NCBI RefSeq assembly: GCF_019599265.1 | Contig: NZ_JAHZTC010000002.1 | Span: 186,001-250,000 of the forward strand | DNA: 64,000 nt | Direction of reading: 5' to 3' | Source: Pontibacter sp. HSC-14F20 | GTDB taxonomy: Bacteria > Bacteroidota > Bacteroidia > Cytophagales > Hymenobacteraceae | Shown: one piece after another, positions 1 through 64,000 of the stretch | How the letters are laid out: each line of letters begins with the position of its first letter | Numbering within the stretch: position 1 is the first letter of the stretch | Made by a program: the position numbers and the translations under genes | The notes under the pieces: model-generated | Told to the model about the DNA's origin: nothing | Seen by the model: only the letters and a program-made list of their open reading frames with translations | The model's database searches: none

Positions 1-312
1 ACATCTGCAGGCTACGGGCGAAGTTCCATGGGCTTCCCGCGCGGCTCTGACTATGGCAATGGCGGCTCCGGGTCTATGGGAGGCGGTTACTTCGGAAGTG
101 GGGCAGGACCCTGGAGCGGCGGACCTTACGGAGACACTGGCACAGCCGGCTACAGTCAGCAGCGTGGTTCTGGCAGCAGTTCCGGGCAAAGCACCCAAAG
201 CAGAAGTGATTCCATGAGCGGCTACAGCAACTCCGACTACGAATATTCCCGACAGGAGCAGCTGCGCCGGGGGCAGTCAGACCAAAGCTACGGCAATGAC
301 TGGAACAGATAG
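1..312 (+). CDS. C-terminal part of a Gly/Ser-rich protein (5' end outside window)
   Basis: The reading frame is open from the first base and ends in TAG at 310-312, so this is the tail of a longer gene; the ATG at 28 is probably internal. The visible part is very rich in Gly, Ser, Tyr, Gln and Arg, with short G-G/G-S-G runs followed by a more charged Arg/Glu/Gln end. This low-complexity composition is seen in disordered or stress-associated proteins, but no domain is recognisable. A strong bidirectional terminator follows directly. Function unknown. Confidence 0.6.
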   Translation, partial: TSAGYGRSSMGFPRGSDYGNGGSGSMGGGYFGSGAGPWSGGPYGDTGTAGYSQQRGSGSSSGQSTQSRSDSMSGYSNSDYEYSRQEQLRRGQSDQSYGNDWNR

Positions 313-329
313 CAAACTACGCTTATATT

Positions 330-370
330 AAACCAAAAAGGGACCGCTGCAGGCGGTCCCTTTTTGGTTT
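330..370. terminator. Bidirectional rho-independent terminator
   Basis: A near-perfect hairpin: AAACCAAAAAGGGACCGC, a 3-4 base loop, and its complement ending in TTTTTGGTTT. It has A-runs on one side and T-runs on the other, so it can end both the plus-strand gene before it and the minus-strand STAS gene whose stop codon it touches. Confidence 0.9.
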
Positions 371-716
371 ACTTGGCTATCATCTGTCTGGCGTCTTCTA
401 CTGTGTCCGCTGACCTGATCAGGCGGTCCAGGCCCAGGATCTCAAATACGTTCCGGATCTTAGGAGGCATGTTCACCATGACCAGTTCCATCTCCTTTAG
501 TTTGCAGGCTTGGAAAGCGGCCAGCAGCACACCAAGCCCAGCCGAAGATATGTAGGTTAGCTCACTGCATTCAATCAGCACAAAGCCCGATGAGGTAGCA
601 ATTGCCTCTTCCAGTGCATTGTCGGCATATACAGACGAACTGGCATCAAGCTCTCCCTTGAATCGAAGCAATGCTCCTTTGCCAATTGTATCTGTCGTAG
701 CGTTAAAAGTTTCCAT
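369..716 (-). CDS. STAS-domain anti-sigma factor antagonist-like protein
   Basis: A single 115-residue STAS domain, the full length of stand-alone SpoIIAA/RsbV-type proteins. The phospho-acceptor loop is visible as Y-I-S-S-A-G-L-G near residues 55-62, with Ser57/Ser58 as the usual kinase target. In this family the unphosphorylated protein binds an anti-sigma kinase and frees a sigma factor or another partner. No RsbW-like kinase or sigma factor lies next to it here, so the partner is unknown. The gene stands alone, transcribed toward the terminator at 330-370. Confidence 0.85.
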   Translation of the reverse strand: METFNATTDTIGKGALLRFKGELDASSSVYADNALEEAIATSSGFVLIECSELTYISSAGLGVLLAAFQACKLKEMELVMVNMPPKIRNVFEILGLDRLIRSADTVEDARQMIAK

Positions 717-1203
717 CTATCGTTGTTTTCCTGTTCTACCGATCTCCGTATTCCGGGCTCCTGTGTCCGTTCAGAGAACATTGATTTTGTTATTGCCTCT
801 CATACGCAAAAATGCAATTCGGGCTGTCCTGCTTCAGGGGGTTGTGCCTTTCTAAAGGTATAAGAAAATCTGTCCCTATAAGCTTTGCGTACTTTTACTA
901 GTACATCTTGTCCTTTGTTTCTGGTTAGTTCCGTAGTAAATACGTATACATATCAGTAGTAAATACTGAATTTTTACTATTGCATCAAATTTAAGTTAAA
1001 TGTAGGTCAGGTGCGATTGTACATTCAGTTATTTATGATGAAAATTGTTGACAAGTGGGTGCGATAAGTTAAATCACCATTCCACCGGATGCACTACATG
1101 ATGACTACTTTACAACGTATCCGGTTTTTTCGCTCCCATCCTTAACCTTGGAATTGCCGGACAGAAAGGTTAGTAAAAATAACCTTTGAACCAAACTTAA
1201 AAC
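717..1203. promoter_or_regulatory. 487-base intergenic region with five TAGTAAA/TTTACTA copies
   Basis: An AT-rich divergent region between the minus-strand STAS gene and the plus-strand response regulator; no coding sequence is supported. TTTACTA or TAGTAAA occurs at 894-900, 934-940, 957-963, 973-979 and 1171-1177. A weak hairpin, ACCGGAT (1084-1090) with ATCCGGT (1119-1125) followed by six T, could be a leader terminator. The repeats may be binding sites for a regulator, possibly the NarL-type protein encoded next to them; this is inference. Confidence 0.45.
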
Positions 1204-1860
1204 ATGATAAACCTAATAATCACTGATGACCATAAAATAGTACGGGATGGCCTGAAAGCACTGCTGCAGGACCACAGTGCCGTGCGTGTGGTAGGTGAAG
1301 CTGCCAGTGGCAGCGAATTGCTTGATCTGTTGCCTCAGGTGGAGGCCGATATTGTACTGATGGACATCAGCATGCCAGGTATGGATGGCTTCGATACGGC
1401 TGCCCATATTCTCAAACGCTACCCTGAACTCAAAATAGTAGTCCTTTCGATGCTGAGCCACGAAAAATACGTGAACCGCATGATGGAACTCGGCGCATCG
1501 GGTTATATTCTGAAAAACGCAGGTAAGGACGAACTGCACTGTGCCCTGCAACTCATTGCACATGGATGTCGCTACATCAGCCCGGATGTAACACTGGAAC
1601 TGCTTCGCAAAATAAAACACTTGCCAGGCCACCTGCAATCCCCAAACGGAAACGGGGATGAGCACCGGGAGCTATCCAAGCGTGAGCTCGAAGTGCTGTC
1701 TTTGATCGGGGAGGGCTATACCAATGCCGAAATCGCTGAAAGGTTATTTACCAGCAAACGCACTGTCGAAACTCACCGACAAAACCTGCTCGACAAAACC
1801 AAGTCCCGGAATACGGCTGCGCTGATCAAGTTTGCCCTGCTGCGGGGCCTGATAGCATAA
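1204..1860 (+). CDS. NarL/FixJ-family response regulator
   Basis: 218 residues, the usual size. The N-terminal receiver has the acidic pair D8-D9, the phospho-acceptor Asp54 (V-L-M-D-I-S-M-P) and a conserved Lys near residue 104. The C-terminal LuxR-type helix-turn-helix has L-S-x-R-E-L-E-V-L and R-T-V-E-T-H-R. It should bind DNA after phosphorylation. No histidine kinase is adjacent, so the sensor is unknown. ATG at 1204 is the natural start at the beginning of the receiver fold. Confidence 0.9.
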   Translation: MINLIITDDHKIVRDGLKALLQDHSAVRVVGEAASGSELLDLLPQVEADIVLMDISMPGMDGFDTAAHILKRYPELKIVVLSMLSHEKYVNRMMELGASGYILKNAGKDELHCALQLIAHGCRYISPDVTLELLRKIKHLPGHLQSPNGNGDEHRELSKRELEVLSLIGEGYTNAEIAERLFTSKRTVETHRQNLLDKTKSRNTAALIKFALLRGLIA

Positions 1861-1997
1861 GCAGTCAACGTCACGACATCAGGCAGGCGCATTTATCAGA
1901 AGGCACTCAACTGTCAGGTAAATCTTTCGGTTCTTGTAATGCACGCGGGCTATGGTAATTTCGTATCTTGAAATGAAACCATAGCCCTATCGCGCAC

Positions 1998-2867
1998 ATG
2001 AACCAAAACCGAAGCGTCGCACGACTGCTGTATGCTGAAGAAATAGACATGGGCGGCATGCCGCTTCGGCAGCCCTTGCCCACCGGTCAGGTAGAGCAGC
2101 ACGATCCTTTTCTGCTGTTGCATCACCATACCACTACCGTCCTGCAGTCAGATTATCTATACAAATTAGGGGTAGACCCGCATCCGCACCGTGGTTTTTC
2201 GCCGGTTACGTTCGTGTACCAGGGCGGCGTGCACCATCGTGACTCCAGGGAGAACGATAGTGTGGTATATGCCGGTGGCACCCAGTGGATGAATGCCGGA
2301 CGCGGGATCGTGCACAGTGAACGCCCGCCGCTTGAAATGCAGGAGCAGGGTGGTGTGCAGGAGATCGTGCAGGTATGGGTGAATACACCAAAGGCACTTA
2401 AAATGGAGCAGCCGGCTTATTTTGCTTTGCAAGCTGAAGACACCCCCACCACTACGGAAAATGAAGGTCGCGTGCAGATTGCAGTGGTGGCTGGAAATTA
2501 CAAAGCCATTACGGGGCCGGTTAGCACCCCAGGCCCCGTGATGGCGCTCCGCCTCACGCTGCAGGCCGGAGGCCAGTGTGCTATACCTATACCTGCTGAT
2601 CACAACGCCATGCTATACCTGCTGGACGGTCAGGTTATGCTCGAAGGCTACGGTCTGGTTGATGCTCTAAACCTGGCTCTCCTGAACCAAGATGGCGAAA
2701 CCTGCACCATAACCGCCCACCAAGACACGCGTCTGTTGTTCCTTTCCGGAAAGCCGCTGGATGAGCCACTGGCCATGCACGGACCTTTTGTGATGAATAA
2801 TCAGACCGAAGTCATGCAGGCTATGCGGGATTACCAGATGGGTAAGATGGGGATGCTGTTCGAGTAA
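1998..2867 (+). CDS. Pirin-family bicupin protein
   Basis: 289 residues. The N-terminal cupin carries the pirin metal site: His62 and His64 in H-P-H-R-G-F, then His106 and Glu108 in I-V-H-S-E. A second cupin covers the C-terminal half. Pirins are iron-binding proteins; some have quercetinase activity and others act in redox sensing, and sequence does not tell which applies here. Monocistronic, followed by a hairpin terminator. Confidence 0.88.
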   Translation: MNQNRSVARLLYAEEIDMGGMPLRQPLPTGQVEQHDPFLLLHHHTTTVLQSDYLYKLGVDPHPHRGFSPVTFVYQGGVHHRDSRENDSVVYAGGTQWMNAGRGIVHSERPPLEMQEQGGVQEIVQVWVNTPKALKMEQPAYFALQAEDTPTTTENEGRVQIAVVAGNYKAITGPVSTPGPVMALRLTLQAGGQCAIPIPADHNAMLYLLDGQVMLEGYGLVDALNLALLNQDGETCTITAHQDTRLLFLSGKPLDEPLAMHGPFVMNNQTEVMQAMRDYQMGKMGMLFE

Positions 2868-2998
2868 TTGCCATTAACCACTCCGCACAAAGTGACTTCA
2901 CCCGTACATCATTCAATGGAGCAGGCCTGTCCGGGAAGGTTGACAGAAGTGTTGCAAATGGAGAATATGGACAAAATGAAGATGAGTAGATTCGCTAT

Positions 2999-3032
2999 AA
3001 AAACGGCTCTCCTACCTGGGAGGGCCGTTTTT
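2999..3032 (+). terminator. Rho-independent terminator after the pirin gene
   Basis: AAAACGGC, an inner CTCC...GGAG stem, then GGCCGTTTTT form a hairpin with a T-run about 130 bases after the pirin stop codon. Confidence 0.8.
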
Positions 3033-3301
3033 GTTTCTATCCGGCGTGTACATCGGAAATAAACTGTATCACTTTGGCTATGTTATAAGTATATTGTAGT
3101 TAAGCTTTTTCGAGCGGGTAACCCGGTGCAGTCCTTTTAGGATAGAGCACTGTGGTTGCGACCGACCGAAAGCAGCATATAAGCAGTAGAACAGGCGATA
3201 CGTTAACAATTGTGTATTTCGTTGTTCACTGCTTTTATTGTACTACGCAGCAGAATTGCTTATCAGTATCCTGCAGAATCATAAACCAGTAGCAATTACA
3301 T

Positions 3302-4948
3302 ATGAAAGCATACAGCAAGTGGTATCATCCATACGAGATCAACGAAAAGTATCAGAAACGTGTCGCCTATTTCAGCATGGAGTTCGGGATACACCAAGCG
3401 CTCAAAACCTATTCGGGTGGCCTTGGTTTTCTGGCGGGTTCGCACATGCGCAGCGCCCACGATCTGCGCCAGAACATGATCGGTATAGGTATACTCTGGA
3501 AATACGGCTACTATGATCAGGTTCGCAACGATGACCAGACCATGCGCGTGCAGTTTCAAAAGAAGTACTATACCTACCTCGAGGACACGGGCATTATGGT
3601 GACTGTAATGGTGAACGGCCATCCGGTAAAAGTGAAAGCGCTGGTGCTGCGCCCCGAAGTGTTTGGCACGGTGCCTATGTATTTTCTGACGACAAATATA
3701 CCTGAGAATGATCACCTGGCCCGAACCATCACCTTTCATCTCTATGATAAAGAACCATCGACCCGTATTGCGCAAAGCATAGTGCTGGGTATAGCCGGTG
3801 CCAAGGTGGTGGAAGAACTGGGTGGTGCCGATATTTATCACATGAACGAAGGGCATGCCTTACCACTGGCTTTTCACCTGCACGAGAAATTCGGAAACAC
3901 CGATGATATGCGAAAGCGCATTGCGTTTACGACCCACACCCCCGAAAAAGCCGGTAACGAAGTGCACGACATTCACCTGCTCTACAACATGTCTTTCTTC
4001 AACAACACATCACTGGAAGAGGCGCGTCGTATGACGGGGATGCATGGCAATTTCTTCGATTATACCTTGGCAGCCCTGCGCATTGCAAAAGTAGCCAATG
4101 GGGTATCGCAGCTGCACGGCCAGGTGGCCCGTGGTATGTGGTACGAGAGTGGCAATGTGTGCGAGATCAAGGCGATCACCAATGCCCAGAACGCCCGTTT
4201 CTGGATGGACAGTGGCATGCGGCAGGCTTTGGAACGCGATGATACCCAGGCGCTGGTGCAGCGAAAGGCAGATATGAAACAGGAGCTTTTTGACACCGTG
4301 GCAGACCAAACCGGCAAATTGTTCCGAAAAGATGTGCTCACAGTGGTATGGGCGCGCCGCTTTGCTGCCTACAAACGTGCTGACTTACTGGTGCACGACA
4401 TTGAGCGGTTTTTTGACATGCTCTCGCAGACAGACCAGCCGGTGCAGGTGATCTGGGCCGGTAAACCGTACCCGTTTGATGAAGGTGCTGTGAGCGTGTT
4501 TAATAGTCTGGTAAACCTTTCGTACCAACGCAAGAACCTCGCCGTGCTGACGGGCTATGAGATCGGCTTGTCCCGCAAACTGAAGCAGGGCGCTGATGTG
4601 TGGTTGAACACACCCCGCCGTCCGCGCGAAGCTTCTGGTACGAGCGGTATGACGGCTGCCATGAATGGTGCCGTGAACTTGTCGGTGCTGGATGGCTGGC
4701 TACCGGAATTTGCCCGACACGGCGAAAACAGCTTTGTACTGCCCATAGTGGACAATAGTCTGTCGGATGCCATGCAGGATGAGATTGATCATAAAAATCT
4801 GATGAGCATTCTCGAGAATGAGGTGATACCGACTTATTACAAGGACCGGGGCAAGTGGATGAACATTGTGAAGCAGAGCATGCGCGATGTGATGCCGTTT
4901 TTCGACTCAGATCGGATGGCGCATCAATACTACGAACTCATGTACTAA
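3302..4948 (+). CDS. glgP: Short alpha-glucan phosphorylase (GT35 family)
   Basis: 548 residues, matching the short bacterial/archaeal type of glycogen/maltodextrin phosphorylase rather than the 800-residue type. These enzymes release glucose-1-phosphate from alpha-1,4-glucans. Recognisable blocks are Y-F-S-M-E-F-G near the N-terminus, S-G-G-L-G-F-L-A-G-S, W-A-R-R-F-A-A-Y-K-R, and R-E-A-S-G-T-S-G-M near residue 448. In the canonical family the next residue is the PLP-binding lysine; here codon 451 encodes Thr (S-G-M-T-A-A-M-N-G). This may be a subgroup trait or a loss of activity. Isolated gene ending in a strong hairpin. Confidence 0.88.
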   Translation: MKAYSKWYHPYEINEKYQKRVAYFSMEFGIHQALKTYSGGLGFLAGSHMRSAHDLRQNMIGIGILWKYGYYDQVRNDDQTMRVQFQKKYYTYLEDTGIMVTVMVNGHPVKVKALVLRPEVFGTVPMYFLTTNIPENDHLARTITFHLYDKEPSTRIAQSIVLGIAGAKVVEELGGADIYHMNEGHALPLAFHLHEKFGNTDDMRKRIAFTTHTPEKAGNEVHDIHLLYNMSFFNNTSLEEARRMTGMHGNFFDYTLAALRIAKVANGVSQLHGQVARGMWYESGNVCEIKAITNAQNARFWMDSGMRQALERDDTQALVQRKADMKQELFDTVADQTGKLFRKDVLTVVWARRFAAYKRADLLVHDIERFFDMLSQTDQPVQVIWAGKPYPFDEGAVSVFNSLVNLSYQRKNLAVLTGYEIGLSRKLKQGADVWLNTPRRPREASGTSGMTAAMNGAVNLSVLDGWLPEFARHGENSFVLPIVDNSLSDAMQDEIDHKNLMSILENEVIPTYYKDRGKWMNIVKQSMRDVMPFFDSDRMAHQYYELMY

Positions 4949-5002
4949 TTGATTTTTAGAAAAAGGAATACCTGACAAAGGATTATAGTCTATTGATGAA
5001 TA

Positions 5003-5036
5003 AAAAGAGCTGCTCTATACCAGAGCAGCTCTTTTG
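5003..5036. terminator. Bidirectional terminator between glgP and the M28 peptidase
   Basis: AAAAGAGCTGCTCT and AGAGCAGCTCTTTT are perfect complements around a 5-base loop, with A and T runs on either side, between two convergent genes. Confidence 0.9.
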
Positions 5037-5097
5037 CATATTGGAATAAAAGGTCTTTTGTCTAAAAACTCCTTTATCAAAAAAAGTCTGATTCCAA

Positions 5098-6741
5098 TTA
5101 TCTGCCAAATCGGGTTCCAAAGAAGTCCCCTTGTTTCCAGCTTGGTCGCTGCGCTGCGTTGGCTACCTGGTAGCTAATCAGGAAGTTCAGCTGTACATAC
5201 CTTTTGCCGGCGTTGAAATCGAAGGTACTGGTGATTTCGTCCTGTGGCAGGTGGTAGTGTACCTTGCGCCATTGCTCTACCTGCTTGTTCAGGTTGTTTT
5301 GTCCGTCTTTGGTCTTGTTGCCATACTTAATGTGCAGGGCAGGTATACCTTGCATCACAAAGCTGTACTGGTCACTGCGGATAAAACGCATTTGCTCTGG
5401 CTCCGGATCATCTTCAACCGTCATACCTAAATGGTTCGCAGCTGTGGCTACTTCATTTTCCAGGGTAGAGTGGTTCGCTCCCAGTCCTACAACCGACAAA
5501 AGCGGCGCAATGATCGTTGGCATATCGGTGTTGATGTTGGCCACGATCTGCTCTGCCGGCACGGTCGGGTAACGGGCGAAATAGGCGGAACCCAACAGGC
5601 CCATTTCCTCGGCAGTTACCATAACAAACAGTACAGAACGCTTCGGTTTTTCTTTTAGTCTGGAGTAGATTTTCCCGATTTCGAGCACACTGGCCACGCC
5701 GGAGGCATTGTCGTGGGCGCCGTTGTAGATGGAGTCACCGTTTACGGCACGACCTATACCTACGTGGTCGAGGTGGGCGCTGTGCACCACATACTCGTTC
5801 TGAAGCTGCGGGTCAGATCCGGTTATTTTGCCGATAACGTTGTGGCTTTCAAAATCTTTGTAGTTGGAGGTATAGCTGGTGCGCAGTGTGCGGTTAAGTG
5901 GAGCAGAGGCAGGTTTACCCTGCTTCAGCTGCTCGCCAAGCTTAGCCATTTCTATACCTGTTCCTTTTAGCAGTTGCTCAAAAGTGGCTGCGTTGATATT
6001 GCCCAGTACCCGGATTTTGTCAGAAACATAGTTGCGTGATACAGCCACTTTACCGTTCGGGTCCATGACGCTATACGTACCGCGCGCCAGGTTTGCGACA
6101 CCAGCTTTCGGGTTGTCCGTTGCCACAATCACGCCCACGGCGCCTTTCTCGGCAGCGATCTTTAACACCGTCATCATGTCGCGGCTGTAGGCCGACACAG
6201 TAGAAGGGAAACTGGCAGGAGCGCCGCGCATGACCACCACAATTTTGCCGGTCACGTCTATACCTGCGTAATCATCATAACCCAGGTCAGGTGCGCTGAT
6301 GCCGTAGCCGGCAAACACAAGCGGAGCCTCCACACGCACCTCCGGCTCTTCGGCATGCGGGTAGATGGAGAAGTCTTTGCCATAGGTCAGTTGCAGTTCG
6401 CTCCCTGTGGAGTCGGCAATGGTCATGCTGGCCTCTTTGCCGGGGAATGACTGGCGCAGACGTACCAGTTGCAGATAAGTGCCATTCTCACCACCGGGTT
6501 CTATACCTGCCTTCTGGTAATGCTCCACTACATAATCCACAGCCATCTGGTAACCTTCGGTGCCGGGCTTGCGACCTTGCAGCCGATCATCAGCCAGGTA
6601 CTTGATGTGGGCTTTTATGTCATTGGTCTTTACCTTTTTAAGAGATTTTTCGGCAGGCTTGTCGAGTGCCAGCGACTGGGCGGAGGCGCTCCCTTGCAGC
6701 AGGAGGCCACATGAAAGAGCTAAAATCAGAAAGCGTTTCAT
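5098..6741 (-). CDS. Secreted M28-family zinc aminopeptidase
   Basis: 547 residues starting with a Sec signal peptide (K-R-F then a hydrophobic stretch, cleavage after about A-S-A). A PA (protease-associated) domain lies about residues 130-290, inserted before the M28 catalytic domain. Metal and catalytic residues appear as H-S-A-H-L-D-H, the H-D-N-A-S-G motif with bridging Asp, and the E-E-M-G catalytic Glu pair. The enzyme likely releases N-terminal amino acids from peptides in the periplasm or outside the cell. Monocistronic on the minus strand. Confidence 0.9.
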   Translation of the reverse strand: MKRFLILALSCGLLLQGSASAQSLALDKPAEKSLKKVKTNDIKAHIKYLADDRLQGRKPGTEGYQMAVDYVVEHYQKAGIEPGGENGTYLQLVRLRQSFPGKEASMTIADSTGSELQLTYGKDFSIYPHAEEPEVRVEAPLVFAGYGISAPDLGYDDYAGIDVTGKIVVVMRGAPASFPSTVSAYSRDMMTVLKIAAEKGAVGVIVATDNPKAGVANLARGTYSVMDPNGKVAVSRNYVSDKIRVLGNINAATFEQLLKGTGIEMAKLGEQLKQGKPASAPLNRTLRTSYTSNYKDFESHNVIGKITGSDPQLQNEYVVHSAHLDHVGIGRAVNGDSIYNGAHDNASGVASVLEIGKIYSRLKEKPKRSVLFVMVTAEEMGLLGSAYFARYPTVPAEQIVANINTDMPTIIAPLLSVVGLGANHSTLENEVATAANHLGMTVEDDPEPEQMRFIRSDQYSFVMQGIPALHIKYGNKTKDGQNNLNKQVEQWRKVHYHLPQDEITSTFDFNAGKRYVQLNFLISYQVANAAQRPSWKQGDFFGTRFGR

Positions 6742-6836
6742 TCAGATCAGATTGGTTGTGTCACCAAATATAAGAGAAATGCAGCATAGCGCCTACCCTA
6801 TACCTTGTCTACAGGTATAGGTAGGCCGGTATGCGG

Positions 6837-6932
6837 TTATTTTTTTTGATTTTTACGATGCTCCATTCTGCGCAGGATCAAGGTCAGTATCGTGAGGAGC
6901 AACAGAAAAAGAAGCAGACTCAGCATCTTCAT
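6837..6932 (-). CDS. Possible 31-residue single-helix membrane peptide
   Basis: A short frame with ATG at 6932 encoding M-K-M then about 18 Leu/Ile-rich residues and a basic tail (R-R-M-E-H-R-K-N-Q-K-K). The layout of one transmembrane helix followed by a positively charged tail is typical of real small membrane proteins. It lies 44 bases downstream of the 210-residue gene on the same strand. The ribosome binding site is weak, so this remains a candidate. Confidence 0.35.
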   Translation of the reverse strand: MKMLSLLLFLLLLTILTLILRRMEHRKNQKK

Positions 6933-6976
6933 GCCCTTACTGTTTGGCGTTTGCTCAGTGGGAATCTGCGCATATG

Positions 6977-7609
6977 TTACTCAGCTTTGGCTTCTTCCTG
7001 ATGCACGAGGTAGCTGGTCAGTTTGTCCCACTGCAATCCCTGAAAACCGGCCCAGCCACCCTCTGCGATCAGGGTATTGAGCACGGAACGGTCGCCGGAT
7101 TCTTCGCCCTGGTTGTTGATGTATTCGTTCTTCCCGATTTCAGAGCCAATCAGTCTGGTGCCCTGCAACTCTACCCGAAAGGTACTGCTGGCCTCTTTGG
7201 TGAAAAAATGCTCGGTAACTTCCTCTTTGTTTGTAGGCGGGTTGGGTTTCTCGCTGGGATGTACCATAAACTCAGCCAGGTTATCCTCTATGCGGATGCT
7301 GGATATATTTACCCAGTTCGTTACATTAGAGGCAGGCAGCGTGATCTTTACGAAATAGCCCATCTCCGGGATCACAGCCGTCGTTTTCCGCCCCCGATCG
7401 TCATGCAGTTCGAAGGTGGAATTGATGCCCTCCAGATTAGACCAGAGGTTCACATTGAAAAGCTTCTTTTTTGATTCCTCAAAAGCCGCCTGCGCACTGG
7501 CCACGTCCGGGTAGTCCTGCTCATTCTGGTAGACTTTATCCTTGGCTTCCTCGCCCTTCAATACTTTAACTTCTTCTTTTACTTTATCTATTATTTTCTT
7601 GATACCCAT
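6977..7609 (-). CDS. Conserved-looking hypothetical protein, 210 aa
   Basis: No signal peptide. An N-terminal Lys/Glu-rich helix (I-I-D-K-V-K-E-E-V-K) is followed by a mixed alpha/beta region ending in acidic residues. I recognise no domain. Codon use matches the neighbours and the ATG at 7609 is the only sensible start. It may share a transcript with the small membrane peptide candidate downstream. Function unknown. Confidence 0.65.
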   Translation of the reverse strand: MGIKKIIDKVKEEVKVLKGEEAKDKVYQNEQDYPDVASAQAAFEESKKKLFNVNLWSNLEGINSTFELHDDRGRKTTAVIPEMGYFVKITLPASNVTNWVNISSIRIEDNLAEFMVHPSEKPNPPTNKEEVTEHFFTKEASSTFRVELQGTRLIGSEIGKNEYINNQGEESGDRSVLNTLIAEGGWAGFQGLQWDKLTSYLVHQEEAKAE

Positions 7610-7733
7610 AATCAGATCGATTTTACCGTGTTAATTGAACAAGGTATATACGTGATGCCCGCCATATTTAGCAGGAGGACTGCATTAAATTTCTTTAGTT
7701 AGATGACATTTTTTCAACCCCCGGATAAAAGCA

Positions 7734-7766
7734 ACAGAGCGCCACCTGCTCTAGGTAGCGCTCTGT
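7734..7766 (-). terminator. Terminator of the large secreted dehydrogenase gene
   Basis: ACAGAGCGC (7734-7742) pairs with GCGCTCTGT (7758-7766), with an inner ACCT/AGGT stem. On the minus strand it is followed by a T-rich stretch just after the stop codon at 7789. Confidence 0.8.
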
Positions 7767-7788
7767 TTTGTGTAACTCCTGCCGCAGC

Positions 7789-10700
7789 TCAATATTTGGA
7801 AAGTTTTAGTTTGCCGGTCCTTCCCTGGCCGTCGGTGCAGTACAGCATGTAGATGCCTTTGTTGAGTTTAATATCCCTGAAATCAAGGTGCAGGCTGTTC
7901 TCTGAGACTTCCGGTATTGTACTTGTCCTGTACACGAGCCTGCCCGCCATGTCGTAGAGCACCAGCTCCTGAACAGTTGTCATACCCTGCGGCAGTTGTA
8001 GTGTAAGCTCGTCTCGGAAAGGATTCGGGTACGCGCTGATCTCCCGTTTGAGCGGTGCATCCCGGACTTCTGAAATTGCCTGAGCCGAGGCTGTGGCTAT
8101 ACCTGAAACAACGTAAGGAGAGAGCCTGTTGCCAGGTATAGGCCGTTCGAATGTACCATTCGGGAGCTGCCAACCTACTGCCAGGTGGTCACCGCCGCCA
8201 CCCTCCAGATGGATTGCTTCAATGTAATAGCGCTTGCCAGCCTCAAGCGTGATCTTAGCAGACTGCTGACTCGGCGACTTCAGCCATTCGCGCTCATACG
8301 TCCAGCCTGGCACCGAAGCGATGCGCACCTTTTGGGCCGGATTTTCGGATGTGCTCAGGTATAGCTCGGCCACATCATCTCCCGCTATCCAGAAGGTATA
8401 CTGGCCGGTTAGAGGAGCGGTCACATAGCCTCTGATCTGCTGCCCGTAATTAGTGCCTACATTAACCGGCGCCTCGAAAACAGAGAGCTCCGAGGTACTG
8501 GTCGGGGCAGTGTGGACCGGTACTACACTTACACTGCTGCCATGCACATTCGCCCAATAGTGGCGTGTGATTTTACCGGCAGTTGTTGGCGGCGTGCTGC
8601 CAAAAGGAGAGAGTCTGCTGCCAGGTATAGGCCGCTCTAACGTGCTGTTCGGGAGCTGCCAACCAACGGCCAGATGGTCACCGCCGCCACCCTCCAGGTG
8701 CAGGGCCTCAATGTAGTAGCGCTTACCTCCTTCTAAAGGGATCTTAACCGATTGCTGCCCCGGCGACCTGCCCCATTCCCGCTCGTAGGTCCAACCGGAA
8801 ACGGTGGCAATGCGCACCTTCTGAGCAGGATTGTCTGTTGTGCTCAGCCACAGTTCTGCAAAGTCATCGGCTGCGATCCAGAAGGTATACTGACCCGACA
8901 CCGGCGCTGTCACATAACCCCTGACACGCTGACCATAGTTTGTACCCACATGGGCAGGCGCTTCAAAGCTGATGATCTCGCTCACGCTGGTAGGTGTGGT
9001 GCTGACAGGTATAGCCGCCACGCTGCTGCCGTGTACGTTTGCCCAGTATTCTCTGGTGATCTTACCGGAGCCGGGGATGTCGCTGCCTCCAGTAATGTTG
9101 ACCGTCACAGGGTTGGAGGTGGAAGTATGCCCCTGATTATCGGTGGCTTTTGCCGTAATGCTGTAGCTGCCCGCCGTTGTGGGCCGCCAGGTATAGCTGA
9201 AAGGTTGTGTGCCGGAACTGCCGATGACAGTGTTGCCGGCCAGGTACTCAATTTTCGTCCAGGTGCGGGCCAGGTCTGTGAAAGTTACTTTCAGCTCCAC
9301 ATTGCTGCCTGCTGCAAAAGAGGAGTTGTTGGCAGGCGACGAAATAGCAACTGGTCTGATCGACGAGGTGCCACAGTCGGGGTACAGGTCAACGAAAGTG
9401 GCAGTAGACAGCCCCGCAGCATCTGTTACCTTCAGGTTGATCCGGTAAAAATAAGTTTCCCCGTCGCAACCAACCGGTGTGATGGTGGCAGAGGTGGACG
9501 GGTTGGTGTCGACTGCTTCGGGGTGGGTATGGGTATTGTGATGCAGTTCCGTCTGCCACTCGTATTTCAACTGGGCTGCCGTGTGCTCCCGGTCTGTTAC
9601 ATTGGCTGTCAGCTTGTATACCGTGCTTTGCGTCATCGGGTATTTTGTGCTGGCGGCTGGGCTGGTGATCTGCACGGTAGGCGGTGTGTTGTTCAACGAG
9701 ATGTTCAGATTGGTTGTGGTACTCAGGCCTCCTGCATCTGTCACTTTCAGCACCACCTGGTAAGAGGCAAGGCCAGATGCGTTAAAGGTATGGCTCGGGT
9801 TAGCCTCTGTAGAGAAAGCGGTTCCGTCCCCGAAATTCCACTCATACCGGAGCGCCTGTCCCTCCGGATCGGAAGAGCCCGAACTGCTGAACCTGACGGT
9901 GAGGGGACTTGGACCAAAGAGTTTGTCAGCTGAAGCCACTGCTTTAGGAGGCTGATTGGTGCCCGCGCCGTAGCTGATCTTGCGCAATTGTGCCGCGTAG
10001 TTGATGTAGTAAAGTCCACCCGATACCGGGTTAGTGGCTATGGCTACCACAGCGGCTCCGTTATCAACAAAGTTGCTGATCGATTTGGGATTATCTGATG
10101 CATCAAACGTGGAGGACTTGATCCAGCCCCCTACATAATCACCAAAAAAATAAGTGTTCTTGTACTGCGCCGGAAAATCATTGCCGGTATACCAGATGCC
10201 CCCCGTTACAGAGCCACCTCCAAACTGCGGTCCGGAGACAGGAGAGTTCGCCGCACCGATGTTCACCACCGTGGCATCCTCGCCTGTGAAAGTGCCGGTA
10301 CGGGAGCCACCGCCTTTTTGCACGTGCAGCCAGTCAAAAGCCGGACGGGCATGTACAAATAACCTGAAGCTGGAAGCAGGTATAGTTACATTCCAGTTGC
10401 AGGGGTTGCCGAAGTAGGGTTGTGTGGTGCGTCTGGGTGGCAGGATGAGTTCCCGGTACAGGAAATACGGCTGGGTACAGCTACCCTGCCCGTATAGTGG
10501 GTTCTGGGCCGTTTGCGTGTTATATACCAGCCGGTGGTAGTGCCACTCCTGTTGCTCCAGCCCCTCATAAATGGGCCAGCCGAAGTTCATGCCCGGTCTT
10601 GGGGCAACGTTTATCTCTTCGTAGTTATACCAGCCCACATCCCCAATGTACAGCGTGCCGGGATTACCAGCACCGCCTGAGCCTGGTTTAATTGTAAAAC

Positions 10701-11640
10701 GGAAAGGGTTTCTAAAACCAAGCGCCCATACCCGGGAGGCCGGAGACCGTGGGGCAGAAGAATTGTAGAAAGGATTAGAGGATAGTCCGTTACCGGTTGC
10801 CGGGTCTATGCGCAGAATTTTGCCATTGAGTGAGTTGACCTGCTGTGCCCGGTGGGCGCCAATATTGTCACGCTCTGTTATAATGCCGTCCCGGAGCGCC
10901 TGGGGCACATACGTGTCGTTAGGGTTGGCGGGGTCATAGCCTGTGTCTACGTAGCCAGCCGAGCCCGCATCACCGGTCGAAACCAGCAGGGAGCCATCTT
11001 CCCCAAATACCAGAGATCCCACCCCATGGCCCATGTAAAGTATAGGTATACCGCTGGAGATGGCCTCGCCGATCAGGATCTTGCGGGTACTCAGGTCGGT
11101 TGTCTTGCGGTTGTCTGAGGAGCGGGCAGTGTAACGGGTCAGGCGACCGATGGTGGCGTTGTTATACTCATTGGCTGAAGCGCTGTAGCTGCCGGTGCCG
11201 TGGTAGAGCAGGTGGTGCCTGTCGACCACATAAAGCAGGTAGAAATAGCCATTGGAGTCAAAATTGGGGTCCAGCGCAAATCCCAGCAGACCATGGTCCA
11301 CCCAGTTGCCTACCTCTTCGCTGATGTCGATCAACGGCACAGGAAGTTTCTGCCCGTTCTCCACGATCCATACCTTACCAGCCTTTTCCCAGACATAAAT
11401 CCGGTTTCCGTCTTTTGAAAAAGTGAGGCCTACGGCAGCATCCCAGGTGCCACCTATCTGCACGTTGGTAAAGCCTGAAGGCTGGGCATGCAGTGTGGCT
11501 GAGATTAGTAGCGAAAGAAGCAGGTATAGGCTGATGGTGTAAAACCTGAAGTGATGTAGAGTGGAGGAGGTATACCTGATGTGCAGACGCAATCGGGAGC
11601 AGCCTCTGGAAAAGACGCTGTGTGTGTAATCCTTGTTCAT
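7789..11640 (-). CDS. Large secreted PQQ-type sugar dehydrogenase with PKD, two PA14 and T9SS sorting domains
   Basis: 1283 residues. After a long N-terminus with a hydrophobic segment (about 35-50) and A-x-A-Q cleavage, residues about 60-560 form a glucose/sorbosone dehydrogenase beta-propeller (motifs G-L-L-G-F-A-L-D-P and G-D-V-G-W). A PKD domain follows (about 565-650, Y-E-W-N-F-G-D-G-T), then two Ig-like stretches, then two tandem PA14 carbohydrate-binding domains (about 880-1025 and 1035-1180). The last 85 residues are a type IX secretion sorting domain (A-Y-P-N-P-F, then K-G-I-Y-M-L). The protein is likely exported by T9SS and acts on sugars at the cell surface. The two PA14 copies remain similar at the DNA level, a recent internal duplication. 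Confidence 0.9.
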   Translation of the reverse strand: MNKDYTHSVFSRGCSRLRLHIRYTSSTLHHFRFYTISLYLLLSLLISATLHAQPSGFTNVQIGGTWDAAVGLTFSKDGNRIYVWEKAGKVWIVENGQKLPVPLIDISEEVGNWVDHGLLGFALDPNFDSNGYFYLLYVVDRHHLLYHGTGSYSASANEYNNATIGRLTRYTARSSDNRKTTDLSTRKILIGEAISSGIPILYMGHGVGSLVFGEDGSLLVSTGDAGSAGYVDTGYDPANPNDTYVPQALRDGIITERDNIGAHRAQQVNSLNGKILRIDPATGNGLSSNPFYNSSAPRSPASRVWALGFRNPFRFTIKPGSGGAGNPGTLYIGDVGWYNYEEINVAPRPGMNFGWPIYEGLEQQEWHYHRLVYNTQTAQNPLYGQGSCTQPYFLYRELILPPRRTTQPYFGNPCNWNVTIPASSFRLFVHARPAFDWLHVQKGGGSRTGTFTGEDATVVNIGAANSPVSGPQFGGGSVTGGIWYTGNDFPAQYKNTYFFGDYVGGWIKSSTFDASDNPKSISNFVDNGAAVVAIATNPVSGGLYYINYAAQLRKISYGAGTNQPPKAVASADKLFGPSPLTVRFSSSGSSDPEGQALRYEWNFGDGTAFSTEANPSHTFNASGLASYQVVLKVTDAGGLSTTTNLNISLNNTPPTVQITSPAASTKYPMTQSTVYKLTANVTDREHTAAQLKYEWQTELHHNTHTHPEAVDTNPSTSATITPVGCDGETYFYRINLKVTDAAGLSTATFVDLYPDCGTSSIRPVAISSPANNSSFAAGSNVELKVTFTDLARTWTKIEYLAGNTVIGSSGTQPFSYTWRPTTAGSYSITAKATDNQGHTSTSNPVTVNITGGSDIPGSGKITREYWANVHGSSVAAIPVSTTPTSVSEIISFEAPAHVGTNYGQRVRGYVTAPVSGQYTFWIAADDFAELWLSTTDNPAQKVRIATVSGWTYEREWGRSPGQQSVKIPLEGGKRYYIEALHLEGGGGDHLAVGWQLPNSTLERPIPGSRLSPFGSTPPTTAGKITRHYWANVHGSSVSVVPVHTAPTSTSELSVFEAPVNVGTNYGQQIRGYVTAPLTGQYTFWIAGDDVAELYLSTSENPAQKVRIASVPGWTYEREWLKSPSQQSAKITLEAGKRYYIEAIHLEGGGGDHLAVGWQLPNGTFERPIPGNRLSPYVVSGIATASAQAISEVRDAPLKREISAYPNPFRDELTLQLPQGMTTVQELVLYDMAGRLVYRTSTIPEVSENSLHLDFRDIKLNKGIYMLYCTDGQGRTGKLKLSKY

Positions 11641-11823
11641 AAGGTAAAAATTAGGGGTAATCGTAATGGTATGTAGGCAGGTGCAAAACGTATACCGGCG
11701 ATTCTGAGGGCATCGTATTGCCAGTGTTATACCTGACAGCGGTCAGGGTAGGAGCGTAGGGAGCGGCAGTTCTATTATAGTCATCATACCACCACTTCAA
11801 CAGTATACTTATATCAGACTATA

Positions 11824-11854
11824 TATTTGAATAGTTTAAAATACTATTCAAATA
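11824..11854. promoter_or_regulatory. Perfect 12-base inverted repeat, candidate operator
   Basis: TATTTGAATAGT (11824-11835) and ACTATTCAAATA (11843-11854) are perfect inverted repeats around a 7-base TTAAAAT spacer, about 185 bases upstream of the T9SS dehydrogenase start. There is no T-run, and the norZ terminator is separate, so an operator or mRNA hairpin is more likely than a terminator. The rest of 11641-12007 shows no coding potential. Confidence 0.55.
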
Positions 11855-11902
11855 ACTATAATAAATACGCTGTTATGAGTCTATTGTTTCAGCAGCAGGA
11901 GG

Positions 11903-11939
11903 CAAAAAAGAAGCCCTTCCACCAAAGGCAGAAGGGCTT
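11903..11939 (-). terminator. Terminator of norZ
   Basis: On the minus strand AAGCCCTTC, an 11-base loop, GAAGGGCTT and CTTTTTTG form a standard hairpin plus T-run about 70 bases after the norZ stop. Confidence 0.88.
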
Positions 11940-12007
11940 GCAGGGGAAGGGTTTAGGTATAATCAGAGATGCTCGGAACGCTACCTTCAGGTATAGCGGA
12001 ATGTAGG

Positions 12008-14308
12008 TTAAGATCGAGCTTGTTTTGCTGGTGCTTCTCCTTCAACCAGTGGTGTTACGTCCTCGTCCTCTTCCAAAGACCAGCCTGTTTTGAGGCCGAT
12101 GATAAACCAGGCCAGGGCCAGTACACCACCCGCAAAGATCGTGTCACCGATCACACGCAGCCAGCGCAGGATGTTCATGGTGTCGGTCTGCATGAACTCC
12201 ATGGAGCGGGCATACCACAGGCCGTACTCTACACTCGCCCAGGTCTGCATCAGACCGATTGGCAACACGCTGATCAACACCATCAAAATCAGACCGATGT
12301 TAATGGACCAGAAAGCGAAGCTGATCACACCGTCTTTCCAGCGGCGGCGGGCAGACAGGCCTTTGAGTACGAAGAGCATCAAACCGATACCCAGCATACC
12401 GTATACCCCGAACAGGGCGGTGTGGGCGTGCACTGGAGTCGTGTTCAGGCCTTGCATGTAGTAGAGCGCAATCGGCGGGTTGATCACGAAACCGAACACA
12501 CCGGCGCCTATCAGGTTCCAGAAAGCCACGGCCACAAAAGAGTAGATCGGCCATTTGTAAGCTTTGATCCAAAGCGTGAGTTTACTGATCTGCAGGTTAT
12601 GGTAAGCCTCAAAACCAATCAGCACCAGTGGCACTACTTCCAACGCACTAAAGGTCGCACCCAAGGCCATTACCGCAGTCGGTGTACCGCTAAAGTATAA
12701 GTGGTGGAAAGTACCGATAATACCGCCAAACAGGAAGATGATGGTCGAGAACAGTACCGTAGCCGTAGCCATTTTGGTGTCTAGCAGGCCCATGCGTACG
12801 AACAGGAAGGCGATTACCACGGTAGCGAACACTTCGAAGAAGCCCTCTACCCACAGGTGCACGACCCACCAGCGCCAGTACTCGGCAATGGCCAGATTAG
12901 TGTGTTGCCCCCACATCAGGCCAGCGGCGTAGAAAATAGCAATGGCCGCTGATGAGATCAGGAACATACCCAGCAGGTGGCGTCCTTCTACGTCGTTGCG
13001 GAAGGCAGGCAGGATGGCGCGTACCATCAGGGCCAGCCACAGGAACAAGCCCACCAGCAGGAAGATCTGCCAGAAGCGACCTAAATCCACATACTCATAG
13101 CCTTGGTGACCGAACCAGAAGTTCTCAGTATAGCCTAGTTTCTGCATGATGCCGTACCACTGACCAGCCAATGAACCCGCCACAATGATAAGCAGGCAGA
13201 CGAACAGGAAGTTTACACCCAGCTTCTGGAACTTTGGCTCATGACCCGACACGGCAGGAGCTATGTACAGACCAGTAGCCAGCCAGGAAGTCGCGATCCA
13301 GAAGATGGCCAGCTGTACGTGCCAGGTACGGGTGATGGAGTAGGGGAGATATTCCGCCAGCGGGAAGCCGTAAAGCGCCTGCCCTTCCACACCATAGTGC
13401 GCCGAAACAACCCCGAGCGTCACTTGCACCAGAATTAAAGCGGTCACAATCCAGAAGTACTTCAGCGTAGCCTTCATGGAAGGGGTTGCGGTTAGTCCCA
13501 GCAAGGGGTCCTGCTTCGGCAGTTTGGAGTGGTCGATCTCTTCTTCTTTGTTAGAAGCATAGTAGTAAGCCAGCATCCCTACCCCCGCGATCAGGATGAT
13601 CACCGAAAAACCCGTCCAGATAATGAGGTCGGAGCTGGGTTCATTGGCTACCAGTTTCTCTGCAGGCCAGTTATTGGTATAGGTAATTTTTTTGCCCGGA
13701 CGTTCCGTCACGCAGGCCCAGGAAGTCCAGAAGAAGAAGGTGTTTAGCTTCTCCATGCGCACCGGGTCCTCCACGGTGTTGTCCTTCATGGCATAGGCGT
13801 CGCGGTGTTTGGCCAGCGCCGGATCGTTCATGAACAAACCAGTATAGTGCATGCCCACCTCTGCGATTGCTTCCGCTCTCAGGTCCGAGATGGTCAGTAT
13901 ACCTGTCTCCGGGTCGTAGGTGTTGGCTCGGATCTGCTTCTGCAGACGGGCCTCGAGCATGGCTTTTGTCTCTTCGTCCAGGTCGTCATAGAGCACACCT
14001 TTTTCCTGCTGCGCCCAGTAATCCAGGAAGTACATGGCCTCTTTGTGCAGCCAGTCGGCGCTCCAGTCTGGTGCTATGTAGGCCCCGTGGCCCCAGATTG
14101 ATCCTAATTGCTGGCCGCCCGTGGACTGCCATACGTTCTGCCCGTCTTTGATGTCATCTCCGGTGAAAAGCACTTTACCGGATGTGGTGACTACCTTGTC
14201 AGGTATAGGCGGCGCCTCTCTGTATATCTCGATACCGTAGTATCCGAGAACGGCGAAGGAGCCGACAATCACGGCAATGAACCCCAGCCATAAGTTTCTG
14301 TATTTCAT
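12008..14308 (-). CDS. norZ: Quinol-dependent nitric oxide reductase (qNOR)
   Basis: 766 residues, the expected length for single-subunit qNOR. It reduces 2 NO to N2O with electrons from quinol, in the inner membrane. One N-terminal helix (residues 8-26) anchors a periplasmic domain to about residue 220 that resembles a heme-free NorC; the NorB-like catalytic part follows with about 12 helices. Active-site motifs are present: W-W-V-V-H-L-W-V-E-G (FeB His and Glu), G-T-F-H-H-L-Y (His pair) and T-P-V-H-A-H (heme ligands). Its promoter can be placed at 14526-14533, 33 bases from a Crp/Fnr-like palindrome. Monocistronic, own terminator. The organism also has a second NOR-like enzyme at 32552-34355. 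Confidence 0.95.
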   Translation of the reverse strand: MKYRNLWLGFIAVIVGSFAVLGYYGIEIYREAPPIPDKVVTTSGKVLFTGDDIKDGQNVWQSTGGQQLGSIWGHGAYIAPDWSADWLHKEAMYFLDYWAQQEKGVLYDDLDEETKAMLEARLQKQIRANTYDPETGILTISDLRAEAIAEVGMHYTGLFMNDPALAKHRDAYAMKDNTVEDPVRMEKLNTFFFWTSWACVTERPGKKITYTNNWPAEKLVANEPSSDLIIWTGFSVIILIAGVGMLAYYYASNKEEEIDHSKLPKQDPLLGLTATPSMKATLKYFWIVTALILVQVTLGVVSAHYGVEGQALYGFPLAEYLPYSITRTWHVQLAIFWIATSWLATGLYIAPAVSGHEPKFQKLGVNFLFVCLLIIVAGSLAGQWYGIMQKLGYTENFWFGHQGYEYVDLGRFWQIFLLVGLFLWLALMVRAILPAFRNDVEGRHLLGMFLISSAAIAIFYAAGLMWGQHTNLAIAEYWRWWVVHLWVEGFFEVFATVVIAFLFVRMGLLDTKMATATVLFSTIIFLFGGIIGTFHHLYFSGTPTAVMALGATFSALEVVPLVLIGFEAYHNLQISKLTLWIKAYKWPIYSFVAVAFWNLIGAGVFGFVINPPIALYYMQGLNTTPVHAHTALFGVYGMLGIGLMLFVLKGLSARRRWKDGVISFAFWSINIGLILMVLISVLPIGLMQTWASVEYGLWYARSMEFMQTDTMNILRWLRVIGDTIFAGGVLALAWFIIGLKTGWSLEEDEDVTPLVEGEAPAKQARS

Positions 14309-14525
14309 AAAAGGTAAAAGTTTGAGTGGTTTATGTAGAGTTAAAATTGAAATTCAAGAAGTGTGGCCTGAATAGTCATATTTTCAGAAAGCTCGCTGAC
14401 GATGAAAGCTCTATCAGGTTCATGCTCCACCATGCCCTGCCTGCTCAGCGGTTGCCCCAGCACACACACATTATACCAGCAAGCCGTTCCATGCCATTTC
14501 CGCTTCGTTGATTTTTGGACCATCG

Positions 14526-14570
14526 CAAAGGTCTTACCGGGTAGCAAGTAGAAAAATGACATAGGTCATT
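14526..14570 (-). promoter_or_regulatory. norZ promoter with Crp/Fnr-like box
   Basis: The palindrome AATGAC-ATAG-GTCATT (14555-14570) has a centre exactly 33 bases from the minus-strand element GACCTTTG (14526-14533, a near TAnnTTTG -7 box). This places the box at about -41.5, the standard class II position. The same 33-base distance with a GAnnTTTG element occurs at hemA. The leader to the norZ ATG would be about 210 bases. Apart from this site and the cupin promoter, 14309-14700 holds no supported gene. Confidence 0.65.
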
Positions 14571-14621
14571 AATAAAAGATACAAAAGTCTTCTATTAAAA
14601 TACAAGCTGGAAATATCTTTG
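14555..14621 (+). promoter_or_regulatory. Cupin gene promoter sharing the same Crp/Fnr-like box
   Basis: On the plus strand the box at 14555-14570 lies exactly 55 bases (centre to centre) upstream of TATCTTTG (14614-14621), a perfect Bacteroidetes -7 element, giving a class I-like position near -63. The stretch between them (AAAAG, then GTCTT, then TATT) resembles the region upstream of the first nos cluster. Confidence 0.7.
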
Positions 14622-14700
14622 TGCAGGGTAGGAAATGCCATGCAAGCTATACCTGAAACACTCTCATTATTATATATAGAGTTTCATTAAATATTAATTC

Positions 14701-15111
14701 ATGAATAAATCAGAGAAATCGCAGCAATCCGGTAGTTCGCATGATAAAGCCAGTGACAAGGCTTTGCTCACTACGGATCTTACAGCCTTAGCCCGCGGGC
14801 TGAAGGAGGAAGAGAACTGGCAAAAAATCGGGCGGGGCTCCAGGACGATCTTTAAGTCGGACACGTTGCGGATCCTGCTGAACGTGATGCAGGCAGGCTC
14901 TGAAATTAAAGCCCACCAGGCACCGGGCCCCATCAGTGTTCAGGTGATCGAAGGCCGGATCAGCTTCAACACGGAAGCCGAGTCTGTGGAACTGAGCAAA
15001 GGGCAAATGCTGACACTGCAGGCGCATGTGCGACATAGTGTAGAGGCGCTTGAAGAGACAGCTTTTTTGCTGACGGTGTCTCCGCTTCCTGCAAGTGTTC
15101 AGTCGAAGTAA
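14701..15111 (+). CDS. Small cupin-domain protein
   Basis: 136 residues with one cupin fold: the first motif around A-H-Q-A-P-G-P-I and the second around L-Q-A-H-V-R-H-S. The N-terminal 40 residues are polar and likely disordered. Similar small cupins sit beside NO reductase genes in other denitrifiers; their role is unknown, and metal binding by the His residues is plausible. Its promoter has a Crp/Fnr-like site shared with the divergent norZ gene, so it is probably induced together with denitrification. Confidence 0.8.
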   Translation: MNKSEKSQQSGSSHDKASDKALLTTDLTALARGLKEEENWQKIGRGSRTIFKSDTLRILLNVMQAGSEIKAHQAPGPISVQVIEGRISFNTEAESVELSKGQMLTLQAHVRHSVEALEETAFLLTVSPLPASVQSK

Positions 15112-15165
15112 AAAACTTAAAAGAATTTAGAGGGCAATGGCATGCTGCCATGCGGAAGCAAAAAA

Positions 15166-15232
15166 GATGACGAAGGTCACTATTAAAAGAGATAAAGGTC
15201 TTTTATTGAAGAACACCCAGAGAATACCTTTG
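15166..15232 (+). promoter_or_regulatory. Promoter of the first nos cluster with Crp/Fnr-like box
   Basis: GATGAC-GAAG-GTCAC (core TGAC 15168-15171, GTCA 15176-15179) is centred exactly 55 bases upstream of TACCTTTG (15225-15232), a perfect TAnnTTTG element. This repeats the geometry of the cupin promoter. A leader of about 145 bases precedes the cytochrome gene. The second nos cluster has no such site. Confidence 0.75.
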
Positions 15233-15382
15233 TACTGTAAATGAAAGCCAAACAATACCAATTAAACAGAAGTTCGGCACCCGGAAATGAGAGCACAAAA
15301 CCATAGGCTAACACAGGGAACGGACTACTATTTTACTAAACAGATAAACATCATTTAACTCAAAAAACAAAATCCAACCATT

Positions 15383-15865
15383 ATGAAATCTATCAAAACC
15401 GCTGCTTTTATTTTCCTGGCTGCTCTGGTATTCTATAGCTGCTCTTCTGACAACACCACCACTACTGAAACTAAATCGGAGTCTGGCCTGGCCCATCAGG
15501 CACCTCCCGCTGCTGTAGAAGATGACGGAAAAGGTATAGGACCCATCTCGTCAGTAGAAGTTGGAGCTGAAATAGACGAAGCACTGGCTGCTGAAGGTAA
15601 ATCCATTTTCGAAGGCAAATGCTCCGCCTGCCACCAGTTGTCTGACCAGAAAATTGTAGGACCTGGCCTGCAGGGCGTGACAGAGAAACGCAAGCCGGAA
15701 TGGATCATGAACATGGTGATCAACCCTGAAGAAATGACCAAGAAAGATCCGACCGCCAAAAAGCTGCTGGCAGAGCACTTAACTCAGATGACCAACCAGA
15801 ACATCAACGAGGCCGATGCCAGAGCTCTACTGGAATTCTTACGTCAGAACGACAAAAATTCTTAA
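15383..15865 (+). CDS. Lipoprotein monoheme cytochrome c of nos cluster 1
   Basis: 160 residues. A lipoprotein signal peptide ends at V-F-Y-S-C (Cys20), followed by a Thr/Ser-rich linker. The cytochrome domain has one heme site, C-S-A-C-H, and a downstream Met-rich region (N-P-E-E-M) for the axial ligand. As a lipid-anchored periplasmic carrier encoded just before nosZ, it most likely delivers electrons to nitrous oxide reductase. First gene after the Crp/Fnr-type promoter. Its 3' half is almost identical to its cluster 2 partner. Confidence 0.9.
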   Translation: MKSIKTAAFIFLAALVFYSCSSDNTTTTETKSESGLAHQAPPAAVEDDGKGIGPISSVEVGAEIDEALAAEGKSIFEGKCSACHQLSDQKIVGPGLQGVTEKRKPEWIMNMVINPEEMTKKDPTAKKLLAEHLTQMTNQNINEADARALLEFLRQNDKNS

Positions 15866-15896
15866 TCAAAAAAAAACAGCAAAAACTATAATCATC

Positions 15897-17915
15897 ATGA
15901 AATCATTATTCTCAACCATCAAAAAAGCGGCTCCTGCCGCGGCCTTTACGCTGGCACTGGCCGGCGGCGCGGCCCTGCAGGGTTGCAGCAGCGGACCTGG
16001 CGAAGGTAGTGCCACAGCTGCTGGTGTTGCCTCAGACGCTGCGCAGGCAGTGTATGTAGCACCGGGCAAGCATGACGAGTACTACTCTTTCCTGTCTGGC
16101 GGTTTCAACGGACAGATGTCTGTGTATGGACTTCCTTCCGGCCGACTGCTGAAGATCATCCCGGTGTTCACGCAGCACGGTGAGAACGGCTACGGCTACA
16201 ACGAAGAGTCGAAAGCCATGCTCAACACTTCACATGGTTTTATCCCTTGGGATGACCTGCACCACCCCAAACTGTCCCGTACAAACGGTATGACAGACGG
16301 TCGCTGGCTGTTTGCCAACGGTAACAACACCCCGCGTGTAGCCCGTGTCGACCTGTCTACTTTCGAGACTGTAGAGATCATGGAGATTCCAAACTCTGCC
16401 GGTAACCACTGCTCGCCATACCCAACTGACAACAACGAGTACGTGATTGCAGGTACACGCTTCTCTGTGCCACTCGACATGAAAGGCGGTACAGCTGACG
16501 TGAGCATGGACGAGTACAAGGACAAGTTCCGCGGCTCTATCTCCTTTATTAAAGTTGACCAGGAGAAAGGCGACATGGAGCTGGACTTCCAGATTCTGGT
16601 ACCTGGTTTTGACTACGACTTGGCAAACGGTGGCAAAGGCCCGTCTTCTGACTGGGTGTTCTTCACCACTTATAACACAGAGCGTGCCGGTACCCTGAAG
16701 GAACTGGGTGCATCGCAGAACGACCGCGACTACCTGGCTGCTGTGAACTGGAAACTGGCTGCCAAGTATGCCGCAGAAGGCAAGGCGAAGGAAATGCCAG
16801 CTTACTACTATCACAACAAAATGGACAAGGATACACACATTGCCAAGTCTACTATCAAGAAGACGGTTCGCTACCTGCTCCCGGAAGATTGCCCGGGCAT
16901 GATGTACCTGATTCCGGCACCTAAGTCACCACACGGCATCGACGTGGACCCAAGCGGCGAGCACATGGTAGTAAGCGGAAAACTGGCTGCCACCATCCCG
17001 GTGTTCTCTTTCTCTAAAATGCAAAAGGCGATCGAAGACAAGGCCTTTGACGGTGAGATCAACGGTATCCCAGTGTTCAAATACGAGTCTGTGCTGAAAG
17101 CAGAAGTGCCGGAGCCAGGTCTTGGACCATTGCACACCGAGTTTGACGGAAAAGGCAACGCCTATACCTCTATGTTCGTGTCTTCTGAAGTTGTAAAATG
17201 GAAACTGAGCGACTTCACTGTAGTAGACAGAATGCCGGTTTACTACTCAGTTGGTCACTTGATGATCCCTGGTGGTGACACCCACACACCGGACGGCAAA
17301 TACCTGGTAGCCATGAACAAGATCACCAAAGACCGCTACCTGCCAACTGGTCCTGAACTGGCACACTCTGCCCAGTTGATCGATATCAGCGGCGAGAAAA
17401 TGCGCATGCTCCTGGACTTCCCGACCGTAGCTGAACCGCACTACGCACAGGCCATTAAAGCGGAGAAAGTAGCGCCTAACAGTGTGAAATTCTACGACCT
17501 GGCCAAGAACAAGCACCCACATGCGGTGAAGAAAGAGGCTGACGCCAGCGTGACCCGCGAAGGGAATGTTGTAAGAGTGAAAATGACGGCCATCCGTAGC
17601 CACATGACCCCGGATAACATCGAAGGCGTGCAGGTAGGCGACACCGTACTCTTCCACGTGACCAACCTCGAGCAGGACTGGGACGTACCGCACGGATTCG
17701 CGGTGATGGGCGCCAACACAGCCGAAACCCTGATCATGCCGGGCGCGACACAAACGCTGCGCTGGGTACCGAAGAAAGCCGGTGTGTTCCCATTCTACTG
17801 CACCGACTTCTGTTCTGCACTCCACCAGGAAATGCAAGGCTACATCAGAGTATCTCCTAAAGGCTCTCCTGTACCAATTTCCTTCTCAACAGGCAAAAAG
17901 AAGCCTGCCGCTTAA
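15897..17915 (+). CDS. nosZ: Nitrous oxide reductase, copy 1 (clade II type)
   Basis: 672 residues from ATG 15897; an upstream in-frame ATG would overlap the cytochrome gene and add a non-signal tail. It reduces N2O to N2 in the periplasm. The leader is Sec-type with a lipobox-like L-Q-G-C and no twin arginine, as expected for clade II (atypical) NosZ. The seven-bladed propeller with the CuZ site includes D-D-L-H-H-P and conserved His residues. The C-terminal cupredoxin carries an intact CuA motif, C-T-D-F-C-S-A-L-H-Q-E-M. A terminator follows directly, so the accessory genes are likely expressed below nosZ. Confidence 0.96.
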   Translation: MKSLFSTIKKAAPAAAFTLALAGGAALQGCSSGPGEGSATAAGVASDAAQAVYVAPGKHDEYYSFLSGGFNGQMSVYGLPSGRLLKIIPVFTQHGENGYGYNEESKAMLNTSHGFIPWDDLHHPKLSRTNGMTDGRWLFANGNNTPRVARVDLSTFETVEIMEIPNSAGNHCSPYPTDNNEYVIAGTRFSVPLDMKGGTADVSMDEYKDKFRGSISFIKVDQEKGDMELDFQILVPGFDYDLANGGKGPSSDWVFFTTYNTERAGTLKELGASQNDRDYLAAVNWKLAAKYAAEGKAKEMPAYYYHNKMDKDTHIAKSTIKKTVRYLLPEDCPGMMYLIPAPKSPHGIDVDPSGEHMVVSGKLAATIPVFSFSKMQKAIEDKAFDGEINGIPVFKYESVLKAEVPEPGLGPLHTEFDGKGNAYTSMFVSSEVVKWKLSDFTVVDRMPVYYSVGHLMIPGGDTHTPDGKYLVAMNKITKDRYLPTGPELAHSAQLIDISGEKMRMLLDFPTVAEPHYAQAIKAEKVAPNSVKFYDLAKNKHPHAVKKEADASVTREGNVVRVKMTAIRSHMTPDNIEGVQVGDTVLFHVTNLEQDWDVPHGFAVMGANTAETLIMPGATQTLRWVPKKAGVFPFYCTDFCSALHQEMQGYIRVSPKGSPVPISFSTGKKKPAA

Positions 17916-17942
17916 CCAACTGGGATAAGCCGGGCAATACAA

Positions 17943-17973
17943 AAGCGGAGGTTGCCCAAAGCAGCCTCCGCTT
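17943..17973 (+). terminator. Terminator inside nos cluster 1, after nosZ
   Basis: AAGCGGAGG (17943-17951) pairs with CCTCCGCTT (17965-17973), followed by AATTTTTAATTTT. It sits between nosZ and the downstream genes. The second cluster has an equivalent hairpin at the same place, suggesting conserved partial termination. Confidence 0.85.
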
Positions 17974-18005
17974 AATTTTTAATTTTCACCTTAAAATAAA
18001 CAAGG

Positions 18006-18608
18006 ATGAAAGCTTACCTCAAAGTGCTGATGATGATAGCCTCGCTGTCTCTCGGTTTATTATTCCTCTTCCCGATGTGGAAAATCTACCTGCTGGCTCC
18101 CCAGTATCCCGAGGGGCTGGAGATGCACATCTGGGTAAACAAAATTTCAGGTGATACGGACGGAGCGCTCCAGAACTTCAATATTCTAAACCACTACATT
18201 GGTATGGAGCCAATCCACGCAGACTCGTTCGCCGAACTTAAAATCATGCCTTACATCGTCATCTTCTTTATGGTGACAGGTATACTGGTAGCCCTGCTGG
18301 GCAAAAGAAAACTGGTTCTTTCCTGGGTTGTGCTGCTGATGATAAGCGGCGCCGTAGGTATAGCCGACTTCTATATGTGGCTCAATAAATTCGGCACCAA
18401 CCTCGATCCGACTGCCCCGATCAAAGTACCGGGTATGACATACGTTCCGCCACTGCTCGGAAGCAAAACGCTGCTCAATTTCGACGCCTTGTCGCTGCCT
18501 GCCTGGGGTAGCTTAGGCATAGGGCTGGCAATATTACTGGGAGGTCTGGTGTACTTCTTCAGCCGCAGTACAGTGCAAGTGAAAAGTGCAAAAAAAGTGA
18601 TGGCATGA
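18006..18608 (+). CDS. Nos-cluster four-helix membrane protein, copy 1
   Basis: 200 residues with about four transmembrane helices (5-27, 80-100, 103-122 and 168-188) and a periplasmic loop containing W-K-I-Y and P-Q-Y-P-E-G. It lies between nosZ and nosL in both clusters. Clade II nos clusters often have a membrane protein here, thought to help electron transfer or maturation, but I cannot assign a biochemical role. Its stop codon overlaps the nosL start (ATGA), indicating translational coupling. Confidence 0.8.
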   Translation: MKAYLKVLMMIASLSLGLLFLFPMWKIYLLAPQYPEGLEMHIWVNKISGDTDGALQNFNILNHYIGMEPIHADSFAELKIMPYIVIFFMVTGILVALLGKRKLVLSWVVLLMISGAVGIADFYMWLNKFGTNLDPTAPIKVPGMTYVPPLLGSKTLLNFDALSLPAWGSLGIGLAILLGGLVYFFSRSTVQVKSAKKVMA

Positions 18609-19072
18609 AATCACTAAACTTATACCTGAGTTGCCTGGTGCTGTTGTTTGTGCTCCTGCTGGCAGGTTGCCAGGTAGAGCCACAACCCATCGCCTACGGC
18701 GAGGTAAACTGCGCCCACTGTCAGATGACAGTATCAGACAACAGGTATGGCGCTGAGATGATCAATGACAAAGGCAAACCGTTTTACTTCGACTCAGCCG
18801 AGTGTCTGGCCCTGTACCTGGACCAGAATCCGGATCAGGCAGAAAAAGCGGCCTATGTGCTGGTAACAGATTTCACTAAACCCGGTGAACTGATGGATGC
18901 CCGTAGCGCCAGTTTTATACAGAGCAAAGAGCTCCCAAGCCCGATGGGCATGTACCTGACCGCCGTGGCAGATGAAGCCACAGCTACCAGAATGCAACAG
19001 GAAGTAGGCGGTCGCCTGCTGAACTGGGAACAGGCCATGACAAGCGTTAAAAGCAATGAGAAACCTGAGTAA
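18605..19072 (+). CDS. nosL: NosL copper chaperone lipoprotein, copy 1
   Basis: 155 residues. The lipoprotein signal ends at L-L-A-G-C. The copper site motif N-C-A-H-C-Q-M follows shortly after, then S-D-N-R-Y-G. NosL delivers Cu(I) for CuZ/CuA assembly in NosZ with the NosDFY complex. It overlaps the gene before by 4 bases and nosD by 17, so it belongs to a tightly coupled operon. Confidence 0.93.
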   Translation: MKSLNLYLSCLVLLFVLLLAGCQVEPQPIAYGEVNCAHCQMTVSDNRYGAEMINDKGKPFYFDSAECLALYLDQNPDQAEKAAYVLVTDFTKPGELMDARSASFIQSKELPSPMGMYLTAVADEATATRMQQEVGGRLLNWEQAMTSVKSNEKPE

Positions 19073-20354
19073 ATTTCTAATAGTTTGCACCGCATATGCT
19101 TTGGTGTGCCTGCTGGGAAGCCCTGCTGTTTTCGGCGACACACTAAAGGTATGCACCACCTGTAAGTACCATTCCGTGAAAGAAGCCGTGCGCCAGGCGA
19201 AAGCCGGCGACATTGTGCTTGTGGATGGCGGCGTGTACAAGGAATCAGGTATAGAGATCACCCAGCCTATTAGTCTGATCGGGCGCAACAACCCCGTGAT
19301 CGACGGCCAGAACAGCGGCCAGATCATTACCATCAAATCTTCCAACGTGAAACTGGAAGGCTTTACAGTGCAAAACGTGGCCGTGAGCTACATGCGCGAC
19401 GACGCTGCCATCCGGGTGGCCGACCGCCAAAATATCCAGATACTGAACAACACGGTGCTCAACACCTACTTTGGCATATACCTGCAAAACGCCGACAACA
19501 GCGTGGTGAAAGGCAATATAGTGAAAGGAGAGAACACCGGAAAGATAGAATCATCGCTGGGCAATGCCATACATGTGTGGCGCACTGACGGTGCCGAGAT
19601 TAGTAACAACAGGGTAGAGGGACACCGCGACGGCATCTATTTTGAGTATGTAACCAACAGCCAGGTGCACGAAAACATCAGCGAGCGCAACAACCGCTAC
19701 GGGCTGCACTTTATGTTCTCGGACGGCAACGTGTATACCCAAAATATTTTCCGGGAAAACGGGGCCGGTGTGGCAGTGATGTATACCCGCAACATCCGGA
19801 TGGAGCACAACACCTTTGAAGATAACTGGGGCGCAGCCGCTTACGGACTGCTGCTGAAGGATATCTCGCAAAGCGTTATCCTAAACAATACCTTCCGCAG
19901 AAACACCACCGGCATTTACATGGAAAGCTCCAGCCGGCTCGACATCACCAGCAACGATTTTGACCGCAATGGCTGGGCCATACGCCTGTTGTCGAGCTGC
20001 ATTCAGGATACTTTCCGTCTCAACAACTTTACCGGCAACTCCTTTGATGTGAGCACCAACGGCAGCCCTACCATGAACCTGTTTGAGCACAACTACTGGG
20101 ACAAATACAACGGCTATGACCTCGACAAGGACAAAGTAGGAGACGTGCCCTACCGGCCGGTGAGTCTGTACTCGATGCTGGTAGAACGGGTGCCGCCATC
20201 GGTTATGTTTATGCGCAGTTTTATGGTTGACCTGATGGATAGTATCGAGCGGGTACTGCCGAGTTTTATACCTGAGAGTCTGGTCGATGAACGGCCTTCA
20301 ATGAAGAAAATAGATCATGATAGCGATAGAAAACTTGTCCAAAACTTACGGTAA
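19056..20354 (+). CDS. nosD: NosD periplasmic beta-helix protein, copy 1
   Basis: 432 residues. A signal peptide is followed by a mature N-terminus with C-T-T-C-K-Y and many right-handed beta-helix (CASH/PbH1) repeats rich in N-N-T, such as I-L-N-N-T-V and I-L-N-N-T-F. NosD works with the NosFY ABC transporter to pass copper or sulfur to NosZ. The 3' end overlaps nosF by 38 bases. Confidence 0.93.
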   Translation: MRNLSKFLIVCTAYALVCLLGSPAVFGDTLKVCTTCKYHSVKEAVRQAKAGDIVLVDGGVYKESGIEITQPISLIGRNNPVIDGQNSGQIITIKSSNVKLEGFTVQNVAVSYMRDDAAIRVADRQNIQILNNTVLNTYFGIYLQNADNSVVKGNIVKGENTGKIESSLGNAIHVWRTDGAEISNNRVEGHRDGIYFEYVTNSQVHENISERNNRYGLHFMFSDGNVYTQNIFRENGAGVAVMYTRNIRMEHNTFEDNWGAAAYGLLLKDISQSVILNNTFRRNTTGIYMESSSRLDITSNDFDRNGWAIRLLSSCIQDTFRLNNFTGNSFDVSTNGSPTMNLFEHNYWDKYNGYDLDKDKVGDVPYRPVSLYSMLVERVPPSVMFMRSFMVDLMDSIERVLPSFIPESLVDERPSMKKIDHDSDRKLVQNLR

Positions 20355-21024
20355 GCTGACCGTGCTGAAAGACCTGACGGTACACTTTGAAGGTGGCCGT
20401 GTGGTGTCCATCATTGGCCCTAACGGGGCAGGCAAGACCACCATGAGCAAGTGCATTCTGGGGATGGTACTGCCCGACAGCGGCGACATCAAATTTAACG
20501 GCGAAAGTGTGCTCAGGAAGTACGCTTACCGCAGCCAGTTCGGTTACATGCCCCAGATCGGCCGCTACCCCGAGAACATGAAAATCCGCCAGGTGATTGA
20601 AATGGTGCGCGACATCCGTAAAGGTGCCGCTTCTATAGACGAAGAATTAATAGGCTTGTATGGCCTGAAAGATATGTATGATAAAAGGATGGGTGCGCTG
20701 TCGGGCGGCACGAAGCAAAAAGTGAGTGCGGCACTGGCTTTCATGTTCGACCCGCAGGTGCTCATCCTTGATGAACCAACCGCCGGCCTTGATCCGATTT
20801 CGGCGGAGATCCTGAAGTGTAAAATCCTGAAAGAAAAGAAAAAAGGCAAGCTGATCCTGATCACCTCGCACATTATGAGCGAAGTAGAAGAGGTGGCTGA
20901 CGAAGTGATGTGCCTGATGGATGGAGCAGTGAAGTTTCACGAGACAATTTCCGGTATCAAACACCACACCAACGAGGAGCGCTTGAGCCGCGCAATTGCC
21001 AAAATTATGAACGAGGAGGACTAA
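20317..21024 (+). CDS. nosF: NosF ABC transporter ATPase, copy 1
   Basis: 235 residues with all ATPase motifs: Walker A G-P-N-G-A-G-K-T, signature L-S-G-G-T-K-Q, Walker B V-L-I-L-D-E-P and the H-loop S-H. It energises the NosDFY complex. The start ATG lies inside the end of nosD. The region around Walker A shares a 67-base identical run with copy 2. Confidence 0.95.
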   Translation: MIAIENLSKTYGKLTVLKDLTVHFEGGRVVSIIGPNGAGKTTMSKCILGMVLPDSGDIKFNGESVLRKYAYRSQFGYMPQIGRYPENMKIRQVIEMVRDIRKGAASIDEELIGLYGLKDMYDKRMGALSGGTKQKVSAALAFMFDPQVLILDEPTAGLDPISAEILKCKILKEKKKGKLILITSHIMSEVEEVADEVMCLMDGAVKFHETISGIKHHTNEERLSRAIAKIMNEED

Positions 21025-21027
21025 ACC

Positions 21028-21795
21028 ATGAACAAGCTCATCAAGTACGTGCTCTATGACATTGTGCGCAACAAGATCATTGTCGCTTATACGCTGTTTC
21101 TGCTGCTGCTCTCCATCGGTTTGTTTCACCTGGGCGGCAGTCCGGATAAGGGCCTGCTGAGCCTTTTGAACCTGGTGCTTCTGACGGTGCCTTTGATCAG
21201 CATCGTCTTTGGCACCACCCACTTCTACAACTCCTACGAGTTCATGGAATTGCTGGTCTCCCAACCTATAAAGCGCAGCAAGATCTTTCTGAGTGAGTAC
21301 CTGGGCGTGTCGCTCTCCCTTTCGGTTGCCTTCGGGATCGGGGTAGGCGTGCCGGTGCTCTTGTTTGCTCCCGGCGCCACCGGTTTATTCTTGTTGCTCA
21401 CGGGCATCTTTGTCACCTTCATTTTTGTGGCCCTGGCCTTTCTGGCCTCTGTGATTACACGCGACAAGGCCAAAGGCATCGGTATAGCGCTGCTGCTCTG
21501 GTTTTACTTTGCGTTGATCTACGACGGGCTGGTGCTCTTTGTCCTCTACTCCTTTGGCGACTATCCGCTGGAGAAGGCGACCCTGGTGCTCACAGCCCTC
21601 AACCCGGTGGATCTGGGGCGGGTGCTGGTGCTGCTCAACCTGGACGTATCGGCGATGATGGGTTACACAGGGGCTCTCTACAAGAGCATCTTTGGCAGTG
21701 GCTGGGGCATTGCCATTGCCTTTGCCGTGATGGTGCTCTGGGTGCTGCTTCCGCTGCTCAGTGCCAGAAGGGTCTTCCAGAAAAGAGATCTTTAG
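21028..21795 (+). CDS. nosY: NosY ABC transporter permease, copy 1
   Basis: 255 residues with about six transmembrane helices; the ABC-2 type permease of the NosDFY complex that matures NosZ. Starts 3 bases after nosF. It differs from the second copy by one residue (Val/Ala in L-S-V-A-F versus L-S-A-A-F) and about 6 bases in 768, far closer than the other gene pairs. Last gene of the cluster. Confidence 0.94.
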   Translation: MNKLIKYVLYDIVRNKIIVAYTLFLLLLSIGLFHLGGSPDKGLLSLLNLVLLTVPLISIVFGTTHFYNSYEFMELLVSQPIKRSKIFLSEYLGVSLSLSVAFGIGVGVPVLLFAPGATGLFLLLTGIFVTFIFVALAFLASVITRDKAKGIGIALLLWFYFALIYDGLVLFVLYSFGDYPLEKATLVLTALNPVDLGRVLVLLNLDVSAMMGYTGALYKSIFGSGWGIAIAFAVMVLWVLLPLLSARRVFQKRDL

Positions 21796-21843
21796 GTATA
21801 GCAGTCCGCCGTAGTAGATGGGAACATTGCTATTTTTATAAAC

Positions 21844-21877
21844 AAAAGAGCGCAGGTCAGTCGGCCTGCGCTCTTTT
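21844..21877. terminator. Terminator of nos cluster 1
   Basis: AAAAGAGCGCAGG (21844-21856) and CCTGCGCTCTTTT (21865-21877) form a perfect 13-base stem. It separates the two clusters. The remaining bases to 22082 hold no gene and no TGAC-N4-GTCA site. Confidence 0.9.
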
Positions 21878-22082
21878 GCTTTTACGAGTCAGGATTTTCG
21901 GGCGGCGACAAGAACGGGTGCTCAACCACAGCGCGCTACCATAGCTAAGAATTATACAAAAAATGGAAAGCATTGAAAATGGGTATATACTTCACTGTCC
22001 GCGCCTAAAAAAAACCGGATAGGATACGGTGCGTACACAAGCCAAGAATGTTTAACAATACTCACCTTAAGCACCAAAAACT

Positions 22083-22628
22083 ATGGCAAATCAGTCCCAA
22101 CCATTAAACACATTACTGCATGGTCTACTACCGAAGTCTGTCAGATATGGTATAGCAGCCTTGTTCTGCGGCACTTTGCTTTTTAGCTGTTCATCAGGAG
22201 ACAATGAAAATAAGACTGCCGAGTCGCAAGAACAAACCGGCCTGGCGCACCAGCAGGAGCAAGCGCCTGTAGAAGATGACGGCAAAGGTATAGGCCCTAT
22301 TTCTTCTATTGAAGTAAGTGCAGATATAGATGAAGCCCTGGCTGCTGAGGGAAAAACGATATTTGAAGGCAAATGCTCCGCCTGCCACCAGTTATCTGAC
22401 CAGAAAATTGTAGGACCTGGCCTGCTGGGCGTGACAGAGAAACGCAAGCCGGAATGGATCATGAACATGGTGATCAACCCCGAAGAAATGACCAAGAAAG
22501 ATCCGACCGCCAAAAAGCTGCTGGCGGAACACTTAACTCAGATGACCAACCAGAACATCAACGAGGCCGATGCCAGAGCTATACTGGAGTTCTTACGCCA
22601 GAATGACCTGCAGGCACAAGGAAAATAA
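22083..22628 (+). CDS. Lipoprotein monoheme cytochrome c of nos cluster 2
   Basis: 181 residues. The N-terminus is longer than in copy 1, with a hydrophobic segment ending in a lipobox L-L-F-S-C, then an acidic linker and the cytochrome domain with C-S-A-C-H. The heme domain differs from copy 1 by only a few residues, while the signal region is unrelated in detail. Probable electron donor to the second NosZ. No Crp/Fnr-like palindrome was seen upstream, so this cluster may be regulated differently or read through from cluster 1. Confidence 0.9.
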   Translation: MANQSQPLNTLLHGLLPKSVRYGIAALFCGTLLFSCSSGDNENKTAESQEQTGLAHQQEQAPVEDDGKGIGPISSIEVSADIDEALAAEGKTIFEGKCSACHQLSDQKIVGPGLLGVTEKRKPEWIMNMVINPEEMTKKDPTAKKLLAEHLTQMTNQNINEADARAILEFLRQNDLQAQGK

Positions 22629-22645
22629 TCTAAACCCCAAATATC

Positions 22646-24679
22646 ATGAAAGTACTAAACCAGAAATTAAAAGCAATAGCACCCCGGCTAGGCTTTATGC
22701 TGACGCTTATTGCAGGTGTGGTACTGCAAGCATGTGGAGGAGGAGACGAGAGTAAGAAATCGGACACAGTTGATTCTGATGCCGCTGCTGCAGTATATGT
22801 TCCACCAGGACAACACGATGAATATTATTCTTTTCTATCCGGAGGCTTTAACGGGCAGGTTTCCGTCTATGGTCTTCCTTCGGGCAGGCTACTGAAGGTT
22901 ATACCTGTATTTACCCAGTTTGCTGAAAACGGGTATGGTTATAACGAAGAAACAAAGCCAATGCTGATGACATCGCACGGTTTTATACCTTGGGATGACC
23001 TGCACCACCCGAAACTGTCGCGCACCGACGGCATGGCAGATGGCAAGTTCCTGTATGTGAACGGCAACAACACGCCTCGGGTGGCGAAGGTAGACCTGAC
23101 GACTTTTGAGACCGTGGAGATCATGGAGATTCCGAACTCTGCTGGTAACCACTGCTCACCATACCCCACCAACAACAACGAATACATTCTTGCCGGTACC
23201 CGTTTTTCTGTTCCTCTGGACATGAAAGGTGGTATAGCCGAAGAAAGTATGGAAGATTATAAAGACAAGTTCCGCGGCTCAATTTCTTTCATCAAAACAA
23301 ATGAAGATGATGGCCACATGGAGCTGGACTTCCAGATATTGGTACCTGGTTTTGACTATGACCTGGCAAACGGTGGCAAAGGACCTTCCGGTGACTGGGT
23401 ATTTTTCACGACCTACAACACAGAGCGTGCAAACACTCTGAAAGAACTGGGTGCCTCTCAGAACGACCGCGACTACCTGGCCGCGATCAACTGGAAGCTG
23501 GCAGCCAAGTATGCTGCCGAGGGCAAAACACATGAGATGCCGGCCAACTATTACCACAACACGATGGACCACAATTCTCATATCGCCAAATCTAACGTGG
23601 TTAAAAAGGTGCGTTACCTGCTGCCGGAAGAATGTCCGGGTATGATGTACCTGATTCCGGCACCAAAGTCGCCGCACGGTATTGACGTAGACCCAACCGG
23701 TGAGTACATGGTAGTGAACGGAAAGCTGGCCGCTACGCTCCCTGTTTTCTCTTTCTCTAAAATGCAGCAGGCTATTGAAAACAAGGATTTTGATGGTGAA
23801 GTAAACGGTATACCTGTGTTCAAGTACGAATCTGTACTCTATGGTGAAGTACAGGAACCCGGCTTAGGACCGTTGCATACCGAGTTTGATGGCAGAGGAA
23901 ATGCTTACTCAACTATGTTCGTTTCATCTGAAGTGGTGAAGTGGAATGTGAAGGACCTGAAGGTGTTGGATAGAATGCCGGTATACTACTCGCCGGGTCA
24001 CCTGATGATTCCGGGTGGAGATACAAAAGAGCCGGATGGCAAATACCTGGTGGTAATGAACAAAATTACCAAAGACCGTTACCTGCCAACCGGACCAGAA
24101 CTGCTGCACTCCGCCCAGTTGATTGACATCAGCGGCGATAAAATGAGGATGCTGCTCGACTTCCCGACCCTGGCCGAACCGCACTACGCACAGGCTATTC
24201 AGGCAGATAAAGTGGCACCTAACAGCGTTAAGTTTTTCAAACTGGATGAGAACACCCACCCGGAAGCTGTGAAGAAAGAGGCTGACGCGAGTGTGACACG
24301 GCAGGGCAGGACAGTGAAAGTGAACATGACTTCCATCCGAAGCCACTTTACGCCAGATAATATTGAAGGGGTGCAGGTTGGTGATACGGTTATTTTCCAT
24401 GTGACCAACCTCGAGCAGGACTGGGATGTACCGCACGGATTCGCGGTGATGGGGGCCAACAATGCTGAAACCCTGATCATGCCCGGCGCCACGCAATCGC
24501 TGCGCTGGGTACCGAAGCAAGCCGGTGTGTATCCGTTCTACTGTACGGACTTCTGTTCTGCACTCCACCAGGAAATGCAGGGCTATGTGCGGGTTTCACC
24601 GAGAGGATCTAACGTTCCTATAAAATTCTCGACCGGCCAGAAGAGACCGGTTCCTCCGGCTCAGGCAAGTGTAAACTAA
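22646..24679 (+). CDS. nosZ: Nitrous oxide reductase, copy 2 (clade II type)
   Basis: 677 residues. Sec-type lipoprotein leader ending V-L-Q-A-C. The propeller and the CuA motif (C-T-D-F-C-S-A-L-H-Q-E-M) are intact, so it should be active. Very similar to copy 1 through most of its length, with differences concentrated in the leader, surface loops and the C-terminal tail (P-V-P-P-A-Q-A). Starts 17 bases after the cytochrome gene and is followed by a terminator-like hairpin. Confidence 0.95.
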   Translation: MKVLNQKLKAIAPRLGFMLTLIAGVVLQACGGGDESKKSDTVDSDAAAAVYVPPGQHDEYYSFLSGGFNGQVSVYGLPSGRLLKVIPVFTQFAENGYGYNEETKPMLMTSHGFIPWDDLHHPKLSRTDGMADGKFLYVNGNNTPRVAKVDLTTFETVEIMEIPNSAGNHCSPYPTNNNEYILAGTRFSVPLDMKGGIAEESMEDYKDKFRGSISFIKTNEDDGHMELDFQILVPGFDYDLANGGKGPSGDWVFFTTYNTERANTLKELGASQNDRDYLAAINWKLAAKYAAEGKTHEMPANYYHNTMDHNSHIAKSNVVKKVRYLLPEECPGMMYLIPAPKSPHGIDVDPTGEYMVVNGKLAATLPVFSFSKMQQAIENKDFDGEVNGIPVFKYESVLYGEVQEPGLGPLHTEFDGRGNAYSTMFVSSEVVKWNVKDLKVLDRMPVYYSPGHLMIPGGDTKEPDGKYLVVMNKITKDRYLPTGPELLHSAQLIDISGDKMRMLLDFPTLAEPHYAQAIQADKVAPNSVKFFKLDENTHPEAVKKEADASVTRQGRTVKVNMTSIRSHFTPDNIEGVQVGDTVIFHVTNLEQDWDVPHGFAVMGANNAETLIMPGATQSLRWVPKQAGVYPFYCTDFCSALHQEMQGYVRVSPRGSNVPIKFSTGQKRPVPPAQASVN

Positions 24680-24697
24680 ATCAGCTGATACAACTGG

Positions 24698-24736
24698 ACA
24701 GCGGAGTTTGTTAAAACCAGGCTTCGCTGTTCTTTT
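24698..24736 (+). terminator. Terminator inside nos cluster 2, after nosZ
   Basis: ACAGCGGAG (24698-24706) pairs with CTTCGCTGT (24722-24730) with one G-U pair, followed by TCTTTTT. The position matches the hairpin in cluster 1 though the sequence differs. Confidence 0.8.
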
Positions 24737-24761
24737 TATACCTTCAAACTAATCAGAAAGG

Positions 24762-25343
24762 ATGCGCATATACCTGAGAGTACTAATGGTAGTGGCAGCA
24801 TTGTCACTCGGCACACTGTTTTTCTTCCCGATGTGGAAGATATACCTGGAGGCACCACAATATCCCGAGGGACTGGAGCTGCACATCTGGATAAACAAAC
24901 TGGGCGGAAGCTCTGAGAGCGTACTGCAAAACTTCAATATCCTGAATCATTATATCGGGATGGAGCCCATTAATCCGGATTCTTTTGCCGAACTCAAATA
25001 CATGCCTTATATTGTTATATTCTTTATGGTGACGGGCGTGATTGTGGGGCTGCTGGGTAAAAGAAAGCTGGTGCTGTATTGGGTTATTTTGCTGGCCATA
25101 GCGGGTGCTGTCGGAATCGCTGACTTCTACCTCTGGCTGCACAAGTATGGTACCAACCTCAGTCCGAATGCTCCCATCAAGGTGCCGGGTATGACCTATA
25201 TTCCACCACTGATTGGGCCCAAGGAACTGCTCAACTTTAACGCGCTGTCGTTGCCGGCCTGGGGGAGCCTGGGCGTCTTCCTGGCTTTAGTAATAGGCGG
25301 ACTCGTATACCTGTTAAGCAGGCGCAAAGTCAATTCCACTTAA
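24762..25343 (+). CDS. Nos-cluster four-helix membrane protein, copy 2
   Basis: 193 residues, clearly homologous to the protein at 18006-18608, with the same four predicted helices and P-Q-Y-P-E-G loop. The C-terminal tail is shorter and does not overlap nosL; there is a 16-base gap instead of the ATGA coupling of cluster 1. Role unknown, presumably support of NosZ. Confidence 0.8.
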   Translation: MRIYLRVLMVVAALSLGTLFFFPMWKIYLEAPQYPEGLELHIWINKLGGSSESVLQNFNILNHYIGMEPINPDSFAELKYMPYIVIFFMVTGVIVGLLGKRKLVLYWVILLAIAGAVGIADFYLWLHKYGTNLSPNAPIKVPGMTYIPPLIGPKELLNFNALSLPAWGSLGVFLALVIGGLVYLLSRRKVNST

Positions 25344-25359
25344 TCCAACAATCTTTGAC

Positions 25360-25827
25360 ATGATAAACAGAACAACCCTTTACACACTGAGCCTCCTACT
25401 TGTACTTCTTGGAGCGGCAGCTTGCTCAGTGGAGCCAAAACCTGTGCCCTATGGTGAGGCGAATTGCACCCATTGCCAGATGACCGTGTCAGACAACAGG
25501 TATGGCGCTGAATTAGTCAACGACAAAGGCAAACCGTTTTTCTTCGATGCGGCCGAGTGCCTGGCATCTTACGTAATAGAACAGCCTGAAGTAAGTGATA
25601 AGGCTGCATACCTTTTAGTAACAGATTTTACCAATCCGAATACACTGATCGAGGTAGAGAAGGCGCATTTCCTGCAGAGCAAGGAGCTGGCCAGCCCCAT
25701 GGGTATGTTCCTGACGGCTGTGGCAGATGAGGCTACTGCCACCAAAATGCAGCAGGAGTATGGAGGCCGCCTCCTGAACTGGGAAGAGATTAAAGAAGCT
25801 GTCAGAAATAATGAGAAACCTCAGTAA
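25360..25827 (+). CDS. nosL: NosL copper chaperone lipoprotein, copy 2
   Basis: 155 residues, the same length as copy 1. Lipobox A-A-A-C, copper motif N-C-T-H-C-Q-M, then S-D-N-R-Y-G. The 17-base overlap with nosD is conserved exactly from copy 1. Confidence 0.93.
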   Translation: MINRTTLYTLSLLLVLLGAAACSVEPKPVPYGEANCTHCQMTVSDNRYGAELVNDKGKPFFFDAAECLASYVIEQPEVSDKAAYLLVTDFTNPNTLIEVEKAHFLQSKELASPMGMFLTAVADEATATKMQQEYGGRLLNWEEIKEAVRNNEKPQ

Positions 25828-27139
25828 TCGTATTGTAGTGTGGCCGGCATGCGCATTTGTGCTGCTGCTGACGAGCCTGCAGGCTTTTGGTGGAACACTG
25901 AAAGTCTGTACAACCTGCGCCTATACCTCTGTGAAACAGGCCGTGCGCCAGGCAAAAGCCGGCGATGTGGTGCTCGTAGATGGCGGCGTATACCTGGAGT
26001 CAGGTATAGAGATCACCCAACCCATCCGCCTGATCGGGCAAAATAACCCCGTGATCGACGGCAATAACAGCGGGCAAATCATTACGGTGTCTTCCGACAA
26101 CGTAACGGTACAGGGCTTCACGCTGCAAAACGTGGCCACCAGCTATACCCGCGACGATGCTGCCATCCGGGTCAGGCAGCAGAATAACATCCAGATCCTC
26201 AACAACACCATCCTGAAGACTTACTACGGAATATATCTGCAGTACTCGGACGGCATCATCATCAAAGACAATGTGGTGAAAGGGGAGAACGTTGGCAGAA
26301 CAGAGTCGTCGCTGGGCAATGCCATCCACGTGTACTATACCGATGATGTGCAGATAATCGGGAATGACGTGCAGGGCCACCGCGACGGGATATACCTGGA
26401 AACCGTGAAAAACAGTACCGTAGAGCGTAACACCAGTCACCAGAACAGTCGCTATGGCCTGCACTTTATGTTCTCGGACGGCAACGCCTATACCCATAAC
26501 ACCTTCCGCAGGAACGGGGCCGGTGTGGCGGTGATGTATACCACCAATGTGCGGATGGAGTATAACGTTTTTGAGGATAACTGGGGGGCTGCCTCTTATG
26601 GGCTCCTTCTGAAAGAGATCAACAACAGTGTCATTTACAACAACACTTTCCGGCGAAACACCACCGGTATCCACATGGAGAGCTCGAGCCGCCTCGATAT
26701 CAAAAACAACGATTTCGAGCGCAACGGCTGGGCGATCAAATTAATGACCACGTGTATAGACGATACGTTCCGGTTGAATAACTTTACCGGCAACTCTTTC
26801 GACATTAGCACCAACGGAAATGCGCAGCACAACTACTTTGAGCACAACTATTGGGACAAGTACACGGGCTACGACCTCGATAAAGATGGTGTAGGGGATG
26901 TGCCTTACCGGCCGGTGAGTCTGTACTCGATGCTGATCGAACGGGTGCCGCCCTCAGTTATGCTGATGCGTAGCTTTATGGTAGACCTGCTGGACAACAT
27001 GGAAAGAGTATTGCCGAGTATAATCCCACAAAACCTGGTGGATGAGCACCCGCTAATGAAGAAGATAGATCATGATAACAATAGAGAATTTAAACAAAAC
27101 CTACGGCAAACTGCAAGTGCTCCGTGGCGTGAGCGTTGA
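25811..27139 (+). CDS. nosD: NosD periplasmic beta-helix protein, copy 2
   Basis: 442 residues with signal peptide, C-T-T-C-A-Y at the mature N-terminus and the same N-N-T-rich beta-helix repeats. The C-terminus is 10 residues longer than in copy 1 because the stop lies further inside nosF (68-base overlap instead of 38). Works with NosF/NosY in NosZ maturation. Confidence 0.93.
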   Translation: MRNLSNRIVVWPACAFVLLLTSLQAFGGTLKVCTTCAYTSVKQAVRQAKAGDVVLVDGGVYLESGIEITQPIRLIGQNNPVIDGNNSGQIITVSSDNVTVQGFTLQNVATSYTRDDAAIRVRQQNNIQILNNTILKTYYGIYLQYSDGIIIKDNVVKGENVGRTESSLGNAIHVYYTDDVQIIGNDVQGHRDGIYLETVKNSTVERNTSHQNSRYGLHFMFSDGNAYTHNTFRRNGAGVAVMYTTNVRMEYNVFEDNWGAASYGLLLKEINNSVIYNNTFRRNTTGIHMESSSRLDIKNNDFERNGWAIKLMTTCIDDTFRLNNFTGNSFDISTNGNAQHNYFEHNYWDKYTGYDLDKDGVGDVPYRPVSLYSMLIERVPPSVMLMRSFMVDLLDNMERVLPSIIPQNLVDEHPLMKKIDHDNNREFKQNLRQTASAPWRER

Positions 27140-27782
27140 GCTCGATAAAGGCAAAGTAATATCCATTATAGGCCCGAACGGGGCAGGTAAGACCACCATG
27201 AGCAAGTGCATTCTGGGGATGGTACTGCCCGACAGCGGCGACATCAAATTTAACGGCGAGAGTGTGCTCAGGAAGCACGCTTACCGCAGCCAGATCGGCT
27301 ACATGCCCCAGATTGGCCGCTACCCCGAGAATATGAAAATACGGCAGGTGATTGAAATGGTGCGCGATATCCGCAAAAAGTCTGCCGTTGATGATGAGCT
27401 GATTGGTCTGTACAGGCTGGAAGAAATGTATGATAAAAGGATGGGTGCGCTGTCGGGTGGGACGAAGCAGAAAGTGAGTGCGGCCCTTGCCTTCCTTTTC
27501 GATCCGCAGGTACTGATTCTGGACGAGCCGACCGCCGGCCTCGACCCATTTGCAGCCGAAATTCTGAAAGGCAAAATCCTGAAAGAGAAAAAGAAAGGCA
27601 AGTTGATCCTGATCACCTCGCACATTATGAGCGAAGTAGAGGAGGTGGCTGACGAAGTCATGTGTCTGGTAGACGGCAATGTGATGTTTTATGAAACGAT
27701 CTCTGAACTGAAGGCACAGACGCAGGAAACCCGCCTAAGTCGTGCGGTCGCTAAAATAATGCGTGAGGGATACAAACCATGA
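27072..27782 (+). CDS. nosF: NosF ABC transporter ATPase, copy 2
   Basis: 236 residues with Walker A G-P-N-G-A-G-K-T, signature L-S-G-G-T-K-Q, Walker B and H-loop. Its stop overlaps the nosY start by 4 bases (ATGA), while in copy 1 there is a 3-base gap. Patches of near-identity with copy 1 alternate with more diverged stretches. Confidence 0.95.
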   Translation: MITIENLNKTYGKLQVLRGVSVELDKGKVISIIGPNGAGKTTMSKCILGMVLPDSGDIKFNGESVLRKHAYRSQIGYMPQIGRYPENMKIRQVIEMVRDIRKKSAVDDELIGLYRLEEMYDKRMGALSGGTKQKVSAALAFLFDPQVLILDEPTAGLDPFAAEILKGKILKEKKKGKLILITSHIMSEVEEVADEVMCLVDGNVMFYETISELKAQTQETRLSRAVAKIMREGYKP

Positions 27783-28546
27783 ACAAGCTCATCAAGTACG
27801 TGCTCTACGACATTGTGCGCAACAAGATCATTGTCGCTTATACGCTGTTTCTGCTGCTGCTCTCCATCGGATTGTTTCACCTGGGCGGCAGTCCGGATAA
27901 GGGCCTGCTGAGCCTTTTGAACCTGGTGCTTCTGACGGTGCCTTTGATCAGCATCGTCTTTGGCACCACCCACTTCTACAACTCCTACGAGTTCATGGAA
28001 TTGCTGGTCTCCCAACCTATAAAGCGCAGCAAGATCTTTCTGAGTGAGTACCTGGGCGTGTCGCTCTCCCTTTCGGCTGCCTTTGGGATCGGGGTAGGCG
28101 TGCCGGTGCTCTTGTTTGCTCCCGGCGCCACCGGTTTATTCTTGTTGCTCACGGGCATCTTTGTCACCTTCATTTTTGTGGCCCTGGCCTTTCTGGCCTC
28201 TGTGATTACACGCGACAAGGCCAAAGGCATCGGTATAGCGCTGCTGCTCTGGTTTTACTTTGCGTTGATCTACGACGGGCTGGTGCTCTTTGTCCTCTAC
28301 TCCTTTGGCGACTATCCGCTGGAGAAGGCGACCCTGGTGCTCACAGCCCTCAACCCGGTGGATCTTGGGCGGGTGCTGGTGCTGCTCAACCTGGACGTAT
28401 CGGCGATGATGGGTTACACAGGGGCTCTCTACAAGAGCATCTTTGGCAGTGGCTGGGGCATTGCCATCGCCTTTGCCGTGATGGTGCTCTGGGTGCTGCT
28501 TCCGCTGCTCAGTGCCAGAAGGGTCTTCCAGAAAAGAGATCTTTAG
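27779..28546 (+). CDS. nosY: NosY ABC transporter permease, copy 2
   Basis: 255 residues, six predicted helices, almost identical to copy 1 in DNA and differing by one amino acid. This is the least diverged pair of the two clusters and the best evidence for recent gene conversion. Followed by a terminator. Confidence 0.94.
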   Translation: MNKLIKYVLYDIVRNKIIVAYTLFLLLLSIGLFHLGGSPDKGLLSLLNLVLLTVPLISIVFGTTHFYNSYEFMELLVSQPIKRSKIFLSEYLGVSLSLSAAFGIGVGVPVLLFAPGATGLFLLLTGIFVTFIFVALAFLASVITRDKAKGIGIALLLWFYFALIYDGLVLFVLYSFGDYPLEKATLVLTALNPVDLGRVLVLLNLDVSAMMGYTGALYKSIFGSGWGIAIAFAVMVLWVLLPLLSARRVFQKRDL

Positions 28547-28577
28547 GTATAGCAATGTATTGACCGGGAATGTATAC

Positions 28578-28617
28578 AACAAAAATCCCCGTCTTGCGCA
28601 AGGCGGGGATTTTTGTT
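28578..28617. terminator. Bidirectional terminator of nos cluster 2
   Basis: AACAAAAATCCCCG and CGGGGATTTTTGTT are perfect complements with an inner CTTGCGCAAG palindrome. It also serves the convergent small lipoprotein gene. Confidence 0.9.
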
Positions 28618-28626
28618 GCTGTTATG

Positions 28627-28857
28627 CTATTGCTGATTTGACTGTTGCGGAGTCGATATCGTGTCAACTTCGAAGGCTGCTGTATCGTCCTGCATGTCGA
28701 GTTGGGGGCTTATCTCTTCGCCTGAACCAATCTCTACACTTTCATCCGTCGTTTCGGTGTTGCGCGTGTCTGTTTCCCGGGCGGTGTCGCGCGTGGTGTT
28801 GTCAGAGTTGCAGGAAAAGAAGAATATGCCGGCAAAAATTATAAGTGTCTTTTTCAT
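28627..28857 (-). CDS. Small acidic lipoprotein
   Basis: 76 residues. A lipoprotein signal (K-K-T-L-I-I-F then F-F-F-S-C, Cys16) is followed by a Thr/Asp/Glu-rich, probably disordered tail ending in Gln-rich residues. The clear lipobox supports a real gene. No known domain. Convergent with nos cluster 2. Confidence 0.7.
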   Translation of the reverse strand: MKKTLIIFAGIFFFSCNSDNTTRDTARETDTRNTETTDESVEIGSGEEISPQLDMQDDTAAFEVDTISTPQQSNQQ

Positions 28858-28956
28858 AGTCGTATGTATTGTTGTAAAGTCATTAAAACGAGTATAAAGC
28901 GTGTTCGTTTCAAACTATAGTGCTGATAATCAGATACAACTTTGTGATAAACGCAT

Positions 28957-29005
28957 AAAAAAACCGCCCCGTCCGACTGGTTAAGGCCAGGGACAGGGCG
29001 GTTTT
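28957..29005 (-). terminator. Terminator of the norC-to-queD operon
   Basis: A stem of AAAACCGCCC with GGGCGGTTTT, extended inside by GTCC/GGAC, lies about 20 bases after the queD stop, with a T-run on the minus strand. Confidence 0.88.
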
Positions 29006-29024
29006 GAATTAGAGCGAACTGAAA

Positions 29025-29474
29025 TTACGCGTTATCGGTTGCGTACCATTCTGCAAAGGACTTTTCTGTTTCCCAGAGCTTGAGGCTGTGCAGGGCCACT
29101 TCTTCCGGCAATAAGTGCCCTAACCGCTGCTTGAAATCGATCAGCATATTCTCGCAGGTCGGCTGAAAAGGCGTGAGCACCAGTTTATGATCCAGTTGGC
29201 GCAATGCCTCAACCAATTCCTGCGGCGCGTCCTGGCGTAGCAGGAGCGCATGGTCAATCGGGTCGATGAGTGCTTCCTGTACAATCTTTTTCAGGTTCTT
29301 AAAATCCATCACCATACCATCATTCGGGTGTGACTCGTCCACGATGGGCGTGCCGATAATCGTTACTTCTAACCGGTAAGAATGTCCGTGAATGTTTCGG
29401 CAACCGCCCTGGTAGTTTTGCAGGGCGTGTGCGGCTTCAAAGGTAAACAGACGGGTTAATCGTATTCTGCTCAT
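29025..29474 (-). CDS. queD: 6-carboxytetrahydropterin synthase / 6-pyruvoyl tetrahydropterin synthase family
   Basis: 149 residues. Zinc ligands appear as F-E-A-A-H near residue 16 and the H-G-H pair near 29-31, with the catalytic Cys in G-G-C-R-N just before; D-F-K-N-L and D-H-A-L-L are typical further blocks. QueD makes the queuosine/7-deazaguanine precursor from GTP-derived dihydroneopterin triphosphate. Length and motifs cannot fully separate QueD from PTPS. Last gene of a five-gene minus-strand operon, 6 bases after the 601-residue gene. Confidence 0.88.
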   Translation of the reverse strand: MSRIRLTRLFTFEAAHALQNYQGGCRNIHGHSYRLEVTIIGTPIVDESHPNDGMVMDFKNLKKIVQEALIDPIDHALLLRQDAPQELVEALRQLDHKLVLTPFQPTCENMLIDFKQRLGHLLPEEVALHSLKLWETEKSFAEWYATDNA

Positions 29475-29480
29475 GTGCTG

Positions 29481-31286
29481 TTATATCTTCTGATTTGCCA
29501 GTTGCAGCTGGTCTTCGGCCTCCAATAATTCATCCAGTAACAGCACACGCTTCTCGAGTTGATCTTTGAAAAGCGTCGGCACGAGTTCTTTGTAATAAGC
29601 TATACCTTGTTGTAGGTTTTGCCAGAAACTCTGCAGGTATTTTTCCTGTTTATCCGTCATGGTTTCCTGCAGCTCGGCCTTCTTGTTTTTCCAGTATTGC
29701 ACATACATGTTGAGCTCGTTGATAAACACATGCGGGCGATAGGTGTGGTTGAGCACATTTACACGGCCGTAGATATGGTCGACCATTTCCTGCAGTTTAA
29801 AAATGTTGGAGAAATAAGCCAGGTTCGGTCCCGGGCAAATGGCAACAGGACGAGACGCAACAGCTTTGCGGGCTATACCTAATTTTACCAATGCCGTGTT
29901 AGCCAAGCCTTCGCAGAGGCACTCTTTTTCAAGCACTTTGGCTTCTCTTGCTTTGTATTCTGTTTCTGTCAGCCCCAATCCCTGCAGCTCCACCAGTTTG
30001 TTGCGCTGGTATTTGCGGGAGGCGGTGCAAATCGGCTCTTTGGTAAACTCTGTGTTTGAAACCAGGTGCTTCTTTTCGCAAGGACTGCCCGGCTTGCCAC
30101 GCTCGATGCGCGCCAGCGTGAGTGCCTCAGAACTGGTGCCACGCAGGGAGTTGAACGGTACACCAAGCGGCGAGATCGGACTCAGGTATAGATCTTCTTT
30201 TTTCGCACGGGCCAGCTTCTCCATGGTTTCGGCGTCGACTGTCGTGGCTTCGGGTACGAGCAAAAACGGCGTGCCCCAACCGGCAGCATCCATACCATAA
30301 TGTTCCAGCAGAAAGTTGTGCTCATCTGATGTGCCGATGCCTCCCTGCACGGTGATGTGTGTAACAGGCGCTTTTTCAGGTATAGGATTGCCTTTGGCCG
30401 CAAGGCTGTTGCTGAACAAGGTATAGAGCTCGTCCTGCATCCCCTGCCGATTTTGCTTGAACTCTTCCAGGATTGGGCCGAGCAGATAACCGTCCGTTGA
30501 GAAAGCGTGGCCACCACAGTTCAGACCAGACTCAATGCGGAACTCCGATACCCAGATGCCTTTTTTAGCCAGTATCTTGCCCTGCACAAATGCCGAGCGG
30601 TAATCACTTACCTTGATCACCACCTGTTTTTCCAGGTAGCCGTTCTTGTCCGGGAAAAAGCACGGGAACTGCTCCAGGTAACTGTAGAGGCGCATGTTCA
30701 TACCTGCTGAGAAAATAACCGAAGCGTGCACCGTGCTTTTTGCAAATCCACGCAGCGCGGCCAGCGCGTCGGAGTACTCGGTCGGCAGCGGGTTACCGTC
30801 TTTGTCGTAATTGGTTTTGTCGAGCTTGGTCATGATGTTCACATCGATGCTTCCGGGCACCACGGCTTGGCGCAACTCATCCTGCATGATCTTCTTCAGC
30901 TCCGGATTGCTGGTCTGCAGCATTTTTCTGTACATCGCTTTCAATGGTGCATTGTCGGGCAGCAACAAAAAATATTTGGTCAGGCGCGACTCCGAATCAA
31001 AGGTCTCTTCTTTCAGCGACTGTACCTGGAATTTTACAATGCGGTCGGCCAGGTTCAGGTAGGCTGTGATGCGACGGGCGCGGTAGTCTTCTTCTTTCTG
31101 CGAGATCGGCGTGAACGGCTCCTGGTATACCTGGCTGTAATACTCACGCATCTGCTCAATCAGGGTGTCATCGCTGAGCGAGACTACAGAAGAGATTCCA
31201 TACTGCGCCACTTTCATAGGCGAGTCGATGGAAAAGGCCAAACCCATAACCGGGATGTGGAAAGTGTGCGGTGTGTTTTTAATCAT
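29481..31286 (-). CDS. 601-aa protein of unknown function, possibly flavin-binding TIM-barrel
   Basis: No signal peptide or membrane helices. The middle contains glycine-rich stretches (G-L-N-C-G-G-H-A-F, V-Q-G-G-I-G-T-S-D-E) that recall the phosphate-binding strands of FMN-dependent TIM-barrels such as nitronate monooxygenase. The C-terminal third has Cys residues (S-P-C-E-K-K-H, E-P-I-C, K-E-C-L-C-E, I-C-P-G-P-N) that could bind an iron-sulfur cluster or metal. These likenesses are by eye only. It lies 75 bases after proline dehydrogenase and 6 bases before queD, in the NO reductase operon. Confidence 0.75.
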   Translation of the reverse strand: MIKNTPHTFHIPVMGLAFSIDSPMKVAQYGISSVVSLSDDTLIEQMREYYSQVYQEPFTPISQKEEDYRARRITAYLNLADRIVKFQVQSLKEETFDSESRLTKYFLLLPDNAPLKAMYRKMLQTSNPELKKIMQDELRQAVVPGSIDVNIMTKLDKTNYDKDGNPLPTEYSDALAALRGFAKSTVHASVIFSAGMNMRLYSYLEQFPCFFPDKNGYLEKQVVIKVSDYRSAFVQGKILAKKGIWVSEFRIESGLNCGGHAFSTDGYLLGPILEEFKQNRQGMQDELYTLFSNSLAAKGNPIPEKAPVTHITVQGGIGTSDEHNFLLEHYGMDAAGWGTPFLLVPEATTVDAETMEKLARAKKEDLYLSPISPLGVPFNSLRGTSSEALTLARIERGKPGSPCEKKHLVSNTEFTKEPICTASRKYQRNKLVELQGLGLTETEYKAREAKVLEKECLCEGLANTALVKLGIARKAVASRPVAICPGPNLAYFSNIFKLQEMVDHIYGRVNVLNHTYRPHVFINELNMYVQYWKNKKAELQETMTDKQEKYLQSFWQNLQQGIAYYKELVPTLFKDQLEKRVLLLDELLEAEDQLQLANQKI

Positions 31287-31361
31287 GAATGAAAGTGCTG
31301 TATCGGTTTGATTTTGTTTTACTTTATATGCTTTCGGTCATTTCTACTGTAGAGAGTTAGT

Positions 31362-32555
31362 TTATAACCCCCGCCGTTTCATTTCCGCCTCCAGCAAGCT
31401 CAGCTCGCGGCCCATTTGCCCGGCGATCGAGGTGTTTTCCTCCGCCCGGCGAATCATGTAAGGTAGGGTAGTGGCCACATCGCCGTAAGGCAGGTATTTG
31501 GAAGCATTGAAACCGGCGCTAGCCAGGTTGTAGGTCAGGTTGTCGCTCATGCCGTAGAGTTGAGAAAAGTGAATGCGCTTGTGGTGGTCGGCTATACCTT
31601 GTCGGTTAATCTGGTTGACAAGGTAGCGCGTGCTGGCCTCGTTGTGCGTGGCCGCGCACAGTTCAACGCGGTGCAGGTTTTGCAGACAGATATCGATGGC
31701 CCCGTCAAAACTGCGGTCGGTGTCGGCTTTGATGTGGAAGACCGGACTTGGATAACCATGCTCGGCTGCACGTTCCTGCTCTTTTTCGATGTAAGCTCCG
31801 CGCACGATTTTTATACCCAGAATCACATCATATCCTTCGCTTCTTTTAAGCAGATCGGTAAGGTAGGCGATACGGTCGGTGCGGTACATTTGCAGCGTGT
31901 TGAACACGACGGCACGGCGCTCGTTGTAGCGCAGCATCATCTTTTCGGCCAGCTCGTCCATGGGTTGCTGCAGCCAGCTTTCTTCCGCATCGAGGTATAC
32001 CGTAATATTGGTTTCGTAAGCGGTCTTGCAGATCAGGTTCAGTCTGTTTTCGGTACGCAGGAAAGCGGCCTGTTCTTCTGAAGTCAGTGTTTCGCCTTCC
32101 TGCACTTTCTGGAAAATCTCGCGGGAGCCTAAACCTGTCAGCTTTACGCTGATGTAGGGAATCTCACCGGTTACTTTTGCCAGCCGGATATTACGCATGA
32201 TCTCATCGAGCACATGGTCGAAACCGGATTCGTCTTCCTTGGCTTCGGCGGCGTAATCGAGCACGGTGTATACCCTGGCGTTGGCCATGCGTCGGATGGC
32301 GCGCTGGGCCTGCTGTGCTGTTTCGCCCCCACAGAAGTGGCTGTAGATTGTTTTTTTAACCAGACCTTTGATCGGGAGTCCCAGCTTGAGTGCCCAGACC
32401 GAGGCCATACCGCCCAGCTTCACCAAAGTGGGTTTGCCCATCATCTTGAAAAGAAAATGCGCAAGTTTAAGCTCTTTGTCCGTCTTGTTGCTGAAAGCGA
32501 TCTTCAGGTCGTTCGGGTCGAAAACGCTTGTCTGTTGTATGATTGTCGTACTCAT
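31362..32555 (-). CDS. putA: Proline dehydrogenase
   Basis: 397 residues, the usual length of a stand-alone monofunctional enzyme (the symbol prodh would also fit). It oxidises proline to pyrroline-5-carboxylate with FAD and passes electrons to quinone. Visible motifs are Y-I-S-V-K-L-T-G-L, V-R-G-A-Y-I-E-K-E and A-T-H-N-E-A-S. Its ATG overlaps the norB-like stop codon (ATGA), so its translation is coupled to the NO reductase genes; this is an unusual partnership. Confidence 0.93.
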   Translation of the reverse strand: MSTTIIQQTSVFDPNDLKIAFSNKTDKELKLAHFLFKMMGKPTLVKLGGMASVWALKLGLPIKGLVKKTIYSHFCGGETAQQAQRAIRRMANARVYTVLDYAAEAKEDESGFDHVLDEIMRNIRLAKVTGEIPYISVKLTGLGSREIFQKVQEGETLTSEEQAAFLRTENRLNLICKTAYETNITVYLDAEESWLQQPMDELAEKMMLRYNERRAVVFNTLQMYRTDRIAYLTDLLKRSEGYDVILGIKIVRGAYIEKEQERAAEHGYPSPVFHIKADTDRSFDGAIDICLQNLHRVELCAATHNEASTRYLVNQINRQGIADHHKRIHFSQLYGMSDNLTYNLASAGFNASKYLPYGDVATTLPYMIRRAEENTSIAGQMGRELSLLEAEMKRRGL

Positions 32556-33922
32556 ATATGTTGCAATTCTTTGGATTTAAGTGTTTCTGATTCAGGTATA
32601 GCTTTTTGATTAGCCAGCAAAGTGCGGAGTATCGGTACAGCCATCAGCGCAACGCCCACGGCTATACCTGTGCCCGACACCGCAAAGGCCACAAACCAGG
32701 GCTGTAGCGCCTGCATGATCTGTGCATGCGGCATCTCAGGCGACTGCACTTCCAGTACTGCCTTGCCCAAACCAGCTCCGATCAGAGCCACCCAGAACAC
32801 CACCAATGACCCGTTGCTCAGGTATAGCCCGCGCATGATCGACTTTTGTGCAGCAGTGCTGAAACGGCCGTAAAACCGAATGCAGGCATAAGTGGCCGAA
32901 GCGAGCAATAGCATGGTGTTGATGCCGATGGTAGCCCCCATGGTGTGCGCTACCGTAATGTGCGTGCCGTGGGTATAGAGGTTGATAGCCGGCACCGACA
33001 TGAGGATGGCCATAAACAGGTTCAGGAAAATCCAGCCGTCTGCTACAATCAGAAAACGGTAGGGCAGGAGGGCGGCGTTTTTACGGGCTTCGGAAAGGCT
33101 GCTGCGCCAGGTCCAGATAATCCTGCCGAGGATCAGGAGCTCGGTCATGCTCACAATATAAGCGGTGTAGCGGATGGTGCTGCTCACGGGCAGGGCGTAG
33201 ATGTGGTGGCCCCAGTTGAACATCAGGTTGAAAAGCCCCAGGAAAAAGAAAGCAAAGGTAAGCGGCTTTCGGGCCAGGCTGTCGTCTCCGCTCAGGCGGG
33301 TCATCACGTAAAAAGCGCCGCCGTTGATGAGCATGTTCCAGGAGCCCACCAGCGAACCATAGGACTTCCACTGCACAGCCATGTCGCGCACCAGGTGGTC
33401 ACCGAAGTAAGGCAGCACCCACAGGTAGGACTCCGTGAAAGAGAGTATAAAAAACACGATTCCCGACAACCACATCCAGCGGTAGATCGGCCAGGGACCT
33501 TTTGTTTTTTTGATATGGCGGTAGAAATGCACACCCAGCAGCACAAACGAAATAGCGATAGGTATAGCCAGCACAGGCGGGTACTCCCAGTACTCACGCC
33601 CCCCGAAAATACCCGCCACGTAACAGCCCATAATGGTAATCGCGGCCGTAAACAAAAGCAGATAATGCAGGTGCCCCAGGGTATAGCTTCGGATGGTTTT
33701 GGAAGAGCCGGAGGTATAGAAATAGAGTCCGCCAATGGCGGCAAAAAGTATCCAGAAAACAACCGATGATACATGCAGCGGGCGAAGCTTGGTGAAAGGC
33801 AGCAAGTCGCGCAGCTCCTGCGGAAACAGGTATAGCAGGCCACCCAGCACACCAAAAAATACGCCGGCCAGCAGAAACACCAGGCCCGTAGCCAGAAAGA
33901 GGGAGCCGAGTCGCCTATTCAT
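32552..33922 (-). CDS. norB: Divergent heme-copper NO reductase catalytic subunit (NorB-like)
   Basis: 456 residues, about 12 helices, from the heme-copper oxidase superfamily and paired with a NorC-like cytochrome. Visible ligands: R-P-L-H in helix II, the pair W-G-H-H-I-Y-A-L-P, and T-H-G-T-H-I-T-V-A-H near the C-terminal third. The helix that normally carries the first FeB/CuB histidine (V-H-L-W-V-E-G in NorB, Y-G-H-N in cbb3) reads Y-G-S-L-V-G-S-W-N here, so that histidine seems absent. It may be one of the alternative NOR types or a modified oxidase. Overlaps norC by 8 bases. Confidence 0.8.
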   Translation of the reverse strand: MNRRLGSLFLATGLVFLLAGVFFGVLGGLLYLFPQELRDLLPFTKLRPLHVSSVVFWILFAAIGGLYFYTSGSSKTIRSYTLGHLHYLLLFTAAITIMGCYVAGIFGGREYWEYPPVLAIPIAISFVLLGVHFYRHIKKTKGPWPIYRWMWLSGIVFFILSFTESYLWVLPYFGDHLVRDMAVQWKSYGSLVGSWNMLINGGAFYVMTRLSGDDSLARKPLTFAFFFLGLFNLMFNWGHHIYALPVSSTIRYTAYIVSMTELLILGRIIWTWRSSLSEARKNAALLPYRFLIVADGWIFLNLFMAILMSVPAINLYTHGTHITVAHTMGATIGINTMLLLASATYACIRFYGRFSTAAQKSIMRGLYLSNGSLVVFWVALIGAGLGKAVLEVQSPEMPHAQIMQALQPWFVAFAVSGTGIAVGVALMAVPILRTLLANQKAIPESETLKSKELQHI

Positions 33923-34355
33923 GATTGGTGGTTTTCAGGTGAATCTGTCCGAAGCCGTCTATCCGGAAATGCTGGCGGGAGGCTTTACCCGTCTGGTCGG
34001 CGTGCTCCAGAAAAGCAACCAGTGCGGTGAGTTCCGTTTCGCTCAGTTTGAAGTTGGGCATGGTGCCCGTACCACCCTGCATAATGGCTTTGGCATAGGG
34101 TGCGCCTTTCTCCGAAATCACGTTGGTGAGGTCAGGACCCAGGTAGCCGCCCAGTCCGTAGAGCTGGTGACAGGAAGAACAGTTGTGTTGCTGCCAGAGC
34201 CCTTTTCCCTGAATCGCCAGGTCCTGTTTGCCATCCAAAGGCACAGCAGGCACATCGGCCACATAAACGAAACCAGTGAATAAAAGGAAGGCTATAAAAA
34301 GGCTGGCGTAGATGCCAGCTTGTGCGTGAGGGCTACCAAATATCCGGTGCAGCAT
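33915..34355 (-). CDS. norC: NorC-like membrane-anchored cytochrome c
   Basis: 146 residues from ATG 34355; an upstream in-frame ATG at 34388 would place 11 extra residues before the anchor helix and overlap the predicted promoter. One N-terminal helix (Y-A-S-L-F-I-A-F-L-L-F) anchors a periplasmic cytochrome with heme site C-S-S-C-H and the NorC-typical L-Y-G-L-G-G-Y-L-G-P-D-L block; M-P-N-F provides the axial Met. It feeds electrons to the NorB-like subunit. First gene of the operon. Confidence 0.9.
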   Translation of the reverse strand: MLHRIFGSPHAQAGIYASLFIAFLLFTGFVYVADVPAVPLDGKQDLAIQGKGLWQQHNCSSCHQLYGLGGYLGPDLTNVISEKGAPYAKAIMQGGTGTMPNFKLSETELTALVAFLEHADQTGKASRQHFRIDGFGQIHLKTTNHE

Positions 34356-34384
34356 GGCAGGTAAATTTGAGCTTAGTTGAAGGC

Positions 34385-34449
34385 ACAAGTTAGTGCTGTT
34401 ACTACACCCCGGAAATGAGTATCGTTAGTCTAAATAGTGACATAGATCA
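34385..34449 (-). promoter_or_regulatory. norC promoter with Crp/Fnr-like box
   Basis: TGAC-ATAG-ATCA (34438-34449) is centred exactly 55 bases from the minus-strand element TAACTTGT (34385-34392), an imperfect TAnnTTTG. The box has one mismatch in the second half-site. Spacing matches the cupin and nos promoters. Confidence 0.55.
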
Positions 34450-34506
34450 TTTTCTGTGTATTTGTTTTTACAGCAGGTATTTGTCTTGTTAAATATTGTA
34501 TGTGAG

Positions 34507-34549
34507 TGACTTAAGTCATTTTATAATGTGGTAGGTATGGCTAGACTTG
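34507..34549 (+). promoter_or_regulatory. Promoter of the thioredoxin-like gene with Crp/Fnr-like box
   Basis: TGAC-TTAA-GTCA (34507-34518, in an extended GTGAC...GTCATT) is centred exactly 33 bases upstream of TAGACTTG (34542-34549, one mismatch to TAnnTTTG), giving a class II position. Together with 34438-34449 it makes a two-box divergent control region. Confidence 0.65.
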
Positions 34550-34573
34550 CAGTAAAATTAAACTACTCGTCAT

Positions 34574-35215
34574 ATGAACACCCCAGATATACTTACTCCC
34601 GAACTGATCAACCCGCTGACTTATCAGAGTTTTAAAAAACTGGTGGATACCCTCGTGGCAGAAAACCAGACGACAGGCCCTGAGCAGACCGAAGAACGCA
34701 TTGCTTATACCAAACTCAACCAGCAGCGCATGAAGCGGGTGGAGAAGCAATTTAAGATCGATCCTGAACTGCTGGCGGCCCTGCAACAGCCGCGTTCGGA
34801 GTGGCATTGGGTGGTGCTGGTGGAGTCGTGGTGCGGGGATGGCGCGCAGCAAATACCGGCATTTGCAGCCATTGCAGAGGCGGTTCCTACCATCGAGCTG
34901 ACGATTATCCTACGTGATGAAAATCCGGCCTGGATGGATACCTGCCTCACTAATGGCAGCCGCGCTATACCTAAGCTGATCTGCTTGGATGCCGAAACCA
35001 ACGAGCGCCTCTTTACCTGGGGACCAAGGCCGCTGGCCATACTCGAGCAGGTGCTGCGGTTTAAGGAAAAAAATCAGAATGCGACGAAAGAGGAAATAGG
35101 TACGCTGGTGCATACCCTGTATGCCAAAGACCGCAGCCAGTCGCTGCAGCAGGACCTGCTGCGATTGGTGCAGATGGCTATACCTGCAAAAGGGGAGGAG
35201 CAGGTGCTTTCTTGA
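34574..35215 (+). CDS. Thioredoxin-fold family protein with a single cysteine
   Basis: 213 residues, no signal peptide. Residues about 78-180 form a thioredoxin-like fold, with E-S-W-C-G-D-G in the active-site position: only the first cysteine of the usual CxxC is present. A cis-proline-like block (A-I-P-K-L) follows. Single-Cys members are found in Bacillota and Bacteroidota, with unknown role. It is divergent from norC and preceded by a Crp/Fnr-like box, so it may belong to the NO response. Confidence 0.82.
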   Translation: MNTPDILTPELINPLTYQSFKKLVDTLVAENQTTGPEQTEERIAYTKLNQQRMKRVEKQFKIDPELLAALQQPRSEWHWVVLVESWCGDGAQQIPAFAAIAEAVPTIELTIILRDENPAWMDTCLTNGSRAIPKLICLDAETNERLFTWGPRPLAILEQVLRFKEKNQNATKEEIGTLVHTLYAKDRSQSLQQDLLRLVQMAIPAKGEEQVLS

Positions 35216-35219
35216 AGTA

Positions 35220-35316
35220 TACCTGACAAAGGCGTTCTCGACAATGGACTCAGTTTGTATGATTAAGAGCTAGACCTCGCGTACAGTCTATAAACCGTAA
35301 TCTCCTTTGTCAGGTA
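35220..35316. repeat. 13-base inverted repeat pair (TACCTGACAAAGG)
   Basis: TACCTGACAAAGG (35220-35232) and CCTTTGTCAGGTA (35304-35316) are perfect complements 71 bases apart in the gap after the thioredoxin-like gene. The same word lacking its first T recurs at 4970-4981 after glgP. It contains most of the window-wide TATACCTG word. Function unknown. Confidence 0.6.
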
Positions 35317-35377
35317 ACATTAGCGTCGTTTGTCTTTTGTCAAAAAAATCCATTGTCAATCAATAAATAAACGTCTT

Positions 35378-35818
35378 ATGAAACTGATGATCATTGCTAT
35401 TTTCCTGGCCAGTTTAACCTCCATGTGCGGCACTGAGCGCGACCTGGAAACAGAACATACTGAAGTGATGCACGAAGAACAGGTCCTGGCCCTGAACGGT
35501 ACCGAACGCTGGAAAGCCGACGAGCCAACTAACCGCCACATGGCCCAGTTGCAGGGTATGGTGCAGGAGTTTAACTTGCAGGCCGAAAACAATTCGGCAG
35601 CAGCTTATAACGATCTGGGTACTTCGATGAAAGCAGAAATGCAGGAACTCTTTAAAGACTGCCGCATGAAAGGCCCTGCTCACGACATGCTGCACGTATA
35701 CCTGATGCCATTGGTGGAGGATGTGAATATGCTCGCTGAAAATGATGAGCACGAATCTGAAACAGCCTTTGCGCGTGTAAGTGCGCGGCTACAGGAATAC
35801 AACCAGTACTTTGAATAA
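35378..35818 (+). CDS. Small exported helical protein
   Basis: 146 residues from ATG 35378; the frame opens earlier at 35330 but that extension is basic and precedes the signal peptide. The signal K-L-M-I-I-A-I-F-L-A-S-L ends near S-M-C, possibly a weak lipobox. The mature part is acidic and alpha-helical, with H-D-M-L-H and two further His/Met stretches. No family recognised. Its stop lies 3 bases before the membrane protein at 35822, suggesting one transcript and a joint function. Confidence 0.7.
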   Translation: MKLMIIAIFLASLTSMCGTERDLETEHTEVMHEEQVLALNGTERWKADEPTNRHMAQLQGMVQEFNLQAENNSAAAYNDLGTSMKAEMQELFKDCRMKGPAHDMLHVYLMPLVEDVNMLAENDEHESETAFARVSARLQEYNQYFE

Positions 35819-35821
35819 ACG

Positions 35822-37111
35822 ATGACCGAAGTCAGTCAAAAGCCACAGCAGTTACCACAAACAGGACAGGATACCCTGGTGCGGGCACGCATCGCGCTGG
35901 GGTATTCTGTCCTAGTGGCAATGCTGGGGCTTTTTTTGCGCTGGCTGATGGTGTCGCCTGTGACGGGCGTCAACTTTAAATATTTCCTGCATGCGCACTC
36001 GCATGTGGCCTTGCTGGGATGGCTCTACTGCGCCTTTTTTGCTGCCTTGCTTTACATTTTTCCGGTGGCTGCCTCTGCTGATCGCAAGTCGTTCCGATGG
36101 CAGTTCTTTCTGACGCAGGTATCGGTGCTGGGTATGCTGTTTACCTTTCCGGTACAGGGCTATGCGCTATTTTCCATCATCTTCTCGACGATGCACATTT
36201 TACTCAGTTACTGGTTTGCCCGCAGCTACTGGAAGCATGTGCAACTTAACGTCGACACCGGCACACACGCCACTTCCCTGAAGTACATCGGGGTGGCTCT
36301 GCTGTTTATGGTCGTGTCTTCCATCGGTCCCTGGGCCATGGGGCCGATTATGGCGAAGGGCACCATTGGCGGTGAACTCTATTACTCGGCCATCTATTTC
36401 TACCTGCATTTCCAGTACAACGGCTGGTTTACCTTTGCCGTGCTCGGGCTTTTGTTCTGGTTTCTGGAGCACCACCAGGTATACTTCAACCGCAGCTGGG
36501 CCATGCGGGCTTTCTGGTTACTGGCGCTGGCCTGTCTGCCGGCCTATGCGCTCTCGGTGCTGTGGACCAAACCGGCGGACTGGGTATACGCCATCGGGTA
36601 TGTGTCTGTGGCGATGCAACTGGGGGGCTTGCTATACCTGACAAAAGTGGTGCGGCAGGTATGGGTGGAGGCGTTGCTTTTGCTCAAGCCCTGGGTTCGT
36701 GCTTTGGTAGGTATGGCACTGGTATTTTTTGTGCTGAAACTGGCCCTACAAACCGCTTCTGCCTTTCCCTACATGGCGGACCTGGCCTATAAACTGCGCT
36801 ACTTCATCATCGGCTATTTGCACTTGTCGCTACTCGGTTTTGTGTCGCTGTTTGTGCTGGCTTTCCTGTTGCAGCAAGGGCTCTATCAACTCGGCCGATA
36901 TGGCGGTATCGGGTTGACGCTTTTTCTGGCAGGCTTCTTCTGTACGGAATTGATGCTGTTCGGGCAGGGCACTTTGCTCTGGCTGGGGCTAATGGCTTTG
37001 CCGTCTTTCAACTGGCTGATGTTCTGGGCGAGTGTGCCGATGCCGCTGGGGTTGGCGCTGTTTTTTCTGGGGCAGCGGGGGCTACAACTACCTCACCGCA
37101 CTATCGCATAA
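35822..37111 (+). CDS. Multi-helix heme-copper-like / NnrS-like membrane protein
   Basis: 429 residues with about 12 hydrophobic helices. H-A-H-S-H-V-A-L-L-G-W near residue 58 resembles the heme-ligand helix of heme-copper enzymes and NnrS-type proteins. Such proteins near NO reductases are thought to bind heme or handle NO, without proven chemistry. A truncated, frameshifted copy of its 3' end lies at 39855-40212, on the far side of an AT-rich gene. Cotranscribed with 35378-35818. Confidence 0.75.
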   Translation: MTEVSQKPQQLPQTGQDTLVRARIALGYSVLVAMLGLFLRWLMVSPVTGVNFKYFLHAHSHVALLGWLYCAFFAALLYIFPVAASADRKSFRWQFFLTQVSVLGMLFTFPVQGYALFSIIFSTMHILLSYWFARSYWKHVQLNVDTGTHATSLKYIGVALLFMVVSSIGPWAMGPIMAKGTIGGELYYSAIYFYLHFQYNGWFTFAVLGLLFWFLEHHQVYFNRSWAMRAFWLLALACLPAYALSVLWTKPADWVYAIGYVSVAMQLGGLLYLTKVVRQVWVEALLLLKPWVRALVGMALVFFVLKLALQTASAFPYMADLAYKLRYFIIGYLHLSLLGFVSLFVLAFLLQQGLYQLGRYGGIGLTLFLAGFFCTELMLFGQGTLLWLGLMALPSFNWLMFWASVPMPLGLALFFLGQRGLQLPHRTIA

Positions 37112-37241
37112 ACATTTTGTTAGCAACATGAGCCCTTCTTCTCACAAATGTGGTCGGTCGTTACATTGTCGCTATGGTGTCGCGGAGTAGAATTAATTGT
37201 CTCGCCATCGTCATAACCTGCCCATGAATGTTTTACCTTTT

Positions 37242-39569
37242 TTACTCTACTTTTAAAACCTTTACAGGTTCAATGTGCGCCGCTCGAATGGTTTGGGACA
37301 GGACAGTCAGAAGCCCGACTATGGCAACCAAACCAAAGCCTAGACTTACATTTATAAAACTTAATTCAACAAGACTGCTGCCTAAATCTTGTCTAATTAA
37401 ATCACCGCCAAACAAGCCAGCCGGAACACCAATTAGTCCGGAAATAAAAATAAGAATGCCAAAATTTTTGGTAACTGTCCAAACCAGTTCTATGTTGCTC
37501 GCTCCCATTACTTTTCTTATACCCAGTTCTTTAGTTCGTGTTTCTACGGAGTAACTTGCTATACCTAAAATGCCCAAACCAGCGATTATCATCACGATAA
37601 GGGCAAAGAATCCGAAAAAGCTTATTCTTTCTCCACTGCTTGAATAATCATCTCTTAAATTCTGAAGATTTGCTGTTTTCTCAGGAAAATGGTTGTTCCA
37701 TAAGGATTGAATGGCTTGGGTCGCTTCCAATTCTGTATTTGGAATTATTTTAATGGTCAAAGCGGCTATTTCATTTGGCAAATACCGATACACTAAAGGG
37801 ATTGTCTCGCCAATAATTTCATTGGGCATGATGCCAATGACTTGTACATAGGCAGAATCCAATGCGAGCGTTTGCCCCACTAAAGTCTCCGATTCAGACT
37901 CCAATAATTTTGCGGCAGCTTCATTCACTAATACATATTGCTCAGTACTTTGGGGTATATCTTTAGGGAAATTCTGCCCCGATTTCAAGCTGATACCTTC
38001 TGTTTCAATTGTTTTTGGGTCAATACTTACGTAATTCATTTCCAGAATTTTATCCTTTAATGTTACAGAAGATTTGCCCATTTTCATCGGTTTATAATAC
38101 CAGTTAGTAGCCAAGGTCGTTTCTACCTGGCTTAACTGGCTTATTTCGTTTTGCAGGTTTTCATATTTTTCACCTTTCAAATCAAGTGTCAGGACATTGG
38201 GTGACAGGGTTGAGCTAATGATTGCATGGTTTTTTATTTCATAATCGGCTAATATGACAACCAATATCATTAGCATGATAGTCACTGAAAACTGTACGAC
38301 AATCAAAGCTTTGTAAATGGCAACACTCTGAAACAGCTTAATATTCTTCATTTTACGCAAAACCTGTATAGGCTGAAACGCTGACAATAGCCATGATGGA
38401 AGTGCCCCTGCGACTAAGCCTGTGATGACAGCGTAGGTTAATAAGCCTAATATTAAGTATGGATCATAAGAAAACGCTATATCCATTTCTGGTAGGTAGT
38501 GCATTAAAATTTCAACACATGGCACTGTAAACAACAAAGCAAACAGGGCAACAAGGGTCGATTCTATTAAAAACTGACCAATAATTTGGCCTCTTGTTGC
38601 GCCTATCGTTTTGCGAATACCCACTTCCCGCGCTCGGGAGAAGGCACGCGCCAATGTCAAGCTGATGTAGTTGAAAGCAGATAAAAGGGTTAAGGCTAGA
38701 ATTAAAAATAGCTGTGTTTTTATACCCGTCCAATCGACGCCCGCATTGTAGTCATTCTTAATATCTTTGTTTCGGGGGGTAATAGCCTCTATGGATTGGG
38801 CCAGAAATTGAAGATTGCTCTTATCCAATTTCCGATTATAGTTTTGGAGCGTGGTGTTGAGCTGCCTTAAATCATCTTCTGTTTTTAAGCGGGCATAAAT
38901 GGCGACACTCTTGAAGTCTCCCCAATTTTGTGAAATATCAGGGATTGCTCCTTTTTTTTCAAGCATTACAGTAGCATTAATAGAAAGCATTGCCTCAATG
39001 GGTAGATGTGTTTCTAAAGGCGGGTCCTGGATAATTCCCTCAACGGTATAGGAGCCTAAATTTTCAAATTGAACAGTTTGTCCTAAAGCATTGGCGTTGC
39101 CAAACATCTTTACCGCTGTTTTTTCAGTTAAAAAAAGTGAAGTGGGTTTATTGCTAAGGCTTTGTGCATTACCTGACAACAATTTAAAGCCAAAAACATC
39201 AAAAAAAGAAGGCTCCGAAAATTTTATGTCAATAGGTACATCACCACCGTCAGTTTGCAGGTTATATTTTCCTGCCAGGCGTACTTTTACTGTTTCTTCA
39301 ACAAAGGAGACGTTTTCCACTTGAGGTGCCAACGGCAATGGAGCTGTTGCCCATTTGGTTTGTTCTCCCTCATTTGTTTCCTGCGTGAGTATCCTTACTA
39401 GTTGATTTAATTCCGGATGAAAATGGTCTGTATCGTAAGTGGCTTTTAGGCCTGTAAAAAGAACAACACCAACCGCCATACTAAGGGACAAGCTCAGGAT
39501 ATTGACCAATGAAAAAAGTTTGTTTTTCCAGAGTATCCGTATGGCGATTTTTAGATTATCCTTTATCAC
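37242..39569 (-). CDS. FtsX/MacB-type ABC transporter permease
   Basis: 775 residues: one N-terminal helix (about 18-40), a periplasmic MacB_PCD domain (about 45-250), an FtsX domain (about 280-400) with A-R-E-V-G-I-R-K-T-I-G-A, a second periplasmic domain, and a C-terminal FtsX domain (about 660-770) with T-K-E-L-G-I-R-K-V-M-G-A. This 4+4 helix layout is the common Bacteroidetes efflux or lipid/peptide export permease. No ATPase gene is adjacent. GC content is clearly lower than its neighbours, and it sits between a gene and a broken copy of that gene's end, so it was probably inserted. Confidence 0.88.
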   Translation of the reverse strand: MIKDNLKIAIRILWKNKLFSLVNILSLSLSMAVGVVLFTGLKATYDTDHFHPELNQLVRILTQETNEGEQTKWATAPLPLAPQVENVSFVEETVKVRLAGKYNLQTDGGDVPIDIKFSEPSFFDVFGFKLLSGNAQSLSNKPTSLFLTEKTAVKMFGNANALGQTVQFENLGSYTVEGIIQDPPLETHLPIEAMLSINATVMLEKKGAIPDISQNWGDFKSVAIYARLKTEDDLRQLNTTLQNYNRKLDKSNLQFLAQSIEAITPRNKDIKNDYNAGVDWTGIKTQLFLILALTLLSAFNYISLTLARAFSRAREVGIRKTIGATRGQIIGQFLIESTLVALFALLFTVPCVEILMHYLPEMDIAFSYDPYLILGLLTYAVITGLVAGALPSWLLSAFQPIQVLRKMKNIKLFQSVAIYKALIVVQFSVTIMLMILVVILADYEIKNHAIISSTLSPNVLTLDLKGEKYENLQNEISQLSQVETTLATNWYYKPMKMGKSSVTLKDKILEMNYVSIDPKTIETEGISLKSGQNFPKDIPQSTEQYVLVNEAAAKLLESESETLVGQTLALDSAYVQVIGIMPNEIIGETIPLVYRYLPNEIAALTIKIIPNTELEATQAIQSLWNNHFPEKTANLQNLRDDYSSSGERISFFGFFALIVMIIAGLGILGIASYSVETRTKELGIRKVMGASNIELVWTVTKNFGILIFISGLIGVPAGLFGGDLIRQDLGSSLVELSFINVSLGFGLVAIVGLLTVLSQTIRAAHIEPVKVLKVE

Positions 39570-39854
39570 GACGTAAAATGTTTTGAATGAAAAGAGGCTA
39601 CATACTAAAGGAGATCCCTCTCAATTTGGTGTTACTTTTATAAGCTTATCTCGCTAATACTATGCTTTATGCCCCTTCAGACTTAAGTAAATGGGTTTGT
39701 AGAAGTAAGAATATGAATGATTTAGAATAGCAACAACTAAATGTGATTAAATACCCTAAAAATGTGATGAAACCTATGAATGTGCAGGATTAAGGAAGCC
39801 CATATTGCACAATAGACTGAAAAGTACTTACAGCCGGAGACTGAGGCACTTACT

Positions 39855-40212
39855 TTATCTTAGTGGGTGTTGGCCTTACCAAAATAACTGGCTACCTGCA
39901 CCTGTCCTTACTCGGTTTGTGTCGCTGTTCATGCTGGCTTTCCTGCTACAGCAAGGCCTCTACCGATTCGGCAGGTATGGCGGTATTGGGCTGTCGCTTT
40001 TTTTGGTCGGCTTCTTTTCTACGGAATTAATGCTGTTCGGGCAAGGCACTTTGCTCTGGCTGGGGCTGACGGCTTTGCCGAGTTTCAACTGGCTGATGTT
40101 CTGGGCGAGCGTGCCGATGCCGCTGGGGTTGTTCTTTCTGGGGCAGCGGGGGTTGAAGGTGAGTGGGGTGATTGTCCTAATCTTAATACAGAGCGTTCTT
40201 CTTTTAGAATAA
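39855..40212 (+). pseudogene. Truncated, frameshifted copy of the 3' end of the 35822-37111 gene
   Basis: From about 39888 (G-Y-L-H-L-S-L-L-G) the sequence matches the last 100 codons of the gene at 35822-37111, for example F-G-Q-G-T-L-L-W-L-G-L and S-V-P-M-P-L-G-L. A one-base deletion after TACTCGGTTT shifts the frame, two residues are lost near the C-terminus, and the end is replaced by an unrelated hydrophobic tail. There is no credible start. The 39570-39854 stretch before it is AT-rich with no gene seen. Confidence 0.85.
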
Positions 40213-40240
40213 CCTACTAGAAAACGTATGTTATATAATT

Positions 40241-41177
40241 AACTCAAGTTGCGTGATACTTCACGGGTTATAAAAAAATCTGTTCTGCCAGCGGCTGCTG
40301 TACGTTTTAAAGTTTGCGAACCTCCTAAACCGTAACAGCCATGACAGAACAGACCATTACAATATACTGCTTCATCGACGATTTCTTCCATGCCGTTGGC
40401 AGAAAAGATGATGCGCATTGCAAAATAAATGACGCCGAGCTCCTGACCACGGCTCTGCTCTCAGCCCGCTACTTCCATGGCAACCTGTGCTCGGCCTACG
40501 GCTACATGTAGGCCCACCACGGGGTGAGAAAGATCGACAAGTCGGGCTTTACCCGCCGTCTGCACGGCCTCAAGGAGCAGTTGCTGGCCCTTTTCTCAGC
40601 CCTGGGGCAAAGTCTGAAAGAGCTCAACACCACCTGCGCTTACCTGATCGACTCCTTCCCGGTGGCTGTGTGCGACAACATCCGCATCCCCTGCTGTCAC
40701 CTGCTCCAGTCAGAGGCCTATAGGGGCAAGTGCGTCAGCAAGCGATGCTACTTCTATGGTTTCCGCATCCAGGTCATCACCACCTTGGACGGGGTGCCGG
40801 TCCAGTTCTACATTCATGCCGGCTCTTTTGCCGACATCACCGCCTTCAAAGCCATGGAACTGGACCTGCCCCAGGACAGCCAACTTTATGCCGATGCCGC
40901 CTACACCTGCTATGAGGTGGAGGACCTGCTCGGGGAATGCGAGCAGATTGAGCTCCGCTGCTGCCGCAAATCCAACAGCAAGCGCAAGGACGAACCACAT
41001 ATAACCTTTCTCAAGGATTACTACCGAAAGCGTATTGAAACCACTTTCTCAGGCATTACCGGCTTCTTCCCTAAGAAAATCCATGCCGTCACAGCCGAAG
41101 GTTTCATCCTAAAGCTCATCCTCTTTATCTTCGCCTATACCCTAGCTCAGGTCATTGACTAGCTCGCAACTTGGGTT
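40241..41177 (+). mobile_element. IS982-like insertion sequence
   Basis: About 937 bases. The left end AACTCAAGTTGCG (40241-40253) and right end CGCAACTTGGGTT (41165-41177) are inverted repeats with one mismatch. AATT flanks both sides (40237-40240 and 41178-41181); it is either the target duplication or part of the repeats, since AATT is its own complement. It carries a single transposase frame, interrupted by a stop. Confidence 0.8.
40341..41162 (+). pseudogene. IS982-family transposase with in-frame stop codon
   Basis: A 274-codon frame from ATG 40341 to TAG 41160-41162, broken by a TAG at 40509-40511 after G-Y-M. The rest is intact and typical of IS982 DDE transposases: D-S-F-P-V-A-V-C, Y-F-Y-G-F-R-I-Q-V-I, L-Y-A-D-A-A-Y and the final E-T-T-F-S-G-I. 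A GTG at 40524 could restart translation, but that would lack the N-terminal 60 residues. Probably inactive; a CAG-to-TAG change is the simplest cause. Confidence 0.85.
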
Positions 41178-41185
41178 AATTAGGG

Positions 41186-42025
41186 TTAGAAGCTTTCTTT
41201 ATTTTCAATTAAACCTTTTTCGGTAGCCCAACTTTGGAGTTTCTCAAGTCTTAGCTTTACCTTTTCTGGTAAGTGCTCAATGGTCTGAGCATGGTAGATA
41301 GTTAATCTCTGCCTCTTGAAATTTTCAAATCCCTGCCCCTCTATTTGAAACTTGTCCATTTCAATAATTTGGTTTTCTATATCTTCTTCACTCAAGTCAG
41401 GGTGGTTATTTACCCACTCAAGGAAGCTTTTAGTTTCAGTATCATTTAAGGAAATTTCATCTAAAACTTTTAAATAACCATCAGGGAGATATTGGGTCAA
41501 CCTATCTCTATTAGTGTAGATATATCCTTTAGTATGGACGTAGTTGTGCAAATACGCAAGATTAAGTAACCTTTCTTTAATATTTAATTCGTCTTAAAAT
41601 TTTTTAATGTTATTGTGTCTGACAAGTATTTTCCAAATATCTTGTATTCTTGGTGTATCTGCTTCTTTTATATCAGCAGACCTTCATTTCTTTACAATTA
41701 TGTGTCCTGCATCATTTATGTTGTAATAAACTGATAAAAGACCTAGCTCAAGCGCACTTCTTAAAGAAGCCATTGCTTGCTTATAGAATCCAAAACATAT
41801 TAGGTTAAAGGATATCTGTAACTCATCCCAAGATTCTTCATAAGGGAAATTATGACCTGACCAGAAGCTCTCCATGTTTGTTGGAATTACATTGTGAAGA
41901 GAATAGTACATCCATAAAAGTTCTTCAATTTTATACCTAGTATCTGGATTGAGGTTAATAAATTCTTTTGTCTTATTGTAGACCTCAATACTTTTATCTG
42001 GACTATATGCAAATGGATGGAGCAT
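41186..42025 (-). pseudogene. AT-rich gene broken by two in-frame stops
   Basis: Reading from ATG 42025 to TAA near 41186 gives one continuous 280-codon frame with a TGA right after I-V-K-K and a TAA after N-I-K-K-F; both pieces are in the same phase. The product would be soluble and helical, with H-N-V-I-P and W-S-G-H-N-F in the first part and an acidic C-terminus. No family recognised. GC content is near one third, well below the neighbours, and the IS ends only 9 bases away, so it looks like decayed foreign DNA. Confidence 0.7.
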
Positions 42026-42209
42026 GTTAACTTTTGTTGCTAGTGGCTGCTACTTAGAATCCACTCAAATGTTTATCTACCATAGATAAGAAGATGTTCT
42101 TGACTGGGATAGTTAATTTTCAATACATTTCCTGTTGTACCCTGAATGTATTTAACGAAGCTAATATAGTTCTTTCTTTATAATAGCCACGTTCAAACAT
42201 TAAACAAAA

Positions 42210-42243
42210 AAACAGGAGCGCCTATACCCAGACGCTCCTGTTT
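42210..42243 (-). terminator. Terminator of the ribonucleotide reductase gene
   Basis: AACAGGAGCG (42211-42220) pairs with CGCTCCTGTT (42233-42242) around a 12-base loop; on the minus strand a run of seven T follows. Confidence 0.88.
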
Positions 42244-42261
42244 CATTTCCACTCAATTCAA

Positions 42262-45200
42262 TCAACTACACCCCAAACTATTCCCACAGTTTAGGCATTT
42301 GTAGCAGGTGCCGGAGCGGATGGTGATGTGGCCGCAGACGTTGCAGATGGGGGCGTCGCCCATCATGCTGGCCAGCACTTGCTGAGTCTGCTCCATCAGC
42401 ACGGTGCGGCTTTGGGTCATCAGAGTATAGCCATTGGTTTTCACATCGGTGGCCGGCTCGGGCTGGGCCGCTGGCGTGGCAACGGCAGGTATAGCCGGGG
42501 CGACTGGCGTGGCCGGTTCCAAGTTCTTCTCACTCGGCACATGCACGAGGTCTTCGCGCTTCAGGTACTCGTAGCCGAGGAGGCGGAAGAGGTAGTCGAA
42601 GACCGAGGTGGCGGACTTGATGTTGGGATGCTCCACGCGGCCCGCCGGCTCGAAGCGGGTGAAGGTGAAGCGGTTCACGAACTCTTCCAGCGGCACACCA
42701 TACTGCAGCCCCAGCGACACCGCAATAGCGAAACAATTGAGGATGGAGCGGAACGAAGCGCCTTCCTTGTACATGTCGATGAACACTTCGCCGAGCTCAC
42801 CGTTCGGATACTCGCCCGTGCGGATGTACACGGTATGGCCGTCAATCTTGGCTTTCTGGGTGAAACCGGTGCGCTTGTCCGGCAGCTTGCGGCGCTCCAC
42901 CATGTGGGCGAGTTGCTTGCGGAACGGCTCGTTGGCGGCGTCTTCTAGAATGGCTTTGGCCGCCTGCAACACTTGTTCGGCACTAATGCTGTTGTCGGTC
43001 TGCGGTAATTCCGTGTCTGGTGCTTTGTCGGTTTCAGCTTTTTGGCTACTCGACGAGAGCGGTTGCGAAAGCTTGCTGCCGTCACGGTAAATCGAACAAG
43101 CTTTCAGGCCCAGTTCCCAGGACAGGTGGTAGCAACGGGCCACTTCTTCGCGGGTGGTTTCGTTGGGCAGGTTGATGGTCTTGGAGATAGCCCCGGAAAT
43201 GAACGGCTGCACGGCGGCCATCATCTGGATGTGTCCTTCGGGCTTGATGAAACGCTTGCCCTTGTGCCCGCAGCGGTTGGCGCAGTCAAACACCGGGTAG
43301 TGTTCTTCGCGCAGGTATGGGGCGCCTTCAGTAGTCATGGTGCCGCAGATATAGTCACTGGCTTCTTCTATCTGTTGGTAGGTATAGCCCAGCGCGCGCA
43401 ACAGGTTGAAGTCAGGCAGGTTGTAGAGTTCGGGCACAAAACCAAGCCGCTGCAGACAAGCTTCTCCCAGATTGTACACACTGAACAGCGAGGCCACATC
43501 ATAGGCTGTCAACAGGCCCGCTTCCAGCTGCTGGATTTCCTCTGGCGTGAAGCCTGCAGCAGCTAGTGACGTCTCGTTGATGTGAGGAGCGCCCTTGAAC
43601 GTGGCGTGGCCTTTGGCGTAGTTCACGATGGCCTGCATTTCGGCTTCGGTATAGCCCAGTTTGCGCAGCGCGGCAGGTATAGACTGGTTGATGATCTTGA
43701 AATAACCGCCACCGGCCAGCTTCTTATACTTCACCAGCGCAAAGTCCGGCTCTACGCCCGTCGTGTCGCAGTCCATCAGCAAACCGATAGTACCCGTCGG
43801 GGCGATAACCGTGGCCTGTGCGTTGCGGTAGCCGTGTTTCTGGCCCAGTTCCAAGGCTTCGTCCCACGCAGCGCAGGCGGCTTGGTGCAGGTAGTCGGGG
43901 CAAAGGGCAGGGTCGAGCGGCTGCGCAGGTATAGCCAAACCTTCGTAGGCTTCAGGCTGGTTGTGCGCAGCCGCACGATGGTTGCGGATGACGCGCAGCA
44001 TGGCATCTGCGTTAGGCTTATACTTCGGAAAAGCCCCCAGTTCAGCGGCCATCTCGGCAGAAGTCGCATAGGAGGTACCCGTCATAATTGCGGTCAGCGC
44101 GGCGGCTACGGTGCGGGCTTCGTCGCTGTCGTAAGCCAGTCCCTGCACCATCAGCAAAGCGCCGAGGTTGGCATAGCCGAGCCCGATGGTACGGTAATCG
44201 TAGGAGCGTTGCGCCACTTCTTCGGAGGGGAACTGGGCCATCAGCACCGAAATTTCCAGCACCATCGTCCAGAGGCGGCAGGCGTGGCGGTAAGCGGCCA
44301 CATCGAATGTCTGCGTGGAAGCATCAAAAAAGCGAATCAGGTTGAGCGAGGCGAGGTTGCAGGCTGTGTTGTCGAGGAACATGTATTCCGAGCAGGGATT
44401 CGAGGCGCGGATAGGTCCTTCATCGGGACAGGTATGCCATTCGTTAATAGTCGTGTCGAACTGCAGTCCCGGGTCGGCGCAGGACCAGGCCGCGTCGGCT
44501 ATCTGGTCCCACAACTCGCTGGCAGGTATAGATTGCATCACCTTACCCGTAGAGCGGGCATGCAGGTGCCACGGTTCGTCGTTTTGTAAGGCCTTAAAGA
44601 AGGAGTTCGGTACACGCACCGAGTTGTTCGAGTTCTGGCCCGACACGGTGTGGTAGGCTTCCCCGTTATAGTCCGAAGGGTAACCCGCCGCAATCAGGGC
44701 CGCCACTTTTTTCTCTTCTTCTTTTTTCCAGTTAGTGAATTCCACAATCTCGGGATGATCGAGGTCGAGGCACACCATTTTGGCCGCCCTTCTCGTCGTA
44801 CCACCCGACTTAATCGCTCCTGCCGCACGGTCGCCAATTTTCAGGAAGGACATCAGGCCAGAAGAGCTGCCACCGCCGCCAAGCGCTTCGTCTTTGCCCC
44901 GGATGCTGGAGAAATTGGTGCCCACGCCGGAACCATACTTAAAGATGCGCGCTTCCTGCACCCACAGGTCCATGATACCGCCTTTGTTCACCAGGTCATC
45001 ATCCACCGCCAGTATAAAACAGGCATGCGGCTGCGGACGTTCGTAGGCCGAAGTCGATTCTTTCAGCTTCCCGGTTTTGGGGTCTACATAATAATGTCCC
45101 TGTGCTTTACCGGTTAATTTATAAGAGGAGTGGAGGCCCGTATTGAACCACTGCGGTGAGTTAGGCGCGGCATACTGCCCGAGGAGCATGTACACTAGTT

Positions 45201-45561
45201 CGTCGTAAAAAGCCTGCGCGTCTTCCTGTGTCTTAAAATAGCCATTCCCTTCGCCCCAGCTTCTCCAGCAGTCGGCCAGACGATGCACCACCTGCTTCAC
45301 CGATTTTTCTGCTCCCGTGCTGCCATCTGGCTGCGGAACACCCGCTTTGCGCAGGTACTTCTGGGCAAGTATATCAGTTGCAATTTGCGACCAGTTCGCG
45401 GGCACCTCCACGTCTTTTATCTCAGCTACGATGCCGCCGGAAGGGTCGCGGATAGTAGAGGACCTTTTTTCATAGTCATACAAGGTATAGGGGCTCTCAC
45501 CCTGCCGAGTAAAAAAGCGATGGACCGGTAGGCCATCGCTTTTTGCTTGCTCTTTTTTCAT
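42262..45561 (-). CDS. nrdJ: Adenosylcobalamin-dependent ribonucleotide reductase (class II)
   Basis: 1099 residues. It converts ribonucleotides to deoxyribonucleotides without oxygen, using a B12 radical. Motifs include S-N-P-C-S-E-Y and N-T-A-C-N-L-A-S-L-N-L, and the finger-loop region A-P-T-G-T-I-G. Near the C-terminus a spacer rich in Ala/Pro leads to a zinc-ribbon-like tail with C-N-V-C-G and C-Y-K-C-L-N-C-G, also typical of this class. Class II enzymes work with or without oxygen, fitting a facultative denitrifier. Monocistronic. Confidence 0.95.
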   Translation of the reverse strand: MKKEQAKSDGLPVHRFFTRQGESPYTLYDYEKRSSTIRDPSGGIVAEIKDVEVPANWSQIATDILAQKYLRKAGVPQPDGSTGAEKSVKQVVHRLADCWRSWGEGNGYFKTQEDAQAFYDELVYMLLGQYAAPNSPQWFNTGLHSSYKLTGKAQGHYYVDPKTGKLKESTSAYERPQPHACFILAVDDDLVNKGGIMDLWVQEARIFKYGSGVGTNFSSIRGKDEALGGGGSSSGLMSFLKIGDRAAGAIKSGGTTRRAAKMVCLDLDHPEIVEFTNWKKEEEKKVAALIAAGYPSDYNGEAYHTVSGQNSNNSVRVPNSFFKALQNDEPWHLHARSTGKVMQSIPASELWDQIADAAWSCADPGLQFDTTINEWHTCPDEGPIRASNPCSEYMFLDNTACNLASLNLIRFFDASTQTFDVAAYRHACRLWTMVLEISVLMAQFPSEEVAQRSYDYRTIGLGYANLGALLMVQGLAYDSDEARTVAAALTAIMTGTSYATSAEMAAELGAFPKYKPNADAMLRVIRNHRAAAHNQPEAYEGLAIPAQPLDPALCPDYLHQAACAAWDEALELGQKHGYRNAQATVIAPTGTIGLLMDCDTTGVEPDFALVKYKKLAGGGYFKIINQSIPAALRKLGYTEAEMQAIVNYAKGHATFKGAPHINETSLAAAGFTPEEIQQLEAGLLTAYDVASLFSVYNLGEACLQRLGFVPELYNLPDFNLLRALGYTYQQIEEASDYICGTMTTEGAPYLREEHYPVFDCANRCGHKGKRFIKPEGHIQMMAAVQPFISGAISKTINLPNETTREEVARCYHLSWELGLKACSIYRDGSKLSQPLSSSSQKAETDKAPDTELPQTDNSISAEQVLQAAKAILEDAANEPFRKQLAHMVERRKLPDKRTGFTQKAKIDGHTVYIRTGEYPNGELGEVFIDMYKEGASFRSILNCFAIAVSLGLQYGVPLEEFVNRFTFTRFEPAGRVEHPNIKSATSVFDYLFRLLGYEYLKREDLVHVPSEKNLEPATPVAPAIPAVATPAAQPEPATDVKTNGYTLMTQSRTVLMEQTQQVLASMMGDAPICNVCGHITIRSGTCYKCLNCGNSLGCS

Positions 45562-45630
45562 AAAATAGTTGTTGGGTTAAAGGTATGATTCTCAGTTGCT
45601 TAACTTTCGTCAGAAGCTGCTGTAAATGGT

Positions 45631-45708
45631 TTGATAAATATATCAGAAAAATATTTAAGAAAAAAAGACCTTTTTATCTTTTATTTTGTTCTGCCTGTAT
45701 ATACCTTT
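45631..45708 (+). promoter_or_regulatory. Putative promoter of the RIC operon
   Basis: TACCTTTA (45701-45708) is one base from the TAnnTTTG element and lies about 45 bases before the RIC start. Upstream, TTGATAAATATATCAG (45631-45646) resembles an FNR site, but the half-sites are six rather than four bases apart and centred about 66 bases from the -7 element. A regulated promoter is plausible; the regulator is unclear. Confidence 0.4.
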
Positions 45709-45753
45709 ACATCGGCAATCATTTATAACAGAACAATTCAACAAAAAAACACC

Positions 45754-46710
45754 ATGGAAACCATAGACAAATTAGACGTAACTGTACTGGAACCACGCAT
45801 GAAACACCCGACCATTTTCCAGTGGTTTGATAAACTGAATGGCGGCGAAGCTTTTGTGATTCACAACGACCACGACCCGAAGCCACTGTACTACCAGTTG
45901 CTAGGTGAGCGCGGTAATATCTTTAAGTGGGAGTACCTGCTGCAGGGACCGGAAATATGGGAAGTGAAAATCTCGAAACTGACTCCTGAAGAAGGAGAGA
46001 CAGTAGGCGAACTCGTAGCCAAAGACTACCGCAAGGCGCAGGTGTTCAAGAAATATGGCATCGACTTCTGCTGCAACGGCAAAAAATCACTGAAGCAGGC
46101 TTGCGAAGAAAAAGGTATCAGCCAGGAGCAACTGGAGTACGAACTCAACGCCATGCCAGAGAAAACTGCCGAGACCTCGCGCGGTAACGAATACGACAAG
46201 TGGGAGCTGGGCTTCCTGGGCGACTACATCGTAAACATGCACCATAGCTATGTGCGCGAGGCTATACCTGCGCTGTACGAATATACTACCAAAGTAGCCC
46301 GTGTACACGGTACCCGTCACCCCGAGGTGATCGAAGTAGCCAAGCACTTTGTGAACGTAGCCAACGAGCTGGAATCTCACATGCCGAAAGAAGAGCGCGT
46401 GTTGTTCCCGTTCATCAAGCAGATGGAAGAAGCGAAGAAGAATGGCGTGAAGCTGGACCGTCCGGCCTTCGGCAGCATCCAGAACCCGATCAACATGATG
46501 GAGATGGAGCACGAATCAGCCGGTGGCGAAATGGAAGCTATCCGCAAGTTGACAGATGACTTTACCCTGCCAGCCGACGCCTGCGCCACGTATAGAGTAA
46601 TGTTCTCAAAACTAGAGGAATTCGAGAACGACCTGCACCGCCACATCCACCTGGAGAACAACGTGCTGTTCCCGAAAGCGCTGGAACTGGAGAAAGAAGT
46701 GTTGAAGTAA
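45754..46710 (+). CDS. ric: Iron-sulfur cluster repair di-iron protein (RIC/ScdA/YtfE type) with N-terminal DUF2249
   Basis: 318 residues from ATG 45754; the frame is open upstream but the preceding residues are hydrophobic leader DNA. Residues 1-80 form a DUF2249 domain, about 85-140 the ScdA_N (DUF542) domain with the motif D-F-C-C-N-G (Cys106/107), and about 150-310 a hemerythrin domain with H-H-S-Y, H-x-E-V, E-L-E-S-H and H-R-H-I-H-L-E. RIC proteins repair iron-sulfur clusters damaged by NO or peroxide. The added DUF2249 is less usual. First gene of a nitrosative stress cluster. Confidence 0.9.
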   Translation: METIDKLDVTVLEPRMKHPTIFQWFDKLNGGEAFVIHNDHDPKPLYYQLLGERGNIFKWEYLLQGPEIWEVKISKLTPEEGETVGELVAKDYRKAQVFKKYGIDFCCNGKKSLKQACEEKGISQEQLEYELNAMPEKTAETSRGNEYDKWELGFLGDYIVNMHHSYVREAIPALYEYTTKVARVHGTRHPEVIEVAKHFVNVANELESHMPKEERVLFPFIKQMEEAKKNGVKLDRPAFGSIQNPINMMEMEHESAGGEMEAIRKLTDDFTLPADACATYRVMFSKLEEFENDLHRHIHLENNVLFPKALELEKEVLK

Positions 46711-46785
46711 CAAGGATATCAGGGCAGGCTGTGGAAGGAACCGTGGTCTGCCCCATTACCCCTACGGGCAAAGCCCACCACAACT

Positions 46786-47286
46786 ATGACAACTGCAACC
46801 AAACCACTGAAACGAGACAAAAGCCTGGTGCCGCTCTCCCGCGAACACCACTTCGGACTGCTGTTCTGCTGGAAACTGAAGCAAGGTATGGCCAACGGCA
46901 CTTCTTTTGAGCTGATGCGCCAGTACACCGATTATTTCTGGAAAAACATTCTGAAAGCACACTGCCAGGAGGAGGAAGTGATCGTGAAAAGACTTTTGCC
47001 CAAAGATGATGTGAACTCTATCAGAATACATGAAGAGCATCAGCTAATCGAAGCCATCATCGGCCTGATCAATAAGCAAAAGAATCTGAATACCTCTCTT
47101 ATTGTAACGCTGCAACAGGACCTGACCGACCACATCCGTTGGGAAGAACGCGAGCTGTTCCCCTACCTGCAGACGGTGGCCGATCCGGAGGAACTGGCTG
47201 ATGTGGGCCGGTTGCTGGAGCATGACCTGCAGGAGCCGTTGGACGAGTTTTTGCCTGCTTTCTGGGAAAATAAAAAGGTAAGTTAA
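46786..47286 (+). CDS. Hemerythrin-domain protein
   Basis: 166 residues, a single four-helix hemerythrin-like domain. Candidate di-iron ligands are S-R-E-H-H near residue 21, H-C-Q-E-E near 62, H-E-E-H near 84 and H-I-R-W-E-E-R-E near 110. It probably binds a di-iron centre that handles O2 or NO. 75 bases after RIC and 2 bases before the DUF1858/DUF2249 gene. Confidence 0.88.
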   Translation: MTTATKPLKRDKSLVPLSREHHFGLLFCWKLKQGMANGTSFELMRQYTDYFWKNILKAHCQEEEVIVKRLLPKDDVNSIRIHEEHQLIEAIIGLINKQKNLNTSLIVTLQQDLTDHIRWEERELFPYLQTVADPEELADVGRLLEHDLQEPLDEFLPAFWENKKVS

Positions 47287-47288
47287 TC

Positions 47289-48107
47289 ATGGAACTGTCT
47301 GCTACCACCCGAATCTCAACTATACTGCGGGAGAACCCTGCGGCTATAGAGGCCATCGTGTCGATCAACAAGCACTTTGAGAAGCTGCGGAACCCCGTGC
47401 TGCGCAAGGTGCTGGCTTCGCGGGTGACCATCGCCGATGCTGCCCGCATTGGCAAGTGCCGGGTGGAGGATTTCTATGAAAAGCTGGAACCGCTGGGCTT
47501 CAGCATCGCATCAAAACCAACTCACAGCAAAAGGGCTATACCTATGGAAAACGATGTTTTGGAAAGACCCGCTTTTATGGCGAATCTGAAGCAGGAAGAT
47601 ACCCTTGTGCTGGACGTTCGCGACACCATCGCCAAAGGCGACGACCCTTTTCTGCAGATCATGGACGCGGTAAACAAGCTAAATCCCGAACAGGTGCTTT
47701 GCATAGTCAATACCTTCGAGCCAATTCCGCTGATCGCTATCATCCGCCCCAAAGGCTTCGAGTACTATACCGAAACGCTGGGGCCTCACCTGGTGAAGAC
47801 ATACTTTAAGAAACAAAGCGCAGGGGAAGAGGTAAAAGTAAATCCAACCGTTATCGAGGAAAACTTCGATGAACTGTTGGCCAGGTATAGCGGCAAGCTG
47901 CAGCCAATGGACGTGCGCCAGATGGAGATGCCGCAACCGATGGTGTCTATACTTGGTGCCCTGGAAACGCTGCCGAAGGACAAGGCGCTGTATGTGCATC
48001 ACCGCAAAGTTCCGCAGTTTCTGCTGCCGCAATTAACGGAGCGAGGATTTAAGGTAAGTATAAAAGAAGTTGGGCCGAACGAGGTGAATTTGCTGATATA
48101 CAGGTAG
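47289..48107 (+). CDS. DUF1858 plus double DUF2249 protein
   Basis: 272 residues. An N-terminal DUF1858-like helical domain (about 1-70, R-K-V-L-A-S-R-V-T-I) is followed by two DUF2249 domains (about 95-170 and 200-270; L-V-L-D-V-R-D and P-M-V-S-I-L-G-A-L-E). DUF2249 is a SirA/TusA-like fold common in denitrifier clusters, biochemical role unknown. With the copy in RIC this makes three DUF2249 units in adjacent genes. 2-base gap to the hemerythrin gene implies cotranscription. Confidence 0.82.
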   Translation: MELSATTRISTILRENPAAIEAIVSINKHFEKLRNPVLRKVLASRVTIADAARIGKCRVEDFYEKLEPLGFSIASKPTHSKRAIPMENDVLERPAFMANLKQEDTLVLDVRDTIAKGDDPFLQIMDAVNKLNPEQVLCIVNTFEPIPLIAIIRPKGFEYYTETLGPHLVKTYFKKQSAGEEVKVNPTVIEENFDELLARYSGKLQPMDVRQMEMPQPMVSILGALETLPKDKALYVHHRKVPQFLLPQLTERGFKVSIKEVGPNEVNLLIYR

Positions 48108-48137
48108 GCCTTGTGGTGTATTAATGCTGTCAATTTA

Positions 48138-48153
48138 AATGACTTTTGTCATT
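48138..48153 (+). promoter_or_regulatory. Crp/Fnr-like box upstream of the NnrS-like gene
   Basis: AATGAC-TTTT-GTCATT is a perfect inverted repeat, identical in its arms to the norZ box, 117 bases before the next start codon. A weak -7 candidate, GATATTGT (48175-48182), lies 33 bases away, but it is poor, so only the box itself is solid. Confidence 0.65.
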
Positions 48154-48269
48154 TCGACCAGCGGGAGAAATCTGGATATTGTGAACAGGAATTAATGTTT
48201 TCAGATTTCTCATTGCATGCGAAATGACAATGAAAGAAGTGAAACAACTAACAACCAACAACCATACGC

Positions 48270-49586
48270 ATGAGCGCCGCAACTGTTTCTAATTCACCCT
48301 CCAAATGGCTTGTGCTGCCGCACTACGCTTTCGCGGCGGTGTCGTTTGTGGTGCTGTGCCTGCTGCTGGTCTTTTCAACCGATGCTTTTGGCGGGCATTA
48401 TTTCCACCCGAAACTGCTTACCCTCACGCACGTGGCGGCGCTGGGCTGGGCAACCATGATCATCTTCGGATCGGTTTATCAGCTGCTGCCAGTGGTGCTG
48501 GAGGTACGGCTATACAGTGAAAAGCTAGGAACCTGGGCCTTTGCTTTACTATCAACCGGTACTATCCTGCTCACCATTTCCTTTTGGAATTTCTGGGTAG
48601 GCACCATCATGCACATAGCGGCTTGTCTGCTGTTCATATCGTTCCTGCTCTTTGCCTGTAACGTTGTGCAAACTGCCCGGCAGGTGAAGAAATGGGGGAT
48701 AGAGGCCGATTTTATGGTCACTTCGGTGGTATGGCTCGTAGCCACAGGGCTGGTGGGCGTGCTGATGGTTTTCAACTTTCAATATCCTTTTCTGCCACAG
48801 GACCATGTGCATTATCTGCAACTGCATGCGCACATAGGTATGGCGGGCTGGTTCCTGCTCCTGATCGTAGGCGTGGGCTCTAAACTGATCCCTATGTTCC
48901 TGCTGGCCCACCCTGAAGATACCCGCAGCCTGAACTGGAGCTATTACCTAATTAATGGCGGGCTGGTACTTTTTGCGTTGGATCACCTGTTTCTACACAC
49001 CGGTTTCTATGCGCTCTATGCGCTTATGGTTGTAGCAGGTATAGCCTGCTTCCTTTACTTCCTCTACCAGGCTAAATGCCTTGGAAAACGGCCCGACCTG
49101 GATTTAGGTATGAAGCAGACATTTGTGGCCCTGACGCTGCTGATCCTGCCCATCGTGCTCGTGTTTGTAGTGACGCTGCAGCTTGGACTGCCGCAACGCC
49201 TGCTGTCGGCGCTATACCTGGTGTATGGGCTTTCCATCTTCTTCGGCTTCGTGTCGGCGCTGATACTCGGGCAGACCTTTAAAACGCTTCCCTTTATCGT
49301 CTGGATGCACAGTTACGAAGATTATGTGGGCCGTTTCAAAACACCTATGCCGAAGGACATGTATAGCGTAACATTGCTGCGCTGGCAGAATATCGCCTAT
49401 ATTGTCGGGCTGGTGGGTTTACTGGCTGGTGTGTTGCTGGCCGAGCAGACTATTATTTTGGTGGGGGCGGTGCTCTTGAGTATTGCGGCGGTGCTGTATG
49501 CCGGCAACGTGTTTAAAGTGCTGTTGCACAAGGTGAAAGATTTAAAACCATTCGGCTATGAAAAGGCAGCAAAAGGAGCAAATTAA
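48270..49586 (+). CDS. NnrS-like / heme-copper-like 12-helix membrane protein
   Basis: 438 residues, about 12 hydrophobic helices. Conserved-looking His sites include H-Y-F-H-P, T-L-T-H-V-A-A-L-G-W and L-Q-L-H-A-H-I-G-M-A-G-W, the last resembling heme-ligand helices of heme-copper enzymes. NnrS is a heme- and copper-containing protein that protects against NO; assignment here is by likeness and neighbours, not proof. It follows the RIC/hemerythrin genes, and a perfect Crp/Fnr-like box precedes it. Confidence 0.75.
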   Translation: MSAATVSNSPSKWLVLPHYAFAAVSFVVLCLLLVFSTDAFGGHYFHPKLLTLTHVAALGWATMIIFGSVYQLLPVVLEVRLYSEKLGTWAFALLSTGTILLTISFWNFWVGTIMHIAACLLFISFLLFACNVVQTARQVKKWGIEADFMVTSVVWLVATGLVGVLMVFNFQYPFLPQDHVHYLQLHAHIGMAGWFLLLIVGVGSKLIPMFLLAHPEDTRSLNWSYYLINGGLVLFALDHLFLHTGFYALYALMVVAGIACFLYFLYQAKCLGKRPDLDLGMKQTFVALTLLILPIVLVFVVTLQLGLPQRLLSALYLVYGLSIFFGFVSALILGQTFKTLPFIVWMHSYEDYVGRFKTPMPKDMYSVTLLRWQNIAYIVGLVGLLAGVLLAEQTIILVGAVLLSIAAVLYAGNVFKVLLHKVKDLKPFGYEKAAKGAN

Positions 49587-49598
49587 TGAAAACTCAAG

Positions 49599-49623
49599 AC
49601 TCAGAACTCGGGACTCAGAACTC
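49599..49623 (+). repeat. ACTCAGAACTC direct repeat
   Basis: Two copies of ACTCAGAACTC (49599-49609 and 49613-49623) in the short gap before the SufT-like gene. Three more copies lie at 55208-55239. They lie outside genes and look like an extragenic repeat family. Confidence 0.6.
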
Positions 49624-49632
49624 AATGAACTT

Positions 49633-49953
49633 ATGAAAACGCAGGAACAGGAGCTCGTCAACGAAGCGTATGAAGCGCTCAAGTACATCATCGACCCGGA
49701 GATCGGCATAAACATTGTCGACCTCGGACTGGTATACAAAGTGACCCTGAAGGAAGAGGAGGAGAAGCTGCAGGTAGAATTGACGCTCACTACACCGGGC
49801 TGCCCGATGAGTGGTACGATCACGACAGCAGCCAGGCAAATGCTAGACAAGCGCTTCCCGAACCTGGATATAGAAGTAGAACTGGTATGGCTTCCGCCGT
49901 GGACGCCGGATATGATAAGTGAGGAAGGCATGCGACAATTAGGAAATACCTGA
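49633..49953 (+). CDS. MIP18/DUF59 iron-sulfur assembly protein (SufT/PaaD-like)
   Basis: 106 residues from ATG 49633; the frame opens at 49558 but that extension overlaps the previous gene and reads through the repeat. The domain has D-P-E-I-G-I-N-I-V-D-L-G and the conserved T-T-P-G-C-P-M-S with its reactive Cys. These proteins help mature iron-sulfur proteins. Located between NO-defence genes and an Rrf2 regulator, a role in restoring damaged clusters is likely. Confidence 0.85.
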   Translation: MKTQEQELVNEAYEALKYIIDPEIGINIVDLGLVYKVTLKEEEEKLQVELTLTTPGCPMSGTITTAARQMLDKRFPNLDIEVELVWLPPWTPDMISEEGMRQLGNT

Positions 49954-49983
49954 TAGTTTTGCGTTCCGTTTTAAGATAAGGTT

Positions 49984-50457
49984 ATGCTTTCGAAAACAAC
50001 AGAATATGCCTTGCGATCCATCGTGTACATTGCGATGGCTGACCAGGAAAACAAGCGTGTAGGCATCAAAGAAATAGCGAACGAACTGGAGCTGCCCACC
50101 CATTTTATAGGCAAGATCCTGCAGGATATGGTGCGCAAAGGCGTCATTGCCTCTGTCAAAGGCCCCCATGGCGGTTTTTTCCTGCATCGTCCGGCTAATG
50201 AAATCAGCATACTGGAAGTAGTAAGCATAATAGACGGACTCGAGGCCTTTAAAAAGTGCGGAATGGGTATGAAACAATGCTCCGACAAGCACCCTTGTCC
50301 CCTGCACGACGAAATCAAGGTATACCGCAACCACCTGTTGCAGGTATTCCGCGAGAAAACGATACAGAGTCTGGTAGATGATGTGCAGACCGGAAAATAT
50401 TTTATTAAAAATCAACCCGAAGAAGTGCTGAACGGCCAAGCCCGCGGCATCGCTTAA
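49984..50457 (+). CDS. Rrf2-family iron-sulfur transcription regulator (NsrR-like)
   Basis: 157 residues. N-terminal winged helix (Y-A-L-R-S-I-V-Y-I-A and G-P-H-G-G-F wing). Three cysteines, Cys92, Cys99 and Cys105 (K-C-G-M-G-M-K-Q-C, H-P-C), match the cluster ligands of NsrR/IscR. Such regulators sense NO or iron-sulfur status. Location after RIC, hemerythrins and SufT-like protein favours NO sensing. Its binding sites were not identified. Confidence 0.88.
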   Translation: MLSKTTEYALRSIVYIAMADQENKRVGIKEIANELELPTHFIGKILQDMVRKGVIASVKGPHGGFFLHRPANEISILEVVSIIDGLEAFKKCGMGMKQCSDKHPCPLHDEIKVYRNHLLQVFREKTIQSLVDDVQTGKYFIKNQPEEVLNGQARGIA

Positions 50458-50475
50458 ACAACCCTGAAACATACA

Positions 50476-51519
50476 ATGACAGCGTCCCTGACACAGGGTG
50501 CCTTCTCTGAAAAATTCAGAGCCATGCACCCTTTTGCCCAAACCGAAGAGATTACCGCCCTGCAGGAGGTGGTAGAAGAGATCCGGGAATTGAAGCGCGA
50601 GAAGAACGCGGTGATCTTATCGCACTTCTACATGTCGCCTGAGTTGCAGGTGCACCACAACGACGGAGGTATAGCCGACTTTGTGGGTGACTCACTCGGT
50701 TTAAGCGTAGCCGCCAAGAGCGTGGAAGCCGACAACATCATTTTCTGTGGTGTGAAGTTTATGGCCGAAACCGCCAAAATCCTGAATCCGGCCAAGCAGG
50801 TTTTGTTGCCGAGTTTTGAGGCAGGCTGTTCGCTGGCGGAGAGTATAACAGGTGCCGATGTGCGCAAACTCAAAGCGCAGTACCCGGGCGTGCCGGTGGT
50901 GGCCTACATTAATACTTACGCCGAGACCAAAGCCGAAGCCGACATTTGCTGCACCTCCCGTAATGCAATGGACATTGCCCGTTCCTTTGATTCCGACCGC
51001 CTGATTTTCCTGCCAGACCTGTTCATGGGCCGCAACCTCCAGACCCGCATCAAAGCCGAGACCGGCAAGGAACTGATCCTGTGGGAAGGCAAGTGCGAGG
51101 TGCACGAACAGTTCACGCCGCAGCGCATCAACGGACTTAAACTGATGTACCCCGAGGCGCAGGTGCTCGTGCACTGGGAAGTGCCGGACGATACCGTAGC
51201 CGATGCCCTGACCGGTGCAGGTGGGGTAGTAGGTAGCACATCAGACATTCTTCATTTTGTGGGTGAAAGCAAGTCACGGCAGTTCATTCTGGGCTCGGAG
51301 TGCGACCTGGGTGCTACTTTGCGTGGTATGTATCCGGAGAAGGAATTCATCGTGCCTTGCATTAAGTGTCCGCACATGAAAAAGATTACGGTACAGCGTA
51401 CGCTGCAGGCCTTGCGGGCCATCGGCACAGAGGCAGAGCGTATGTATACCGTGGATTTAGACCTGGACATTCGCCAGCGGGCTTTGCTGCCGATTGAGCG
51501 CATGTTGAAATTTACCTAA
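50476..51519 (+). CDS. nadA: Quinolinate synthase
   Basis: 347 residues. Condenses iminoaspartate with dihydroxyacetone phosphate to quinolinate for NAD synthesis, using a [4Fe-4S] cluster. The three cluster cysteines are in F-C-G-V-K-F, S-E-C-D and P-C-I-K-C-P-H; early H-F-Y and A-D-F-V-G-D-S-L blocks are also present. Starts 18 bases after the Rrf2 gene and is followed by nadB with a 6-base gap. Confidence 0.95.
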   Translation: MTASLTQGAFSEKFRAMHPFAQTEEITALQEVVEEIRELKREKNAVILSHFYMSPELQVHHNDGGIADFVGDSLGLSVAAKSVEADNIIFCGVKFMAETAKILNPAKQVLLPSFEAGCSLAESITGADVRKLKAQYPGVPVVAYINTYAETKAEADICCTSRNAMDIARSFDSDRLIFLPDLFMGRNLQTRIKAETGKELILWEGKCEVHEQFTPQRINGLKLMYPEAQVLVHWEVPDDTVADALTGAGGVVGSTSDILHFVGESKSRQFILGSECDLGATLRGMYPEKEFIVPCIKCPHMKKITVQRTLQALRAIGTEAERMYTVDLDLDIRQRALLPIERMLKFT

Positions 51520-51525
51520 TTGAAA

Positions 51526-53133
51526 ATGAAAGCACCGGATTTTGACTTCGTGGTGTTAGGCAGTGGTGTTGCGGGGCTCACGTTTGCCCTGCAGGCCGCT
51601 GTCCATGGCCGCGTACTGGTGCTCTGCAAGGCTAACTTTTCCGAAACTAACACTGCCTACGCGCAGGGTGGTATAGCCGTCGTCCTCGACCCAACCGACA
51701 CTTTCGAGCAGCATGTGCAGGACACATTGGAGGCCGGTGCCGGACTCTGTGACGAGGTAGCTGTGCGTTATGTGGTGCAAGAGGCGCCGGCTGCTATACG
51801 CTGGTTGCAAGGTATAGCCGTAGGTTTCGACAAAGCAGCATCAGGCGATATGGCCCTCGGGCTGGAAGGTGGCCACAGCCATCACCGCGTTGTGCATGTA
51901 AAAGACCATACGGGCCGCAGCGTGCAGCAAGCGCTGGGAAAAGCGGTGCGGCGTCACCCCAACATCTTCGTGCAGGAACATCAGATGGGTATAGAACTAC
52001 TCACCGATACCAGCAGTACAGGTACGTTTTGCTATGGCGTACAGGTGCTGGATCTGCACACACAGGAGGTGCGGTCTATACCTGCACAAGCGGTGGTGCT
52101 GGCCACTGGCGGCTCCGGTCAGGTATACCAATATACCACCAACCCAGGTATAGCCACCGGCGACGGACTGGCCATGGCTGCCCGTGCGGGAGCCGATATC
52201 CAGCACATGGAGTTCTTCCAGTTTCACCCGACTGCTTTATATCAACCCAACGGCGAAGTTTTCCTGATCAGCGAGGCGCTGCGGGGAGCGGGAGCGGAGC
52301 TGGTTTTGCCGGACGGCAGCCGCTTCATGCACCTGTATCATCCGCTGGGTTCTTTGGCCCCCCGCGACATTGTTGCCCGCGCCGTACTCACCGAAATGCA
52401 GCGCCACCAAAGTCCCTGTCTATACCTGGATGTACGCCATTTACCTGCCGGCAAGGTTTCCGAAAACTTTCCTTCTATTTATCATAAGTGTACCACTATT
52501 GGTATTGATGTCGAAAAGGAGCTTATACCAATTGTACCGGCGGCGCATTACCAGTGTGGCGGCGTGAAAACAGATCTGAGTGGGCTGACCTCCATTGACC
52601 GGCTTTATGCGATAGGAGAAGTGGCCTGCACGGGTCTGCATGGAGCAAACCGGCTGGCCAGTAACTCGCTGCTGGAAGGCGTAGTATTTGCGCAGAGTGC
52701 CGCAGGGCATATAGCGCATTTGGTTCCTAAGAAATTGGAAGCTATACCTGTAAGCTTAGAAAAAAATGACGTGGGCGAGTTGTGGTATGGGATGCGGGAA
52801 GAGATAGCGCGAAATCGCAACAGACTGCAAAAGCTACTATGGGAACAGGCCGGCATTGTTCGATCAGCAATGGGTTTGCAGCGATGCCAGACCGAACTCG
52901 AAGATTTGCAGCGCAAGGGGAGAGGTATAGCCTACCTGACAGGTATACAACAGGAGGTACTGGAACTGCAGAACCTGATCACCGTAGCCGAACTCATAAC
53001 CAAAGCCGCATTGGCCAGACAGGAGAGTGTGGGTGGTCATTTCGTCACGAATACTCGTCCTGACAAAAATCGCACTCCGTACAGAGCAGTTTTAAAAGAT
53101 ATTTCTGAAACAGGTATACAGGCACTTTTTTGA
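51526..53133 (+). CDS. nadB: L-aspartate oxidase
   Basis: 535 residues from ATG 51526 (a TTG two codons earlier is less likely). Oxidises aspartate to iminoaspartate with FAD, the substrate of NadA. It has the FAD dinucleotide motif G-S-G-V-A-G-L, then Y-A-Q-G-G-I-A, E-G-G-H-S-H-H, F-H-P-T-A and A-A-H-Y-Q-C-G-G. In anaerobic conditions fumarate can replace oxygen as electron acceptor. Operon with nadA. Confidence 0.95.
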   Translation: MKAPDFDFVVLGSGVAGLTFALQAAVHGRVLVLCKANFSETNTAYAQGGIAVVLDPTDTFEQHVQDTLEAGAGLCDEVAVRYVVQEAPAAIRWLQGIAVGFDKAASGDMALGLEGGHSHHRVVHVKDHTGRSVQQALGKAVRRHPNIFVQEHQMGIELLTDTSSTGTFCYGVQVLDLHTQEVRSIPAQAVVLATGGSGQVYQYTTNPGIATGDGLAMAARAGADIQHMEFFQFHPTALYQPNGEVFLISEALRGAGAELVLPDGSRFMHLYHPLGSLAPRDIVARAVLTEMQRHQSPCLYLDVRHLPAGKVSENFPSIYHKCTTIGIDVEKELIPIVPAAHYQCGGVKTDLSGLTSIDRLYAIGEVACTGLHGANRLASNSLLEGVVFAQSAAGHIAHLVPKKLEAIPVSLEKNDVGELWYGMREEIARNRNRLQKLLWEQAGIVRSAMGLQRCQTELEDLQRKGRGIAYLTGIQQEVLELQNLITVAELITKAALARQESVGGHFVTNTRPDKNRTPYRAVLKDISETGIQALF

Positions 53134-53174
53134 GAATAGGGCCGTACTGCTTATATTTAGGAAATTAAACACAC

Positions 53175-54719
53175 TTGGAAGAGTACGAAAATTCATCTAA
53201 TCAGCTTTTAGACAATGCGTCTCGACTGAAAGCCATTATCGAAACAGCAATCGATGGCATCATCACCATCGACCGCAGGGGCGTTGTAGAATCCGTTAAC
53301 CCGGCGGCGGCGCATATTTTTGGCTATCAGCCCGAAGAGATAATAGGTAATAATGTGAGCATGCTCATGCCGGAGCCAGACCATAGTCTGCACGACAAAT
53401 ACCTCGACAACTACCACCGCACCGGGGTAGGGCAAATCATCGGCAAAGGGCGCGAAGTACTGGGCAAAAAGAAAGACGGCGTTGTGTTTCCGTTTCTGCT
53501 CAGCATCAGCGAAGTGAACTTGCACGACAAGCAGATCTTTACCGGTATCATACACGACATCACGGAACTCAAAAAAACAGAGGCCGCGTTGCGCGAAAGC
53601 GAAAGCCGCATCAATTCCATCATCCAGACTGCTGTAGACGGTATCATTACTATCGACACACGCGGTGTGATTGAAATGATCAACCCATCGGCCTGCAGGC
53701 TGTTTGGCTATGGTGAGTCGGAGGTAATTGGCCGCAAGATCAACCTGCTCATGCCAGAGCCGGATAAGAGTCTGCATGACAACTACATGCACCACTACCA
53801 CGAGACGGGCGAGAAGCGCATTATAGGTATAGGCCGCGAGGTAACCGGGCTCAAAAAAGACGGTACCATCTTCCCGCTATACCTGAGCATCAGCGAAGTA
53901 TACCTGGCCGACCGCAAGGTATACACCGGCTTCATACACGACATCACCCGACAGAAAGTAACCGAAGAGCGCCTGCGCCGCTATGCCGCCGAACTGGAGC
54001 GAAGCAACCGCGAGTTGCAGGATTTTGCCTACGTTTCGTCGCACGATTTGCAGGAGCCTCTGCGCAAGATTCAGGCCTTCGGTGACCGACTCAAAATGAA
54101 GGAGTACGAGAACCTGAGCGATCAGGGCAAGGACTATGTGGATCGCATGCTCAACGCAGCCAGCCGGATGCAGAACCTGATCAACGACTTGCTCACTTTT
54201 TCAAGAGTTACTTCCAAGTCCAAGCCTTTTGTGAAAACAGACCTGAACCAGATTGCGCGTGACGTGATCTCGGATCTGGAAATTGCCATAGAACGCTCAC
54301 ATGCCAAAGTGGAGGTAGAGCAGCTGCCGGTCATTCAGGCAGAACCTACGCAGTTGCGCCAGCTGCTGCAGAACCTGATCAGCAATGCCATCAAGTTCCG
54401 CAAAGATGAAGTGGATCCTGTGGTGAAGGTATACGCCAAAGAAGTGCAGGTAAAAGCGCATATGACCTCCACGCCGGGCGACGAACTGGTGGAGCTGCAT
54501 GTAGAGGACAACGGCATTGGCTTTGAGGAGAAGTACCTGGACCGGATCTTCAATATCTTTCAACGACTGGAAGGGCAGAAGTATGAGGGCTCCGGTATAG
54601 GGCTGGCCATCTGCCGTAAAATTGCGATCCGGCACGGAGGAGACATCACAGCCAAAAGTAAGCCGGGCGAGGGTACGCATTTTATTGTTACTTTAGCAAA
54701 AACTCACCTGAAGGAATAA
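53175..54719 (+). CDS. Sensor histidine kinase with two FixL-like heme PAS domains
   Basis: 514 residues, starting at TTG 53175 since no nearby ATG gives a full first PAS domain. PAS1 (about 15-130) and PAS2 (about 143-258) are both FixL-like: M-P-E-P-D-x-S-L-H-D-x-Y with the proximal heme His at 73 and 201, and the R-E after G-x-G giving the distal Arg at 93 and 221. Then HisKA with H290 (S-S-H-D-L-Q-E-P) and an HATPase domain (D-N-G-I-G-F; G-S-G-I-G-L-A-I). No membrane helix, so it is a cytoplasmic O2 (or NO) sensor. Next to three response-regulator genes, the last a receiver-Crp fusion. Confidence 0.88.
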   Translation: MEEYENSSNQLLDNASRLKAIIETAIDGIITIDRRGVVESVNPAAAHIFGYQPEEIIGNNVSMLMPEPDHSLHDKYLDNYHRTGVGQIIGKGREVLGKKKDGVVFPFLLSISEVNLHDKQIFTGIIHDITELKKTEAALRESESRINSIIQTAVDGIITIDTRGVIEMINPSACRLFGYGESEVIGRKINLLMPEPDKSLHDNYMHHYHETGEKRIIGIGREVTGLKKDGTIFPLYLSISEVYLADRKVYTGFIHDITRQKVTEERLRRYAAELERSNRELQDFAYVSSHDLQEPLRKIQAFGDRLKMKEYENLSDQGKDYVDRMLNAASRMQNLINDLLTFSRVTSKSKPFVKTDLNQIARDVISDLEIAIERSHAKVEVEQLPVIQAEPTQLRQLLQNLISNAIKFRKDEVDPVVKVYAKEVQVKAHMTSTPGDELVELHVEDNGIGFEEKYLDRIFNIFQRLEGQKYEGSGIGLAICRKIAIRHGGDITAKSKPGEGTHFIVTLAKTHLKE

Positions 54720-54725
54720 ACGCCA

Positions 54726-55172
54726 ATGAAATCGAATAGACCTATTGTGATACTGATAGCCGACGACGACGCCGAAGATCGTATGCTCATTAAAGAGGCG
54801 CTGGACGAAAACCGACTGAGCAATGCGATACAGTTTGTAGAAAACGGCGAAGAGCTGATGGACTACCTGCACAACCGCGGCAGGTTCACCGATAAGGAAA
54901 AATACCAGACACCGGGCCTTATTCTGCTTGATCTGAACATGCCGAAAAAAGACGGTCGCGAGGCGCTGAAGGAAATAAAAGCCGACGAACACCTGCGCGT
55001 GCTGCCCGTGGTGGTACTCACTACTTCCAAGGCCGAGGAGGATATTCTGCGTACCTACGATCTGGGCGTGAGCTCTTTCATCACCAAGCCGGTCACTTTC
55101 AGCTCGCTCGTGGACGTGATGCGCACCCTGAGCAAGTATTGGTTTGAAATTGTAGAGCTGCCCAAACCGTAG
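54726..55172 (+). CDS. Single-domain response regulator (Rcp1-like)
   Basis: 148 residues, only a receiver domain. Acidic pocket A-D-D-D, phospho-acceptor Asp69 (L-L-D-L-N-M-P), Thr in L-T-T-S, Lys in I-T-K-P. The Y-L-H-N-R-G-R insert is typical of Rcp1-like receivers coupled to PAS/GAF kinases. Starts 6 bases after the heme PAS kinase. It may compete for phosphate or pass it to other proteins. Confidence 0.9.
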   Translation: MKSNRPIVILIADDDAEDRMLIKEALDENRLSNAIQFVENGEELMDYLHNRGRFTDKEKYQTPGLILLDLNMPKKDGREALKEIKADEHLRVLPVVVLTTSKAEEDILRTYDLGVSSFITKPVTFSSLVDVMRTLSKYWFEIVELPKP

Positions 55173-55262
55173 GTTTGAGTCGCGAGTTACGAGTCGCGAG
55201 TTTTTTAACTCAGAACTCGAGACTCAGAACTCAGAACTCTCAAACCCCCAAACTCCCAAACT
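55173..55262 (+). repeat. GAGTCGCGAGTT / ACTCAGAACTC repeat cluster
   Basis: Between two signalling genes lie two copies of GAGTCGCGAGTT, then GAGTTTTTTAACTC, then three copies of ACTCAGAACTC (55208-55218, 55222-55232, 55229-55239) and AACTCCCAAA-type words. The parts are partly complementary, so a hairpin can form. The same words recur at 49599-49623 and, more weakly, near 63523-63553. Confidence 0.65.
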
Positions 55263-55268
55263 CATAAT

Positions 55269-56501
55269 ATGCTTGACAGAATACGTGTTTTGCTGGTGGA
55301 TGATGATGAGGATGATTTCATCATTACGCGGGATATTATGGATGATATACCCGGGCGCAACTACGTGCTCGAGTGGGCGCCTTCCTTTAGCAAGGCAATC
55401 GATATTATCAGGGAGCAGCGGCACCATGTATACCTGGTCGATTTCAGGCTGGGTGCGCATGATGGACTGGAGCTGATCACAAAGGCCGTGAATGAAGGAA
55501 TAGCAGCACCCTTTATTCTGCTTACAGGGCAAAGCGACCGCGAAACCGACGAGAAAGCCATGCGGGCCGGCGCCCAGGATTACCTTGTAAAGGGCACTTT
55601 CAACCCTTACGATCTGGAGCGTTCGATCAGGTATAGTATTGAACACGCCAAGAGCCTGGCCGAAATTCAGAAGCTGAACACCGAGTTGGAACAGCGTGTT
55701 GAGGAGCGCACACAGGAACTGGCCGCAGCTATACAAAACCTGGAGAAGGCGAACCGGACGCTAAAAAAGGCACAGACTGAAATATACAAGGCACTGCAAA
55801 AGGAGAAGGAGCTGCACGAACTCAAGTCGCGCTTCGTGACCATTGCCTCGCACGAGTTCCGCACACCGCTCAGCACGGTTCTTTCCTCCGCATCGCTCAT
55901 TACAAAGTATAAAACTGCCGAAGACGATGAAAAACGCCTGAAGCACGTGGGGCGGATCAAGTCGGCGGTGCATAACCTGACCAATATCCTCAACGACTTC
56001 CTGTCGATCAGCAGGATGGAGGAGGGGAAGATCAACAACGTGCCAAGTACCTTTGATCTGCAGGGCTTCTCGGCAGAAGTGGTCGACGAAATGCAGGGCT
56101 TCCTGAAAGAGGGGCAGCGCATTGATTACCGGCACGAAGGTACGCAGCAGACGGTATACCTGGATAAGCAGCTCATGCGCAATGTCATGATCAACCTGCT
56201 CTCCAATGGCAGCAAATACTCAGGAGAGGATAGTACGATCTGGTTTACGACATCCATCCAGGAAGGGATTATTACCCTGGAAGTGCGCGACGAAGGCATC
56301 GGTATACCTGACGAAGACAAAACGCACTTGTTTACGCCTTTCTTCAGAGCGCAGAACGTCACCAACATACAGGGAACGGGTCTGGGGCTCAACATCGTTA
56401 AAAAATATGTAGAAATAATGGGTGGCGAGCTGCGCTATGAAAGCCAACTGGGCCACGGCACCACCTTCACCATCATGTTGCCATATACCGCACAGATATG
56501 A
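55269..56501 (+). CDS. Receiver-first hybrid histidine kinase
   Basis: 410 residues: receiver (1-120, Asp58 in Y-L-V-D-F), a long coiled coil (about 125-185, rich in Glu/Gln/Leu), HisKA with H195 (A-S-H-E-F-R-T-P) and HATPase (D-E-G-I-G-I; G-T-G-L-G-L-N-I). No membrane helix or sensor domain, so input must come by phosphotransfer to the receiver. Its stop overlaps the next gene (ATGA), indicating coupled translation with the receiver-Crp regulator, its likely target. Confidence 0.9.
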   Translation: MLDRIRVLLVDDDEDDFIITRDIMDDIPGRNYVLEWAPSFSKAIDIIREQRHHVYLVDFRLGAHDGLELITKAVNEGIAAPFILLTGQSDRETDEKAMRAGAQDYLVKGTFNPYDLERSIRYSIEHAKSLAEIQKLNTELEQRVEERTQELAAAIQNLEKANRTLKKAQTEIYKALQKEKELHELKSRFVTIASHEFRTPLSTVLSSASLITKYKTAEDDEKRLKHVGRIKSAVHNLTNILNDFLSISRMEEGKINNVPSTFDLQGFSAEVVDEMQGFLKEGQRIDYRHEGTQQTVYLDKQLMRNVMINLLSNGSKYSGEDSTIWFTTSIQEGIITLEVRDEGIGIPDEDKTHLFTPFFRAQNVTNIQGTGLGLNIVKKYVEIMGGELRYESQLGHGTTFTIMLPYTAQI

Positions 56502-57559
56502 AAAAGATATTACTGATTGAAGATAATCAGGAGATACGGGAGAACACAGCCGAGATCCTGTCGCTGGCCAACTACCAGGTACTCGAAGCTCCCAATGGCA
56601 AACTGGGTGTTGACCTGGCCAAAAAAGAACACCCGGACCTGATCATCTGCGATATCATGATGCCCCAGCTCGACGGTTATGGCGTGCTGCACATGCTCAG
56701 CAAATTCCCTGAAACGGCCAGTATTCCCTTTGTCTTTCTGACGGCCAAATCAGAGAAAGAAGACTTCCGCAAAGGCATGAACCTGGGAGCGGATGATTAC
56801 CTGACAAAACCCTTCGATGATGTGGAGTTGCTGGACGTGGTGGAGATGCGCCTGAAGAAAAATGAGATCTTGAAGGCTGAGTTTCAGCGTAACGTGCAGG
56901 GCCTCGACAATTTTATACAGGAAGCAAAAGGGTATGAAGAGCTCAACAAACTGATTTCTGAAAACCGCCGTGTGACGGTGTTCCGCAAAAAGCAGCATCT
57001 GTTCTCGGAAGGCAATTATCCAAGTAACCTGTACTTCCTGAACAAGGGCAAGATCAAGACCTACAAATCGAACGAGGAAGGCCGGGAGTACATCACCTGC
57101 CTCTACAAAGACGGTGATTTTATCGGCTACCTCGATTTGCTGGAAGAGAAAGCTTACCGCGAGTCGGCGATGGCGCTCGAGGATTCCGAGGTATACATTA
57201 TTCCGCGCGAGGATTTCTATACCTTGCTCTACCAGAACCGCGACGTAGCGGGCAAATTCATCAAGATCCTGTCAGACAACCTGGCCGATCGGGAAGAGCG
57301 TTTGCTGAAACTGGCCTACAACTCGGTGCGCAAGCGTGTAGCAGAGGCATTGCTGTTCGTAGAAAGGCAATACAAAGAAGACCCGAACTACAAGTCAGAA
57401 GTATCGATCACGCGCGAGGATCTGGCCAGTATTGTGGGCGCTTCCAAAGAGACGGTGATCCGTACCCTGGCTGATTTTAAAGACGAGCACCTGATCGACA
57501 CCCGCGGCAGCAAGATCACCATTCTGAATGCACAGAAACTGGAGCGGATGCGGAATTAA
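56498..57559 (+). CDS. Response regulator fused to a Crp/Fnr DNA-binding protein
   Basis: 353 residues: receiver (1-120, phospho-acceptor Asp52 in I-C-D-I-M-M-P), a linker helix (about 120-155), a cyclic-nucleotide-fold domain (about 156-265) and a Crp-type winged helix (about 270-345). The recognition helix S-K-E-T-V-I-R-T-L keeps Glu318 and Arg322, the residues that in Crp/Fnr proteins read the TGA half-site. The cyclic-nucleotide pocket lacks the R-S pair of Crp, so control is more likely by phosphorylation. It thus combines the roles of FixJ and FixK in one protein. Candidate activator of the TGAC-N4-GTCA promoters. Confidence 0.88.
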   Translation: MKKILLIEDNQEIRENTAEILSLANYQVLEAPNGKLGVDLAKKEHPDLIICDIMMPQLDGYGVLHMLSKFPETASIPFVFLTAKSEKEDFRKGMNLGADDYLTKPFDDVELLDVVEMRLKKNEILKAEFQRNVQGLDNFIQEAKGYEELNKLISENRRVTVFRKKQHLFSEGNYPSNLYFLNKGKIKTYKSNEEGREYITCLYKDGDFIGYLDLLEEKAYRESAMALEDSEVYIIPREDFYTLLYQNRDVAGKFIKILSDNLADREERLLKLAYNSVRKRVAEALLFVERQYKEDPNYKSEVSITREDLASIVGASKETVIRTLADFKDEHLIDTRGSKITILNAQKLERMRN

Positions 57560-57590
57560 GAGAAACATTGACATTTCTCCTGCCTGAAAG

Positions 57591-57633
57591 TGACGAAAGT
57601 CATACTTTCCGAACCCAGGTTTTAAGAAATTTG
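57591..57633 (+). promoter_or_regulatory. hemA promoter with Crp/Fnr-like box
   Basis: TGAC-GAAA-GTCA (57591-57602) is centred exactly 33 bases upstream of GAAATTTG (57626-57633, TAnnTTTG with one mismatch), a class II arrangement. This repeats the norZ spacing and its GAnnTTTG element. It lies just after the receiver-Crp gene. Confidence 0.68.
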
Positions 57634-57654
57634 CATTGTATCTGAGAGAAAGAC

Positions 57655-58917
57655 ATGCAAAACCAGTTTAAAGCCCTTACATTATCTTACAAGCAAGCAC
57701 CTATCGCCGTACGTGAAGCCGTATCGCTCAACGAAATCGGCTGTCGTAATCTGCTCGATAAGATACGCGAGTTTACCAATGCGCAGGATGTGATGGTGCT
57801 TTCTACCTGTAACCGTACGGAGGTCTACTACGCCGCTGCACAAGACCTTTCCCGCGAAATCATCAAACTGATCGCAATTGAGAAGGGCTTTATCGCAACA
57901 AAAGAGATTTCAACTTATTTCCAGCACATCACCGATCACCAGCAGGCGGTACAGCACTTATTTTATGTGTCGCTGGGGCTGGAGTCGCAGGTGGTGGGCG
58001 ATATGCAGATACTGAATCAGGTGAAAAAAGCCTACCAGTGGACAGCCGATGCTGATATGGCCGGTCCTTTTCTGCACAGGCTGATGCATACCATCTTCTA
58101 TACCAATAAGCAGGTATTCAACCAGACCGCCTTTTTTGATGGTGCTGCTTCGGTATCGTACGCTACGGTAGAGTTGGTAGAGGAGCTTACCAGAGGGATG
58201 GTTGATCCGCGTGTACTCATGATCGGGGTAGGGGAGATCGGCGCCAATGTGTGCGACAACTTCGGAAAGTCGAAGATCAGTAACGTGGCCATCGCCAACC
58301 GTACGCATCACAAAGCTTTGGAACTGGCGCAGAAAACCAATGCCCGTGCTATTTACTGGGAGAATGTTTGGGAAGAAATGGCGAATGCGGATGTGGTGAT
58401 CTCGTCTGTGCCAGGCGACTGCTTTTTTATAGGACAGACTGATGTGGCGAAGTTAGGTGAAAATGCTCCCCAGTTCTTTGTAGACCTTTCCATGCCGCGC
58501 AGCATCGATGCCGCGATCGAAGCCCTGCCAAACACCAGGGTATACAACGTAGACAATATTCGTAACCGAGCCACCGAGGCGCTGGCCATCCGCATAGCTG
58601 CCATTCCTCAGGTTAAGGAAATTATAACAGAAGCGCTGGCGGAGTTCAGCACCTGGACCCGCGAAATGGCCATGTCGCCGGCCCTGCAGCAGTTCAAAAA
58701 TCGTCTGGAGGAAATTCGTCAGCAGGAGTTAGCCCGCTATACCAAGAAACTGGGCGATGACCAAAAAGAGCTTGTGGAAGCCATCACCAAAAACATCCTC
58801 AACAAGATCGTAAAACTGCCTGCCCTGGAGCTGAAAGCAGCCTGCCAGCGTGGTGGGTCGGAGGCCCTGCTGGAAGGATTGAGCGCACTGTTTAACCTCG
58901 AAAAACAGGAAGCCTAG
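57655..58917 (+). CDS. hemA: Glutamyl-tRNA reductase
   Basis: 420 residues. Reduces glutamyl-tRNA to glutamate-1-semialdehyde, the first step of C5 heme synthesis. Catalytic Cys52 lies in S-T-C-N-R-T-E; H-L-F-Y-V-S-L-G-L-E-S and the NADPH-binding G-V-G-E-I-G-A are intact. Denitrification enzymes in this window need much heme, and the Crp/Fnr-like box upstream suggests joint control. Heme PAS sensor genes lie just upstream. Confidence 0.95.
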   Translation: MQNQFKALTLSYKQAPIAVREAVSLNEIGCRNLLDKIREFTNAQDVMVLSTCNRTEVYYAAAQDLSREIIKLIAIEKGFIATKEISTYFQHITDHQQAVQHLFYVSLGLESQVVGDMQILNQVKKAYQWTADADMAGPFLHRLMHTIFYTNKQVFNQTAFFDGAASVSYATVELVEELTRGMVDPRVLMIGVGEIGANVCDNFGKSKISNVAIANRTHHKALELAQKTNARAIYWENVWEEMANADVVISSVPGDCFFIGQTDVAKLGENAPQFFVDLSMPRSIDAAIEALPNTRVYNVDNIRNRATEALAIRIAAIPQVKEIITEALAEFSTWTREMAMSPALQQFKNRLEEIRQQELARYTKKLGDDQKELVEAITKNILNKIVKLPALELKAACQRGGSEALLEGLSALFNLEKQEA

Positions 58918-58940
58918 GCTATACCTGTCGGTACTTATTG

Positions 58941-59549
58941 CTAGTTTATGGGAATTGAAAAGATCTTCAGAATATCCGGCACCCTGTAGCGCGATTCCCG
59001 CTGATCCTGCAATATTTTTTGTCCATACCTGAAATTGGCTTTAGCATCCATGGCGGGCATATCCCTAATCGATTTGTAAACGAAAGGAGGAGGTATAACG
59101 GGTAGTTGATCTTTAGGATCTTCAGGAAGTTTGGTGCGCAAAACGGCTTGTCTCAGATCATACTCTGTTGCCCAGGGCATCACATCCACAGTAGGCAACT
59201 TATTCTCTTTTCTTTCGAGCACAATTTTTAGCGTCAGCTGGCCTTCAGTGGTCTCCAAAGGAACAGCCAGGTATAGCTTTTCATAACCGAGGGCACCAAA
59301 AACTACCGTATCGCCTGCCACAACTGGCATTGAGAAATAACCGCTTTTGCGGGTATACGTCCCTCTTTTGGTGCCCGGTACATACACGGCCACGCCTTCC
59401 AGAGCTGTGACGCTATCGCTTGCATATACCATACCTGAGAACTGAATCACCTGTTTGTCTATAGGCAGACTGTGCTGCCCCAGTGTTGCAGTGCTAGCCA
59501 GAAGTAACAACAAAAAAGTAGCAGCGGAGACAACCAGGTTTCTTTTCAT
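58941..59549 (-). CDS. Exported CarboxypepD_reg-like protein, 202 aa
   Basis: Signal peptide (K-R-N-L-V-V-S then L-L-L-L-L, cleavage near L-G-Q), followed by a carboxypeptidase-regulatory-like beta-sandwich (about 35-115; G-V-A-V-Y-V-P-G-T, S-G-Y-F-S-M-P-V) of the kind found at the start of Bacteroidetes SusC-type proteins. The C-terminal 80 residues have no known domain. 24 bases downstream of the related gene at 59574, so probably one operon. Role at the cell envelope unknown. Confidence 0.78.
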   Translation of the reverse strand: MKRNLVVSAATFLLLLLASTATLGQHSLPIDKQVIQFSGMVYASDSVTALEGVAVYVPGTKRGTYTRKSGYFSMPVVAGDTVVFGALGYEKLYLAVPLETTEGQLTLKIVLERKENKLPTVDVMPWATEYDLRQAVLRTKLPEDPKDQLPVIPPPFVYKSIRDMPAMDAKANFRYGQKILQDQRESRYRVPDILKIFSIPIN

Positions 59550-59573
59550 AGTGCGCAGGTATAGCCAGAACCG

Positions 59574-60419
59574 TTACTGCCTCACCGTGACATAAGCCGC
59601 CAACCGGCCACCTAGACCTTTTTCCCAGTCGCCCAGGCTGGCTTTCCGGGAGTAGAAGCTGCCACCGAACGCAGCCCCGTAAATAAAGATGTATTTCTCG
59701 TGCTTGCTGTAATCGGGCAGATACTCTATACCTAAAAAGAAATCCTCGTCCACCACCAGGCCATACTGCTCAAGCGGAACCGTGACCCAGCCCTGCGTAA
59801 GCGGCAGCCGCCTGATGACGCTCTTCTCGACCAATCGCTCGCCCGGCATACCTGCTGTGTTCTTATACAGATTGATGCGGAAAGTAGCAGAATCGAGTTT
59901 GATGCTGCGCAGGTATACCGTGGCAGACAGAATTTCGGAAGTTTTATTGTTGAGCTTGATAAACTTGCCCAGTTCGGATATGTCCTCTGAGTGAACAGTT
60001 TCAGCAGAGCCATAGAGAAACGGATTGCGCGAAGTAGTACCGATTTTTTTTATTTTAGGCGCTTTGCTGCTGATGACGACTTCGTGCAATGCGGTGGTTT
60101 TTTCGGTGAGCTCGAAGCGGGTGTTACGGTTAGAAAGGATAGAAGAAACCGGTAGCGAAAGCTCGTTGTGCCCAATAGCAGAGAAAGTGAGCGTGTCCTG
60201 CCTGTTTTCTTCTTTCAGATTAATTTTGAAGCTGCCGTCCGGCCTGGTTGCCGTGCCGATGTTCTTCTTTTTGATGCCGATGTTGACGTAAGGTATAGCC
60301 TGCTGCTGTGCGGCGCTCTGAACGGTACCACTTATCTGAAAGCCTTGTCCAAAAGTGATGCTGGTTGTGAGCAGCAAGAAAAACGTGATAAACAGTCGGG
60401 TCAGTTTGTTTTCTGGCAT
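59574..60419 (-). CDS. Exported CarboxypepD_reg-like protein, 281 aa
   Basis: Signal peptide ending near T-F-G-Q, a CarboxypepD_reg-like domain (about 28-110; I-P-Y-V-N-I-G-I, D-G-S-F-K-I-N-L), then a beta-rich C-terminal half with V-D-E-D-F-F-L-G-I-E-Y. Likely a surface or periplasmic protein. Upstream partner of the 202-residue gene. No specific function can be given. Confidence 0.78.
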   Translation of the reverse strand: MPENKLTRLFITFFLLLTTSITFGQGFQISGTVQSAAQQQAIPYVNIGIKKKNIGTATRPDGSFKINLKEENRQDTLTFSAIGHNELSLPVSSILSNRNTRFELTEKTTALHEVVISSKAPKIKKIGTTSRNPFLYGSAETVHSEDISELGKFIKLNNKTSEILSATVYLRSIKLDSATFRINLYKNTAGMPGERLVEKSVIRRLPLTQGWVTVPLEQYGLVVDEDFFLGIEYLPDYSKHEKYIFIYGAAFGGSFYSRKASLGDWEKGLGGRLAAYVTVRQ

Positions 60420-60819
60420 CGTTTGAATCTCCTGGAGGTTTTAGCTAGTTAATCCCTTTTTAGGTATAGCTGTTATCTGGAAGATTCAATTTTTATAACA
60501 GAGGTTGCAAGCGCCAGGGAAAATTTCCCAACAATGGATTGGGAGGAGAATTTAGTGCTTCGTCATTTATACCTGATTAAGGTAGACACAGGCGATAGCT
60601 CAGGTATAAACGCATTAACTTGCGCAGGCACCCTGCCAGAAATTGTTTCGAATGGTCACTATATGTCTCATCATACAATATAGCTCCTCATAAAATGCCC
60701 ACTCGATCAGATCTAAATGAGCAGAGGGTAGTTGCTTGTTCTTGTCTGATGTGGATTAATCGCCTGAGAGTAATAGTTGAATGGCAGTAAAACTATTCAT
60801 TGGAAAATTAAGTGCTCAC
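60420..60819. other. 400-base gap without a supported gene
   Basis: Moderately AT-rich. It holds several CAGGTATA/TATACCTG words (about 60464, 60571 and 60602) but no convincing frame, terminator or known promoter box. Confidence 0.5.
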
Positions 60820-61485
60820 TTATTTAGGTCGGAGTTCTAGCAAATAAGCTAATGTAATTGTGATATTGGTATTTCTGGCGGAGACAACCTGTTGCCTTTT
60901 AGTCATAATGTTGTTCAGACTCTGTGTGATTCTTGCTTCTAACTGTAAGGTGCCGAGTGCAGAGGTGTGCTGCAGGCCTGCCCCTAAGGTGAGACCCACG
61001 AGCCAAGGCTTTTCAATCTCATTCTGGTAATAGCCATCATGCTCCTTGTCTGAGATAGCTGGTATGCTGTCACGGTTCGAAACAAGATAGCTGATAGCAG
61101 GACCAAAGTTGGCTAGATATTTAGTGTTTTTATGCCCCCATATAGCATGCGTCATAAAAGGTAGCTCGATGTAATGGAGTGACCGGGTATAGGTAGTCGC
61201 AGAGTCAATCTTATCTGACCAACCACGCTGTACCCAGTTTAGCTCCACCTGTATCCCCATCATTGGTTCATTCTCATTCACCCGTACTGCATGCTTGAGT
61301 AAAAGGCCAGCAGTATAGCCAGTTGCCCAACCCTGGTTTTCAGAAGGATCGAAGCTAAACGAGGAGAAACTTGAGCCACCCTTTAGCCCGACACCAGTGT
61401 AAGCGGTAGAAGGCTGCCGAACCTGGGCAGTGCAAAAGCCGATAAGTATAAAATTGAAGATAAGCGATAGTAAAAATAACCTCAT
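60820..61485 (-). CDS. PorT-like outer membrane beta-barrel protein
   Basis: 221 residues. Signal peptide (R-L-F-L-L-S-L-I-F then F-C-T-A-Q), followed by alternating amphipathic strands and Gly-rich starts (G-V-G-L-K-G-G-S-S-F), ending with the Bacteroidetes barrel closing segment I-T-I-T-L-A-Y. Outer membrane beta-barrel family (OMP_b-brl_2) is the best fit. Substrate or role unknown. 17 bases after the monooxygenase-like gene on the same strand. Confidence 0.8.
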   Translation of the reverse strand: MRLFLLSLIFNFILIGFCTAQVRQPSTAYTGVGLKGGSSFSSFSFDPSENQGWATGYTAGLLLKHAVRVNENEPMMGIQVELNWVQRGWSDKIDSATTYTRSLHYIELPFMTHAIWGHKNTKYLANFGPAISYLVSNRDSIPAISDKEHDGYYQNEIEKPWLVGLTLGAGLQHTSALGTLQLEARITQSLNNIMTKRQQVVSARNTNITITLAYLLELRPK

Positions 61486-61502
61486 GAAGTAATGGTTAAC
61501 GT

Positions 61503-61814
61503 TTATTTAGAAACATATCCACCTAGCACTTCCAGTTCCTGGCCTTTCTCGGGTCTGCCAGCCAACAGAGGCATGGCTTGTGCGATGAGTTCTTTCACAC
61601 CGGGCACCTGAAGGGAGATGTCGTGTTCTTCTTTGCTGTCCCATACCTCAGTGACCCAAACGGCATCAGAACCGGCGCTTTCCTGGCTTACCAGGTATAG
61701 CCGACAGCCTTTTGCCTTTGCAACCAGCCTAGAAGCTTCCAGGAGAATCCGGGCAAGTTGTGTGCCATTACCGGCTGTCGCCTCTAGTTTTCCGTGCAGA
61801 CCGTATTTGCTCAT
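61503..61814 (-). CDS. Antibiotic biosynthesis monooxygenase (ABM) domain protein
   Basis: 103 residues, one ferredoxin-like ABM domain: G-N-G-T-Q-L-A-R-I-L near the start, C-R-L-Y-L-V-S in the middle strand and V-W-V-T-E-V-W-D-S-K-E-E-H. These small dimeric proteins include quinol monooxygenases and heme-degrading enzymes; sequence alone does not decide. Upstream of the barrel protein gene. Confidence 0.85.
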   Translation of the reverse strand: MSKYGLHGKLEATAGNGTQLARILLEASRLVAKAKGCRLYLVSQESAGSDAVWVTEVWDSKEEHDISLQVPGVKELIAQAMPLLAGRPEKGQELEVLGGYVSK

Positions 61815-62057
61815 AAGTCAGGTATAAAAGTGGAAAATATGTTACTGCTAAGCCTATGGAGTAGGAGATGTAGCCATTAAATATAGAAATTTTCTATGTA
61901 TTTGTGATTCGATAACTTAGGAAGTGCCATCTATTATGTTTCTTTCAGCAGACATGTTCCAAATTATCCCTGCTCCTGCACGGCAATCCGGGAAAAACAG
62001 TTTATTTTAAAGCCAGTTACTATCAAGCCCAGCACGAAAAAAACACTTCTGCCCCTC

Positions 62058-63317
62058 ATGTATAAACTGGTGCTATACCTGAGTTTAACCGGAAGCATAA
62101 CCATAACTTCCTGTGCCGGTAACAGACAGGGAGCAGGCACACAAACCAACATGATCGAAAAGATACTTGCATCTGAGCCCGGGCGGTTCAAACATATACT
62201 CAACAATCCGGAGCAGTACCGGGTGCAGATTCTCTACACCCAGATCGACCGCGATGAGCAGAACCAGCCGCACTTCACTTCCTATACCTATCGTGTTAAC
62301 CCGCAGGAGTATTTTTATCCGGCCAGTACCGTCAAGCTACCGGGCGCGGTGGTGGCGCTCGAAAAATTCAACGATCTAGGTATAGACGGGCTCGACAAGT
62401 ACACGCCCCTGCAGGCCGACAGCGCCTATCAAGGGCAAAGCCCGGTGCGGGAGGACAGCACCTCGGCAGACGGACAGGCCACTATTGCGCACTATATCAA
62501 AAAGCTGTTCCTGGTGAGCGACAACGATGCTTATAACCGGTTGTATGAGTTTGTTGGTCAACAGCAGCTCAATCAGTCGCTACATGCGAAGGGTTTTAAA
62601 GATGTGCAGCTGGTGCATCGGCTCAGCATCTCTTTGAGCCCTGATGAAAACCGCCACACCAATCCGTTCAGGTTTTATAAAGACGGACAGGTAATTTATG
62701 AGCAGCCCCTGGTCAGTAACCAGACTCCTTTCACGCAGGCGAAATTTGATGAAATGCTGGGCAAAGGGCACATTGCAGGCGACAAGTTGGTGGACGGCCC
62801 GATGGACTTCACGGTTAAGAACTATATCTCCATAGAAACCCTGCAAGGTATCCTCAAGAGTGTGTTGTTTCCGGAGGCAATGCCAGCGGAGCAGCGCTTC
62901 CACCTGACAGATGATGACTATACCTTCCTTTACAAATACATGAGTATGATGCCACGGGAGAGCGATTTTCCGGCTTATGATCCGAAGAAATACCCGGATG
63001 GCTACGTGAAATTCCTGCTGTATGGCAACTCAAAAGCACGAATACCTGAAAATATCCGCATCTTCAACAAAATTGGCAATGCCTATGGCTTCCTGATCGA
63101 CAACGCTTACATCGTGGACTTCGACAAACAGGTAGAATTCATGCTGACTGCCGTTATTCTGGTGAATGAAAACGGGATTTTCAACGATGGCAAGTACGAG
63201 TACGAAACAGTGGGCTATCCATTTATGCAGCACCTCGGCCGCGCCTTCTACGAGCACGAACTGAAACGCAAAAAGCAATACCTCCCCAACCTCGACAAAT
63301 TCAAGCTGCAATACTGA
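62058..63317 (+). CDS. Class A beta-lactamase-like serine hydrolase lipoprotein
   Basis: 419 residues, longer than true beta-lactamases (about 290). Lipoprotein signal ending T-I-T-S-C (Cys19). The serine site S-T-V-K (Ser90, Lys93) and the S-D-N loop (154-156) match the PF13354 family. A clear K-T-G triad is not visible; N-K-I-G near the C-terminal half may take its place. Antibiotic resistance is not implied; a cell wall or esterase function is as likely. Monocistronic. Confidence 0.82.
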   Translation: MYKLVLYLSLTGSITITSCAGNRQGAGTQTNMIEKILASEPGRFKHILNNPEQYRVQILYTQIDRDEQNQPHFTSYTYRVNPQEYFYPASTVKLPGAVVALEKFNDLGIDGLDKYTPLQADSAYQGQSPVREDSTSADGQATIAHYIKKLFLVSDNDAYNRLYEFVGQQQLNQSLHAKGFKDVQLVHRLSISLSPDENRHTNPFRFYKDGQVIYEQPLVSNQTPFTQAKFDEMLGKGHIAGDKLVDGPMDFTVKNYISIETLQGILKSVLFPEAMPAEQRFHLTDDDYTFLYKYMSMMPRESDFPAYDPKKYPDGYVKFLLYGNSKARIPENIRIFNKIGNAYGFLIDNAYIVDFDKQVEFMLTAVILVNENGIFNDGKYEYETVGYPFMQHLGRAFYEHELKRKKQYLPNLDKFKLQY

Positions 63318-63455
63318 TGGGCTATACCTGATTCTCCGGTGTAAAAAGCAAGCCACAAGAGTTTTCGGTAAAAGCCCTGCCAGGTATAGCGATCATCCAT
63401 TGTGGTAAATGTTGCTTCAGTAAAGTCATTCAGTTTACCGACCATTTCTAAACAC

Positions 63456-63498
63456 AAAAAAGCAGCAGCCGATCCACCCCGATCAACTACTGCTTTTT
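63456..63498 (-). terminator. Terminator of the SusD-like gene
   Basis: AAAAAGCAGCAG and CTACTGCTTTTT pair with one mismatch; on the minus strand the hairpin ends in a T-run about 60 bases after the stop codon. Confidence 0.75.
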
Positions 63499-63553
63499 CA
63501 CTATCGGAAATTTAAGTCAGCCCTAAACTCCCAAATTCTTTAATTCCCAAACT

Positions 63554-64000
63554 CTACTGGTCCCACCACAGTGGCTCTGACAAGGCAGGCGAAGCAGGTG
63601 TGTTCGGGTTTTTGCTGGTCTCTCCCTGCGGATAAGCGATTCTGCGGATAAAGGTCGTCAGATCAGCGTTGGCAGGCAGGTCAAAATCGGCGTACTGGTA
63701 GTTGTAGCGTCGAGCATCGGTCCAGGCCTCCGCATTCAGGTACGTTACGACATACTTCTCCTTGAAGATCAGGTCCAGGGTGAGGTTGGCAGCGCCCACG
63801 CCTACAGCGGGGTTGTTCAGGTAGGCATCCCGCTCTGCGGCAGGCACACCTACTTTGTCCATGTGCGCGCGTATACCTGCCAGGTAAGCCGTATAAGCCC
63901 GCTGTTGGTCACCTGCTCTGAAAGCTGCTTCTGCTTCAACAAACTTCATCTCGGCATATGAGGCAATGGTAACAGGCGAAAGATCTCCGGTGAGGGGAGA
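63554..64000 (-). CDS. SusD/RagB-family outer membrane nutrient-binding lipoprotein (C-terminal part)
   Basis: The frame is open to the window edge, so only the last 148 residues are present. A-S-Y-A-E-M-K-F-V-E-A-E-A-A-F-R is the characteristic SusD helix; the rest shows T-Y-L-N-A-E-A-W and the C-terminal W-W-D-Q. SusD proteins bind glycans or peptides at the cell surface with a SusC transporter, which should lie beyond the edge. The ATG at 63949 is internal. Confidence 0.9.
   Translation of the reverse strand, partial: SPLTGDLSPVTIASYAEMKFVEAEAAFRAGDQQRAYTAYLAGIRAHMDKVGVPAAERDAYLNNPAVGVGAANLTLDLIFKEKYVVTYLNAEAWTDARRYNYQYADFDLPANADLTTFIRRIAYPQGETSKNPNTPASPALSEPLWWDQ

Follow-up and report, generated by a model that had tools for sequence, protein, structure and literature searches.

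The window considered here is a stretch of 64,000 nucleotides from Pontibacter sp. HSC-14F20, and the features discussed are listed in Table 1; what is said below on domains, conserved residues, synteny, co-occurrence and the conservation and spacing of boxes was established by computation. The genes of interest lie in the order HK1, a lone receiver, REC-HK and REC-Crp, followed by hemA1 with its TGACN4GTCA box. A sequence-only reading had recognized a four-gene set with a FixL-type tandem-PAS kinase and a fourth gene fusing a receiver to a Crp module, and the open reading frames and domain matches confirm this. HemA1 scores 320.9 bits against its family model (cut-off 209.55), and two nosZ genes are present within the window.

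Table 1. Coordinates of genes, domains and boxes in the 64,000-nucleotide window
Feature	Position	Strand	Basis or remark
HK1, FixL-like sensor kinase, PAS-PAS-HisKA-HATPase_c	53175..54719	+	514 aa, TTG start; ORF and domain search
PAS1 of HK1 (H73, R93)	53217..53579	+	Domain search, residue alignment
PAS2 of HK1 (H201, R221)	53601..53963	+	Residue alignment, fold match
Lone receiver (Response_reg)	54726..55172	+	ORF and domain search
REC-HK, Response_reg-HisKA-HATPase_c	55269..56501	+	ORF and domain search; 4 bp overlap with REC-Crp gene
REC-Crp, Response_reg-cNMP_binding-HTH_Crp_2 fusion	56498..57559	+	ORF, domain search, alignment
Upstream second box at hemA1, TGACATTTCTCC	57569..57580	+	2 mismatches; 22 bp before main box
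Main hemA1 box, TGACGAAAGTCA	57591..57602	.	Exact; motif search, conservation
TTTG promoter element of hemA1	57630..57633	+	Exactly 33 bp from box centre
hemA1, second glutamyl-tRNA reductase of the genus	57655..58917	+	TIGR01035
norB-type NO reductase, candidate target	12008..14308	-
Box between norB and divergent gene at 14701	14557..14568	.	TTTG at 33 (norB) and at 55 (divergent gene)
Box upstream of first nos cluster	15168..15179	.	TTTG at 55
nosZ, first copy, candidate target	15816..17915	+
Exact box 55 bp before ORF 34574-35215	34507..34518	.	No exact TTTG at 33
Exact box before ORF 48270-49586	48140..48151	.	No exact TTTG at 33

The nearest solved relatives of the HK1 PAS region are the FixL heme domains, which are its best matches in both sequence and fold, as had been expected of FixL-type PAS domains. 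Both histidine and arginine pairs reported for the kinase are present, and they align with H200 and R220 of BjFixL. In a residue alignment of 34 rows representing 32 genomes (L202 duplicates L163, and L203 duplicates L159), the FixL-position histidine and arginine are found in PAS2 of all 32 genomes and in PAS1 of 30, and H201, I216 and R221 of PAS2 are invariant. The two residue pairs in series are as proposed, but a double heme PAS does not appear to be essential, PAS1 being degenerate in genome G040 and missing in G035; only PAS2 is invariant. HK1 scores 323 bits against the NCBIfam FixL equivalog NF041777, below the cut-off of 850. PAS domains of the H/R type do not necessarily bind heme; for those of HK1, a heme cofactor and a gas ligand are suggested by the FixL resemblance. 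Two AlphaFold models were of moderate confidence (pLDDT 73.7 and 70.6; pTM 0.39 and 0.41), and the domain arrangement in them was left unused.

REC-Crp carries both the cNMP-type fold and the HTH_Crp domain of the Crp/Fnr superfamily (PF00027, 73 bits; PF13545, 64 bits), and its model (pLDDT 73.7) matches CRP/FNR in fold. Its receiver is that of a response regulator, with D9, D52 and K104 invariant and T82 conserved in at least 90% of 11 aligned sequences. It is not a FixJ protein, as the helix-turn-helix is of the Crp type (PF13545/PF00325) rather than the LuxR type, nor a FixK protein, which is of the Crp/Fnr type without a receiver, as a receiver occupies its N terminus. The Crp half is 46% identical to the Fe-S regulator FNR encoded in the same genome; the two recognition helices are very similar, and the proteins are associated with like boxes and with the same kinds of neighbouring genes. 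They differ in that C8, C11 and C110 are invariant in 12 FNR rows, whereas there is no invariant cysteine column in the Crp half of 11 aligned REC-Crp sequences (0–3 cysteines across 23 REC-Crp proteins), and in that REC-Crp possesses a receiver whose phosphorylation residues are intact. Judged by its sequence, REC-Crp is related to FNR but lacks the cluster cysteines and carries a receiver, and it may have descended from an oxygen-sensing FNR.

REC-Crp is found in 98 of the 197 genomes sampled from the class (the source genome included; G111 and G199 are scored from partial matches), and 24 of these 98 are ccoN-negative. Among the 114 genomes with the cbb3 oxidase gene ccoN, at most 50 have REC-Crp without an FNR among the matches listed (down to about E 1e-64), 34 have FNR only, 24 have both, and at most 6 have neither; a single-domain match in G158, starting at model position 35, was excluded from FNR. 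One genome counted as having neither, G077, has a match at 1.6e-63, outside the matches listed. The class counts give a Fisher p of 5.8e-8, a value that ignores the kinship of the genomes. REC-Crp lies no more than 15 kb from ccoN in 27 of 74 genomes, from 16 families. Within the genus, HK1, full-length REC-Crp, ccoN and hemA1 are all missing together from G015 and G021 at the thresholds used. With its wide spread, its lack of the FNR cysteines, its phosphorylation residues and its distribution relative to FNR in ccoN genomes, REC-Crp has the look of a phosphorylation-controlled stand-in for FNR in many Bacteroidota.

In other families a PAS-kinase adjoins REC-Crp at 18 of the 19 loci examined; the exception, L215, has no neighbouring kinase and does not count among the 18 partner kinases, and the second REC-Crp copy of G023 (L210) likewise has none beside it. 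Three of the partner PAS-kinases are clearly of the FixL type. All 18 partner PAS domains keep the FixL histidine and 9 keep the arginine; retention of the histidine even in divergent domains may be partly structural. The kinase core of REC-HK is related to the cores of these PAS-kinases, and in G050, Arcticibacter and Sphingobacterium the kinase next to REC-Crp joins an HK1-like PAS to a REC-HK-like core. G040, which belongs to another family, has the full set of HK1, lone receiver, REC-HK and REC-Crp together. The description of the locus as a condensed pathway is not upheld, since it is REC-HK that overlaps REC-Crp here, versus a PAS-kinase at nearly all of the other loci. From this comparison the locus is better regarded as an expanded relay, with a receiver in place of the partner PAS and a separate kinase added.

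The exact TGACN4GTCA motif occurs eight times in the window compared to 0.7 in 200 shuffles (sd 0.8, maximum 4), and TGAC ranks first among all 256 half-sites, followed by TGAT with seven. Two of the eight, at 35823 and 35961, fall within ORF 35822-37111 and could be chance occurrences. ORF 48270-49586, which follows one of the exact boxes, has a weak COX1-like match under the cut-off. Boxes with one mismatch were rejected as uninformative, as their number in the window is that expected by chance (22 versus 22.2), and a TTGACN4GTCAA consensus for the genome was rejected with one palindromic site and 2 strand hits versus 16 for the reversed-pattern control. There is also no genome-wide excess of RTGACN4GTCAY (17 sites versus 20 for the reversed control), and the argument therefore rests on position and conservation.

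The predicted Crp/Fnr-like site just downstream at hemA proved to be an exact box in the window, and a box is conserved there in all 34 hemA1-bearing genomes of the genus (G035 lacks hemA1); no box was found in 13 hemA2 promoters. When the gene-proximal box was taken and every offset from 10 to 60 was scored, a TTTG was found exactly 33 bp after the box in 34/34 hemA1 and 16/16 ccoN promoters tested in the genus; the ccoN set includes all 15 FNR-less genomes. All 15 FNR-less genomes keep the box at this exact spacing at ccoN, as do 15/15 at hemA1, and all of them have REC-Crp. No ccoN box is present in G045 or G051, and in G046, G050 and G054 the box does not sit at the 33 offset. Among FNR-only genomes of the order, like boxes stand upstream of ccoN in 5/7, with TTTG at 33 in 2/10 box readings; a box is found upstream of hemA in 5/9 REC-Crp-less genomes of the order versus 3/8 hemA genes in REC-Crp-bearing ones.

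We consider it probable that these genes form a phosphorelay, responding to low oxygen (or NO), that runs from HK1 through REC-HK to REC-Crp and activates the cbb3 and hemA1 genes. HK1 would sense a diatomic gas with its FixL-type heme-PAS domains, either one of them or both, and signal by way of the REC-HK receiver, the lone receiver, or both; REC-HK would then phosphorylate REC-Crp, which in its phosphorylated form would bind TGAYN4RTCA boxes whose centres lie about 42 bp upstream of the predicted transcription start and act as a class II activator of the genes for hemA1 and the cbb3 oxidase. In this scheme the direction of the response, the sequence of phosphotransfer steps and DNA binding by REC-Crp are inferred. 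Control of norB and nos would be shared by REC-Crp and FNR, and in many Bacteroidota REC-Crp would do the work of FNR alone.

Other readings bear on each step of this relay. At the sensor, the HK1 PAS domains could respond to another ligand or a redox cue, or to NO rather than O2 through heme; heme is unprovable from sequence, the FixL arginine is kept in only half of the partner domains that keep the histidine, and norB and nos are among the box genes, but with FixL heme domains as the best matches in fold and sequence and three PAS2 residues invariant throughout, we regard this as doubtful. HK1 and the lone receiver might also be a separate pair that merely neighbours REC-HK and REC-Crp, with REC-HK answering another signal, in keeping with the lone receiver coming first after HK1 whereas REC-HK overlaps REC-Crp, and with the other kinases that accompany REC-Crp elsewhere. 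The occurrence of all four genes in G040, the loss of HK1 along with REC-Crp in G015 and G021, and the fusions of an HK1-like PAS to a REC-HK-like core in G050, L217 and L223 make such independence unlikely.

At the promoters, the canonical FNR of the source genome (G000:C13) could itself control cbb3, norB, nos and hemA1, with the REC-Crp regulon lying elsewhere. This FNR adjoins ccoI/ccoN, carries C-x2-C plus another invariant cysteine, and could account for every box in the window; genomes free of REC-Crp use like boxes at ccoN and hemA, as noted above. That another Crp/Fnr protein might explain the binding was one circumstance the sequence-only reading had named as telling against it, and it applies in part, given an FNR beside the cbb3 genes with so similar a recognition helix. 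Boxes do precede the NO and N2O reduction genes as reported, at 14557 and 15168, but with such an FNR and like boxes in FNR-only genomes they cannot be assigned to REC-Crp alone. Persistence of exactly spaced boxes at ccoN and hemA1 in FNR-less genomes that all have REC-Crp makes control of the whole set by FNR rather improbable. A third Crp-type protein (G000:C11:294194), whose recognition helix is of the E-xxx-R type and whose own cluster is surrounded by GTGACN4GTCAC boxes, might bind the hemA1 and nor/nos boxes; its helix is different, however, and its boxes are longer G..C palindromes around what by eye resembles a sulfur gene cluster, such that this seems very improbable. The best-supported candidate targets of REC-Crp are hemA1 and cbb3, the denitrification sites probably being common ground with FNR.

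The proposed relay resembles FixL-FixJ-FixK of the alphaproteobacteria in its FixL-type PAS kinase, its Crp/Fnr-type regulator and its TGA-N6-TCA sites, and the cbb3 oxidase, hemN and denitrification genes that are targets there are neighbours or box genes here; PMC4999443 gives the FnrN/FixK consensus as TTGANCNNGATCAANG. It differs in that REC-Crp joins receiver and Crp module in one protein, with no transcription step between, in the added receiver-kinase and lone receiver, and in the phylum. In Caulobacter, according to PMC2908626, FNR targets have been displaced to FixK/FixLJ, so that a two-component-controlled Crp/Fnr protein likewise takes the place of a direct O2 sensor, although FixK is there a separate gene under FixLJ while REC-Crp carries its own receiver. 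Rhizobium leguminosarum has hFixL-FxkR-FixK plus FnrN, with a FixL-type kinase branch coexisting with an FNR branch as in the source genome; this is a transcriptional cascade, and the abstract mentions no receiver-Crp fusion (PMC7888657). No account of a REC-Crp regulator was found among the open-licence papers listed, and the word "receiver" is absent from the excerpted text of PMC8510549.

We lean somewhat towards a broader view in which REC-Crp is a Bacteroidota-wide, probably once-evolved substitute for FNR that dropped direct O2 sensing for control by phosphorylation and was linked with PAS kinases of the FixL type or related ones. In the genus of the window, division of the kinase would have yielded a tandem-heme sensor and a separate receiver-kinase, and a FixL-FixJ-FixK-like circuit would have arisen independently, working as a post-translational relay with no transcription step in it. 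Little seems to have been written on how high-affinity respiration and denitrification are turned on in aerobic Bacteroidota. The question becomes testable with a regulator present in about half of the sampled genomes of the class and with a promoter rule that is exact in one genus. This reading of REC-Crp yields predictions on target genes, on mutants and on a clear complementarity with FNR, and would bear on nitrous oxide reduction by these Bacteroidota.

Four open reading frames, encoding the kinase HK1, a lone receiver, the receiver-kinase REC-HK, and REC-Crp (a receiver, a cNMP fold and a Crp helix-turn-helix), match the sequence-only reading in their ORF and domain calls. HK1 contains residues H73/R93 and H201/R221 in alignment, and the nearest solved relatives of its PAS region by sequence are FixL domains (8js5, E 4.6e-40; BjFixL 1dp6, E 1.1e-34). 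In a fold search with this region dimeric FixL PAS domains occupy ranks 1–5 (query TM 0.54–0.60), and single BjFixL heme domains align with target TM mostly of about 0.9 and rmsd 1.5–1.8. HK1 scores 323 bits against the NCBIfam FixL model, below the cut-off of 850, and is therefore FixL-like and not a FixL member. Its kinase core scores better against another histidine kinase (8f71) than against FixL structures in sequence searches.

Coordinates of features (window positions, or contigs of the genomes named)
Feature	Coordinates	Remark
nos clusters	15383-28546	two in tandem
nosZ, first copy	15816-17915	924 bits to TIGR04246
nosD, two copies	at 19056 and 25811	
nosZ, second copy	22646-24679	911 bits to TIGR04246
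Hemerythrin/DUF2249/DUF542 and DUF1858/DUF2249 genes	45631-48107	directly before box at 48140
Intergenic repeats	55173-55268	gagtt/actcagaactc type, between lone receiver and REC-HK genes
FNR, canonical	G000:C13:50226-50927	own genome; adjoins ccoI and ccoNO
hemA2	G000:C14:48824-50080	own genome; housekeeping hemA, no box
Crp-type gene region (L060)	L060:11404-14841 (G000:C11)	own genome; repeated GTGACN4GTCAC boxes
REC-Crp remnant (L110)	G021:C1:3367099-3367518	piece of Crp half with stop codon

The pathway had been described as condensed, a view reversed by comparison with other loci: outside the genus and the order relative G040, a PAS-kinase gene precedes REC-Crp in 18 of 19 loci, and the window locus is better read as an expanded relay. 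The kinase cores of these PAS-kinases resemble REC-HK (39–53% identity); all 18 have a histidine at the FixL His position, nine have an arginine at the distal position, and in three of them, from G050, Arcticibacter (L217) and Sphingobacterium (L223), the PAS carries this His and Arg and shares 56–61% identity with PAS2 of HK1. In the window's genus and G040 a receiver replaces that PAS, and HK1 and the lone receiver are added; in G036 no REC-HK is labelled between HK1 and REC-Crp, and a longer ORF lies there on the opposite strand. Most simply, the sensor would have moved onto a kinase of its own, and HK1 would signal to REC-HK, a transfer order we infer. Genes for cbb3 oxidase are found at four of six order loci of REC-Crp (G045, G046, G050, G054) and five of 13 named loci (L211, L216, L217, L220, L223), and hemN at those of G046, G050, L217, L220 and L223.

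Eight exact TGACN4GTCA boxes are present in the window (0.7 expected), ranking first among 256 half-sites; one-mismatch boxes in the window are at chance level, and RTGACN4GTCAY has no genome-wide excess (17 versus 20 for the reversed control). The position of the boxes is far stronger evidence than their counts. Upstream of hemA1, the genus's second glutamyl-tRNA reductase gene, TGAYN4RTCA is found in 34/34 hemA1-bearing genus genomes (27 + 7, two read-outs), and in all 34 promoters the box nearest the gene has a TTTG that starts exactly 33 bp from its centre, with at most six at any other offset from 10 to 60. In 16/16 ccoN promoters, from the own genome and 15 FNR-less relatives, TTTG occurs at this offset and at no other, and norB, ccoG and ccoI of the own genome share it. 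For nos and for the gene at 14701 the box-to-TTTG offset is 55 (33 + 22); the 34507 and 48140 boxes lack an exact TTTG at 33. A second box, scored with up to two mismatches, precedes the main one by 22 bp in 28/34 hemA1 and 16/16 ccoN promoters, and the composite of box and TTTG occurs twice in the window (norB, hemA1; 0.05 expected). If TTTG serves as the −7 promoter element, the centre of the box would fall at about −42, where class II activators bind.

Around REC-Crp in other families, offset 33 is again over-represented, with 6/40 box readings at seven order loci (mean 0.26 at other offsets) and 12/118 at 13 Bacteroidota loci (0.77), compared to 1/66 (0.46 elsewhere) and 0/48 (0.25) at control loci. 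Such boxes precede hemN of G046, ccoI of G050 and a PAS-kinase gene of G051, and some adjoin unrelated genes. Separately, UspA-like universal stress genes, recognized by eye, are often near REC-Crp or cbb3 genes (L199, L201, L202, L203, L208, L219, L220, L222), three of which (L219, L220 twice) follow a box with TTTG at 33.

Because the own genome encodes a canonical FNR (C-x2-C plus further cysteines) whose recognition helix, GTAKETTIRLL, is close to the GASKETVIRTL of REC-Crp, FNR can account for every box in it. Like boxes in order genomes with FNR only (upstream of ccoN in 5/7) or without REC-Crp (within about 320 bp upstream of hemA in 5/9, versus 3/8 hemA genes of REC-Crp-bearing genomes) count against a REC-Crp-specific site; the box and its position are therefore common to both regulators, with TTTG at 33 in 2/10 box readings of FNR-only ccoN stretches (plus G051). 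What speaks for the predicted binding by REC-Crp is that boxes persist where FNR is missing. FNR was not found at E 1e-25 in 18/36 genus relatives, 16 of which keep REC-Crp, and among the FNR-less, REC-Crp-bearing genomes the box is kept at ccoN in 15/15 and at hemA1 in 15/15 of those with the gene. In the order sample, REC-Crp is present in every ccoN genome that lacks FNR (G040, G045, G046, G050, G054), and FNR in every one that lacks REC-Crp (G039, G042, G044, G049, G053, G056, G058); G051 has REC-Crp and a single-domain protein, 38% identical. The ccoN box is absent in G045 and G051, and those of G046, G050 and G054 are not among the boxes with TTTG at 33, so the rule at ccoN is established in the genus only.

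Among 197 class genomes (own included), 98 have REC-Crp, 114 ccoN and 74 both. The ccoN genomes comprise, among the matches listed, at most 50 with REC-Crp and no FNR, 34 with FNR only, 24 with both and at most six with neither, the 50 and six being upper bounds. In 27/74 genomes (16 families) no more than 15 kb separates REC-Crp from ccoN, and the same is true of FNR in 21/58; against this, 24 genomes have REC-Crp and no ccoN match.

The housekeeping hemA2 is about 51% identical to hemA1 and has no box in 13/13 promoters tested; genus genomes have one to three hemA genes. G015 and G021 have none of the four genes hemA1, HK1, full-length REC-Crp and ccoN, G035 has REC-Crp and no hemA1, and G007 (87% complete) has REC-Crp and no ccoN match. 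The G021 remnant is a decaying regulator in a genome without cbb3, HK1 or hemA1 matches. Exact TGACN4GTCA lies upstream of the first nos cluster only. The Crp-type gene on contig C11 has, by eye, metallo-beta-lactamase-fold and TauE-like neighbours, and with its boxes is perhaps a sulfur regulon.

Across 11 sequences the REC-Crp receiver shows no variation at D9, D52 or K104 and almost none at T82. A tree of 42 Crp modules places all 23 REC-Crp rows in a single group, separate from 12 FNR rows. The split amounts to one change in 100% of the 200 bootstrap trees, with branch support of 84/70, and is compatible with a fusion that happened once.

Among known systems, FixL-FixJ-FixK and FNR come closest. 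In Caulobacter, FNR targets are described as displaced to FixK/FixLJ control (PMC2908626), so the principle is already known in alphaproteobacteria; the same source gives FnrL sites such as TTGACgcagGTCAA and one before Rhodobacter hemA. FixL-type and FnrN branches are reported to coexist (PMC7888657), and an account of the Bradyrhizobium microoxia response names HemN1, HemN2, CcoG/FixG and FixI, and notes no rise of HemA protein (ALA synthase) despite an induced gene (PMC6515984). No description of a receiver-Crp regulator in Bacteroidota was found in a search of open-licence papers. Heme binding, phosphotransfer and DNA binding by the relay are predictions. The novel features are the fused receiver-Crp regulator, with its spread and its complementarity with FNR, the expansion of the relay, and a spacing rule that holds exactly throughout the genus promoters tested.
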